Positions 1-40,603 of a stretch of 40,603 bases of DNA are shown piece after piece; position 1 is the first letter of the stretch, and every line of letters begins with the position of its first letter. The notes below the pieces were generated by a model. That model saw only the letters and a program-made list of their open reading frames with translations. It made no database searches and was not told where the DNA came from. Made by a program: the position numbers and the translations under genes. This DNA is from a virus: IMG/VR virus record IMGVR_UViG_3300010401_000023, positions 1 to 40,603 of that record; one strand, 5' to 3'.

Positions 1-123
1 GATTTCATCTAATCCCCCTTAATCAGTTGGTGAAGGCCCTCGTAAAAAGGCCGGTGTTTCGTTTGTGTCTTGATCGGACGAAATGTAGTCCACCAAGTCC
101 TTCTCGTATTGAGATTGCCAGTA
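1..123. repeat. Direct terminal repeat, left copy
   Basis: These 123 bases are identical to 40481-40603. The window is therefore a circular assembly cut at an arbitrary point, or a molecule with short direct ends. An exact overlap of this size is what a k-mer assembler leaves at the ends of a closed circle, so I read it as an assembly overlap rather than a biological repeat. It holds the start codon of the kelch gene (minus strand, 8-6) and the 3' end of the head-tail adaptor gene. Confidence 0.95.
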
Positions 124-1014
124 AGAAGCGAGTTTAAATTCCCGCCTAGATTCCATGATTCTCTGACACACATAATGAACAATCGCCGGATGAAGAAATT
201 CCTCAATATCCGGTTCATCTTCCGCAACTTCCATATTTATCGGGTTTGGAACGTACTCCAATCCCAAAGGCCAAATAGAAGAAGGCCGTAAAAACAATCC
301 AAGGTTGTAACCCCTATTGCCAGCACTTCTTTCAAAGTAATAGCTTTGAGGTAAACCGGGAAGCCTCTGCCACATTACGTTTCTGGAAATTTCGCCAATC
401 CTAGCGTAAGTTGTTGGAATATTATTTACGCTAACCTTGACCATTTCCAAGAAATCGGAGGGCAACGGATAAAGCCTCTGATTCGCAATCGTGGACATCG
501 TGGCATCTTGATTGCCAGCCGGTACTCCGGTAATCGTAAAAGTAACGGCATTTCCCAAAGCGTCTTTCATCGTTATTCCGGTAGTGGTGAATAACGGTAT
601 AGTTTGACCGTTAAACACATCGCCCAAAACAATCGTTAGACCGCTTTGAAAATTACCATAAACAGAAACATTCCCCGTCAAAATGGACGAAAGAGATTCT
701 AATTCCTGTTGAATTTCATGCGAAGTGGCGTTCCAAAGTATAGGCGATGTAGTCGGGCCACCAAAAACCAATTGAACCGAACCACTTACAGCCCCAAATG
801 TGGGCTTAATGGTTTGATACTGATTCGCCGCCCATCCACCCCCAGGAAGACTCGGATAGTTGCTCTTTATCCGGTTCTTCGTTTTACGCATGATCTTCTT
901 TTGGGCCTCATTCCCATACAAGGCAACATTCTCCAAAGTGGCAAAGACGGGCAACGAAGGTTGAGGCTCCTTCGTCAGCTTTATCACTTCATCTTGAATA
1001 TCGCCAAGGTTCAT
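19..1014 (-). CDS. Head-tail adaptor protein with an inserted beta-domain
   Basis: 331 residues, probably a connector ring protein below the portal. Residues 1-70 and about 165-331 look like a podovirus-type adaptor: a helical N-terminus, a segment reading QRLYPLPSDFLEMVKV at about 178, and a helical C-terminus around HPAIVHYVCQRIMESR. Between them, residues 72-163 form an extra beta-rich domain (WNATSHEIQQELESLSS...GNVSVYG) that recurs three times in the tail protein at 36017-39076. I chose the ATG at 1014, which overlaps the upstream stop as TAATG, over a TTG 21 bases earlier. The next gene, the kelch protein, starts 11 bases after the stop once the circle is closed. The adaptor role is inferred from position and the LPSDF motif. 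Confidence 0.72.
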   Translation of the reverse strand: MNLGDIQDEVIKLTKEPQPSLPVFATLENVALYGNEAQKKIMRKTKNRIKSNYPSLPGGGWAANQYQTIKPTFGAVSGSVQLVFGGPTTSPILWNATSHEIQQELESLSSILTGNVSVYGNFQSGLTIVLGDVFNGQTIPLFTTTGITMKDALGNAVTFTITGVPAGNQDATMSTIANQRLYPLPSDFLEMVKVSVNNIPTTYARIGEISRNVMWQRLPGLPQSYYFERSAGNRGYNLGLFLRPSSIWPLGLEYVPNPINMEVAEDEPDIEEFLHPAIVHYVCQRIMESRREFKLASYWQSQYEKDLVDYISSDQDTNETPAFLRGPSPTD

Positions 1015-1319
1015 TAGAATTTCACCACAACCCAATCGAAGGGCGTATCTTGAGTAACCGCCGATCCATCAGGAGTAGAAACGGTAAATTGACCGTTTTT
1101 CCCAGGAACCCTTTGCGCCACCAATTCAATCGGCAGTCCAACGGCACTCGTGGCCGGTGCGGTTTGCATGACACGAATTACGTCCTTTTCCTCCAAGTCT
1201 CCGCAAGCGACATAAGCGAAGGCGTTGGGAACGTAAATCACATCAGACCCGAAAGTGGTCGGCTGTGTATTATGCCCCTGAACGAAGGTTCTAGGCGTGT
1301 CAAAAATATTTAACGTCAT
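1014..1319 (-). CDS. Small capsid-associated protein, paralogue of its upstream neighbour
   Basis: 101 residues, no recognised family. The C-terminal half aligns with the preceding 104-residue protein (1329-1643): ...DVIRV..., IELVAQRV against IELKASRV, and GQFTVSTPDGS against GQITIGNADGT. Both are predicted to be mostly beta and sit directly downstream of the major capsid gene, where decoration or head-completion proteins are usual. Its stop overlaps the adaptor start by one base (TAATG). A decoration role is inference. Confidence 0.65.
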   Translation of the reverse strand: MTLNIFDTPRTFVQGHNTQPTTFGSDVIYVPNAFAYVACGDLEEKDVIRVMQTAPATSAVGLPIELVAQRVPGKNGQFTVSTPDGSAVTQDTPFDWVVVKF

Positions 1320-1328
1320 AAAACCCCC

Positions 1329-1643
1329 TTAGTTGCGATAGATGCGAACTTCAAAGTTTACGGTAGCGGAAGCCCCCGTAGTTCCATCGGCGTTACCAAT
1401 GGTAATTTGGCCCTGTCCGGCGTTGGAAGAAACCCTAGAAGCCTTGAGTTCAATAAGCCCCACCAAACCCGTAACGGCCTGTTGCGCTTCCACTTCCACC
1501 AAATCACCCGCACTAATGTTTCCAACGAGCAAAGTGGCACTCGTTGTAGAAGCGGGATAAGTGGCCCTTACAATGGAAACAGAACCCTTACCGTTTTGGT
1601 TGGGAAGTCCGGTTTGAATCCTGTTGATATTCGTGATAGCCAT
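1329..1643 (-). CDS. Small capsid-associated or decoration protein
   Basis: 104 residues, rich in Ala, Thr, Val and Gly, probably a beta-sandwich, with no Cys. It lies just after the major capsid gene and before a diverged paralogue (1014-1319), so the pair looks like a tandem duplication. A GGAG ribosome site precedes the ATG at 1643. Position and composition suit a decoration or head-fibre protein, but no signature motif was recognised. Confidence 0.65.
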   Translation of the reverse strand: MAITNINRIQTGLPNQNGKGSVSIVRATYPASTTSATLLVGNISAGDLVEVEAQQAVTGLVGLIELKASRVSSNAGQGQITIGNADGTTGASATVNFEVRIYRN

Positions 1644-1703
1644 AAATCTCCTTTACGAAAAAGGTAGTGGGGCGGATTGCTCCGCCCCGACATTCCCTTG
1701 TGA

Positions 1704-2684
1704 TTAAGCGGATAAAGCGTTGGTGTACCACCCGCCATGCACACGCCTCAATTCAGACGAGACGATGAAGGACGAGAGGACATACCCCACTTCGGCAACG
1801 ATGATGTTAAGACCAGAATCGGGCATAACAGGGCTTTTCGTGTCCATGAAGTGAAGCGTTGATTTCTTGAGATGCGTAACGTCCAAGTCCACCAAGGGCA
1901 TCGCCCCCGCAGGAATGTCATCATCCCAATAAATTTTGCAGACTTTTCCGTTCAACCCGCCACGCATAGAAACGGTATCCAGGCCCATAGTGGCCGACCC
2001 GTCTTCTTTCGCTTGGTAAGTCAAACCTTGTCCCATGATAGCCTTCAAACGAGAGAACAAAGCCCTCGTGGTCGGGCCAACGGTGGGCTGTTCACCCAAC
2101 CAGGCGCAATTGTCCAGCATGGTTTCGATAACGGACGGACCACTCAACACCGTAGCGGCGGTAGTGGAGTTCGGCGTCCAATCGGGATCATTCGCCGGAT
2201 CAACGGAACCAAAAATTCCGGTGGGGAGAATCATCTGCATAATCCCATCCGGTTGGTTGTTGACACCGTACACGCCGTTAATGAACCCCGTAGCCAGCAA
2301 GTCCAAGTGGCGCATTTTGGCGGCGTATTTCGCACGCTCCAAAGCGGTGATTTTCGTGAACGGCGATTGCCCCGCACGAATAGTCTCATCGTAGGTGATG
2401 AGAATATCGTTAATCACATGAACCCAATTGAACGTGGCGTTCAAGAGTTCATTGGTCTGCGAAGCGGTCAATACGGCGGAAGTGTTGGTAGCGGCGAAAT
2501 ATCCACCACCAGAGTCCCGCAGAGCGATACGGTTTGGCGCATAATTCAACCCGCCGTCTTGAGTCTCACCTTTGTCCAAAGCCATCTTGGTCGTAGGATG
2601 AGCAATATTGACGTTATCCCAAAACTTAGACGGAATATCCGGCAAAGCCTGGGTGGTAATGCTAGGAACTGTGGGCGTACCCAT
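1704..2684 (-). CDS. Major capsid protein
   Basis: 326 residues, the expected size for an HK97-fold capsid subunit of a 40-kb phage. The N-terminal arm mentions TTKMALDKGETQDGG, followed by a long helical spine (ITALERAKYAAKMRHLDLLATGF at about 115-138) and a beta-rich end (NIIVAEVGYVLSSFIVSSE). It follows the scaffold gene by 13 bases and has an AAGGAG ribosome site in front of the ATG. Scaffold followed by capsid is a classic order. The fold is inferred from context, size and secondary-structure pattern. Confidence 0.82.
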   Translation of the reverse strand: MGTPTVPSITTQALPDIPSKFWDNVNIAHPTTKMALDKGETQDGGLNYAPNRIALRDSGGGYFAATNTSAVLTASQTNELLNATFNWVHVINDILITYDETIRAGQSPFTKITALERAKYAAKMRHLDLLATGFINGVYGVNNQPDGIMQMILPTGIFGSVDPANDPDWTPNSTTAATVLSGPSVIETMLDNCAWLGEQPTVGPTTRALFSRLKAIMGQGLTYQAKEDGSATMGLDTVSMRGGLNGKVCKIYWDDDIPAGAMPLVDLDVTHLKKSTLHFMDTKSPVMPDSGLNIIVAEVGYVLSSFIVSSELRRVHGGWYTNALSA

Positions 2685-2697
2685 GTGTTACTCCTTT

Positions 2698-3564
2698 TTA
2701 TTTAGAACCAGAAATCAGCTTGTGCGCTTTGTCGGGGTCTAATCCGAGTTGGGGCGCATATTCAGCTACAAGCTGTGCAACCTTATCACCATCGCCTTCG
2801 ATAGAGGCGTAAGCCTTGCGAGCTTTCGCCAAAACGTCAGCGTCTTTTCCGGTAGGAAGCGCAGTTCTCATTCCATCGGGAAGTTGGGGAGCTTTACGCT
2901 TCCCGCCGATAATCCATTCATCCCGCTTGTCCAACATTAAGTTCGTGAACAAAACCTTATCGGGGATATTAGCCGCCCTCGATATGGCTTGGTCATAAGC
3001 CTGTTGTTGGCTCAACTTAGGATAATTGGCTCGGTACACTTCCTCCGCTTCGGAACGAATCTGTTTTTCAAACCGGATCTCAAACTCTTTCCACGTTTCT
3101 TCCGTAGCCCACTCATTTTCTTTCATAATCGCTTGCTTGCTTTTCTCTTGGGCCAATTCAGCTTGACCTGCAGTAAAAGGTTCAAGACGATTTTGAAGGC
3201 GGGATTCGACCAACTTCTCGATCTGCTCCGCCGTTAAAGCCTCTTGCTTAGGCTCCTTGGGTGTGCTTGTTTTGTTCTTAGCTTCCTCCCGTTGCTTAAT
3301 AAGTTCAGCATACGGAACTCCCTTGGTTGCCGATTCAGCGTAAATCCCCAATCGTTCCTTTATTTCAGGATCAGTCTCGATGAATTGATTCGCATTTTTT
3401 ACGATGCGGTCAGCTTCCTCGTACTTCGATTTGAGTTCGTTAAACTCGGCTTCCGTATAAGAACGTGGACCCTGCGAACCGGCACCTTCCTGGTTATTAT
3501 TCTGTCCCTCTTGTACTGCTGGTGCGCCCTCTATTTTCTTTTCAACTGTTCCGTTCTCGGCCAT
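2698..3564 (-). CDS. Capsid scaffolding protein
   Basis: 288 residues, highly charged, Gln/Glu/Lys-rich and almost wholly helical, with a disordered Gly/Asn/Gln N-terminus (residues 1-35) and coiled-coil-like stretches (about 40-75 and 110-180). This is the usual look of phage scaffolds, and the gene lies between portal and major capsid, the standard scaffold position. The C-terminus is basic, which in other scaffolds binds the capsid subunit. No protease motif was seen, so it is probably a pure scaffold. Confidence 0.8.
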   Translation of the reverse strand: MAENGTVEKKIEGAPAVQEGQNNNQEGAGSQGPRSYTEAEFNELKSKYEEADRIVKNANQFIETDPEIKERLGIYAESATKGVPYAELIKQREEAKNKTSTPKEPKQEALTAEQIEKLVESRLQNRLEPFTAGQAELAQEKSKQAIMKENEWATEETWKEFEIRFEKQIRSEAEEVYRANYPKLSQQQAYDQAISRAANIPDKVLFTNLMLDKRDEWIIGGKRKAPQLPDGMRTALPTGKDADVLAKARKAYASIEGDGDKVAQLVAEYAPQLGLDPDKAHKLISGSK

Positions 3565-3592
3565 TTCATTGTCTCCTGTTTTTTATTATGGT

Positions 3593-5782
3593 TTATTGTT
3601 CCTGCCCTGGTAGATTTGGCATCCCGTTATTTCCAGGTTGTAACGGGGGCTGAACCGCAGGTGCGCTTAAAGCGTCGGCCTGGGTAGCTTGTTCACTTGT
3701 CGTTCCAGCGAGTACACGAATTTCATTCATCAATTCGGGCGGTAGTTGTACGCCAGTTGTTTGAGCGTCAACAACTGTTTTGGTAAGGGCTTGAATAACC
3801 CAGGCCAAAGATTCTTGCGCCGAAGCACCGGCCTTAACTTCCTCAATATCCAATTTGCGTAACTCGTTCTTATGCTTGAGCGCAATTTCCGCCGCTTGGA
3901 TTTGACTCTGCATCATTTCTTTACGCACATCTTGTTCTTGCTTGCTCTTAATCGCTTCCTCAAACCGGCGCAAGTAAGTAAACTTCTGCGTAATCGGGGC
4001 CTTCTCCAATTGAATCCTAGCCGCCTCAATTGGGGCAAACGGGGCCATGATCTTCGCAATCCCCTGAACTTGGGCAAAAGCCTGTGACGGGGAAGCCGGT
4101 TGCGTAATGTTTACGTCAACGAAGTATTTGTAATTCCCCTTGGTAACATCATTTTTAATAACCGGATTTCCACTTTGGTCGGGAACCATTTGGTTCATCT
4201 GGATCGTCATAATTTGTTCATCGTCGCTCTGGAACTGTATGACTCTTTCATCGGTGCAATAGTTTCGGATGAACCACAAATATTTTTCACCCAATCCCTT
4301 ACGGGTACGATTCAAACTTCTTAACCGGATAGCAGTCTTACCTAACGCCGCTTCCATTAGGGCGTTGGTTTGAACGCCAGAATAATTTCCGGTGGGGTTA
4401 TTCCCGCCCAAGATTGGGTCAAGGCCAGCCGTGTTCTGATATTGCTTAGTCCTGAACGCCACCAAGTTCATAACGTCAGGAGGCGCAACCTGTCCAACGG
4501 GGATTGCCATAAGAGGCCCAGGAAACGCCTCGACCGTATTCGGATCGGTGGGAACCTTCTTGGACTTCAACGCCGCAGGGCTATTCGTTTGACAGTAGTA
4601 AGAGTTCCTTAAACGATAATCCAGGTTAGCCGCCATACCAGCGGTCATAAGCTGAATGTTCTGCACCGGCTCACGGATGATTTCGATAACGCCCTTGGCC
4701 CAAAATTGTTTCGGGCGTTTGTAGCACTTGAACCCATCAAAAGGAAAGAACGGATAGGGGTTCGGCTTATCCATCAGCACCACATCTTTAATCACCATGA
4801 TCTTGCGACCAAATGGGAACCGCTTGACCGTTAGCTCTCCATCGGCCAACCGCTTCAAGTAAGTTTGCTTGACGGTATCACGAAAGAATTTGCTACCAAA
4901 ACCAGGGTTAGAATCAATCCATTGTTCCAATTCCGGTTCGGAAGTGATCTTCATTATCTGCGGGTCTTTGTAATAGAACTCCGTCAGGTTTGTTTGGTTC
5001 TTTTGATCTTTACCGGAGAAGAAATTTGAAACAGCGTTCATGCCGATATAAGCGGCAGTTCCAAGTCCATCTACCAGAACGGAACCATCGGAACTTGTTT
5101 GTCCCTTACCCGAAATTTCCGAAACGTCAATATCAGCTTTAATGACTTCCGCAAATTCCGGGAATTTAACTTTGAGTTCGTAGGTTGGAACGGGGCGTTT
5201 CCAAAAGCACCAAGCGGCTTTTTGAATGGTAGATGCACCAGGAGAAATGCCGAATTGACGAGGATCAACCAATTCATGTCCGGGCCAAATGTAACCATCG
5301 TCAACTTCAATGGGATCGAAGTAGTAAATACCAACACCCATCTGGCCGCCGATTTGAACTAAGTCTTCCTCTTTTTCTTTCCCGTCATTCAATTCCTCAA
5401 AGCAGTAGTTCACGATACGGGCTAATGTTTCTTCCTCAATGGAACCGGCTTCTTCCGTAATTTTTTTGACAGAATCCTTGACTTCAAACTGTGTCAAAAG
5501 ACTCATGTTAAAATCTACGGCATCACGGTACAAATCTTCTTTGCACTCATGGGGCAACTTTTCCCGTTTGGAATAAAGTTTACCGTTGTAAAGGTCTTCG
5601 TATTTGTTTGCGTCTTGAACCCAGGATTTCGATTCGGAGAGGACGGAAAATTTGTTGCGGTAAACATCGGAGTCAATAACGCAGTTGGAAACGAAATTAC
5701 GGACGGCCTTGGGGTCTTCGGGCGGAACTCTAGCGTCTAATGATTGTTCATTGGTGAAGTGTTCGGATTGGAACATACGCAT
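3593..5782 (-). CDS. Portal protein (P22-size)
   Basis: 729 residues, close to the 725 of the P22 portal. It should form the dodecameric ring through which DNA enters and leaves the head. Visible features are an acidic N-terminal part (EEDLVQIGGQMGVGIYYFDPIEVDDG, wing region), a central helical hairpin (REPVQNIQLMTAGMAANLDYRLRNSYY), a GGNNPTGNYSG loop around 460, and a long helical barrel (about 590-680, many K/E/Q). The C-terminus is Pro/Gln/Asn-rich. The start overlaps the upstream zinc-ribbon gene by 35 bases. An ATG two codons later is an alternative start. It lies after the terminase genes and before scaffold, as in P22-like and other headful phages. Confidence 0.85.
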   Translation of the reverse strand: MRMFQSEHFTNEQSLDARVPPEDPKAVRNFVSNCVIDSDVYRNKFSVLSESKSWVQDANKYEDLYNGKLYSKREKLPHECKEDLYRDAVDFNMSLLTQFEVKDSVKKITEEAGSIEEETLARIVNYCFEELNDGKEKEEDLVQIGGQMGVGIYYFDPIEVDDGYIWPGHELVDPRQFGISPGASTIQKAAWCFWKRPVPTYELKVKFPEFAEVIKADIDVSEISGKGQTSSDGSVLVDGLGTAAYIGMNAVSNFFSGKDQKNQTNLTEFYYKDPQIMKITSEPELEQWIDSNPGFGSKFFRDTVKQTYLKRLADGELTVKRFPFGRKIMVIKDVVLMDKPNPYPFFPFDGFKCYKRPKQFWAKGVIEIIREPVQNIQLMTAGMAANLDYRLRNSYYCQTNSPAALKSKKVPTDPNTVEAFPGPLMAIPVGQVAPPDVMNLVAFRTKQYQNTAGLDPILGGNNPTGNYSGVQTNALMEAALGKTAIRLRSLNRTRKGLGEKYLWFIRNYCTDERVIQFQSDDEQIMTIQMNQMVPDQSGNPVIKNDVTKGNYKYFVDVNITQPASPSQAFAQVQGIAKIMAPFAPIEAARIQLEKAPITQKFTYLRRFEEAIKSKQEQDVRKEMMQSQIQAAEIALKHKNELRKLDIEEVKAGASAQESLAWVIQALTKTVVDAQTTGVQLPPELMNEIRVLAGTTSEQATQADALSAPAVQPPLQPGNNGMPNLPGQEQ

Positions 5783-6044
5783 CCAGTTTGTCCGTGGTTT
5801 GCCTTTTCATGTCGGTCTTGTAAAAACCTTCACTCAAAAGCTGAACTCTCTCACGGCCCGCCCTCATCACCTGTCCTTTTGAATGGACGAAGTAGGCAGT
5901 ACCACGGCATCGGTCAAACTGGCTTAACTCAACTTGATACGCTTCCATACCACATCTAGGGCACCGATGAAAACTTTTTCCAGATACGGTATCCGTTGCT
6001 AAAGATTTGTAGTGACAATGCCAACATTCCCTATGGCTTTGCAC
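5748..6044 (-). CDS. Zinc-ribbon protein upstream of portal
   Basis: 98 residues from a GTG start. The N-terminus carries two CxxC knuckles, CWHC (7-10) and CPRC (28-31), a small zinc ribbon. The rest is basic, polar and unrecognised. It overlaps the end of the preceding gene by 14 bases and the portal gene by 35 bases. It is one of three zinc-ribbon proteins in a row around the terminase (with 6031-6384 and the tail of 7114-7719), which suggests a packaging-linked role. Confidence 0.7.
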   Translation of the reverse strand: MQSHRECWHCHYKSLATDTVSGKSFHRCPRCGMEAYQVELSQFDRCRGTAYFVHSKGQVMRAGRERVQLLSEGFYKTDMKRQTTDKLDAYVPIRTLHQ

Positions 6045-6384
6045 TAGCAGAAATCCTTTGGAGTAATTCTATTGCCGAGAGTGGTTTTTCGTCAAGATTT
6101 TCTTTTTTCTTGTCCACCCAAAGCCCGATCTTCAATTCCCATTTACAATGAGGGCAGTAAGTTTTTTCTACAAACGCCCCTTCCGGTAGATGCGCCCTCA
6201 AGATAATCCAACGGGCATCATCGAACCGTCTTTTATCATATTTCACATAGACTTTTTCCTCTTGCCCGTCCTTGATAACCTTTAAAAGTTTACCCCGTCT
6301 AAGCCTGGTTACTAGGTGGGAGCAATCGTTATTCATGCACCTATAAGTTTTCAGTTGTGGGTTCTTCGGCTCACTCGTATCCAA
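6031..6384 (-). CDS. Zinc-ribbon protein next to the terminase
   Basis: 117 residues from a TTG start, overlapping the end of the terminase nuclease gene by 14 bases. A CMNNDC motif near residue 16 and CPHC near residue 77 flank a basic segment (KYDKRRFDDARW), giving a zinc-ribbon fold with a long insertion. DNA or protein binding is likely, but the function is unknown. Confidence 0.7.
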   Translation of the reverse strand: MDTSEPKNPQLKTYRCMNNDCSHLVTRLRRGKLLKVIKDGQEEKVYVKYDKRRFDDARWIILRAHLPEGAFVEKTYCPHCKWELKIGLWVDKKKENLDEKPLSAIELLQRISASAKP

Positions 6385-7117
6385 TGTCTCGCCCTCCTAA
6401 ATCTCGATCATCCATAACCTGATACGGAGTAGTGATTGACTCAACGTATTCTTCGGCAAAAGTTTTCTTTTTTTCAGGTGGCGGGGTTGGTCTAAAAATG
6501 TCTGTATATTTTTCCCTGCGTAAGGAATTGGCGATGTATAACGCAGACACCTTATCATCCAGCTTGCCGGAAGCCCCCTCAAACTTTCCCGTTTTTTTAT
6601 TCCTAATGAAGTAACCCATTTGCGAAATCGTGTCGGGATTTTTAACATAGACGGCCCGCTTTCTTTCATCGGCTACCCCCGATTTGCTCCACCCAACGTC
6701 CTGCTGTAGCCAGTCTATCGCCGTTTGGCGATAACGCCTTGAGTCCCACCCGTACTGATTTGCCCCGCCCTGAAACGCCGTAATGTTTTGGCTATGAAAA
6801 TAGATATTCGGGTATCCACGTTCTCTTAGATAGTCCACCACCGTTGCACCGTGGAACTCCATTTCAACGCCAATCCAAGCCTCGTTATAAAAATATCCGG
6901 CCTTCTCCGATTCAACGGCAAAGTCCCTTGGAATGATCTGCCCCGCAAGAATCGCTACCTGTACTCCCGTATTAACATCAAGAATACAAGCAACCGATTC
7001 GTTCCCCCCCATTTTCCCCGAAGCCGTATCGCACCCCATAACGTAATCGTGATCCACAATCGGGAGCTGAATGATCTTCCAACGACCGCCTTTTATCGGC
7101 TTCGCTTCTACTCTCAA
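6371..7117 (-). CDS. terL: Terminase large subunit, C-terminal nuclease half
   Basis: 248 residues carrying the RNase-H-like headful nuclease of TerL, which cuts the DNA concatemer at packaging. The three acidic metal ligands can be seen: D30 in YVMGCDTASGK, E85 in WIGVEMEFHG, and D187/D188 in GKLDDKVSALYIAN. No ATPase motif is present. That half is a separate gene at 7719-8624, and the GroES-like gene lies between them. The TTG start lies inside the GroES-like stop (TTGA), so translation is probably coupled. The two halves sum to 549 residues, the normal length of one TerL. The split falls at the natural linker between the domains, so I regard this as a functional two-chain terminase and not a pseudogene. 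Confidence 0.88.
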   Translation of the reverse strand: MRVEAKPIKGGRWKIIQLPIVDHDYVMGCDTASGKMGGNESVACILDVNTGVQVAILAGQIIPRDFAVESEKAGYFYNEAWIGVEMEFHGATVVDYLRERGYPNIYFHSQNITAFQGGANQYGWDSRRYRQTAIDWLQQDVGWSKSGVADERKRAVYVKNPDTISQMGYFIRNKKTGKFEGASGKLDDKVSALYIANSLRREKYTDIFRPTPPPEKKKTFAEEYVESITTPYQVMDDRDLGGRDIGYE

Positions 7118-7719
7118 TGGTGAAACTTAGGGGTTCCTCCGGCAACAATTCCGGTAGTCCTAACCTCTTTTTTAGAAACTTTCATAGCTGGTTTTTTGCA
7201 TTTGTCACAAGCGGGAAGGTTGGAATCGTCAACGGAAAATTCATCTCTCCATTTTAGAATTACGTCTTGCGTATTACCGCACTCGTTACAAAGCAGTTCG
7301 CAGTTGCACTCATCCGACTTGCTAACCACTTCGCTCATTTGCTCTTTGAATTTGTCCCGCCCGATGTCCGTTGGGGTTTTGTAATCTTCTTGGAAGTCTT
7401 CAAACCACCCTTCGTCATATTCACTCTTATCGAGTATCCCGCCGATGTCTTCACTACGGACACAGACGAAACGAGGGCCAAGAATCTCAAATCTAATCCC
7501 ACCAAATTGTTCCCAAACAATAACGTCACCAACATTGACCTTACAGGAAATAACTTCCCCTGTGCGTAGAACAAACCCATCGCCAACGGTAATAACTTTT
7601 CCGATGTTAATTTTAGCTTCGCCATCTTTTATCGTTCCTTTCGGAATCAAAATACCGCCAGCCGTTTTCTCTGGCATATTCGCCATCTTCACAATCACCC
7701 TATCATTCAAGGCCCTCAT
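7114..7719 (-). CDS. GroES-like co-chaperonin fused to an FmdB-type zinc ribbon
   Basis: 201 residues. Residues 1-97 align along their whole length with bacterial GroES: the start MRALNDRVIVK matches E. coli IRPLHDRVIVK; the mobile loop TAGGILIP (19-26) keeps the hydrophobic tripeptide that docks on GroEL; and VGDGFVLRTGEV...VNVGD matches VGNGRILENGEV...VKVGD. Residues 98-135 are an acidic linker. Residues 136-201 hold six cysteines (138, 140, 144, 147, 171, 174) and end GGTPKFHH, as in phage FmdB-like zinc ribbons. The ATG overlaps the TerL ATPase stop (TGATG). Phage co-chaperonins such as T4 gp31 adapt host GroEL to fold the capsid protein. The fusion and its position inside a split terminase are unusual. 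Confidence 0.9.
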   Translation of the reverse strand: MRALNDRVIVKMANMPEKTAGGILIPKGTIKDGEAKINIGKVITVGDGFVLRTGEVISCKVNVGDVIVWEQFGGIRFEILGPRFVCVRSEDIGGILDKSEYDEGWFEDFQEDYKTPTDIGRDKFKEQMSEVVSKSDECNCELLCNECGNTQDVILKWRDEFSVDDSNLPACDKCKKPAMKVSKKEVRTTGIVAGGTPKFHH

Positions 7720-8624
7720 CAAGCACCCCCGTATTCAAGTTCGGCTTCAAATCCTTCTTCCTGCTCGGCTCGATATTTCTTCAAGGCATCCAAAGAAAAA
7801 ATTGTAAACCCCGTCAGCGGTATGTACTTCCCATCAAAACGAACCGCCGCTTCTTCGGGACTTCTTAACGCCGTGGCCCTTCTCTGCTCCTGAATCTCGG
7901 CGGGGTCTAACATCGGGTTAGACTCCATTGGCAGGTTATGGCCCACCAATTCAATATTGCTGGATGCCGGTTTATTCTCCAAAACCGGAATTATGAACCG
8001 ATCATAAACCCAAGTTACGCCCTGCTCCCACATCGTTGCCGCTAAAAGAACTTGGCCCCTGGTGTCAATGGTACGGATAACCGCACCGTCAAAAATATCT
8101 TCTAATGGTTGCTCATCAAAAGCCAGCCGATGAACCTTGGAACCTTCGTAAGAACCACGCCCCGCTTCTTGGGACTTAATGACAATTTCGCTCCAATTAT
8201 TCATGCCACACTTGACATAAAAAATGTGCTTATTGCCGTTATACTCCCAATGCCCAGGTCTTAACTTCTCCCTGAACTTTGGCTCAAGAACCTGATCCAC
8301 CTTGTCATTTTTCTCAACAGAAATCCAAAGCGTACAGTTCTTAGGGGTCTTGAATGTTGGGTGTCTCCCCATCGCCGCTAGTGCGAAGTCCGATGTCAGC
8401 CAATCCGTTTTCGACAGGCGGTTGCATCCCACCATCAACAGGTACTTCTTCCGGCTCTGCAATAGGGGCTTGGCGTACTGGAACGGCCTCCACAGGCGTA
8501 TCGGGTCGGTCGCTTGGACGACTCGTAGGTGTTCCGAAATTGTTACCAGCCGAAGCAGTTTTGCCTTTACTTCCTCTTGCTCCAAGAGGCTCGGTGGCGA
8601 CTCTAGTAAACCATTGGACGACAT
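7719..8624 (-). CDS. terL: Terminase large subunit, N-terminal ATPase half
   Basis: 301 residues forming the packaging-motor ATPase. Walker A lies at 66-73 (GCNRLSKT). Most TerL proteins have GGNRSGKT there, so the first variable Gly is Cys and the Gly before Lys is Ser. Walker B is LAFDEQP at 167-173, with the expected acidic pair, followed by a coupling-like segment LLAATMWEQG at 193-202. It ends at the position where one-chain TerL proteins pass into the nuclease. The first 284 coding bases also encode the end of the upstream TerS-like protein in another frame. The start is ATG after AAGG with short spacing. Confidence 0.86.
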   Translation of the reverse strand: MSSNGLLESPPSLLEQEEVKAKLLRLVTISEHLRVVQATDPIRLWRPFQYAKPLLQSRKKYLLMVGCNRLSKTDWLTSDFALAAMGRHPTFKTPKNCTLWISVEKNDKVDQVLEPKFREKLRPGHWEYNGNKHIFYVKCGMNNWSEIVIKSQEAGRGSYEGSKVHRLAFDEQPLEDIFDGAVIRTIDTRGQVLLAATMWEQGVTWVYDRFIIPVLENKPASSNIELVGHNLPMESNPMLDPAEIQEQRRATALRSPEEAAVRFDGKYIPLTGFTIFSLDALKKYRAEQEEGFEAELEYGGA

Positions 8625-9192
8625 CTTCCTTGCCTTTCAACTCTTGAACGATCCTCATGCCTTCTTCTATCGCTTCATCGGTATCGAGTTCGTTGACCGT
8701 ATCAGCATGGGATATGTCAATTTTCTGAATCCCAAACTTCTCCATCGTGGTTGAAATTAGCTGAATGAACTCCCTTTGCATTTTGGAATCCGCGAGGTCA
8801 TTCCCATCATCATCCTTCTTGGTAATGTCCTTGGAGAGCTTAATGAGCGTTTCAGAAAGAGGGCCAGCGATGCGGGATAAAGTTCCCTGAATCTTAATTG
8901 CCGCCCTCGCCAGCATGAAATTCTGAAACCCAGGAGAGTTCATTTCCTGGTCGTACTTCTCATAAGCCATGTGCAAATGTTTTGAAATTTGATTATCGGA
9001 AATATTCTTTTTTCCGACTTCTTTTCGTGCGTCAAGAAACGCCAAAAGTTTTAGGTAAGCCCCCCACCTTTCGGCTTGAGTCTTATAGGGGCCTTCTGGA
9101 ACCGCCTCCCAAAGTTTTTCCTCGCCAAACTCTTTTGAACTATTCTTCTGACTGAACTGAGGAAGAACCTTTGTTAGTTTTGTATTTTTCAT
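8341..9192 (-). CDS. terS: Probable small terminase subunit with an overprinted tail
   Basis: 283 residues, immediately upstream of TerL. Residues 40-190 are helical, with an HTH-like stretch (NISDNQISKHLHMAYEKYD) and ARAAIKIQGTLSRIAGPL, which suits a DNA-recognising TerS. The last 94 codons lie inside the TerL ATPase gene in a different frame and encode a Pro/Glu-rich, probably disordered tail (RPSDRPDTPVEAVP...). The ORF stays open through the overlap and has a TerS-like acidic end, so I believe it is translated. The identity as TerS rests on position and helical content only. Confidence 0.68.
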   Translation of the reverse strand: MKNTKLTKVLPQFSQKNSSKEFGEEKLWEAVPEGPYKTQAERWGAYLKLLAFLDARKEVGKKNISDNQISKHLHMAYEKYDQEMNSPGFQNFMLARAAIKIQGTLSRIAGPLSETLIKLSKDITKKDDDGNDLADSKMQREFIQLISTTMEKFGIQKIDISHADTVNELDTDEAIEEGMRIVQELKGKEDVVQWFTRVATEPLGARGSKGKTASAGNNFGTPTSRPSDRPDTPVEAVPVRQAPIAEPEEVPVDGGMQPPVENGLADIGLRTSGDGETPNIQDP

Positions 9193-9484
9193 TCCATTCC
9201 TCTTGCTTGACTTGCTCGTAAGCGGTAACGATTTTTTGGATCAGGGCGTTAATCGTGGGACACTCAAGCCTTCCCCATTGGGCCACTTCCAGCACCACAG
9301 GATTTCTCGCCACAACTTCCGGTATCATCGCAACAGGAAAAATGTTACCAGGATAAACGGGATGGTTATTACAAACTTGCTCGTAAACTTTGTAAATAAA
9401 CTCATCGGCATTTTCACCGTCAACCAAACTGTTAGTCCACTTGCGGTAGTTGCTCATAAAAACATCGTTAGGATTTCCAGCCAT
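9140..9484 (-). CDS. Hypothetical protein upstream of terS
   Basis: 114 residues, predicted to be mostly helical, acidic, with no recognised domain. It has a clear GGAGG site and ATG, overlaps the previous small gene by 17 bases and the terS start by 53 bases. It is placed among the first late genes, so a packaging or head-assembly role is possible but not shown. Confidence 0.65.
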   Translation of the reverse strand: MAGNPNDVFMSNYRKWTNSLVDGENADEFIYKVYEQVCNNHPVYPGNIFPVAMIPEVVARNPVVLEVAQWGRLECPTINALIQKIVTAYEQVKQEEWNEKYKTNKGSSSVQSEE

Positions 9485-9665
9485 AAAACCACCTCCGGCG
9501 TTTTTTAATTACAGGCGTTAAATATCGCTCTTGATAGCCCGTTAATTTAATATCATCGCCAAAATCAACTTCCCAAAGTCCGAGTCTGTCAACGAAATTT
9601 ACTAGTTTTACAATTGAACCCTTGTGATACCCGTCATTTATCATAACCTCATCGCCGGGGTTCAA
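9468..9665 (-). CDS. Small SH3/KOW-like protein
   Basis: 65 residues from a TTG start. The pattern GDEVMINDGYHKGSIVKLVNF...WEVDFGDD resembles the short beta-barrel of KOW/SH3-type domains, followed by a basic tail (KKRRRW). This could be a nucleic-acid-binding module. The resemblance is a pattern judgement only. Confidence 0.55.
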   Translation of the reverse strand: MNPGDEVMINDGYHKGSIVKLVNFVDRLGLWEVDFGDDIKLTGYQERYLTPVIKKRRRWFYGWKS

Positions 9666-9666
9666 C

Positions 9667-9876
9667 CTAATCCTCCATCAGGGACTTAGGCTTCTCCCTG
9701 CTATCTAAATTTTGATTGTTATTTTGCGGGTCAATGATGGTAGCAACGGACGAAGGAGGAAGCAGATTCACTTCCTCCCATTTGGATTGTCGGCCAAGTT
9801 TCCAGGCGGTATAGGCTATGCAGATGGAATAAATTCCAAACGCAAATCCAACGCCCAATAACTCAAGCGCAATCAC
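9667..9876 (-). CDS. Small single-span membrane protein
   Basis: 69 residues from a GTG start that overlaps the upstream stop (GTGA). Residues 2-25 are hydrophobic (LELLGVGFAFGIYSICIAYTA) and the C-terminal two thirds are polar, so it is probably an N-out or N-in single-pass protein with a cytoplasmic tail. It is too far from the lysis cassette to be called a holin with confidence. Confidence 0.6.
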   Translation of the reverse strand: MIALELLGVGFAFGIYSICIAYTAWKLGRQSKWEEVNLLPPSSVATIIDPQNNNQNLDSREKPKSLMED

Positions 9877-10511
9877 GACTTCTTACCGGAACGCTCCAAT
9901 TGTTTTCGGAGTTCGGCATTTTCCGCTTCAAGAGCAGACTTCATTTCTTGATTGGCCTTGGTCAACTCTTGGATGCGGGTATAGGGGCGGGATTGTTTCT
10001 TGTAAGGATCGGGAGCAGAGGCATAAGCGGCGGGGCGCATTTTGGAAAAATAATCCTCCGTCACATCACGCCAAAATTTAGGCACTTTGACTTTCTTAAT
10101 ATCCTGCTGACGCCACTCGATGATCGCACCGTCTTCGTCAAAAACTGGTTCGTGAGTTAAGCCCATGAGGACAACGGTAGGTTGACCGCCAATTTCCCTC
10201 TCGGCCCTTCTCAAATCTTCTGGGCCAATAAGCGAGGACGGCATCCCCTGATAACCCTTCCGCACTCCATCTTTTCCGATGCCACCCGTCACGGCCCATG
10301 TGCGAGGACCGGCCAAAACTTCCACCTGAACTTCTTTACCGGAAGCATCCCTGGAAATGGTAGAAACTTTTTTATGGTCAACGGCTCCATCTTTGGTGAG
10401 GTAGGACATCTTGAACCACGTTGAACCAGCTTGATTATTGCGGGGGTCTTTTTCGGGGTACTCGGACAAATCCCAATCTTGCACATCTTTAACCATGTTC
10501 TGCTCGGCCAT
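9873..10511 (-). CDS. First late gene, coiled-coil protein of unknown function
   Basis: 212 residues. The central part is mixed alpha/beta with no known motif, and residues 178-207 form a short heptad-like coiled coil (LTKANQEMKSALEAENAELRKQL). The ATG follows a GGAGGG site, and the gene is the first one behind the minus-strand promoter at 10567-10595. Early position in the late block suggests a regulator or packaging accessory, but nothing in the sequence proves this. Confidence 0.65.
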   Translation of the reverse strand: MAEQNMVKDVQDWDLSEYPEKDPRNNQAGSTWFKMSYLTKDGAVDHKKVSTISRDASGKEVQVEVLAGPRTWAVTGGIGKDGVRKGYQGMPSSLIGPEDLRRAEREIGGQPTVVLMGLTHEPVFDEDGAIIEWRQQDIKKVKVPKFWRDVTEDYFSKMRPAAYASAPDPYKKQSRPYTRIQELTKANQEMKSALEAENAELRKQLERSGKKS

Positions 10512-10566
10512 AAGGCCCTCCGTGATACTTGATTTGGTATATCGTTACAACTGGAACCACAAGCGA

Positions 10567-10595
10567 AATATAATCCAAGTGAAAACAAAGGTCAA
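10567..10595 (-). promoter_or_regulatory. Minus-strand sigma70-type promoter for the late block
   Basis: On the minus strand TTGACC (10595-10590) is followed after exactly 17 bases by TATATT (10572-10567), about 55 bases before the first late gene. It is paired back to back with the plus-strand promoter at 10639-10668. Confidence 0.7.
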
Positions 10596-10638
10596 GAAAA
10601 AATATTTTGCAGGGGGTATTGGTTTTTTAAAATTTTTG

Positions 10639-10668
10639 TTGACAGGAAATCGGGCCATGCTTTATAAA
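10639..10668 (+). promoter_or_regulatory. Plus-strand sigma70-type promoter for the early block
   Basis: A perfect -35 TTGACA (10639-10644), an 18-base spacer and TATAAA (10663-10668) lie about 110 bases upstream of the DnaC-like gene. The long leader between promoter and gene can fold (see 10682-10737). Confidence 0.72.
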
Positions 10669-10681
10669 CATGACAACCTTA

Positions 10682-10737
10682 GCGAGGGGTTGGTGCCAAT
10701 GTCACCAGTAGATAGCCTCCCGGTTATCTATCCTCGC
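10682..10737 (+). promoter_or_regulatory. Structured 5' leader of the early operon (three-way junction)
   Basis: GCGAGG (10682-10687) can pair with CCTCGC (10732-10737), enclosing two hairpins: TGGTG/CACCA (10691-10695 with 10703-10707) and TAGATAGCC/GGTTATCTA (10709-10717 with 10722-10730, one G.U pair, TCCC loop). Downstream, TCTCC near 10743 could pair with the GGGAGA ribosome site of the first gene. This looks like a regulatory leader. The trigger is unknown. Confidence 0.45.
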
Positions 10738-10778
10738 AGACCTCTCCTAAGGCCAATTTTTTGCGAGGGAGAATATTT

Positions 10779-11321
10779 ATGACAGAGCAAGAATTTTTAG
10801 GTGAAGCCGGAGTCCCGCCGAAATATCAGAAGGCCAGATTAAAAGATCATCCCGAAAAATTAAATTTAGACGGAAGTTATTATTTTTTCAGTCCCAATCC
10901 CGGAACAGGAAAAACTCATTTGGCTTGGGCCTTTATGAATGAGAAACTACTTCAACAAGGCACTTTTATACCAGCATATAAATTTACAACCTTTGGCAAG
11001 TTACAACTTCGCCTTCGCTCCGCAATCAAAACCGAAATTGAAACCGAAGAAGAAATATTGCGGGAATTGTCCAACGCCAGACTTTTAATTTTAGATGATG
11101 TTGGCGGGATGCGCCCCAACGAATCTTCGGACTACTCCCTGTCCATTCTCTTTGAAATTTTAAACGCCCGTTATTCCTGGGAACGTCAAACCATCATAAC
11201 CTCAAACCAATCCATCGGAGATTTATCAAAAACTTTTGACGAAAGAATTGCGTCCAGAATCGTTGGAATGGCCCAAATAATTAAACTCGATGGAACCGAT
11301 AGAAGGGTGGACGGAATATGA
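10779..11321 (+). CDS. DnaC/IstB-like helicase-loader ATPase
   Basis: 180 residues, an AAA+ ATPase of the DnaC/IstB type. Walker A is SPNPGTGKT at 38-46, Walker B is LLILDDVGG around 102-110, with a sensor-like TIITSN (about 146-151) and an arginine-finger-like ERIASRI near the end. I chose the ATG at 10779, which has GAGGGAGA seven bases upstream, over a start 18 bases earlier. It is the first early gene, and its stop overlaps the initiator start (ATGA). It probably loads the host replicative helicase at the phage origin, because no phage helicase gene is visible in the genome. Confidence 0.82.
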   Translation: MTEQEFLGEAGVPPKYQKARLKDHPEKLNLDGSYYFFSPNPGTGKTHLAWAFMNEKLLQQGTFIPAYKFTTFGKLQLRLRSAIKTEIETEEEILRELSNARLLILDDVGGMRPNESSDYSLSILFEILNARYSWERQTIITSNQSIGDLSKTFDERIASRIVGMAQIIKLDGTDRRVDGI

Positions 11322-12052
11322 AATGGCTTCAACACCAAACCAACTCCCGTAACGACAGGCGTTTAAAGCGTGTTATCGCAAAATTCGGGGCTACCGGCTA
11401 CGGCGTTTATTGGGCCGTCAACGAGATCATAGCCGAGAACTTGGACAAAAACATCGACTGCATCCTCGAACACACGCCGGAGGACTTGGCTTTCGAGTTG
11501 AACCTAGATGTTAAACTTGTCACAGAAATTCTCGATTTTTTGGTGGAAGTAGAGGCTTTCAAAAAACACGATAAAACTATTGCAAACAAAAAGGTTTTGA
11601 ACTTTGCCGATGAATGGACTAAGAAAAAACTACGGATTCACTCCGTAGCAACTCCAGAGCCACTCCAGAGTAACTCCGGCCAGAAGGGAAGTGAAGTGAA
11701 GGTAAGGGAAGGTAAGAGAAGTGAAGTGAAGGTAAGTAAAACATCTGTTTCGGATTCTCCGAAACGAGCCTTCACGGATTGGTTCGTCCAAGAATTTGAA
11801 AAATCTTTCGGACGCAAGTATCACTTCCAGGGGGCCAAAGATGGAAAAGCCGCAGACGCACTTATTAAATCTTATGCCCTGGATGAATTAAAAAAATTAG
11901 TTCTAGCTGGATGGAAAGATCAATCACGATTCATTCAAGAAAATTGTATGTCAATTGCTGGTTTTTCATCACAAGTAAACAAAATAACGGTCCAAACTCC
12001 AACGTCAACAAAAAGTATTTACGACACCGTTACGAAAATTCAAAAAACATGA
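11318..12052 (+). CDS. Replication initiator, Lin1244-like N-terminus, with origin repeats in the gene
   Basis: 244 residues. Residues 1-105 (WLQHQTNSRNDRRLKRVIAK, GATGYGVYWAVNEIIAE) match the DUF4373/Lin1244-Lin1753-type N-terminal winged-helix domain of phage and plasmid initiators. Residues 125-155 are a charged linker encoded by iteron-like repeats (SEVKV occurs twice). Residues 160-244 are helical and end in a Ser/Thr-rich tail. Pairing with a DnaC-like loader is typical, though initiator genes more often come first. It probably melts or marks the origin and calls the loader. Confidence 0.75.
   Translation: MKWLQHQTNSRNDRRLKRVIAKFGATGYGVYWAVNEIIAENLDKNIDCILEHTPEDLAFELNLDVKLVTEILDFLVEVEAFKKHDKTIANKKVLNFADEWTKKKLRIHSVATPEPLQSNSGQKGSEVKVREGKRSEVKVSKTSVSDSPKRAFTDWFVQEFEKSFGRKYHFQGAKDGKAADALIKSYALDELKKLVLAGWKDQSRFIQENCMSIAGFSSQVNKITVQTPTSTKSIYDTVTKIQKT
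11651..11736 (+). repeat. Iteron-like direct repeats inside the initiator gene (candidate origin)
   Basis: Two identical 19-base repeats, GAAGTGAAGTGAAGGTAAG, occur at 11688-11706 and 11718-11736, 30 bases apart start to start, with a further GGTAAG between them (11711-11716). Just upstream ACTCCAGAG occurs twice (11651-11659 and 11662-11670). Iterons inside the initiator gene are known from lambda O and many other phages. Confidence 0.6.
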
Positions 12053-12581
12053 TCCAAATTAAAACCCAAAAATTTCACTATTTCACGTTAAATTTCCAAT
12101 TTTTTTAAAACTCACCAGCCATCTCCCAAAATCATCACCCCCACTTTGGGTTTAATATTGTCAAACTAGATTATATTCAGAATCCAAAGTTTTCTGGCTG
12201 ACATGAGGACTTAAATATATACCCACGGCCTGGATTTGGGGGCGGGCCTTTGGTAGCTACAATGTTTGGAAATCATTACAGGCTAACATTTTTGAGAGAA
12301 TGGGCCACAAAGCAAGAGTTTAAAATCTAGTCAAGGTTGGCGAATAGGCCAGTTCCGCAAATAATCGGCATCAAGCATTAAGTTTTTGACCATCAATGCT
12401 GGATCACCACAAAGCCGTCAACCCAACCAATTCGCAAAACCCAATTAAATCAATGCGTTTAAGCCATTTCTTAATGCAGTAATACTAATTATTGCATCAA
12501 TTTGGTTATATTCAAATGCGCTCACATGGCAAATCATTAACCGACCGGTTGGCAGGGAGATGAATACTAACACTAATCCAA

Positions 12582-12632
12582 TTGAGAACGGTTCTCAGTT
12601 GATAATGGTTTTCAATTGAGAATGATTCTCAA
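12582..12632. promoter_or_regulatory. Three contiguous 17-bp palindromes resembling Fur boxes
   Basis: Three units abut exactly: TTGAGAACGGTTCTCAG (12582-12598), TTGATAATGGTTTTCAA (12599-12615) and TTGAGAATGATTCTCAA (12616-12632). Each is an 8-1-8 inverted repeat centred on G. The third is perfect, the first has one outer mismatch, and the second has more. The inner 7-1-7 form TGAGAATGATTCTCA is very close to the classical Fur operator core TGATAATNATTATCA. A 17-base pitch places the sites about 1.6 turns apart. Confidence 0.65.
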
Positions 12633-12823
12633 CTAGCCGTGAAGTTAGAACGAGTGTGAAAATGCGGTTGTGAAGCTCTGCCCATGTGGTCAATTTCGGT
12701 GTACTTTGCGGTGAAGATTTTAACGATGAGCAAGAGTACCATCCAATGACTCAAGCGGAAAATAATCGTCTAAATTTGGGCTTGTTCTGTGCAATAAAAA
12801 GGCATATAAGTGCTAGAAGTGGC

Positions 12824-12899
12824 CTTAAATATAGGATTTAAGCATTTAATGGCACATTGTAGCCTAGATAAATAATTCGTTGAATTAAACCTAGTTTAA
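12824..12899. repeat. Cluster of short AT-rich inverted repeats
   Basis: CTTAAAT/ATTTAAG (12824-12830 with 12836-12842, 5-base spacer), AATTC/GAATT (12874-12878 with 12882-12886) and TTAAAC/GTTTAA (12885-12890 with 12894-12899) lie within 76 bases. They fit protein-binding or DNA-unwinding elements. None has a T-tract, so they are not terminators. Confidence 0.45.
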
Positions 12900-13002
12900 A
12901 CGTAAGATTTTCGATGATAAAGAGTTTTTTATTCTTTTTCCCTCCTTTTACCTCTTATCTCTTGTCATTGGTCAATCATTCAAAATAATTTAAAATAATT
13001 GC

Positions 13003-13031
13003 TTGACGGAAAATTAATTATTTAGTAAAGT
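13003..13031 (+). promoter_or_regulatory. Sigma70-type promoter for the second early cluster
   Basis: TTGACG (13003-13008), a 17-base AT-rich spacer and TAAAGT (13026-13031) lie 70 bases before the ATG at 13102. An upstream AT-rich direct repeat (AAAATAATTTAAAATAATT) could act as an UP element. Confidence 0.6.
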
Positions 13032-13057
13032 GTCCTCGTTGGTGAAGTTGTTGGATA

Positions 13058-13069
13058 CCCCGAAAGGGG
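13058..13069 (+). promoter_or_regulatory. GNRA-type hairpin in the leader of the 13102 gene
   Basis: CCCC-GAAA-GGGG forms a four-base-pair hairpin with a GAAA tetraloop in the 5' leader, 33 bases before the start codon. It may stabilise the transcript or serve as a docking element. Confidence 0.45.
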
Positions 13070-13101
13070 AATAAATTAAACTGAACGAAAGGCAGGACAC
13101 A

Positions 13102-13449
13102 ATGAAAAAAGATCAGTTGGAATTTGTGGCGGTGTTAGCTCAAGACTATCCGAAACAAGGAGCCTATTTAATTGGATTGAGTGCATCCCGTTTAATGGCC
13201 CTGGCTCGTAAAGCACAAAATGACGCTACGGCACTTTGCAACGGTTACATTCAGCAAGACGAATATGACAAGAGGCACACCAAGACCAGCCAAAAGGTTT
13301 TTAGTGTCCTGTCTGCCTTGGCCGAATCCGTACCGGCCAAGTTTGAGGTTGGAGGCGATCCGAGGGGTTATTGTCTCAAGGTGTTTATGCCTTCGGGCCG
13401 ATACAACACTTTCGGCGGTAAAGAATCGGGTTATGGAGTGCCTTGCTGA
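13102..13449 (+). CDS. Hypothetical phage protein
   Basis: 115 residues. The N-terminal half is helical (LIGLSASRLMALARKAQNDATA), and the C-terminal half is beta-like, ending in GDPRGYCLKVFMPSGRYNTFGG and ESGYGVP. That tail resembles a small conserved phage family I recall without any assigned function. It is the first gene behind the promoter at 13003-13031 and has GCAGG before the ATG. Confidence 0.72.
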   Translation: MKKDQLEFVAVLAQDYPKQGAYLIGLSASRLMALARKAQNDATALCNGYIQQDEYDKRHTKTSQKVFSVLSALAESVPAKFEVGGDPRGYCLKVFMPSGRYNTFGGKESGYGVPC

Positions 13450-13453
13450 TAAC

Positions 13454-13500
13454 CCATTTCAACCCTTAGCCCTCTTATGGAGGGCCTGGGGTTGAGATGG
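13454..13500 (+). promoter_or_regulatory. Large intergenic stem-loop
   Basis: CCATTTCAACCC (13454-13465) pairs with GGGTTGAGATGG (13489-13500), 11 of 12 strict pairs plus one wobble, and encloses GCCCTC/GAGGGC (13469-13474 with 13480-13485, TTATG loop). No U-tract follows, so it is unlikely to be an intrinsic terminator. It could be an mRNA-stability or processing element between the first gene and the tiny genes behind it. Confidence 0.55.
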
Positions 13501-13524
13501 TTAAAAACGAGAGGAGGGGCATAG

Positions 13525-13689
13525 ATGATTAAGGTGATAGCCATAGTCAACGGGATAAGGGAAGCTCGTTACACTTTCCACACCAAGAAAGAAGCTCAAA
13601 AGTTTTTCGAGAATTACGAGTATCCAGATGATGGCATTTTGCCGAAATGGGAAGTAGTGGACGAGGGAGAGACTTTAATTCCGGTTTGA
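13525..13689 (+). CDS. Small hypothetical protein
   Basis: 54 residues. A GAGGAGGGG site precedes the ATG. The sequence has a beta-beta-alpha-beta look, beginning MIKVIAIVNGIREARYTF, then a short helix and an acidic end. No family was recognised. Confidence 0.65.
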   Translation: MIKVIAIVNGIREARYTFHTKKEAQKFFENYEYPDDGILPKWEVVDEGETLIPV

Positions 13690-13729
13690 GTCCGACACTT
13701 GGAGCGAAAAATTTAAGGAGGGTTGAACG

Positions 13730-13900
13730 ATGATTAAATTAAAGATTGATAAAACTCCGTTGGGTCTTTGGTTCGTTTATGAAAGCTCAATTTATGAATC
13801 CATTTGGGCGTTATCCAGAAAACTGTTTTGTTCGTCTTATGACATTGTGAGCTTTGACAAAAAAGAATTACAAGAAAGGTTTAAATCCAATTTAGTTTAG
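13730..13900 (+). CDS. Small hypothetical protein
   Basis: 56 residues with an AAGGAGG site eight bases before the ATG. Mixed hydrophobic and charged, starting MIKLKIDKTPLGLWFVYESS. No domain was recognised. It belongs to a run of six tiny genes (13525-14546), each with its own strong ribosome site. Confidence 0.62.
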   Translation: MIKLKIDKTPLGLWFVYESSIYESIWALSRKLFCSSYDIVSFDKKELQERFKSNLV

Positions 13901-13929
13901 TTGGATAACATCAGTTATTGGGGGTAAGT

Positions 13930-14094
13930 ATGTTGCCACAAGTCAAGGTTATAAAATCGGGGTGTTGGGTTGAATTTCATACCAGGGAGAGGGCATTAGA
14001 TGTGGCTCGCTTTTTGGTTGCAAATAGAATCGGTTACGAAATGGATGAAAATAAGATTCGGATTATTGAGTGCGAAGTTAAGTCCGATCTTTAA
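13930..14094 (+). CDS. Small hypothetical protein
   Basis: 54 residues starting ATG behind GGGGTAAG. The pattern VIKSGCWVEFHTRERALDVA and IRIIECEV suggests a beta-alpha-beta fold. The role is unknown. Confidence 0.58.
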   Translation: MLPQVKVIKSGCWVEFHTRERALDVARFLVANRIGYEMDENKIRIIECEVKSDL

Positions 14095-14120
14095 ATCAGT
14101 TATTAACAGGAGGGCGAAAG

Positions 14121-14237
14121 ATGTATAGATTCAGATATGAGCCTCGCTGGTTTAAGTTGTTTTATAAGATTCCGTTTTGGGTGAATACACATTATTGCAT
14201 TTGGATTGGGCCATTTGGATTTATCAAGCGGTTTTAG
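14121..14237 (+). CDS. Small aromatic-rich protein
   Basis: 38 residues with an AGGAGGG site. It is extremely rich in Phe, Tyr, Trp, Lys and Arg (FKLFYKIPFWV), which suggests peripheral membrane attachment. No family was recognised. Confidence 0.5.
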   Translation: MYRFRYEPRWFKLFYKIPFWVNTHYCIWIGPFGFIKRF

Positions 14238-14268
14238 CAGTTAAAACTCAATTCAAGGAGGGGCGACG

Positions 14269-14448
14269 ATGGAAGATTCCATAGACCAAGGATATAACCC
14301 CAAGGAAGCAACGCATTTGGTAATTGACGGACTGTTTCAACGAGCAATTGTAAAAATAATCTGCATTGGTTCCGATAGCGTTACGGTTCAAGCTCCAAGC
14401 GGGTTAGTTTTTAGCTTGGATGAAAAAAAGCTAGTTAAATTAGTTTAA
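14269..14448 (+). CDS. Small hypothetical protein
   Basis: 59 residues, AAGGAGGGG site before the ATG. After a polar start the middle is beta-like (RAIVKIICIGSDSVTVQAPSG), like a short barrel or Hfq/SH3-like strand set. This similarity is only a pattern impression. Confidence 0.58.
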   Translation: MEDSIDQGYNPKEATHLVIDGLFQRAIVKIICIGSDSVTVQAPSGLVFSLDEKKLVKLV

Positions 14449-14477
14449 GACTAACCCCAACGGGGCGGGAGGTTCAT

Positions 14478-14546
14478 TTGTTCATCGTTCTTTTTTGCGC
14501 CGTTCTGATAATTTTTGTCGGGGTGAAGTTGTACAAATTCTTTTGA
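14478..14546 (+). CDS. 22-residue membrane micropeptide
   Basis: TTG start behind GGGAGG; the whole peptide is one hydrophobic helix (LFCAVLIIFVGV) with a short basic aromatic end. It lies 12 bases before another membrane protein gene. A good ribosome site and hydrophobicity support it, but the length makes it tentative. Confidence 0.42.
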   Translation: MFIVLFCAVLIIFVGVKLYKFF

Positions 14547-14558
14547 GGGGGTGAAAAG

Positions 14559-14771
14559 TTGCGTCACTTTAATATCGCTTGCATAGTCCTTTTACTGTTT
14601 AAGGTTATTGGTATAGCTTTTGGTTTATTACTTCTTTTTGCTTTGGGTTTTTCGTTGGTGTGTGCTTGGCCCACAATTGAATGGTTAAATGTTGCCGTTG
14701 GATTGTGCGAAGTCGTGGCCGTGGTTTGTTTTATGGGCTTCTTTTTTATTTTGTTCATTTGGGCAGAATAA
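14559..14771 (+). CDS. Two-helix membrane protein
   Basis: 70 residues from a TTG start with GAGGGGG upstream. Two hydrophobic segments (about 7-36 and 44-67) are separated by a short loop with PTIEW, a hairpin topology. It could act on the host membrane early in infection, for example in superinfection exclusion. That role is a guess. Confidence 0.6.
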   Translation: MRHFNIACIVLLLFKVIGIAFGLLLLFALGFSLVCAWPTIEWLNVAVGLCEVVAVVCFMGFFFILFIWAE

Positions 14772-14827
14772 AATTGCTGATAGCTATATCGCAATAATTG
14801 GAAATATTGAATTAGGGAGGTGAGGGA

Positions 14828-15283
14828 ATGAAAAGGAAATGGTATTCAGTTGGGGCCGATTGTGTGTCTTTGAGTTTTGCAATTATATTGGCTGGTGTTG
14901 TGTTCATTAAGGTTGTGGACATGGCAACGAAAAAGGCTTTAGAACGTGATTATGTGGCTCAAAAGTTTTTGGAGGACATACCACATAACACCGAAAAAGC
15001 AAAATCAGAATTTGATGGATTAAAATTTTTTTCGGTGGGTACGAGTGGACTGTATATGGATGATGGACATGAAAAATCATCCATTGACACAAATGAAGAA
15101 CTAAATAACGGAATGGAAGTCAATCCTGACGGTTCAATTCAATTTTGGCATTGGCATGGGGATTGGACTCTAACTGCCACCGATGAACAACCCGTAACAC
15201 TTTCATTTGTTGGTCATGAAGGAGTTACCATTTTAGTTTCCAAAAGCAGACTAAAAATAATTGATAAAAGGAATAAAAAATGA
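14828..15283 (+). CDS. Membrane-anchored protein of unknown function
   Basis: 151 residues with GGGAGG before the ATG. A single N-terminal hydrophobic helix (residues 12-30, SLSFAIILAGVVFIKVV) is followed by a soluble acidic domain with HWHGDWTL and a basic end. It is probably an inner-membrane protein with an exposed domain. The stop overlaps the next start (ATGA). Confidence 0.62.
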   Translation: MKRKWYSVGADCVSLSFAIILAGVVFIKVVDMATKKALERDYVAQKFLEDIPHNTEKAKSEFDGLKFFSVGTSGLYMDDGHEKSSIDTNEELNNGMEVNPDGSIQFWHWHGDWTLTATDEQPVTLSFVGHEGVTILVSKSRLKIIDKRNKK

Positions 15284-15456
15284 ACCTCTTAAAATTGCTT
15301 AACCTTCGGCTGGTCAAGTTTGGCGATATGGTGGGAGTGACGGATAGCGAGGGCGGGAGCTATAGCCGGTCATGGTTTACTTGGGATCACGATTGCCCCG
15401 CTTTTATGCGTAAAGCCAAGAGAGAAGCGGACTTAGCAAACGTCAAAATTAGCTGA
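15280..15456 (+). CDS. Small hypothetical protein
   Basis: 58 residues whose ATG overlaps the upstream stop by four bases, implying coupled translation. The pattern GDMVGVTDSEGGSYSRSWFTWDHDCPAFMRKAKREA shows a short beta hairpin and then a helix. No known family. Confidence 0.55.
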   Translation: MNLLKLLNLRLVKFGDMVGVTDSEGGSYSRSWFTWDHDCPAFMRKAKREADLANVKIS

Positions 15457-15527
15457 TTATTTGGTTGACATTTTTTTAGTTAAAAATTATTATTCCGAAT
15501 GTATCCCAATTAAGGAGAATTAAAACG

Positions 15528-15692
15528 ATGGCGAAAGACAAAAGAAAAAGTAGCTCGGTGAGTTTAAATTTTAGCCCCGATGAACTGGCTAAGTATGAAG
15601 CGGAGAGGCAAAAGGAGATCAAGAAAAAGGGCCTCAACGTAACTTGGAAAGAGTTTTTCATTATCCTGTTATCGGAAAGGGAGGCTCAATGA
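15528..15692 (+). CDS. Ribbon-helix-helix-like small protein
   Basis: 54 residues, AAGGAG before the ATG. A short strand (SVSLNFS), a helix (PDELAKYEAERQKEI) and a second helix (TWKEFFIILLSERE) fit a ribbon-helix-helix DNA-binding protein of the CopG/Arc type. It overlaps the Sak4-like gene by four bases (ATGA), so it may control the recombination module. The fold is inferred from pattern. Confidence 0.55.
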   Translation: MAKDKRKSSSVSLNFSPDELAKYEAERQKEIKKKGLNVTWKEFFIILLSEREAQ

Positions 15693-16600
15693 GTTTCCTA
15701 AATCAAGTCACGGAAGGCAAAATCTCGGAGCCGATTTTCGCCCTGCTTTATGGAGTGCCGGGTATCGGAAAATCCACCACAGTTTCAGAGGCTTCTAACC
15801 CGCTGTTCTTTGGGGATGCAAAAGAATCATCTCATTTGAAGGTGGCGAGGTTGCCGGAGCCTAAAACTTTCCTTGAGTGCAAAGAGCAGATCAAGGAACT
15901 AATCGAAGCCAAGGGCCTCAAGTTTAAAACTTTGGCGGTTGACAATTTGGCGTGGCTCGAAACTCTCATTTGGAAAGAGGTTTGTGCCGAATGGAACAAG
16001 CTCACCATCGAGTCAATTGGATATGGGAAGGGGTACAAGGAGGCGGTCAACAAGCACGTTGAATTTGCTTCTCTCCTTTCGGACCTTCGCCAAAAGCAGG
16101 GGATGGATATTGTCATCATCGGACATTCCAAAATTAAAACCTTTCAAGACCCGACCTTAACCAGCGGTTATGATCGCTACCAGCTTTCTATCAATGAGGA
16201 AGCGGCGAGTGTTTGGTATCGCTCGGTTGATGCGGTCTTGTTTATGAATTATGAGGTCTTGAAGGTATCGGATGATGATAAGAGGGCGCAAGGCTCCGGC
16301 GTTAGGGTGATGTACACCCAGGAGAGGCCATCATTCCAAGCCAAGAACCGCTATGGCCTTCCTTTCCGTATGGTGATGCCCAAGGGCGAAGCGTGGAAAG
16401 CTCTCAAGGATGCCATTAAGTCGGGTGAGCCAGAGGGGGCCGAAACCCTGATTAACGAGATCGAGGGCTTGAAGATCAACGTTAAAGACCCGGCGATTCT
16501 CGAAAAGGTTTCCAAAAGCGTTTTGGATGCAAAAAAAGATACCGTTAAACTCACGGCGATTAAAGACCGCCTTATCAATCTAATCGGAGGAATGAAATAA
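15689..16600 (+). CDS. Sak4-like AAA_24 P-loop ATPase (recombination)
   Basis: 303 residues. Walker A is GVPGIGKST at 22-30, Walker B is LAVDN at 82-86, and a strand IVIIGHSK follows at about 135-142, as in the AAA_24 (Sak4-like) RecA-related ATPases of phages. These promote single-strand annealing or strand exchange with an SSB. I chose the ATG at 15689 (GGGAGG six bases before), not a start 45 bases upstream. The next two genes, an SSB-like protein and a YqaJ nuclease, overlap it in series and complete the module. Confidence 0.82.
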   Translation: MSFLNQVTEGKISEPIFALLYGVPGIGKSTTVSEASNPLFFGDAKESSHLKVARLPEPKTFLECKEQIKELIEAKGLKFKTLAVDNLAWLETLIWKEVCAEWNKLTIESIGYGKGYKEAVNKHVEFASLLSDLRQKQGMDIVIIGHSKIKTFQDPTLTSGYDRYQLSINEEAASVWYRSVDAVLFMNYEVLKVSDDDKRAQGSGVRVMYTQERPSFQAKNRYGLPFRMVMPKGEAWKALKDAIKSGEPEGAETLINEIEGLKINVKDPAILEKVSKSVLDAKKDTVKLTAIKDRLINLIGGMK

Positions 16601-17100
16601 TGGAGGACAAGCGAGTTATCCAAGCGGGGCATTATATCGGGGCGATTGACGATTATGGAATTTCCACGAACCAAAAGGGGGATGCCCAGGTTTTTATCAA
16701 GTTCAAGATCAATAAAGGAGAGGGCCAAGGCTACGCCGATTTGATTTGGTTCGGAAGCTTGTCAGACAAGAAGAAGCCGGAAGCGAAGAAGTCACCAGCC
16801 CAATACACCATTTCAACACTCTTGGATTGCGATTTTTCGGGCCAAGAGGTCGAGGATATGGCGGGGGGGCCAGCCAATGAGGTCTTGCGCCTGGGTAAAG
16901 AAATGGCCTTGGAGATTGAGGACAACCAATACAACGACAAGTTGACCAGCCGAATTAAGTGGGTCAACATCATTGGGGCTGGTGGAGTCAAGCGGGTCAG
17001 CAAGGAAGAATTGACGGGTAAAACCAATACTTCCGCTTTAAGGGCGATGCTCTTGAAGGAAAAAGAAACCCGCCCCCCCACCGAGGACGTTGGGTTTTGA
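16600..17100 (+). CDS. SSB-like single-stranded DNA-binding protein
   Basis: 166 residues, start overlapping the Sak4-like stop (TAATG). The N-terminal 120 residues have the alternating beta pattern of an OB-like fold (AGHYIGAIDDYGISTNQKGD, VFIKFKI), though no strict SSB signature. The C-terminus is flexible and ends TEDVGF, reminiscent of the acidic DDIPF tip that bacterial SSBs use to recruit partners. Position between a Sak4-like ATPase and an exonuclease supports an SSB role. Confidence 0.68.
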   Translation: MEDKRVIQAGHYIGAIDDYGISTNQKGDAQVFIKFKINKGEGQGYADLIWFGSLSDKKKPEAKKSPAQYTISTLLDCDFSGQEVEDMAGGPANEVLRLGKEMALEIEDNQYNDKLTSRIKWVNIIGAGGVKRVSKEELTGKTNTSALRAMLLKEKETRPPTEDVGF

Positions 17101-17708
17101 GGTTCATTCAATTAGAGCAGGGAACCGATGAGTGGCACAAGTGGCGCAAGGAGGGCATAGGGGCCAGCGAAGCCCCTATGATCCTTGGGATAAGCAAGTA
17201 CAAAACAGCGCACAAACTTTGGCAAGAAAAGTCCGGCATCATCGAGGACAAGAACGAAACTAATTTTATCTTTGAGAAGGGCAAGGAGATCGAAGCGAAG
17301 GCCAGGGCATACTTTGAACTTATGAACGACAAAGATTGCCCTCCCGTATGCGTGGAAATGGATGAATTTCCATTTATACGGGCCTCCTTGGATGGTTACA
17401 ACGCCCAAGAGAACTTCGCTCTAGAGATCAAATATGTGGGTAAGGATGCGATGGAGGATGCAATTCCACCGCACCACATAGCCCAACTTCAACATCAAAT
17501 GATGGTTTGTAATGCCAAGGACATAATTTACATTCGATCAAATGATGGGAAGGTTTTTAAAAACGATGTTGTGAAGCGGGATGATGAGTACATTAAGAAT
17601 TTGCTAATGGATGAACAGGCTTTTTGGAATATGGTTCAAGAGGGTATTGAACCCCCCTTGCCAGAAAAGAAGCCCAGGAAAAAGAGAGAAGCAAAGCCTA
17701 AAAAGTAG
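17097..17708 (+). CDS. YqaJ-type viral exonuclease
   Basis: 203 residues from a TTG start that overlaps the preceding stop by four bases. The start GTDEWHKWRKEGIGASEAPMI matches the YqaJ/lambda-exonuclease family, and the PD-(D/E)XK residues can be placed at D99 (SLDGY), E110 and K112 (LEIKY), followed by HIAQLQHQM, also typical. It should resect double-stranded ends to give single strands for the Sak4-like protein. The C-terminus is very basic (KKPRKKREAKPKK). Confidence 0.87.
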   Translation: MRFIQLEQGTDEWHKWRKEGIGASEAPMILGISKYKTAHKLWQEKSGIIEDKNETNFIFEKGKEIEAKARAYFELMNDKDCPPVCVEMDEFPFIRASLDGYNAQENFALEIKYVGKDAMEDAIPPHHIAQLQHQMMVCNAKDIIYIRSNDGKVFKNDVVKRDDEYIKNLLMDEQAFWNMVQEGIEPPLPEKKPRKKREAKPKK

Positions 17709-17736
17709 TTCTTTAAATAACCTTTGCGGGGGTTAT

Positions 17737-17982
17737 ATGACACAAATCCAGTTGGACTTTTCAAATATCAATAAGACTATGACGCAAGAGGAATGGTGTC
17801 TTTTCCAATTAAGCAAAGGGGTTGAATTGACCCCAATGCTTGCGTTGGAAGGGTGCGGGTGTTTTAGGCTGTCGGAGCGCATACGCCGCCTAAAACTCAA
17901 GGGCCATGTAATTGATAACGTCCAAGAGGAAAGGGGGACGGTTTATGCGGTGTATGTGTTGAGGGAAGGATTTAACGATTAG
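17737..17982 (+). CDS. HTH_39-like winged-helix protein
   Basis: 81 residues. The segment LSKGVELTPMLALEGCGCFR followed by LSERIRRLKLKGHVI fits the phage HTH_39 domain (LTxxxALxxxGCxRLxxRIxxLRxxGH), and the end GTVYAVYVL is the wing strand. GGGGG lies close to the ATG. It is probably a small DNA-binding regulator or a replication accessory. Confidence 0.72.
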   Translation: MTQIQLDFSNINKTMTQEEWCLFQLSKGVELTPMLALEGCGCFRLSERIRRLKLKGHVIDNVQEERGTVYAVYVLREGFND

Positions 17983-17991
17983 GGGGAAGGT

Positions 17992-18366
17992 ATGTACTTA
18001 AAGACGGAGTTTTCAAATGATGATTTGGGAACGTGCATGGAGAACAATTCAACCGATTTGTTCAAGTACGAAGATGTGGAGGCTTTGATTGCGGAGATAC
18101 CAGGCCACAATGACGAAGATGAATGGTTTTGGATCGGGAAGCTCAAGGATGGCCGCTTCTTTGGGGCCAGAGGCGGTTGCGACTATACCGGATGGGACTG
18201 CCAATCACATTGTAGCTATTGGGTTGCTCCGACAGCCGAGGAAGCCCTAAAGGGCTTTGAAAAAGTGGCCGATTGGCAACGTATACCAGCCGGAGAAATT
18301 GTCCAACTGCGGGCGCAATTAGACGAAAAACAACCGTTTGGGATGGGCGTAACCGTTACGCCTTAA
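17992..18366 (+). CDS. Hypothetical phage protein
   Basis: 124 residues, acidic N-terminus and a central motif GKLKDGRFFGARGGCDYTGWDCQSHCS, a pattern I recall from uncharacterised phage proteins. Three Cys lie within 12 residues. GGGGGAAGG precedes the ATG. No function can be given. Confidence 0.65.
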   Translation: MYLKTEFSNDDLGTCMENNSTDLFKYEDVEALIAEIPGHNDEDEWFWIGKLKDGRFFGARGGCDYTGWDCQSHCSYWVAPTAEEALKGFEKVADWQRIPAGEIVQLRAQLDEKQPFGMGVTVTP

Positions 18367-18380
18367 TAAAGTAATGGTCA

Positions 18381-18392
18381 TTATGCAATTAA
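18381..18392 (+). repeat. Inverted copy of the intergenic TTAATTGCATAA element
   Basis: TTATGCAATTAA is the exact reverse complement of the 12-base core found at 21165-21176 and 21724-21735. It lies just before the ribosome site of the next gene. Confidence 0.55.
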
Positions 18393-18402
18393 GGGGGATG
18401 CG

Positions 18403-18864
18403 TTGAAAACAAAAGTTAAATTCGTAAACGAAATTACGGGCAGAGAGTTCGACAACGAAAAAGACGCTCTTATGTCGGAAGCATCCAGTATTTCGATTGC
18501 CTCAATTTTTAGGTTTTGGAAACAACCCAAAGAGGCAAAACATTCGTGCGATTTTGACAATTGGAACTGGTGCTATCAAAGAACAAAAGAAGACCTGGAT
18601 GCCCTAACCACGGCCATTATACGGGCCGTTAACCTTCACGAACCCTGGATAGCGGAGCAGTACAAAAAAGAAGGTGGAATCAAGCCCGAACACGTCAACG
18701 CCCTATTTATGTTGGGGCGTTATTTGGATGATGGTAACTCCGAAATCAGGAAGTGGCTTTCGATCCACACTTGTATTTGCCCAACGTGTTTTCGTCAATA
18801 CGGCCAAATTTATTACGCCACACATTGTGCGCACGATGGGAAGATTCACACTAGGGTGATATAG
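18403..18864 (+). CDS. Hypothetical protein with a C-terminal Cys/His cluster
   Basis: 153 residues from a TTG start behind AAGGGGG. Residues 60-110 are helical. The last 35 residues contain HTCICPTC, a tyrosine-rich strand and HCAHDGKIH, which could bind one zinc. No family was recognised. Confidence 0.62.
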   Translation: MKTKVKFVNEITGREFDNEKDALMSEASSISIASIFRFWKQPKEAKHSCDFDNWNWCYQRTKEDLDALTTAIIRAVNLHEPWIAEQYKKEGGIKPEHVNALFMLGRYLDDGNSEIRKWLSIHTCICPTCFRQYGQIYYATHCAHDGKIHTRVI

Positions 18865-18895
18865 CAGTAATCCAACTTATCGAATGTGAGGCAGA

Positions 18896-19363
18896 ATGAA
18901 GCCAATTTTAGATGTGGCTTGTGGTAGTCGAATGTTTTGGTTTGATCGCCAAAATCCAAATGCCGTATTTGGTGACATTCGGAAAGAAAGTCATGTTTTG
19001 TGTGACGGTAGGGCATTGGAAATAAGCCCCGATTTGGTCATGGACTTCAAGAACATTCCGTTTGCCGATGGCACTTTTAAGTTGGTGGTGTTTGACCCGC
19101 CACACCTAAAAGCGGCCGGAAAGAATGGCTGGCAAGCCAAAAAGTACGGGGTCTTGGGTTTTGATTGGAAGAACGACTTAAAGCGTGGAGTTGATGAATG
19201 TTTTAGGGTTTTGGACAATCATGGCGTTTTGATTTTCAAGTGGAATGAACACTCTTTGAAGGTGTTCGAGATATTAAACGCCATTCAAAGAACACCGCTT
19301 TTTGGGCATAGGACAACGCAGAACGGAAAGACGGTTTGGCTGACGTTTATGAAGTGTGCATAA
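18896..19363 (+). CDS. Small SAM-dependent methyltransferase
   Basis: 155 residues, a class I Rossmann methyltransferase. Motif I is ILDVACGSRMFWF (4-16), followed by AVFGDIR (motif II region), and motif IV is FDPPHL (about 67-72). The DPPH motif suggests an amino-group target, as in N6-adenine or related enzymes. The protein is short and lacks an obvious target-recognition domain. In phages such enzymes often protect DNA from host restriction. The substrate is not decided by the sequence. Confidence 0.75.
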   Translation: MKPILDVACGSRMFWFDRQNPNAVFGDIRKESHVLCDGRALEISPDLVMDFKNIPFADGTFKLVVFDPPHLKAAGKNGWQAKKYGVLGFDWKNDLKRGVDECFRVLDNHGVLIFKWNEHSLKVFEILNAIQRTPLFGHRTTQNGKTVWLTFMKCA

Positions 19364-19531
19364 GAGCGTATATCGCTGGTCTGGGGGCGGTGAATATCAG
19401 GGGTTATAACCCTGTTAGTGTGCCTCATAAGCAACTACTCAACCTTGTGGCCCTAAGCCTCAAGCTCTTGGTTCATCGCTCCGAGGCCAGCTTATCGCTA
19501 GTCATCGTTACCAAAAATTGAAGGAGGGAAT
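19364..19531 (+). other. Intergenic stretch with a short hairpin
   Basis: 168 bases without a convincing gene. CAGGG/CCCTG (19398-19402 with 19410-19414) forms a five-pair stem with a seven-base loop GTTATAA, which looks like an anticodon arm, but no D or T arm can be found around it. GAAGGAGGG at the end is the ribosome site for the next gene. Confidence 0.4.
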
Positions 19532-19759
19532 ATGGCGGCCAAGGTCAAGAATGAGATTGAGAAGTTAGTCGAATGGCTGGAACTGGAAGCTAGACGCTAC
19601 ACAGTAAAAAATCCATACGGTCTCAAAGTGAAAATGGATCAAAGCCAAGTGCGCCGAAGGCTTCGGAAGCTGGTGAGGGTTAGTTACGCTTTGGCTAGGT
19701 TATATAATCCGCAACAAGGGGCGATTGAGTTTAAAGATAGATATGGGATTTTGCCATGA
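19532..19759 (+). CDS. Small basic helical protein
   Basis: 75 residues, AAGGAGGG before the ATG. Helical and basic (QVRRRLRKLVRVSYALARL), so nucleic-acid binding is possible. No family was recognised. Its stop overlaps the next start (ATGA). Confidence 0.62.
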   Translation: MAAKVKNEIEKLVEWLELEARRYTVKNPYGLKVKMDQSQVRRRLRKLVRVSYALARLYNPQQGAIEFKDRYGILP

Positions 19760-20016
19760 CCCACTCGGAACTGTCCATCGTGAAGGAAGCAAGGGAACTG
19801 CTGTTGGATGTTAGGGCCTATGGGGAAAACGATAAATGGCGAGACCGTTGGGATGCTTGGTTAGAGTCCGCCGAGTCCCTTCTGGCCCAGGAGGAAGGGA
19901 AGGAAAAATGTGAAGAATGTAATGGCGCAAAAGGTCAATGGCTTGAGTCTGCCAGTAATATAAACGCCACATGGTGCGAGTGTAAAACTTGCCACGGTAC
20001 GGGCCTCAAGCCCTAG
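19756..20016 (+). CDS. DnaJ-type zinc-finger-like protein
   Basis: 86 residues. After a helical start (SELSIVKEARELLLDVRAYG) the C-terminus has CEECNGAKG and CKTCHGTG, which match the CxxCxGxG knuckles of the DnaJ zinc finger, here one pair only. No J domain is present. It could bind an unfolded protein or act as a small zinc ribbon. Confidence 0.66.
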   Translation: MTHSELSIVKEARELLLDVRAYGENDKWRDRWDAWLESAESLLAQEEGKEKCEECNGAKGQWLESASNINATWCECKTCHGTGLKP

Positions 20017-20071
20017 CCACGATTGCGGCGAGGGTGTAAAGAATAGCGATTACTGCGATAAGGAGAGTCAC

Positions 20072-20392
20072 TTGAAAAAGGAATCAAAGACTCACTTTGT
20101 AAAAATTTACATGAGTGGGCCAATAGAAGAAGCGAAGCAGATTATCAGAAAAGAATGTCTAGAAGAAGGGCTTTGCGTGAATGTCCGAAAAACGGACTAT
20201 GTTTATACGGGCGGCGAGGAAACCGGATTCGTAGTTGAACTTTTAAACTATCCGAGATTTCCGATAACTCCAAAAGCACTAGAGGACAGGGCGTCTAAAT
20301 TAGCAATCAAGCTGTTAGATGGCACTTTTCAACATTCCGTTCTTTTGATGGGGCCTATTAAAACAACTTGGATTTCAAAGAGGAGACAATGA
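20072..20392 (+). CDS. Hypothetical protein
   Basis: 106 residues from a TTG start with AAGGAGAG upstream. The alternating pattern HFVKIYMSGPIEEAKQIIRKECLEEGLCVNVRKTDYVYTGG and GFVVELLNYP suggests an alpha/beta ferredoxin-like fold. Its stop overlaps the next gene start (ATGA). No family was recognised. Confidence 0.62.
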   Translation: MKKESKTHFVKIYMSGPIEEAKQIIRKECLEEGLCVNVRKTDYVYTGGEETGFVVELLNYPRFPITPKALEDRASKLAIKLLDGTFQHSVLLMGPIKTTWISKRRQ

Positions 20393-21168
20393 AAGTCCTA
20401 AGTTTCGGTGGTGGTATGCAGACCGTGACACTCGCAACCATGTGTTGCCTGGGTGATTTTGAAATGCCGGATTTTGCGGTATTCGCTGACACCCAATGGG
20501 AAACAAAGTCAACCTACGATTATTTGAAGTGGTTTATTCCTTGGGCAGAAGAAAAGGGCTTGAAAATTTTAAACAAAACGAAGGGAGACATTCGAGCTGA
20601 TGCCCTGTCTACATCGAAGCGATTCGCTTCGATGCCTTTGTGGACTAAAAACGGGCTTCAAAAAGGAGCCTTGCGCCGTCAATGTACCAATGAATACAAA
20701 ATCCAGGTGGTTCAAAGGGCCATTCGGGATATGGCGGGAGTGGAAAAAGGCAAGCGGTGGAAAGGTGATCCCGCCGAGGTGTGGATTGGAATATCCACCA
20801 ACGAAGCTCAACGCATGAGCGAAAGCCAAGATAAGTGGGTGGTTCATCGTTGGCCGTTAATTGAGAAGCGCATGAACCGCCACGATTGCCAGCGGTATTT
20901 AGAAGCCCATGACGTTCCCATACCGCCCAAAAGTGCGTGTATTGGATGTCCGTTTCACGATAACACCTACTGGCGCAGATTGAAGCAGGAAGCCCCCGAA
21001 GAATGGAAAAACGCTGTGGACTTCGATGAGAAGGTGCGTAAAACCAGGGCGGCGATTAAATCACCCGTATTTCTTCATCCGTCTTTAGTTCCGTTGGGTG
21101 AGGCGAACATTGGCGAGGATCAGGTGGACTTGTTTATGAACGATTGCAAGGGGTTTTGTGGAGTTTAA
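20389..21168 (+). CDS. PP-loop (PAPS-reductase-like) family protein
   Basis: 259 residues. The N-terminus KVLSFGGGMQTVTLATM is a variant of the SGGxDS PP-loop used by PAPS reductases, ATP sulphurylase-like and tRNA-thiolation enzymes, with Asp replaced and a GGG run. FADTQWETKSTYDYLKWFIPW follows, as in this family. The C-terminal part has CIGCPFHDNTYW and a final CKGFCG, possible iron-sulphur or zinc ligands. The start at 20389 has AGGAG four bases before it. The substrate is unknown. Roles in sulphur transfer or DNA/nucleotide modification are possible, and the neighbouring methyltransferase would fit the latter. Confidence 0.72.
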   Translation: MKVLSFGGGMQTVTLATMCCLGDFEMPDFAVFADTQWETKSTYDYLKWFIPWAEEKGLKILNKTKGDIRADALSTSKRFASMPLWTKNGLQKGALRRQCTNEYKIQVVQRAIRDMAGVEKGKRWKGDPAEVWIGISTNEAQRMSESQDKWVVHRWPLIEKRMNRHDCQRYLEAHDVPIPPKSACIGCPFHDNTYWRRLKQEAPEEWKNAVDFDEKVRKTRAAIKSPVFLHPSLVPLGEANIGEDQVDLFMNDCKGFCGV

Positions 21169-21195
21169 TTGCATAACGTAATTTATCGAAAGGTT
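21163..21195 (+). repeat. Intergenic repeat motif, copy 1
   Basis: GTTTAATTGCATAA-N6-TTATCGAAAGGTT; an identical frame of conserved bases occurs at 21722-21754. It starts on the stop codon of the PP-loop gene and ends where the 22-bp helix of the RNA candidate begins. Confidence 0.6.
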
Positions 21196-21391
21196 AGCCC
21201 TTGGTGGTTTGGGTGAAAAGAAACGGCGGATAGGGTATCCACTCCCGATTCCAACACTCACGGATTAGACGGGGAATTGTTGCTGACGCAAGCCCAACGC
21301 TGTCAGACAGGCCGACCGGTGGCCTTAGCGAAACACGACTCAAGCGACTTGGGCAGGAAGCCGTCCTAATTCATCTGAACCACCAAGGGTT
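21196..21391 (+). ncRNA. Candidate structured RNA closed by a 22-bp helix
   Basis: Bases 21196-21217 can pair without a break with 21370-21391: a perfect 12-bp core (CCCTTGGTGGTT at 21198-21209 with AACCACCAAGGG at 21378-21389), extended on both sides with Watson-Crick and G.U pairs, which point to RNA rather than a DNA palindrome. Inside lie ACGGC/GCCGT (21223-21227 with 21360-21364), a 7-bp stem (21246-21252 with 21273-21279), CTGAC/GTCAG (21283-21287 with 21302-21306), whose loop GCCCAA (21292-21297) can form a pseudoknot with TTGGGC (21349-21354), and GGCC/GGCC (21310-21313 with 21321-21324). No open frame uses the region. Strand is assumed from the flanking genes. It matches no RNA family I know. 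Confidence 0.62.
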
Positions 21392-21420
21392 CACTTAAGT
21401 AATTTATTGGGGGTATCGAG

Positions 21421-21720
21421 ATGGCGGACTTCGTTTTAAGAAAACTGTTTGAAACACTCAAAAGTATCGACAAGGTTCCGCACTCTCATTTTTATACTTC
21501 TGCCATACCTTTTGAGGATGGTTGTCCGGCGTGTCAATCCAAGTTAGCAGTTTATGAACAAATAGAATTTAGGCTTGGCCCCGAAAAACAACCACAAAGC
21601 CTAGAGCAGTTTGAAAAGTTGATAAATAACAACCCACTAGACCACATGATTTTTATGATGGGGCGAAAGGCTGAAAGGGAAAAGATTAACAGGGAGCAAA
21701 ATCGCTTAAATTTGATTTAA
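21421..21720 (+). CDS. Hypothetical protein behind the RNA candidate
   Basis: 99 residues, GGGGG before the ATG. Helical, with one CPAC motif near residue 37 and a charged end (GRKAEREKINREQNRL). No family was recognised. It starts 30 bases after the RNA helix closes, so the RNA could control it in cis. Confidence 0.6.
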   Translation: MADFVLRKLFETLKSIDKVPHSHFYTSAIPFEDGCPACQSKLAVYEQIEFRLGPEKQPQSLEQFEKLINNNPLDHMIFMMGRKAEREKINREQNRLNLI

Positions 21721-21721
21721 G

Positions 21722-21754
21722 GTTTAATTGCATAAGACTTGTTATCGAAAGGTT
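21722..21754 (+). repeat. Intergenic repeat motif, copy 2
   Basis: Same 14-base and 13-base conserved blocks with a 6-base spacer as at 21163-21195, here ending as the ribosome site region four bases before the ATG of the next gene. Confidence 0.6.
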
Positions 21755-21758
21755 GGAA

Positions 21759-21962
21759 ATGACAGATAAAGAAACCGCAGATTATTTGAGGGAATACATT
21801 AAAAGCGGAAAGCGTGGCGGTCCTTTTGGTTGGCCCACCGACCCATGCGGTTACGACCAACATATTAAGTTTGTGGAGTACAGAAATAAGGAGTGGGCTG
21901 ATTGTGGTTTAACATGGGACAAGTTTGTTCTTAATTGGGCCGATAGACTCGACCCGAAGTAA
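21759..21962 (+). CDS. Small hypothetical protein
   Basis: 67 residues from the ATG at 21759, with GAAAGG upstream as part of the repeat motif. Rich in Trp, Asp and Lys (RGGPFGWPTDPCGYDQHIKF), acidic end. An alternative TTG lies two codons earlier. No family was recognised. Confidence 0.6.
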   Translation: MTDKETADYLREYIKSGKRGGPFGWPTDPCGYDQHIKFVEYRNKEWADCGLTWDKFVLNWADRLDPK

Positions 21963-21995
21963 TTCATATTCTCGAAAGCCCGATAGGAGGGACGG

Positions 21996-22211
21996 ATGGC
22001 CCGAAGTGAGAAGCCGTTCACAAACGATAAAATTCACCATGTCAACTGCCCGAAAATACAGGCTTGGGATTGTGGCGAAGAAGAAGGGATTAGGTGTCAA
22101 TGTCCTCAAGGATGGCCCAAAAGCGCAAGGGCTTGGAAAGAGTGGTATCTGAAAAAGAAGCCGATCTATGAACCTTATGACGGTGGTTTAGGTGATTTCG
22201 TAAAAGATTAA
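21996..22211 (+). CDS. Small hypothetical protein with Cys pairs
   Basis: 71 residues, AGGAGG five bases before the ATG. It contains HHVNCPKIQAWDCGEEEGIRCQCP, four Cys within 20 residues, which might bind zinc, and a Trp/Lys-rich end. Function unknown. Confidence 0.58.
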   Translation: MARSEKPFTNDKIHHVNCPKIQAWDCGEEEGIRCQCPQGWPKSARAWKEWYLKKKPIYEPYDGGLGDFVKD

Positions 22212-22230
22212 CCTAATTCGGGAGGGCGGG

Positions 22231-22284
22231 ATGGCGAACAAGTCCGAAAGCATACCTGACATTTTAGATTGGAGTAAGAAATGA
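22231..22284 (+). CDS. 17-residue upstream micro-ORF
   Basis: GGAGGGCGGG lies just before the ATG, and the stop overlaps the next gene start by four bases (ATGA). The peptide is polar (MANKSESIPDILDWSKK). It probably serves to couple translation into the Lar-like gene. Confidence 0.42.
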   Translation: MANKSESIPDILDWSKK

Positions 22285-22838
22285 GCGAAAAGAATGAACT
22301 GTTGCCTTGCCCGTTTTGTGGCGGTCCAGCACATTCGGGAAGTGATTTTGTTGAGTGTACTAAGTGCGGAGCTTATTTTGGAGGCGAAGAAAAATCAGAT
22401 GAGGCAAAACTTGAACGCCTTCTGGCTTGGAACCGCCGAACTCCCGCCCACTCGCCCACGGGAACCATCGGAGCCATTGACGGGGATAAGTTGAAGTCGG
22501 AATTAGAATCCATGTGGAAAGAATACGGCGAAGCTAATGCCAATTATCATCAACGGGCCATTAGTGCTGTGATTGAGAAAATTGAATCAGGCCAATTTTC
22601 CGCCCACTCGCACGAAGGGGATTTAACGCCGAAAATCAGTCCACGAATACAGGGCGAAGTCGAAGGGGCAATCGAAGTTCTTTGTACCCATAAGGCCGTC
22701 AAGGACACCCTTTGGATGCCGGGAAGCGGTTCTGAAACGATGGTTGATTGGCTCATTAACCTTGAAGGCGAACTTGGATTTGATACCAAGTCCATCGAGG
22801 AAAAAGTTTTGAATTGTGATTTCGGCGTGAAGCAGTAA
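22281..22838 (+). CDS. Lar-like zinc-ribbon (restriction-alleviation) protein
   Basis: 185 residues. The N-terminus LLPCPFCGGPA...FVECTKCGAYFGG...AWNRR is the Lar-type restriction-alleviation pattern, with a four-Cys zinc ribbon at 9, 12, 26 and 29. The C-terminal 120 residues are helical, acidic and not typical of Lar, which is usually shorter. Lar modulates type I restriction. With the nearby methyltransferase and PP-loop protein it may form an anti-restriction set, which is inference. Confidence 0.7.
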   Translation: MSEKNELLPCPFCGGPAHSGSDFVECTKCGAYFGGEEKSDEAKLERLLAWNRRTPAHSPTGTIGAIDGDKLKSELESMWKEYGEANANYHQRAISAVIEKIESGQFSAHSHEGDLTPKISPRIQGEVEGAIEVLCTHKAVKDTLWMPGSGSETMVDWLINLEGELGFDTKSIEEKVLNCDFGVKQ

Positions 22839-22886
22839 CCTTTCGGTAACTTTCAAGAATCTGGCTTATTGAATGTGGGGTAATTC

Positions 22887-23021
22887 ATGTGTACCATTTT
22901 GGTTGAGGCATTAAAAGATTTTAAAAATTATCAAATATATTTAAATTCCATTTGTGGGCCAAGTGAATACTTGTCATTTGTGGCTCGGCACTCCACACTC
23001 GGCATCAATCGAGAGGTATAA
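22887..23021 (+). CDS. Small protein immediately before the integrase
   Basis: 44 residues. The ATG follows GTGGGG, and the stop TAA directly abuts the integrase ATG. Mixed composition (MCTILVEALKDFKNYQIYL), no family recognised. It may provide coupled translation of the recombinase. Confidence 0.45.
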   Translation: MCTILVEALKDFKNYQIYLNSICGPSEYLSFVARHSTLGINREV

Positions 23022-23882
23022 ATGCACCCAATAGTAAATAAAGCCCCCTGGTCGGCGTTTTTAAGCAAATATTCAAGTGAAGATACCATCAATAGCTATG
23101 CCAGCGATCTAGGGCTATTTGAGGCTCACCTTGCAGGGAAGAACCCAATGGAGGCAAGTAAAGCCGATTTAGAGGGCTTCATTACCCAAATGCAGACCAA
23201 GGGCCTCTCGGATCGTACCGCCAGAAGGCGTATGGCTACACTCAAAAAATTCTACCGAAGGCTTGTAAGCCTTGAGCTAATCACCAAAGACCCCACGACC
23301 ATATTCGATGAAATCAAAACGAGGGTTCCGGTAAGAAATCCCAAGGCCCTAACCAAAGAGCAACGCAAGCACCTAGTGTCCAGCCTCAAATGGGATACAG
23401 ATCACCATTGGCACGTCGGCATGAGCGTTTTATTGGGCTACTATTGCGGGTTAAGGCTCAATGAAGTAAGGCTTTTGAAGTGGGCCGATATAGACTTTGA
23501 AAAGAAGCGGTTAAGAACCATTGGCAAGGGCGATAAAGAGGCTTATTTGCCAATTGAGAAAAAACTATGTGAAATCTTGGAAACCTTCAAAGAGAAAAAG
23601 CCCGATACCACATTCGTTTTTGAGGGTAAAAAAGGAAAGCCATTAAGCAGGGGTTGGATAGGTGCGTTTTCCAAAGAGGTCAAAAAGTGGTGTGGGTGGA
23701 CAAGCGATTTTAAGTTCTCATCCCACGTCAACCGACACTCCGGCATAACCCAATTCTACGAGAAAACTAGGGACATTATGCTTACTTCAAAGTTTGCCCG
23801 TCACTCTGGAATTGCTGTAACTCAAGGCTATACGAGGCTGGTAGATGGGGAGATGGAGGCCGCCGCTAGGAAGGTATTCTAG
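23022..23882 (+). CDS. Tyrosine recombinase (integrase, XerC/D-like)
   Basis: 286 residues. A SAM-like N-terminal core-binding domain (1-95) is followed by the catalytic domain with R145 (GLRLNEVR), K169 (TIGKGDKEAYLP), H235-x-x-R238 (HVNRHSG), H261 (ARHSGIAVTQGY) and Y270. All expected residues are present. Length fits simple Xer/integrases rather than the longer lambda type. It could integrate the phage, resolve multimers, or use host dif-like sites. No attachment site or repressor was recognised, so a temperate life style is not proven. Confidence 0.87.
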   Translation: MHPIVNKAPWSAFLSKYSSEDTINSYASDLGLFEAHLAGKNPMEASKADLEGFITQMQTKGLSDRTARRRMATLKKFYRRLVSLELITKDPTTIFDEIKTRVPVRNPKALTKEQRKHLVSSLKWDTDHHWHVGMSVLLGYYCGLRLNEVRLLKWADIDFEKKRLRTIGKGDKEAYLPIEKKLCEILETFKEKKPDTTFVFEGKKGKPLSRGWIGAFSKEVKKWCGWTSDFKFSSHVNRHSGITQFYEKTRDIMLTSKFARHSGIAVTQGYTRLVDGEMEAAARKVF

Positions 23883-23944
23883 TGAGGCGTCCCGATATTT
23901 TCTATCCACTAGACCCGGTGGAATTGGAGGTAGATGATGAGTGA
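23882..23944 (+). CDS. 20-residue micro-ORF after the integrase
   Basis: GTG start sharing one base with the integrase stop (TAGTG). Encodes an acidic peptide (RRPDIFYPLDPVELEVDDE). It ends inside the next gene. Low-confidence coupling ORF. Confidence 0.3.
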   Translation: MRRPDIFYPLDPVELEVDDE

Positions 23945-24071
23945 TCCTTGGTACTCCGCAAGCGATAAAGCCTTTATAAGAGCGCAAAATTACTACGAAA
24001 ATATGACTCCACAAGACGAAGAAGATGATGAAATTATTGACCAAAACCTAGATAATGAGGACGAGGAATGA
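23937..24071 (+). CDS. Small acidic protein
   Basis: 44 residues (or 45 from an adjacent ATG) with GGAGG upstream. The second half is almost entirely Asp/Glu/Asn (DEEDDEIIDQNLDNEDEE), a DNA-mimic-like composition. Its stop overlaps the next gene (ATGA). Confidence 0.55.
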   Translation: MSDPWYSASDKAFIRAQNYYENMTPQDEEDDEIIDQNLDNEDEE

Positions 24072-24301
24072 GCCTCAAATATAAAGACACTTACCCAAAA
24101 CCAAAGCCGATTTTATATCAGGGGCGATGTGGATGCGGTAATGAAATTTGGTCAAAACACGAAGACGCAAAACAATGTTGGCAACCGGGGTGTTCTGAAA
24201 TACAAAGAATCAAAAAATTGGGAAGGTCAAAAAATGCCAAATCTCGATTATCAAAAGTGGCTACCGCAGATATGGAAACAGGAGAGATTGACAGGATTTG
24301 A
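24068..24301 (+). CDS. Small zinc-finger-like protein
   Basis: 77 residues. RCGCGNEIW...KQCWQPGC gives a CxC...CxxxxC pattern for one zinc, followed by a basic helix (RIKKLGRSKNAKSRLSK). The start overlaps the preceding stop, and the end overlaps the nuclease gene by 68 bases in another frame. Confidence 0.6.
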   Translation: MSLKYKDTYPKPKPILYQGRCGCGNEIWSKHEDAKQCWQPGCSEIQRIKKLGRSKNAKSRLSKVATADMETGEIDRI

Positions 24302-24575
24302 GGCCGAATTTAAATTTCATCCCACAAGAAAATGGCGTTTCGATTGGGCTTGGCCCGATATAAAGCTGGCCCTAGAATGTGAGGGGTCGGTGTGGGCTAA
24401 TGGCCGCCATACCAGGGGAAGCGGTTATTTAAAAGATTTAGAAAAATACAATATGGCTATTGAGTATGGCTGGTCAGTTCTCCGCTACGATACCGAAACA
24501 GTTCAAGATTTATCCTTCCTGCCTCAACTCAAGTTTGTCTACAACCGGAGAAAAGATGAAAAAAACAAAAGTTAA
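24234..24575 (+). CDS. Restriction-endonuclease-fold phage nuclease
   Basis: 113 residues from an ATG with GGAAGG upstream. A longer frame to 24129 is not needed. The pattern FHPTRKWRFDWAWPDIKLAL, ECEGSVWANGRHTRGSGYLKD, EKYNMAIEYGWSVLRY is the phage family of small PD-(D/E)XK-type nucleases, with D, E and the following conserved polar residues in place. It sits late in the replication region, where a junction resolvase or end-processing nuclease is common. Confidence 0.76.
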   Translation: MPNLDYQKWLPQIWKQERLTGFEAEFKFHPTRKWRFDWAWPDIKLALECEGSVWANGRHTRGSGYLKDLEKYNMAIEYGWSVLRYDTETVQDLSFLPQLKFVYNRRKDEKNKS

Positions 24576-24732
24576 AACCATTCATCTAGGAAACGTTTTG
24601 GGAGTTCTAAAAAGATCAGGATACAAAGTTAAACCTCACGAAAAAAAGATGCTTCAAGTTATGAAAGACCAATTAAAACGAGAAATGAATGACAAGCAAG
24701 CGGTTGAAAGAGGCCGGTTGGATATATTTTGA
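24556..24732 (+). CDS. Small basic protein
   Basis: 58 residues, CGGAG before the ATG. Strongly basic and helical (GNVLGVLKRSGYKVKPHEKKMLQVMKDQLKREM), probably nucleic-acid binding. It overlaps the end of the nuclease gene by 20 bases. Confidence 0.58.
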   Translation: MKKTKVKTIHLGNVLGVLKRSGYKVKPHEKKMLQVMKDQLKREMNDKQAVERGRLDIF

Positions 24733-24841
24733 TGGCTCATGGCACGATACGAGCGGAAAGTGGCCCTACGAGGACGATCTCACGGAAGAAGAAGCTCTTA
24801 AAATCCAAGAAGCAAGAGAAAACGCTTCCAAAGAATACTAA
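24689..24841 (+). CDS. Overlapping 50-residue protein in another frame
   Basis: It starts with ATG inside the previous gene and runs 50 codons: MTSKRLKEAGWIYFDGSWHD, a WPYEDDL stretch, then LTEEEALKIQEA. Pattern and composition look clearly like a real, acidic phage protein, better than the alternative frame that extends upstream from 24852. The ribosome site is weak, suggesting coupling. Function unknown. Confidence 0.6.
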   Translation: MTSKRLKEAGWIYFDGSWHDTSGKWPYEDDLTEEEALKIQEARENASKEY

Positions 24842-24851
24842 TCTTGGTAAG

Positions 24852-25121
24852 ATGTGCCGTGGCGGTTGTGGGAGAATATTGGATGATCGAAATTCTGGAA
24901 AAGAATACCGCCGAGGCCGTGTTTATATTAAGCCAATTTGTAAAATGTGCAGATCAACAAAAGAACGTGAAATTTATGTGAATGGACGTTGGATTTATTT
25001 TCGTAATTATCGCTTGGCACATTTGGATAAGTACAATTTTTTAAAGAGGGCTTGGGGTTCCAGGAATAGAGCTAAGAAAAATTTAGAGTCCACATATCGG
25101 AGGGCCGCAATTGGGACTTAG
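24852..25121 (+). CDS. Zinc-ribbon protein, HNH-related N-terminus
   Basis: 89 residues from the ATG at 24852. MCRGGCGRIL and IKPICKMCR give two CxxC/CxxxC knuckles, as in the zinc-binding N-termini of some phage HNH proteins, followed by a basic tail (RNRAKKNL). No HNH core is present. A longer frame starting at 24729 would overlap the gene at 24689-24841, and I reject its extra N-terminus. Confidence 0.55.
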   Translation: MCRGGCGRILDDRNSGKEYRRGRVYIKPICKMCRSTKEREIYVNGRWIYFRNYRLAHLDKYNFLKRAWGSRNRAKKNLESTYRRAAIGT

Positions 25122-25974
25122 ACAATTCTCTACGCACACTTGGGTATGGTTTCCCGATATGCACTTCGCTTTCGTTCCCCCTGGGAGTCCCAAGCCGATT
25201 GATCGTCATGATCCAAAAGCCATTTCCGTTGCGATGCAAATTTTAGCCGATATTCGCCCAGATAGTTTTGGACAGGTTGGAGACTTGGCCCACCTGGGCT
25301 ACCTTTCCCATTGGGCTGTGGGGCGGGATATGCAGGGCAAAGTTCCGGCCCAAGATGGCGAATCCGTTGCCATGAATATCGAGAACGATAACAATGGCAT
25401 TAACCGTTGGCTAGATCAGACCGAAAGAATCCTACCCAAGAAGTGCGAGAAGTATCAACTAGAAGGCAACCACGAAGAAATCCTACGCAATTCCCGCCAG
25501 ATGAATAAATTCCAAGGATGGGTAACGAAAGACTGGTATCCCGAAAAGGCGTGGGTGTTAGACGAGCGAAAGATTAAGTGGGTTCCATATCAAAGCTACA
25601 ATGCGGTTGGTGGTAAAAATTGGGTAGATTGTGGAAGGCTAAAGATTTTCCACGGTCACTATGCCTCAAGCAATCATCTTAAAAAACACTTTGAAGATCA
25701 CGGTGGGTCTGGTGGATATGGTCATCTGCATACCGTGGCCGAAGAAACATTTAAACATGGTCAATTTCCAGCAACTGTATTTACTTTTGGTTGTTTATGT
25801 GCCAGGGAAGCCTCATACCACAGGGGCCGAAATAACGCTTGGGCGCAAGCCATGTTAGAGGTATATGTCCAGCCAAGCGGTCAATTCAATCATCAAATTA
25901 TACGCATAATCAATGGTCAAGCGATTCGTAATGGAAAAGTCTATAACGCTAAGCCTTTAAAGGGGTTGGAATGA
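25111..25974 (+). CDS. Metallophosphoesterase
   Basis: 287 residues from a TTG start with GGAGG upstream. All five calcineurin-type metal motifs can be seen: D16-x-H18 (FPDMHF), D58 (VGDLAH), N120-H121 (EGNHEE), H181 (FHGHY) and H205-x-H207 (YGHLHT). Phage members of the family are thought to act on nucleotides or nucleic acids. The last 65 residues form an add-on domain that is duplicated as a separate gene directly downstream. Confidence 0.84.
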   Translation: MGLRQFSTHTWVWFPDMHFAFVPPGSPKPIDRHDPKAISVAMQILADIRPDSFGQVGDLAHLGYLSHWAVGRDMQGKVPAQDGESVAMNIENDNNGINRWLDQTERILPKKCEKYQLEGNHEEILRNSRQMNKFQGWVTKDWYPEKAWVLDERKIKWVPYQSYNAVGGKNWVDCGRLKIFHGHYASSNHLKKHFEDHGGSGGYGHLHTVAEETFKHGQFPATVFTFGCLCAREASYHRGRNNAWAQAMLEVYVQPSGQFNHQIIRIINGQAIRNGKVYNAKPLKGLE

Positions 25975-26183
25975 ATCGAATACCAGCTTTTACATTTGGC
26001 TCTCCGTGTTCAAATAAAGCCACATACCAAAGAAACGAGAATAATACTTGGAAACAATCCATGTTCGTTATATACGTTGAATCCAATGGCAAGTTCAACC
26101 ATTCCATAATCCACGTTATTGACGGGCAAGCCATGTGGAACGGGAAACTGTATTCAGCCAAGTCATTGAAAGGACTAGAATGA
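25971..26183 (+). CDS. Stand-alone duplicate of the metallophosphoesterase tail
   Basis: 70 residues. Residues 7-70 match residues 224-287 of the preceding metallophosphoesterase at 36 of 64 positions, including FTFG, YV, FNH, GQA, NGK and LKGLE at the end. The catalytic part is missing. The ATG overlaps the upstream stop (ATGA). This is a partial tandem duplication that has diverged and is probably still translated. Confidence 0.75.
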   Translation: MNRIPAFTFGSPCSNKATYQRNENNTWKQSMFVIYVESNGKFNHSIIHVIDGQAMWNGKLYSAKSLKGLE

Positions 26184-26419
26184 GCTATTCATGCGGTCAC
26201 TCTAAAAAACATCATAAGGGCCAGCTTGGTTGCCAATGTAAAGTAGACTTGACACCGGCTTATGACGGTAGGCAACGATGGGGATTATGCCCTTGCATGG
26301 GAACGGGTGATGGAAAGTGCGTGAAGGTAACGGAAGGTAAAATGAAGGTCAACAAAGATGGATGGACACAAGATAATGGCGGTAACATAGCCCCAAGGTT
26401 TATTTTACAGTTGATTTAA
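26180..26419 (+). CDS. Last early gene, Cys-rich protein
   Basis: 79 residues, start overlapping the preceding stop (ATGA). Cys-rich front (SYSCGHSKKHH, GCQCK, CPCMGTGDGKC), likely zinc-binding, with a basic middle. The stop codon shares the TTAA at 26416-26419 with the last late gene on the other strand. Confidence 0.6.
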   Translation: MSYSCGHSKKHHKGQLGCQCKVDLTPAYDGRQRWGLCPCMGTGDGKCVKVTEGKMKVNKDGWTQDNGGNIAPRFILQLI

Positions 26420-26913
26420 GGTATTACAGAGACTTGAACGCCCAATAGAGGGGCATCCCAAGGGGTAAAGAAGTCGGTCCATTTAAGCGGTTGCCAGATA
26501 CCAGTCCCCATTACCACGTTATCAAACAAATTCCAATCCACGTTTACCCCCGCACCGTACCCACTCACACCAGCATCTAATCCGAAATCGAATAAATAAA
26601 ACCACCTTAGACCGGCATAAAACGATGGCTTGCTTATCCCGATCATCGAAGCCCCCAACAATGGGTCATGCGAGAAACCAATGTTAAAAACTTGAGGCTC
26701 CCAGGTCGGTAATTGGGCGTACCACGAAGCGGAATGATTCAGCTTTGTAGTAGATTTACTACCATCGCCATATCCAACTGTTAAATTTCGATAATGCCCC
26801 GACAGTTGGGTTATTGGAATATCGGAATGTTTAAAAGCGGGAGAGGCACACCCCGAAAGGAGGGCGGTGGACAGGGCAAATCCCATCCACCGCAGAGAGG
26901 GCATGAATATCAA
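26416..26913 (-). CDS. Phage-encoded lipoprotein
   Basis: 165 residues. Residues 4-22 form a signal peptide ending in the lipobox LLSGC with lipidated C22. The mature part is rich in Gly, aromatic and Ser residues with alternating hydrophobic stretches (SFYAGLRWFYLFDFGLDAGV), resembling a small beta-barrel or outer-membrane protein. It is the last gene of the lysis cassette and may act as a spanin-like or superinfection-exclusion lipoprotein. The start is TTG at 26913, overlapping the previous stop as TTGA, or ATG at 26904. Confidence 0.72.
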   Translation of the reverse strand: MIFMPSLRWMGFALSTALLSGCASPAFKHSDIPITQLSGHYRNLTVGYGDGSKSTTKLNHSASWYAQLPTWEPQVFNIGFSHDPLLGASMIGISKPSFYAGLRWFYLFDFGLDAGVSGYGAGVNVDWNLFDNVVMGTGIWQPLKWTDFFTPWDAPLLGVQVSVIP

Positions 26914-27188
26914 ACGGTAGGAGGCGGGGGAGGAACGGCGGAGGGTTCCGTAACGTCAGGCTGATACGGGATACCAACCAATTTAGTGATGGCCCCAAGC
27001 AAGGTATTGACCCAAGGCGTGTGTTCAAATAGGGAGGCCACAGCCCCAAGCACCAATCCGGCAGAGGCTTTATCCATCGTGCCAGCCGTACTCGCATCAA
27101 ACAGAAATCCATTCTGCCAGAGCGCATACAACCCGCCGAGAATTGCCAGCATCTTTCCAACAACATACATCGGAGTCTGCTTATTCAT
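26910..27188 (-). CDS. Small membrane protein, possible holin
   Basis: 92 residues, ATG overlapping the transglycosylase stop (ATGA). Two hydrophobic segments (about 7-31 and 42-72) with a short polar loop and a Pro-rich C-terminus. Size, topology and place beside cell-wall enzymes suit a class II or III holin, but no holin signature exists. Confidence 0.55.
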   Translation of the reverse strand: MNKQTPMYVVGKMLAILGGLYALWQNGFLFDASTAGTMDKASAGLVLGAVASLFEHTPWVNTLLGAITKLVGIPYQPDVTEPSAVPPPPPTV

Positions 27189-27745
27189 TGAATCTCCCCC
27201 TCTTTGAATTTTCCTTTAAACCACTCTAACTTATTGCCAACTTCTTCTAGGTAATCATCGGCAATCTCACGCTTTTCCCCATTCGTGCGCCAATGACAGC
27301 CTATCCGCCACGTTTTTACCGCTTCTTCAATAGAACTAGATTTTACCATGTGACAAAAACGTTGGGCAAGCCATTTGTTTAGAACTTGAGGATGGTGCAT
27401 TACCCACGCTTCTGGGTAGGCTATAACGCCATGCTCCCGCAATAATCGTCTAATTAAAGGCCAATAGCCCCCGCAATATCCTGCCCCAAAGTCGTTATCT
27501 ATGAAGTTTAGGCTTGTTTCTTGGATGCAGATGGCCGTATAGACTTCCATCATGCCCTCATCGTGACCACACCCCTCCCACGTTGACCAGCAGAAATCAA
27601 GCACTTCCGCTTGGGGTATACCCGGATTAAGATGATGGGAGGCCCGCCACACGGCATGAGAATAGATGCCGAATTGGTCTATTTCTAGATTCTGATTGGC
27701 TGAAACTGGGATTGCCAGTAGGAACACCAGCAGTAGGAACTTCAA
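27185..27745 (-). CDS. Secreted lytic transglycosylase-like endolysin
   Basis: 186 residues from the TTG at 27745, giving a clean Sec signal (KFLLLVFLLAIPVSA, cleavage near residue 16). An earlier TTG at 27820 would ruin it. The mature part has the transglycosylase pattern with candidate catalytic E76 in TAICIQETSLNF, followed by FGAGYCGGYWPLI. Cys residues suggest disulphides. Export by the Sec pathway means it could act without a classic holin. It is translationally coupled to the micro-ORF upstream (TTGA). Confidence 0.72.
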   Translation of the reverse strand: MKFLLLVFLLAIPVSANQNLEIDQFGIYSHAVWRASHHLNPGIPQAEVLDFCWSTWEGCGHDEGMMEVYTAICIQETSLNFIDNDFGAGYCGGYWPLIRRLLREHGVIAYPEAWVMHHPQVLNKWLAQRFCHMVKSSSIEEAVKTWRIGCHWRTNGEKREIADDYLEEVGNKLEWFKGKFKEGEIQ

Positions 27746-27831
27746 ACGGATAGGTGCGCCAGGAAGATCACGAAAAGCATAAGGCCCACACATCCAGCAC
27801 AGATTAAGAAGGTCTGCCAATATACGCTCAT
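27742..27831 (-). CDS. 29-residue membrane micropeptide between the two lysins
   Basis: ATG overlaps the M15 endolysin stop (ATGA), and its own stop overlaps the transglycosylase TTG (TTGA). The peptide is one hydrophobic helix (FLICAGCVGLMLFVIFLA). Fitting exactly between two lysis genes with overlaps at both ends makes translation very likely. It could be a pinholin-like or antiholin peptide. Confidence 0.58.
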   Translation of the reverse strand: MSVYWQTFLICAGCVGLMLFVIFLAHLSV

Positions 27832-28271
27832 GCGGTCACTCCATCCAAAGCGTGATCGTAATTCCCATCCCAAACGGAACTATCGGTAGCCGGTGCGGAA
27901 CTCGGAACGAATATCCTATGACCCGATTTAGGCGGTGCGGCTTGGAAATGAACCCATCCAATCGTCCACCTGAAATCCTCAAACCAGAACCCTATTCTAG
28001 CCAGATCGTCCAAATGGTCAAGAACCCATTGGCGCAAAGCCCCGTCATGGTCAGCTATATCGGCGGCTAAACCCAACAGATGCTTGGATTTGGGCGCACT
28101 TGGATTGATACGGGCTTGATCGGCTTGAGAACGAAGGCCAGAAGTGACGGTAACAACCGCTTTATAAAGCAATTCAAATTTATTAAGGCGATTTAAAAGG
28201 AAGTTAAGATTGGCGGTTTGCTCTTGAGTCTCGGCATATCCATTGGGATTGAGTTCGTCCCTGGTTATCAA
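27828..28271 (-). CDS. M15-family peptidase endolysin
   Basis: 147 residues from a TTG start. Peptidase M15 zinc motif: VTSGLRS (42-48), SKHLLGLAADIA with H64 and D71, and WVHFQ with H108. It should cut the peptide cross-bridge of peptidoglycan. No signal peptide, so it depends on holin. A second wall enzyme with a different bond specificity lies just downstream. Confidence 0.82.
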   Translation of the reverse strand: MITRDELNPNGYAETQEQTANLNFLLNRLNKFELLYKAVVTVTSGLRSQADQARINPSAPKSKHLLGLAADIADHDGALRQWVLDHLDDLARIGFWFEDFRWTIGWVHFQAAPPKSGHRIFVPSSAPATDSSVWDGNYDHALDGVTA

Positions 28272-28378
28272 TGCCTTCTCCGAACCTTGTGCTTAATCTT
28301 GTGCCAAGCCTTCGCCACTTTGGACCATTCTAAGGCCACTTGCGCCGCTTGAAGTAACCACGTTAGGGCGATAAACAC
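28268..28378 (-). CDS. 36-residue amphipathic membrane peptide
   Basis: GTG start sharing one base with the preceding stop (TAGTG), stop overlapping the M15 start (TTGA). A hydrophobic N-terminal helix (FIALTWLLQAAQVAL) continues into a very basic C-terminus (KIKHKVRRRH). It has the look of a small holin or membrane-active peptide. It fits without gap between two lysis genes. Confidence 0.55.
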   Translation of the reverse strand: MFIALTWLLQAAQVALEWSKVAKAWHKIKHKVRRRH

Positions 28379-28617
28379 TACCGCTTGCTCGTTTTAGCCA
28401 TCGCCAGGGCATTACCCATAGCCTTGTGAAAAACGGCGGAATGGTTCCACCCATTGAGCTTTAGGATAAAATAGATTAGGGCAACCAAAGCGGCGGCGGC
28501 AATAGTCATGGCTGACCATTTGCCAAATTCAGCAAACTTATTGTCCAGCCACTCTTTTGCCGCTTCCTTAAATGCCGCTTTAATCAGTTCCTTTTCATCA
28601 TCGTGGCGGAGGGACAT
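28378..28617 (-). CDS. Candidate holin
   Basis: 79 residues. A charged amphipathic N-terminal helix (DDEKELIKAAFKEAAKEWLDN), one transmembrane segment (about 36-53, MTIAAAALVALIYFILKL) and a short basic C-terminus. It is a common phage gene type found directly before endolysins. The first gene of the lysis cassette. GGAT lies before the ATG. Confidence 0.65.
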   Translation of the reverse strand: MSLRHDDEKELIKAAFKEAAKEWLDNKFAEFGKWSAMTIAAAALVALIYFILKLNGWNHSAVFHKAMGNALAMAKTSKR

Positions 28618-28651
28618 TTCCGATCCTTTAAGTGTGAATAACCATTATTAC

Positions 28652-29956
28652 TTAGGGCTTCAAAATGTAACGAATGGGTCCGGCTTCCAAAATGTTCGTT
28701 GAAGTGATAGTGGCCGAACCACTCCCGTAAGCCACAGCAAGCCATCCGATATTGGTTCCAATGGAATCGGGAGAAGGAACCAAGACGGATGAGGTGGTAA
28801 TGGCCCCATCCGTTACCACCACTGAACCACCCGTCATTGTCACCACGCCCGAAAGAACGGCATCGGCAATAGCGGTTTGCATCTGCCCCAAGTTCACCGC
28901 ATCAGTAAGCGTGACACCCGCCGCAAGTTCTTTAATGGGCTTATCGTTCATAATGATTGTTGCGGGAGAGGTCATTTCGATATTGCCATCGGCTTCTTCC
29001 CACAAAGAACCCGTATCAAACTCCGCCGAATCCACATAGGCTTTCGTGGCGGCATCCTGGGGGTCAACGGGGTCATGTAATGCCTTGATATAATTTCCGC
29101 TCATATCAAATGATAGTGTGGCTAAAATACCGTCCAACCCCATTCCGAAATGATTGGCATAAATGCTTAATTCGCCATTGTTAGTAAAAATTCCGACATT
29201 GGCTTCATCTGCAAAAATCCCAACATCGTCATTAACCGTAACCTGGATACCCGTTTCGGAATTTACTCTAATATTTCCACCCGAGTTGAGATCAATGGGT
29301 CCCGTCACCGAAGCGGACAATGTACCGGTAGTCACTCCAATACTACCGGCAACGGAAACGGACGCATCACCACCGGAGGTAATGCCTAAATTTCCAGTTA
29401 CATTCAAATCATATTTTCCACCAACAGTTAAAGCCCCGTTTGCGCTAATGGTTGAGGTTGTATTTCCTCCCCAGTTAAAATTGCCACTAGCGTCAACATT
29501 AACATTCGTATTGAAGTCGAATAATCCACCATAGGAAAATGAAACGCCGCCACTTGGCGCACTTACGGCATATTCACCACCCGCCGTCACTCCCATATCT
29601 CCGCCAACGGAGACGGACATATTGCCGGTTTGTTCAATATTAGCAAGGTTTAGAATAGCCCCTTGGTTTAAATCTAAATTGGGTTCGCCATCGTTATTGA
29701 ATAGATAGGCCGATGCTCCGCCCATATCCCATTGGTATTGCTTATCACTCGGGACAACGGAATGAACACCCAATGCCCCGTTTAATCGGATAAATCCATT
29801 TACTGCATCAATGGAAACGCCTTCCGCACCTTCGTTCCTAATAGATGAAATGCGGGGCGTCCCGTCCGAATTGAAATTCTGATAGTCCGTTTGGGCAAAG
29901 GCTACACCCGAACCGATCCAACTAAGAGCGGTTAAAATCCTTAAAAGTTTTTTCAT
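28652..29956 (-). CDS. Fibre-like protein with a Sec signal peptide
   Basis: 434 residues. Residues 1-22 are a classical signal peptide ([20 protein letters not shown]). The rest is repetitive, Gly/Ser/Thr/Asn-rich beta-helix-like sequence ([31 protein letters not shown] pattern), with the tail-fibre motif [13 protein letters not shown] around 308-320 and a C-terminal adhesion-type module. A secretion signal is abnormal for a virion protein that is assembled in the cytoplasm. It may be a cell-surface protein made from fibre parts, or a fibre with an unusual start. The ATG overlaps the previous stop (ATGA). Confidence 0.7.
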
Positions 29957-30825
29957 TTCAAGTACTCCCTGGCGGAGTAGAAGTACACGACATTGGTATT
30001 ACCGTGGGCCTCTACCGTATCGCCCTCATCCAAGTCAAAAGGAACCATGAGTTTAAAAGTTCCACCAGCCACAATCGTGGCGGGCTGATCCATAACCCCG
30101 TCTATCAAAACACTCACGCCCTCTGAAACCGCATTGGGGTTGTACTCTCTCATGGCCGTAAAGATTGAGCGATAACCAGCCGTTACCGTATAAGTGACGG
30201 GCAACGTTCCGGTTCCATTTATTACAACCGCTTGCTCGTAATTTTGTACTTGAGGCGTGGCCGTGAATTGTATTTTCAAACTAACGATTGTCGCCCCACT
30301 CGAAAGAGCGTCAATACCGGACACCACTTTTTGAAGTGTGTTTTCCAGGGCTAAACCAGGATAAGTGGGAGCCACGGTAGCCGTAGATGTGGGGGTGTTG
30401 GTCGGAGAATCCGTAGGAACTAAAGTATTGACAGGCGTTTTAGTCGGCGTTTTAGTCGGCGTTAAAGTAACCGTGAAGGTCGCCGTATTGGTCGGAGTGC
30501 GAGTTTTTGTAACCGTTGGGGTATTCGTGGCAGTTCTTGTCGCAGTATTAGTTCTGGTAACGGTTGCGGTAAAAGTGGCCGTTTTTGTCGGAGTCTTAGT
30601 GGCGGTCCACACGGCAAGCGGAGTAAAAGTCTTTGTCGGCGTTACCGATGCCGTATTCGTCTTGGTCGGCGTAGGCGAATTGGTTTTGGTGGGAGTGCTG
30701 GTGAATGTAGGCGTAAAAGTTGGAGTGGAAGTGGGCGTATCAGTCGGGGTGTTTGTCGGCGTATTAGTCGCCATCCCCACATAAGGTATACCGCACAGGA
30801 TTAACGCTATCAGTAGTCTTTTCAC
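29953..30825 (-). CDS. Secreted Thr-Pro-rich stalk protein
   Basis: 290 residues from a GTG with AAAGGAG six bases upstream. A start 57 bases earlier lacks such a site. Residues 1-19 are a signal peptide ([18 protein letters not shown]). Residues 20-155 consist of TNTPT/TPTKT repeats, a mucin-like stalk. Residues 158-290 form a beta-rich domain ([20 protein letters not shown]). Such stalks are known from exported bacterial surface proteins, not from phage virions. It lies between the internal virion genes and the lysis cassette. Confidence 0.72.
30365..30770 (-). repeat. Thr-Pro coding repeat region
   Basis: Low-complexity DNA encoding about 135 residues of TNTPT, TPTKT and TATKT repeats. 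The opposite strand therefore shows a long GVLVGV-type false frame. Hexamer-like periodicity suggests slippage-driven length change. Confidence 0.7.
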
Positions 30826-30863
30826 TTGAAGTCTCCTTTGATTATTAAACATTCTACTAATTT

Positions 30864-31184
30864 TTACGGAATAAGCAACCATCCAATGCGTCCCGAATCA
30901 CCACCGCTAGACGATTTCAAATCGAATGTACCAGCCCCAGGTATAGCCCTTATAGCCCCCGTTGCGCTATCATCTTGTGAAGAAACTAATATAATTGACG
31001 TACTTTTGCACTTCGCATTTACCACCGTAACACTACCGCTAATCATTGTAGATTCACCAAATACCAGCGATTGAGTCAGACTGTCCATCATTTGATAAAT
31101 TTCAGTTTGGTGCTTCTGAAATAATAGCTTATCAATCGGATCAACGAGTGGTGTATTAACTAGCTTTTTATAGGTTAATCCCAT
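30864..31184 (-). CDS. Small fibre-tip-like protein
   Basis: 106 residues. After a helical N-terminus (residues 1-45) the rest ([45 protein letters not shown]) follows the pattern of a small beta module often seen at the C-terminus of phage fibres, including that of 28652-29956. The start overlaps the previous stop as TAATG. Confidence 0.62.
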
Positions 31185-34162
31185 TATGGCCTGTACGCTT
31201 GTTCATTTAATTGTTCCATCAATTTTTGAATATCTTCGCTCGGTTTACCCTTTTGCTCTTGACGCTTCTTAGCCATCTTCAAATTAGATAGCTGTTTCAA
31301 GTAGGCAAAACGTGCGCTCTCGGTGGATTTATTCATATCAATTGGAATAAGGGATAACCCACTCATTCTAATAGCTTGTTCTGGCGCACCAAGAATGGGA
31401 CGTTCGCCAGGGATAAGCCTATTCACTTCGCTTAACGGCCTGATATTTCGCAGGGTGTTGATAGTCTTACGGCCCATGTCCATTCCAAGGAATTTACCCG
31501 TTTGTCCTGGATAGTTTTCAATGGGCGAACGTTCACCGCCCGCCGATCTAAAGAATAAACTTTGGTTAAACAAGTTTTCCAATGGGGTCTTGATATAAGG
31601 CGTTAAACTGGAAGTCATTAAATCCATGAACTTAGTCATGCCAGTAATATCTTCAAGGTCGGCAATCGGGATTGTGTTCTTTAGGCGAAGGTAAGTGTAT
31701 TTGCCCGTCTTTTCATCTTGCCAAAGACGGATATGAAAATCACCCTTCACGAACTCATCCAACGCCCTTTCATCCGGCTTGCCTTGGCTAGTAGAGCCTA
31801 AAGTATTCTCGATGTTTTCCTTGAACCTATAAGGAATCTCCACTTTCGCAGGGTGCTTAATCATGTGTTCAACCATGATCGGCAAGTTAAAACGAGTCCA
31901 AGATAGAAACGGGAATATGGCTTTTGCCCCTTGCAATTGCGGAGATAATCCACCCGCATAATCGTAAAGATATTTCCTCACATCAGCAATTGCCGCTTCG
32001 GGAGTCCATCCTTGCCCAATGCGGGTCATGTAATGCTGGATGCGCCCAAAGTCCTCAGCGTAAGCGTTCCACTTACCAGCCAAATCAATACCGATAGCCT
32101 TCTCAAACTTTTGTAATGGGCGTTTACCCTGGAATAAATCTTGAGAAAAGGTTTCCCCAAACAAGTTAGAGTCGTGCATGATTTTAAGGTGTTCACCAAG
32201 GGGCCCTAATTTCTCGGCCTCTTGAGCCAGTCTTTCGGGATTGCCCGCACCCTTAATCAGCGCAGGAATCATCTTAAAAGCCTTGGCAACTCCACTCGCA
32301 CTCCACGCCCCCGCCAATGCAGACTGAATATTGTTGGAGGTTATATTCCTCATCCCATAGGGAACAGTTCCAGGGAAAGAGAGTAGGGTCATGCGGGAGA
32401 ATAGCCTAGTCCAGCCCATGAGCGTTCCCTGGATACCACCGATCATCTTCTGCATCTTGTCGGTGTCGGTTAAAACGCCAACTAGATTCTGCAATTCATG
32501 GGCAGTTTCGGGGGTAACGTACATATGGCCCATATTTATCTTGGCCCCATCTTTACGCAAATCACCAATCATCTTTTGGAATTGTTTTGGTATCTCCCAT
32601 TTAACAGCGTGTTCTCCACCCCAATCGGATAGCTTGGTTTTGGCGATGGACTGATTTTTTAGAATATCGCCCAAGCCCTCCCACAATGAAATCTCACGGC
32701 TAGAGCCTTCAACTTCCTTGCCAAAGGCTTTCATGCCGTCCGTTTCGTAGATGGTCGCACCAGGGGGGTCAATCAACTTTAACTTTTCAAGTAATTGCGG
32801 GTTTTCTTTCATGGCCTTGTTACCCAACATTTTGCCGTAAAAGTTTGCCCTGATTCGTGCCGATTGTGCGGATATGGCTTGTTGAGCTTCCGGCGTTTTA
32901 GCCAAAGGTCCAAGGATATTTTCGGCCTTGGCGATGGCTTCCGCTTGTTGCATGGTAAAGTCTTTGATTGAACGCTCAGCCTTTTCTCTCGGAACGCCAA
33001 TCGAATCAAGAGTTTTAAATAACGAGTCAGAACCAATCCTTGGAGCAAAACCTTCCAACTGGCCCTCAATTCCAAGTTTCGATTTCTTCTCGCCTAAAAT
33101 ATCAAGCGGAGATTTCCTTAAATTTTGGATCTGTTTGATTTCATCCAGGGTGTCGCCGGAAGTTGGAACCTTACCCAAAAACTCTTTCATATAAGCTGGA
33201 ATCTTAGCCCCGCCAGACTTCTCCGCAATTGGCATTTCTGCCAATCGGTTCACTTCGGCCCAAACCTTTTGCTTCGGTGTCAACTTCATCTTGTCCCAAT
33301 GTGCGCTTACATCGGGATTTATTTCACCCAACTTACCAGCTTTAATCTTTTCAATGGCTGATTTTTCAAGGTCTTTAATTTTAGAAGGCGTTGCAAGATT
33401 AGCCATTTTTTCAAACAAATCAGTCGCATTGACTTTGGCTCGATTGGTATATCCAGCCAGCTTGACGAATTGTGGCTTGAAAAAGTCCACAACCTTACCA
33501 CCACCCAACGCCTTACCAACGTCACCAAGACCACGCAAAGCACCACCCGCCGCCTCATCCACGAATTTAGGGGTATGTACCGCCAATTCTGGTAAATACT
33601 TGCCTATAACGGGGGCATTTTTAAGAGATAAAGTTCCAAAGGCTCTACCGCCTTGTTCCAATCCCTCGATAACGCCGGGGGCTTTACCAAGAGCCTCTAG
33701 CCCCTTAGCCCCACCCTTGAGTTCTCCAATGCCTAGCCAGTTCAGAGGATCGGCGGGATTAAGAACGTCAACGGCAATACCCGCAATAGCTTGAGCCGCC
33801 TTACCCGTTTTAGAAGTGGGGGAAGCACCGCCCCTCAATTCTTGCACAAGGTCCGAACCGGAAGGCGGTCTAACGCTTTCGGGTTCGGCCTTAAATAAGT
33901 TCACCACATTTTTCGGGATGGATTCATTCGGCTTGATATTCAGAATATTTAAAACGTTCTCGCCAACGGGTTTACCTTGGTGAAGGTTTATTAAGGCTTG
34001 GCGTTCAACGTCACCAGGCTTGGAAAGAACCCGAAATATCTTTTCGAGATTGGAGCCTTCCGTTTCCAAAGCGGGGCCATCAGCCGGTTTCCTGGTTCTG
34101 TTGCCAGGAATACGACCAAACGCACCAAGCCCGAAAGATGGAAACTTAAAAGGATCGGCCAC
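31184..34162 (-). CDS. Large internal virion (ejection) protein
   Basis: 992 residues from a GTG start with AGGGGT before it. Mostly helical, with Gly-rich stretches in the first 250 residues and a segment around residues 640-660 that is hydrophobic (FSRMTLLSFPGTVPYGMRNI) and another at 755-775 (FPFLSWTRFNLPIMVEHMI). The latter segment is typical of long virion-packaged polypeptides that enter the host with the DNA in short-tailed phages. No lysozyme or polymerase motif was seen. Neighbouring small genes upstream (34171-36024) are likely partners. Confidence 0.68.
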   Translation of the reverse strand: MADPFKFPSFGLGAFGRIPGNRTRKPADGPALETEGSNLEKIFRVLSKPGDVERQALINLHQGKPVGENVLNILNIKPNESIPKNVVNLFKAEPESVRPPSGSDLVQELRGGASPTSKTGKAAQAIAGIAVDVLNPADPLNWLGIGELKGGAKGLEALGKAPGVIEGLEQGGRAFGTLSLKNAPVIGKYLPELAVHTPKFVDEAAGGALRGLGDVGKALGGGKVVDFFKPQFVKLAGYTNRAKVNATDLFEKMANLATPSKIKDLEKSAIEKIKAGKLGEINPDVSAHWDKMKLTPKQKVWAEVNRLAEMPIAEKSGGAKIPAYMKEFLGKVPTSGDTLDEIKQIQNLRKSPLDILGEKKSKLGIEGQLEGFAPRIGSDSLFKTLDSIGVPREKAERSIKDFTMQQAEAIAKAENILGPLAKTPEAQQAISAQSARIRANFYGKMLGNKAMKENPQLLEKLKLIDPPGATIYETDGMKAFGKEVEGSSREISLWEGLGDILKNQSIAKTKLSDWGGEHAVKWEIPKQFQKMIGDLRKDGAKINMGHMYVTPETAHELQNLVGVLTDTDKMQKMIGGIQGTLMGWTRLFSRMTLLSFPGTVPYGMRNITSNNIQSALAGAWSASGVAKAFKMIPALIKGAGNPERLAQEAEKLGPLGEHLKIMHDSNLFGETFSQDLFQGKRPLQKFEKAIGIDLAGKWNAYAEDFGRIQHYMTRIGQGWTPEAAIADVRKYLYDYAGGLSPQLQGAKAIFPFLSWTRFNLPIMVEHMIKHPAKVEIPYRFKENIENTLGSTSQGKPDERALDEFVKGDFHIRLWQDEKTGKYTYLRLKNTIPIADLEDITGMTKFMDLMTSSLTPYIKTPLENLFNQSLFFRSAGGERSPIENYPGQTGKFLGMDMGRKTINTLRNIRPLSEVNRLIPGERPILGAPEQAIRMSGLSLIPIDMNKSTESARFAYLKQLSNLKMAKKRQEQKGKPSEDIQKLMEQLNEQAYRP

Positions 34163-34170
34163 TTTTACCC

Positions 34171-34359
34171 CTATTTCCTATCGTATTGCTGTTCGGCCAT
34201 TTGAACCGCCAAAGAGCCGGAATCCTTATTCTGCTTGCCTGTCATTTTATTCTTGAGACGTTGGGCCATTACGTCCCTAAACGCTTTTTTACCGTCCAAC
34301 TTGGCGTTGCCCCAAGAAGTCTGATACGCCGGATTTGAAATTGACGGGTCTATTTGCAT
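34171..34359 (-). CDS. Small hypothetical virion-associated protein
   Basis: 62 residues from the ATG with AAGGGAGA eight bases upstream. An earlier start at 34449 would need to overlap the preceding gene and lacks this site. Polar, Gln/Lys/Asn-rich (RDVMAQRLKNKMTGKQNKDSG). No family was recognised. Confidence 0.6.
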   Translation of the reverse strand: MQIDPSISNPAYQTSWGNAKLDGKKAFRDVMAQRLKNKMTGKQNKDSGSLAVQMAEQQYDRK

Positions 34360-34363
34360 TGAA

Positions 34364-35071
34364 TTATCTCCCTTGTAAATATTCTTCAACTGTAGGGGTT
34401 GGCTGATAACCGCCTTGAACCCTTCTTTTCGCCAAATCACCAAACCCACGTTGCTGATTGTTTAAATATTCATTCAGGAATTGAACGTTTTGGTTTGGAT
34501 CGCCTTCTTGCGGTGCGGGGGCAGTACCCAATACGGGTCCACTCACATTAGCGTTTGGAATCATTCGGGGGCCAAATGCCGGTTGTGCTTGTGCTGGTTT
34601 TTGTCCAGGTTCTTGACCGCCAAAATAAGAGCCAAACGCAGACGGAAGTTTGGCCCTATCAGCAGGACTCAATTTGGCCCAAATGTTTTTACCCGCCACA
34701 TAAGTTCCAAGCGGTTGTTTAGTTATCGGGTCAATTCGATTTGATTCAACTCCAACAATTTCGTTGAAATCCCTAAGTGCCTTTTCCGCTTCTGGATTGC
34801 GGGCAGAACCACGACCAGGACCAGCCCCATATTTTTTCAACTTTTCTTCCGCCAGCTTGTAATACTTTTCTCCAAGCGCACTTCGTTTAAGGGCCTCACC
34901 CTCTCCAAACTTTTGAGCCTCGCCCGCACGTTGACTAGCCAATTCTTGTAACGCTTGAACTTTATTGGCCCGATCATTGGCAATAGAGGCTTGCGTATCG
35001 GACCGCATCTGATTACCGAATTGGCCCAACGATTGTTGCAATAATCTTACGGACGGAAGAAAGAACGCCAT
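34364..35071 (-). CDS. Probable internal virion protein
   Basis: 235 residues. Residues 1-95 are a long charged helix (QASIANDRANKVQALQELASQRAGEAQKF), and the last part is Pro/Gln/Asn-rich and disordered (GQEPGQKPAQAQPAFGP). Composition and place in front of the 992-residue protein suggest a small ejected protein. Confidence 0.58.
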   Translation of the reverse strand: MAFFLPSVRLLQQSLGQFGNQMRSDTQASIANDRANKVQALQELASQRAGEAQKFGEGEALKRSALGEKYYKLAEEKLKKYGAGPGRGSARNPEAEKALRDFNEIVGVESNRIDPITKQPLGTYVAGKNIWAKLSPADRAKLPSAFGSYFGGQEPGQKPAQAQPAFGPRMIPNANVSGPVLGTAPAPQEGDPNQNVQFLNEYLNNQQRGFGDLAKRRVQGGYQPTPTVEEYLQGR

Positions 35072-35082
35072 TTAAAACTCCT

Positions 35083-35478
35083 TTATTCAGCCGGATATTC
35101 GTCCGGCGCATAATCTAAAAGGCTAGGAAGCGGAGGGGCTTGTGGCCCTTGTTGCCCAGGTAAATAGCCAAACTTCTTGTAAAAGTCACGCTGGTCAAGG
35201 CCCTTAATGGCCCCCACCCCCGATAACCCCAAACCGATATAATCCAACGGGCCAGCTTGTAGGCTCTCAAGATAATCGTTCGTGGAACGCTCTTGTAATC
35301 CCATGCCAGCTTTACTCTGCGCCCTACCGCTTCTCATGCGGGCCAGTTGAAGGGCTTGCATGGCGTTCATGGCCCTATCGGACGCTTTGGCCGATGGAGC
35401 ATATTGGGCCAATGCGCCAGAACCAATGTTCTTAGTTGCCCCGATATTAAACATTTGAGATAAAGCTGAATCGTTCAC
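35083..35478 (-). CDS. Hypothetical protein of the ejection-protein cluster
   Basis: 131 residues from a GTG with AGGAGG upstream. Ala/Gln/Met-rich helices (AMNAMQALQLARMRSGRAQS) and a Pro-rich C-terminus. Function unknown. It is one of three neighbouring Gln/Ala-rich genes. Confidence 0.58.
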   Translation of the reverse strand: MNDSALSQMFNIGATKNIGSGALAQYAPSAKASDRAMNAMQALQLARMRSGRAQSKAGMGLQERSTNDYLESLQAGPLDYIGLGLSGVGAIKGLDQRDFYKKFGYLPGQQGPQAPPLPSLLDYAPDEYPAE

Positions 35479-35487
35479 GAAATCCTC

Positions 35488-36024
35488 CTAGAGAAGTGAA
35501 GCCAAAGAGACAAGAGGCGAAACCATGCTGAAAAAGTTGGGTGAATTAGCTTCTTCTTGTGCGCTCAATTTACGATCATCCATTCCTAACCGTTGGTAGT
35601 AGTCATTCAGCGCACCAGCACCGCCCGTTAGTTGATTATTCAATTCATTGGCCCGTTGAGTGTAGCCCTGGCGCAGAGCATTACGGCCTTGTAATCTTTG
35701 CATGGCTAAGTTTTGTAAGGCCCCACTACCTTGACCTGAAATTACGTTATCGCCAAACTTAGTCCCAAGAAGCGAGTTCCCCAATCCCCTTGAATTGAGG
35801 CTCCCAACTAAGCGATTTTTCATCATCCCGCTTTGTTGTCCGTACAATTGCTCTTGAGCTTGTTCTTCTGGCAAGAGGCTCTTAAATACATCTCCATAGG
35901 CCCCGTATTCATCCCGTAAAGAGCTTTCCGCTTGACTGCCGTACTTCGTTCCTCTAACCGGATTTAGATAAGAAGATACCTTGGTCCAATCCAATTTAGC
36001 CGGTAGGGTGTACTCGTTAGCCAT
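35488..36024 (-). CDS. Hypothetical protein of the ejection-protein cluster
   Basis: 178 residues. Gln/Gly/Asn/Arg-rich helical segments (LPEEQAQEQLYGQQSG, LQGRNALRQGYTQRANELNN) and a short hydrophobic C-terminus (MVSPLVSLASLL) that could touch membrane. The start overlaps the end of the nozzle-like gene by eight bases. Confidence 0.6.
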   Translation of the reverse strand: MANEYTLPAKLDWTKVSSYLNPVRGTKYGSQAESSLRDEYGAYGDVFKSLLPEEQAQEQLYGQQSGMMKNRLVGSLNSRGLGNSLLGTKFGDNVISGQGSGALQNLAMQRLQGRNALRQGYTQRANELNNQLTGGAGALNDYYQRLGMDDRKLSAQEEANSPNFFSMVSPLVSLASLL

Positions 36025-39000
36025 CTATTTCCTCCATCGCTTGCCAGTAGGCCAAATATCCAGACAATTCGTGAACGTCAGTTCCAAGTCTTAAACCAGC
36101 TATCGTAAATGCAACGCCAAGATTGTCACCAGACACGCCATTTACGAATGTATCCAGTTTCCCATTAGATGATTGTAACCCGACAAGCGTTTGTCGTGGT
36201 GTAGAATCGTTCCCATTAGAAAAAAAATACATACTTATTTGGCTCGAAGTTAAAGAACCAACTTTCCTCACATTCAAAATGTACCGCATAAAATCCTTTT
36301 GAATCGAAGGACTTTTCATGTGATTAAAGGCCAATTGAAGTAAAGAGGATCGGGTAATAGTTTCTTCACCCGCCGCACAATCCCACTCCAAAACATTATT
36401 CCCGAACTGGAAAAACACTGTCCTCGATTCGCTACCATCCGAAGGCATATTAAGCCCGCAAATCATGGCGGAAGTTGGACCGCCATCCACAATTTTCGTA
36501 ATGGTAATCGTTATGGGGCTTCCGTTCTTTTTAAGACTGTTAGAAAACACGGTTATCAATGGTTGTTTAACACCACCAAGATACCCCTTGAAAGAAACTA
36601 TGATCGGAGCAAATGGCCCAACCTCGGTAAGGGTTGCATTTCCGGCCCCGATGGTGGAAAGGTTTTCAAGATAAGTGGGTGCAATACCGTAATTGTTGTA
36701 GGGAATCGTAGGAGTTGTTTGTCCCTTAAAGGTGTACCGCACACTTCCCTCATCGGGGTTATCGCTTAATGAAATTTGCTGAATATCACTAATGCTCGTA
36801 GGTTCAATCTCGCCCCACGCCCGATATTTCAAGCTGTACGTCAAGGTAATCCAGTAATTGTTTGCATCCACGCTCGGTTGAGAAGAAGGTTGGGGCAGTT
36901 GAACCAATAGGACGTTTCTCTCAAGGTTGTACGTCATTGTAACTGCCCGTCTTAATCCCTCTGGCACATTATCCAAATACTGTTGAATTTTGGAATCCGT
37001 AATTGAAATAGAATCAACCCCATTATAAGCGTAAATATCCTCGCCAGAATAGAAGTAAAGCCCCGGTCCAATGCGAACTGCCGCCGCTTGTTCAATAACT
37101 CCAACTTTACTCTTGGATCGCTTGAGATCAAAGTCACCAGTAGCGGAATCGGAATTAGAACCAAAAAGGTTATAAATGTCGGTATCCGTAGAAATAATGC
37201 AATAATCGTCCATGTCCCATCCACCCGTCACATGGGTAGAAGTGGCCGATTTAACAACAATAATATTTTGAGCCAAGAAGATTGTGAAATCATCCACATT
37301 TGAGGGGGCAACGGAAAAAGGTTGCAAAGGATTTCCCGCAAAGAAAAGCATATTCTTATAAGTCCATTGGTAACGGTAGGTCGGTCCGGGATCGCCTTTG
37401 GTGGTTTCAACGATAGTCACGGTAACACCAGAACCGGCACCATCCATCGTATTGTTTTGTACCGAAATGTATCTAGTGGATGCCGCCGCACCCGTATTAA
37501 CCATGTGTGAGATAACATAATCCGCAAGGTAAATTGTGAAGCCTGTAGCTATGTCACCCGTAACCGTCACATTTAAGTTACCATTTCCCGCATCCGGCAA
37601 AGCGTTTAAGGCAGTTTGAATGTCAGAAGCAGATGCATTGTACGGAAGTACGGAAGTTAAATTTCCACGGTAACTTAATTGGAAGTCTCCGCTAATCGCT
37701 GGTTGGTTCGGAATAAATGTTTGAACTTGTGGGGGTATTGAACCGCCATAAGTGATTGAAAATGTTACAGCAGTTCCGGTAATGAGAAGCGCATTATCCG
37801 TAACCGCGATAATTGGCTGGTCAACGTTTCCAAGAGTTCCGGCGAAAGTTATGACAATGGACGTTGCCAAAGAACCAGTTACAACGACATTTCCAGTTCC
37901 AATTGTAGACAAGGCTTCTAGGGCCGTTTGAATGTCGGATGCCGATGCGTTATAAGCAATCGTTCCCGTAGTTTGCCCGATAAATGTTAGTTTAAAATCT
38001 CCACTTGTGGGCGTTCCAGCAAGTGTCAAAGTTTGAACTTCACTCAATCCAGCCAACACCCTAGACAGTTGCGGGTTAGTATTCGGTTTAAATTGATAAA
38101 CCAAGTCGGCCCCACTCATCAATGTTGCAAAGTTTTGGGCCGGATCATTCGGGTTTGGATATTGGGCAAAATAATAGTTTGTTCCAGTAGGTGAATCCAA
38201 AATGGATGTCTGCGTGAAACCTACCATTATTTTAAGCCAATATGAAAACGGATAAGTACCAACCAGAACCATGTCCTGGCATCCCGCAATAACGCTTATG
38301 CCGGTGGTGTTGGCAAAAGATTGACCGCCAGGAGCAGATGCTGTTGCGCCCTGCCCGAACTGCAAAACATTTGTAATAAATCCGCTTTCCGAAACGTGTT
38401 CAAATCGTAAGTCGGAAAACCTTAAAATTGTTCCGCCAATCGGAAAAGTAAATTCAATTGAAGTAACCGCAGTTGGATCAAACGAACCGCCAGTTGTGTC
38501 AAATACAAAATTTCTAACCAAGCTGAACGGCATTGCAAAAGTTTGAAGGATATAATTTGCAAAATTAGCCGAATTAGAGTTTAAAAATTTAACGTTCGGA
38601 GATGTCCCGCCCGTCCAATAAGTATCCAATTTTAATACCCAATCAGAATTGCTGTATTGCCCAGAAATATCCAACGGCGAAGCAAAAATAAGCGTTGCCG
38701 TATTTGGTGAACCAACTTGAATGTCAACGTTAATGCAATCGTTATATTGAGAAATTGGATTGTTTTTAAAATAAACTGTCGAGTCAGAAAAATCCCAATT
38801 TTCCCTTGAGTCACAATGGGCAATAGCAAATCTTTTCGGAATTGAAGAAGGATAGGAATAAACGGGCCTTGAATTATCAACCGGAGGGTTACGCATTGGA
38901 GGGGCAGTAACCGCCGCACCAGCCCACGAAGGATTTCCAGAGACATCCCCGCCTGGACGGCCAACCATGAAGTTCTTCGCAACGCTCCATGCGTTAGGGC

Positions 39001-39076
39001 GTGTTTTGAAAATATCCGTGGTTACGTCAAGCCCACCAGATAAATCCGGTTGAAATGTAAGTTGCGTTTTACCCAC
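36017..39076 (-). CDS. Tail nozzle-like protein with three inserted beta-domains
   Basis: 1019 residues from a GTG start. The start (QLTFQPDLSGGLDVTTD) and the middle (STHVTGGWDMDDYCIISTDTDIYNLFG, KVGVIEQAAAVRIG, LLVQLP, YSLKYRAWGEIE) match the beta-propeller-like nozzle or stabilisation proteins of P22/T7-type tails. Three copies of one extra domain are inserted, at about residues 346-443, 450-558 and 763-863, marked by YNASASDIQTALEAL and GNVVVTG. The same domain sits in the head-tail adaptor (19-1014). It should form the distal tail with the adaptor. The nozzle identity is a pattern judgement. Confidence 0.68.
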   Translation of the reverse strand: MGKTQLTFQPDLSGGLDVTTDIFKTRPNAWSVAKNFMVGRPGGDVSGNPSWAGAAVTAPPMRNPPVDNSRPVYSYPSSIPKRFAIAHCDSRENWDFSDSTVYFKNNPISQYNDCINVDIQVGSPNTATLIFASPLDISGQYSNSDWVLKLDTYWTGGTSPNVKFLNSNSANFANYILQTFAMPFSLVRNFVFDTTGGSFDPTAVTSIEFTFPIGGTILRFSDLRFEHVSESGFITNVLQFGQGATASAPGGQSFANTTGISVIAGCQDMVLVGTYPFSYWLKIMVGFTQTSILDSPTGTNYYFAQYPNPNDPAQNFATLMSGADLVYQFKPNTNPQLSRVLAGLSEVQTLTLAGTPTSGDFKLTFIGQTTGTIAYNASASDIQTALEALSTIGTGNVVVTGSLATSIVITFAGTLGNVDQPIIAVTDNALLITGTAVTFSITYGGSIPPQVQTFIPNQPAISGDFQLSYRGNLTSVLPYNASASDIQTALNALPDAGNGNLNVTVTGDIATGFTIYLADYVISHMVNTGAAASTRYISVQNNTMDGAGSGVTVTIVETTKGDPGPTYRYQWTYKNMLFFAGNPLQPFSVAPSNVDDFTIFLAQNIIVVKSATSTHVTGGWDMDDYCIISTDTDIYNLFGSNSDSATGDFDLKRSKSKVGVIEQAAAVRIGPGLYFYSGEDIYAYNGVDSISITDSKIQQYLDNVPEGLRRAVTMTYNLERNVLLVQLPQPSSQPSVDANNYWITLTYSLKYRAWGEIEPTSISDIQQISLSDNPDEGSVRYTFKGQTTPTIPYNNYGIAPTYLENLSTIGAGNATLTEVGPFAPIIVSFKGYLGGVKQPLITVFSNSLKKNGSPITITITKIVDGGPTSAMICGLNMPSDGSESRTVFFQFGNNVLEWDCAAGEETITRSSLLQLAFNHMKSPSIQKDFMRYILNVRKVGSLTSSQISMYFFSNGNDSTPRQTLVGLQSSNGKLDTFVNGVSGDNLGVAFTIAGLRLGTDVHELSGYLAYWQAMEEIDG

Positions 39077-39079
39077 ACT

Positions 39080-39265
39080 TCAACCCCTTTTTTGAGCCTT
39101 CACCATTCCACGATGCGCCCATGCGCTCATTTTCTGCGCCCCATATTTTCTACGACCAGCAACGGCCATAATCGCAGAGGCCCGATCTTTGCTTAAGCCC
39201 TCTTTTTCTTCAATCTTCTTAACCCCCGAAGCAAACCTTCCGCCATGTCCAAGTCTCATGTCCAT
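39080..39265 (-). CDS. Small basic virion-associated protein
   Basis: 61 residues, AAGGAG before the ATG. GHGGRFASGVKKIEEKEGLS and KDRASAIMAVAGRRKYG are typical of a short Lys/Arg-rich phage protein family found near structural genes, and probably bind nucleic acid. Function unknown. Confidence 0.62.
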   Translation of the reverse strand: MDMRLGHGGRFASGVKKIEEKEGLSKDRASAIMAVAGRRKYGAQKMSAWAHRGMVKAQKRG

Positions 39266-39276
39266 TTGATAACTCC

Positions 39277-40488
39277 TTAAATGACGGGTACGGCGGTACG
39301 GTAAACATCGTTAGTGGCGTTACCGTCATTCCCGCCGATTAAATAGATTGAACCATTGAAAACGGAGGCGGTAGAATCAACTCTTGCGCTCCAAGAAGGA
39401 GTCGCTTCGGCACTCCAATTTCCGCCGTCAACCGTTCCCTGGATTTCGTTTACGTCATTAGTCCCGTTATATCCACCCAGGAAAAATAATTTCCCGTTCT
39501 GGTTTTGGTGGAATACCACGGACGCATAATCTCGCTTTTTAGCCGCATCGGAATTTGGAATAGCCTCTACCCATTGTTCCCCATCCTTGGAACTCCAAAC
39601 ATTGGGAAGCGTATCTCCCGATGAATTTTCTCCACCACCAATAAAAATCTTGCCCTGGAAGTAATTGGCGTTAAAGCTATCCCTCGCTTCAAACTCCGCA
39701 TTGGCTTTAACCAAAGTCCAAGTCACTCCATCGGCGGAACTCCAAACATCATTCAAAGAAGTGGAACCATCCCACCCTCCAATGATCCATATTTTCCCAA
39801 AAGCCACACAAGCCCCGAACCAAGCCCTTGCGGTGAATCCGGCAGACGGGCTTTCTTGAACCCATGTATCTCCATCAACGCTAGACCACACATCATTGTA
39901 GTAAGCATTATTGGCACTATTAAATCCACCGATAACCCACATCTTCCCGGCAAAGTTTAAGAATCCAAAATTTTCCCTGGCATCCCAGGCCCCCGAAACG
40001 GCGTTTTGATTCCAAGTTAGACCATCGGAGGTGTTCCACACATCATCAAAATCCGTAGCTCCAACTCCACCGGCTACATAAAGTTTGTTCCCAAAAATAA
40101 GCGAACCCGCACTACTTCTGGCACCGAATCCCGGCGTGGGCTGTTTGAGCCAAACCAAATTGTCATTCTTGACCCGATGAACCCCAACCTCAATATCCGC
40201 AAAGGTCGTGGAACCGCCAGAAACAACGGCGTTTAAAGGAAGCTGATCGGGATTAGACACGCCCGCACTAGGGAGGCGGAAGTCGGCATCAAAGACTTCC
40301 TTGAATTGGGCCACCATAGGGGAATCAGCATTAGGCCCGTACCCAATGGTAAGGGTTTGACCAGCGGGAAGGGCGTGAATGGTAACATGCAACGAGTCCA
40401 AATCCCAACGCTGTTCCGCATCCAGAATTTGAACGGTAGCCCCGTTCACAACCTTATTATAAAATTCAGTCCCGTAATTCGATTTCAT
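39277..40488 (-). CDS. Kelch-repeat beta-propeller protein
   Basis: 403 residues, the ATG preceded by AAGGGGG that lies in the terminal repeat, so the start is intact at both ends of the assembly. Residues 1-110 are an N-terminal beta domain. From about 112 to 400 there are six kelch-type blades, each with a GG in the strand pair and a NDVWSSxDGxxW-like end (for example GKLYVAGGVG..DVWNTSDGLTW, GKIWIIGGWDG..NDVWSSADGVTW). The gene lies between the head-tail adaptor and the nozzle protein, a place for tail or decoration proteins. Kelch propellers are rare in phage structural regions. It may bind receptor or host glycan. Confidence 0.74.
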   Translation of the reverse strand: MKSNYGTEFYNKVVNGATVQILDAEQRWDLDSLHVTIHALPAGQTLTIGYGPNADSPMVAQFKEVFDADFRLPSAGVSNPDQLPLNAVVSGGSTTFADIEVGVHRVKNDNLVWLKQPTPGFGARSSAGSLIFGNKLYVAGGVGATDFDDVWNTSDGLTWNQNAVSGAWDARENFGFLNFAGKMWVIGGFNSANNAYYNDVWSSVDGDTWVQESPSAGFTARAWFGACVAFGKIWIIGGWDGSTSLNDVWSSADGVTWTLVKANAEFEARDSFNANYFQGKIFIGGGENSSGDTLPNVWSSKDGEQWVEAIPNSDAAKKRDYASVVFHQNQNGKLFFLGGYNGTNDVNEIQGTVDGGNWSAEATPSWSARVDSTASVFNGSIYLIGGNDGNATNDVYRTAVPVI

Positions 40489-40603
40489 CTAATCCCCCTT
40501 AATCAGTTGGTGAAGGCCCTCGTAAAAAGGCCGGTGTTTCGTTTGTGTCTTGATCGGACGAAATGTAGTCCACCAAGTCCTTCTCGTATTGAGATTGCCA
40601 GTA
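40481..40603. repeat. Direct terminal repeat, right copy
   Basis: Exact copy of bases 1-123. Joining the two gives a 40480-bp circle in which the kelch gene follows the head-tail adaptor gene. Confidence 0.95.
40499..40603 (-). CDS. Second copy of the adaptor gene 3' end (partial)
   Basis: These bases repeat 19-123, the last 34 codons and stop of the head-tail adaptor gene. The gene is complete at the left end of the window, so this is only the overlap copy and not a second gene. Confidence 0.85.
   Translation of the reverse strand, partial: YWQSQYEKDLVDYISSDQDTNETPAFLRGPSPTD

Follow-up and report, generated by a model that had tools for sequence, protein, structure and literature searches.

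We find that an intergenic element in the early operon of IMG/VR viral record IMGVR_UViG_3300010401_000023 is closed by a long helix, P1, and our analysis supports P1 as a real RNA-level helix on the transcribed strand, one without a known family. P1 consists of 22 continuous pairs (21196-21217/21370-21391), of which 18 are Watson-Crick and four are G.U, with no mismatches. We propose, with a confidence that falls a little short of even, that the element may act in cis as a double-stranded punctuation stem, a site of RNase III-like processing within a polycistronic early mRNA of the phage. An earlier, sequence-only reading of this DNA is partly confirmed by our results: the RNA helix is real, but the interior that it encloses had been over-interpreted.

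In the window, by which we mean the whole 40.6 kb stretch of DNA that was analysed (G+C 46%), the - strand carries structural and packaging genes and the + strand an early operon. The early operon encodes a DnaC-like helicase loader, a Sak4-like annealing protein and a RecE/YqaJ-type exonuclease, together with a PAPS-reductase-like protein, a Lar-like protein and an integrase. The element is located between the PAPS-reductase-like gene and a gene for a 99-aa orphan (Table 1). Elsewhere in the window, an inverted motif (CAATTGAGAACGGTTCTCA and variants) is repeated three times in tandem at a 17-nt spacing (12578-12631) within a 1-kb AT-rich gap (12053-13101), an arrangement that resembles an operator or origin repeat array. 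Tandem 10-nt repeats (GGGAAGTGAAGTGAAGGTAA) at 11684-11736 lie within the gene for a 244-aa Lin1244-like replication protein, and a protein with a long PT-rich repeat stretch is encoded at 29953-30882 among tail or late genes.

Table 1. Features of the element, its neighbours and two further stems of the early operon (positions in the window)
Feature	Position	Strand	Remarks
Upstream gene	20368..21168	+	PAPS-reductase-like protein, 266 aa
Leader motif, copy 1	21163..21195	+	contains PAPS-reductase stop codon and SD-like CGAAAGG; abuts P1
Flanking direct repeat, left copy	21178..21188	+	GTAATTTATCG; p 0.007 vs shuffled flanks
P1 imperfect outward extension, 5' side	21191..21195	+	pairs with 21392-21396, one mismatch
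P1 5' arm	21196..21217	+	AGCCCTTGGTGGTTTGGGTGAA; mean pair probability 0.99 for 21197-21217
Enclosed 152-nt region	21218..21369	+	predicted stems not better than shuffles (z -0.15)
P2 5' strand	21223..21227	+	ACGGC; pairs with GCCGU 21360-21364 across a 5x5 internal loop; predicted, mean pair probability 0.98
GCCCAA	21292..21297	+	predicted nested helix with 21349-21354, probability 0.84
TTGGGC	21349..21354	+	nested partner of GCCCAA
P2 3' strand	21360..21364	+	GCCGU; predicted
P1 3' arm	21370..21391	+	TTCATCTGAACCACCAAGGGTT
P1 imperfect outward extension, 3' side	21392..21396	+	
Flanking direct repeat, right copy	21399..21409	+	GTAATTTATTG; p 0.007 vs shuffled flanks
Downstream gene	21421..21720	+	99-aa orphan; SD GGGGG at 21409-21413
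Leader motif, copy 2	21722..21754	+	ribosome-binding leader of ORF starting ATG 21759
Second intergenic element	19375..19491	+	21-position closing helix 19375-19395/19471-19491 (16 Watson-Crick, 4 G.U, 1 mismatch)
Third intergenic element	13454..13500	+	long simple hairpin 13454-13475/13479-13500 (17 Watson-Crick, 3 G.U of 22)

The closing helix and the region it encloses

Among helices with arms 80-320 nt apart, P1 is the top continuous helix of the window (22 pairs, score 49). P1 exceeds both maxima from twelve dinucleotide shuffles of the whole window, namely 17 pairs and, separately, a score of 40. When G.U and A.C count the same, in a strand-symmetric scan, P1 reaches 46 and the best of 40 shuffles 40. 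The non-Watson-Crick pairs of P1 are without exception G.U on the + strand (A.C = 0). The sequence-only reading had described a perfect 12-bp stem growing to 22 continuous pairs including G.U, and this description holds exactly (core CCCTTGGTGGTT, 21198-21209). As a whole, the element folds to -79.3 kcal/mol (z -4.8), and none of 300 shuffles is as stable.

This excess stability lies wholly in P1, because the enclosed 152 nt fold no better than shuffles. Folded alone, the interior has a minimum free energy of -43.6 kcal/mol where shuffles average -43.0, and it is equalled by 127 of 300 shuffles; smaller interior sub-regions have z from -0.2 to +0.75. The at least four inner stems described earlier therefore do not stand out from shuffled sequence. 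In addition, the strands GCCCAA and TTGGGC, previously read as a loop-loop pseudoknot, are predicted to form an ordinary nested helix of six pairs in the minimum-energy fold. Given that forbidding this helix costs 5.5 kcal/mol, a pseudoknot is unnecessary and we dropped it. The interior may still be structured, since folding energy is silent on tertiary structure. The case of P1 illustrates how far single-sequence folding can mislead: although the closing helix is real, the attractive inner architecture is what a random sequence of the same composition yields.

Without excess stability in the interior, the proposed architecture of a riboswitch, ribozyme or trans-acting RNA is not supported either. 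For a riboswitch, we find no + strand terminator, and the predicted partner of the SD of the next gene (21409-21413) is not the element but 21429-21432, within the coding sequence of that gene, so that there is no visible expression platform. We also considered a retron ncRNA, which has a1/a2 inverted repeats and an adjacent reverse transcriptase. There is no reverse transcriptase among the scanned proteins, and the neighbours of the element are the PAPS-reductase-like gene and small orphans.

Other expectations about this locus fared better. No frame of at least 60 codons with a start crosses the element, and in the six frames the longest stop-to-stop stretches are 50-59 codons. Codon scores of the element's frames are at the non-coding level, with the exception of the 50-codon + frame 21217-21366, whose score of 0.079 is intermediate (coding mean 0.186, null -0.097). 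With that one qualification, the six-frame and codon-usage tests bear out the claim that no open frame explains the region. A TTG-started 10-codon frame (MVVWVKRNGG, then a stop) runs across the P1 5' arm at 21202-21234 and is a possible leader peptide. The suggested Rfam scan likewise agrees with the absence of a known family: in Rfam 15 no covariance model matches at its gathering score, none matches at E<=10 around the element and none at E<=1 across 10500-28300. ARAGORN finds no tRNA or tmRNA in the element, and no promoter-like or + strand terminator-like site was found near it. The element does directly follow a repeated motif, as had been noted; this 33-nt leader block recurs, 82% alike, before the next-but-one gene. 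Lastly, the statement that this is the only 250-bp gap is strictly true, as 252 nt is the largest gap in that part of the operon. However, a 168-nt gap 1.8 kb upstream, absent from the earlier account, is also strongly structured (z -5.5).

Further stems in the operon and searches for homologues

The 168-nt gap (19364-19531) holds a second intergenic element, and the z given for it refers to 19365-19502, where 0/300 shuffles are as stable. This region separates a methyltransferase-like gene from a 75-aa ORF and has a 7-bp direct repeat, TATCGCT, at 19371-19377 and 19493-19499. A third element, measured over 13450-13504 (z -6.1, 0/300 shuffles), begins right past the stop codon of a 115-aa ORF and ends just 5' of the next SD. 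It is not an ordinary terminator, because no T run follows. In a strand-neutral scan of the whole window, the top three helices are 13454-13500, 19375-19491 and 21196-21391, all of them in + strand early-operon gaps and each followed, 20-40 nt downstream, by a start codon that has an SD. Early-operon gaps make up 6% of the window, and the naive chance of finding all three top helices there is about 2e-4. Considered alone, neither the second nor the third stem surpasses the maxima of whole-window shuffles, and they are notable by position only. In the same scan, discrepancies in the three stems comprise 11 G.U versus 3 A.C on the transcribed strand, compared to 10 versus 17 in the next seven helices. 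This G.U excess (one-sided p about 0.03) suggests, if modestly, selection on RNA pairing. The two larger elements have the inner closing pairs GGTGAA/TTCATC in common and differ in the remainder, so we do not call them one family.

Searches for the element in other genomes returned nothing similar in 50,697 phage records or in plasmids. When viral contigs were searched for three exact DNA patterns, the matches were no more than chance-like: 98 stretches for CTTGGGCAGGAAGCC, two for CCTTAGCGAAACACGA and, for the P1 arm, 16 contigs, none of which has the inverted partner. Weak matches (L108/L177 and L157) were set aside, as they had been picked through a shared search pattern and have no helix. 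At 80 PAPS-reductase loci (35-43% identity), blastn, nhmmer and a covariance model found no such RNA nearby. A single-sequence covariance model of the element, R1, scores only the element itself above noise. It also scores the element's own reverse strand and, at E 0.09, the 13450-13504 hairpin, because the model responds to any long helix. To find relatives of the virus, we used several of its proteins as queries. Portal and major capsid protein gave no matches, the integrase gave only remote ones, and one genome match, at 24% identity, was too distant. The terminase identified three IMG/VR contigs (L183-L185; 73-74% identical), the sole relatives found. They are 8-28 kb fragments in which the genes for capsid, portal and helicase loader are syntenic. 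These contigs have neither the PAPS reductase nor the element, and their early regions differ or stop short of the locus. Because they are fragments, the absence of the element proves nothing. The terminase frame (7719-8624, - strand) and a 283-aa ORF (8341-9192) on the same strand overlap by 284 nt within 7719-9192, and both are conserved with these three contigs.

Alternative explanations

We weighed four other accounts of the element. A stand-alone structured ncRNA, either trans-acting or part of an RNP, would have its ends tied by P1 and would use the 33-nt leader block as an upstream signal. The element is a G+C island with sharp AT-rich flanks (55%, the 98th percentile of the window, and 57% in the interior, against 30% and 38% in the flanks and 46% in the genome). 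It is non-coding and, flanked by two leader blocks, sits where a gene would be expected. An RNA of this kind is nevertheless somewhat unlikely given that its interior is no more stable than shuffles, that neither a promoter-like site nor a terminator was found for it, and that it has no homologue and no Rfam match at the E<=10 threshold. Foreign base composition could also mark a MITE-like insertion, with P1 and its outward extension as terminal inverted repeats. Here an 11-bp direct repeat (10/11; consensus GTAATTTATYG), 2 bp outside the extended inverted repeat 21191-21217/21370-21396, would be the target-site duplication (p 0.007). Without the insert and one of the repeats, the flanking genes would be 31 nt apart, as is usual for gaps in this operon, and the empty site would read as such a gap with a single GTAATTTAT. 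The direct repeat thus fits an insertion, but it also fits a duplicated ribosome-binding leader, which we favour a little because the left block matches the other leader copy for 7 bases past the repeat (CGAAAGGTT). Furthermore, there is one copy in the genome, plasmids have no match, the viral contigs with the arm lack its inverted partner, and all four arm discrepancies are G.U on one strand. We consider an insertion unlikely.

The short TTG-started frame raises the question of a cis-regulatory leader of the 99-aa gene, either a riboswitch or a leader-peptide attenuator in which translation through the P1 5' arm would open P1. An SD-like CGAAAGG lies 8 nt before the TTG, and P1 buries both in the prediction. 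However, ten codons behind a TTG make a weak case, there is no terminator, the downstream SD has no alternative partner in the element and is predicted to pair within the coding sequence of its own gene, and the downstream 99-aa gene is an orphan without a metabolic link. Such a leader is very improbable. It is also quite improbable that the element has no RNA function, being either an inverted repeat that arose by chance or what is left of a decayed gene. The interior shows no structure beyond that of shuffles, one 50-codon frame scores between coding and non-coding, and conservation could not be demonstrated, all of which would fit. Against this, P1 lies beyond all shuffles, and gaps of the operon hold all three of the strongest helices.

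Proposed processing and known systems

We favour a punctuation stem because P1 beats all shuffles and because the top three helices sit in operon gaps close to an SD, and also because the site is non-coding, has no promoter-like or terminator-like site nearby and resembles RNase III substrates. RNase III stems present about two turns of near-continuous double-stranded RNA on the transcript, and P1 offers 22 continuous pairs. On the transcript, the PAPS-reductase stop codon would be followed by the leader block, P1 closing the 152-nt domain, and the SD and start of the next gene. We infer that the element is transcribed through, that it is cleaved and that cleavage affects expression. In this model, host RNase III or another endonuclease specific for double strands would cleave the two-turn helix, which would split the upstream from the downstream message and may release a fragment of about 150-200 nt. 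The structured or short ends left behind would then set the stability and translation of the messages, and the stems 19375-19491 and 13454-13500 would act likewise in the same operon. Several points count against a punctuation stem: no homologue was found, the G.U excess is only suggestive, the second and third stems stand out by position only, a processing site would need no apical domain as large as 152 nt, and the flanking direct repeat fits an insertion equally well. A bolder proposal is that the element represents a new phage RNA class, a domain of about 196 nt tied by the 22-bp helix, which would be released from the early operon, would have its own function in takeover or mRNA control and would be one of at least three structured intergenic elements. 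This we regard as decidedly unlikely.

Bacterial MITEs (for example, MITEAba12; PMC6382973) are like the element in being about 200 bp long and non-coding, with near-terminal inverted repeats and a possible flanking duplication. They differ from it in that no second copy was found here and the arm differences are all G.U on one strand. The large ornate RNAs GOLLD and ROOL (PMC12286853) are likewise phage-associated structured non-coding RNAs, but they are hundreds of nucleotides long, conserved and in Rfam, where the element has no match. DicF RNA, from the dicA-dicF-dicB prophage operon and an RNase III substrate (PMC2777011), is similarly a non-coding region between phage-derived operon genes. 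DicF is released by RNase III-type processing, whereas release is only proposed here, and it differs in size and structure and shows no sequence match (no Rfam match). In Staphylococcus aureus, the cspA leader forms a 32-bp almost perfect helix that is an RNase III substrate (PMC3386247). Like P1, this helix is long, nearly perfect and followed by a coding region; it lies in a 5' leader and was tested experimentally, whereas P1 is intergenic and predicted.

Helices between genes offer a further comparison. The early transcript of phage T7 is cut at several stems of this kind. In bacteria, long near-perfect intergenic helices are typical RNase III substrates, for instance at rplL-rpoB, rpsO-pnp, dicA-dicF-dicB and metY-nusA (PMC2777011). 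The stems at rpsO-pnp, rplL-rpoB and metY-nusA, like those of T7, share with our element a long imperfect helix on the transcribed strand between two genes. RNase III intergenic stems also resemble it in being located just 5' of a ribosome-binding site and in occurring several per operon. They have a small loop, compared to the 152 nt enclosed by P1, whose cleavage is a proposal. If the three stems are indeed processing sites, this unclassified phage would punctuate its early operon with long double-stranded RNA stems, in the manner of some known phages and operons, and a discrete RNA would be freed from the largest of them.
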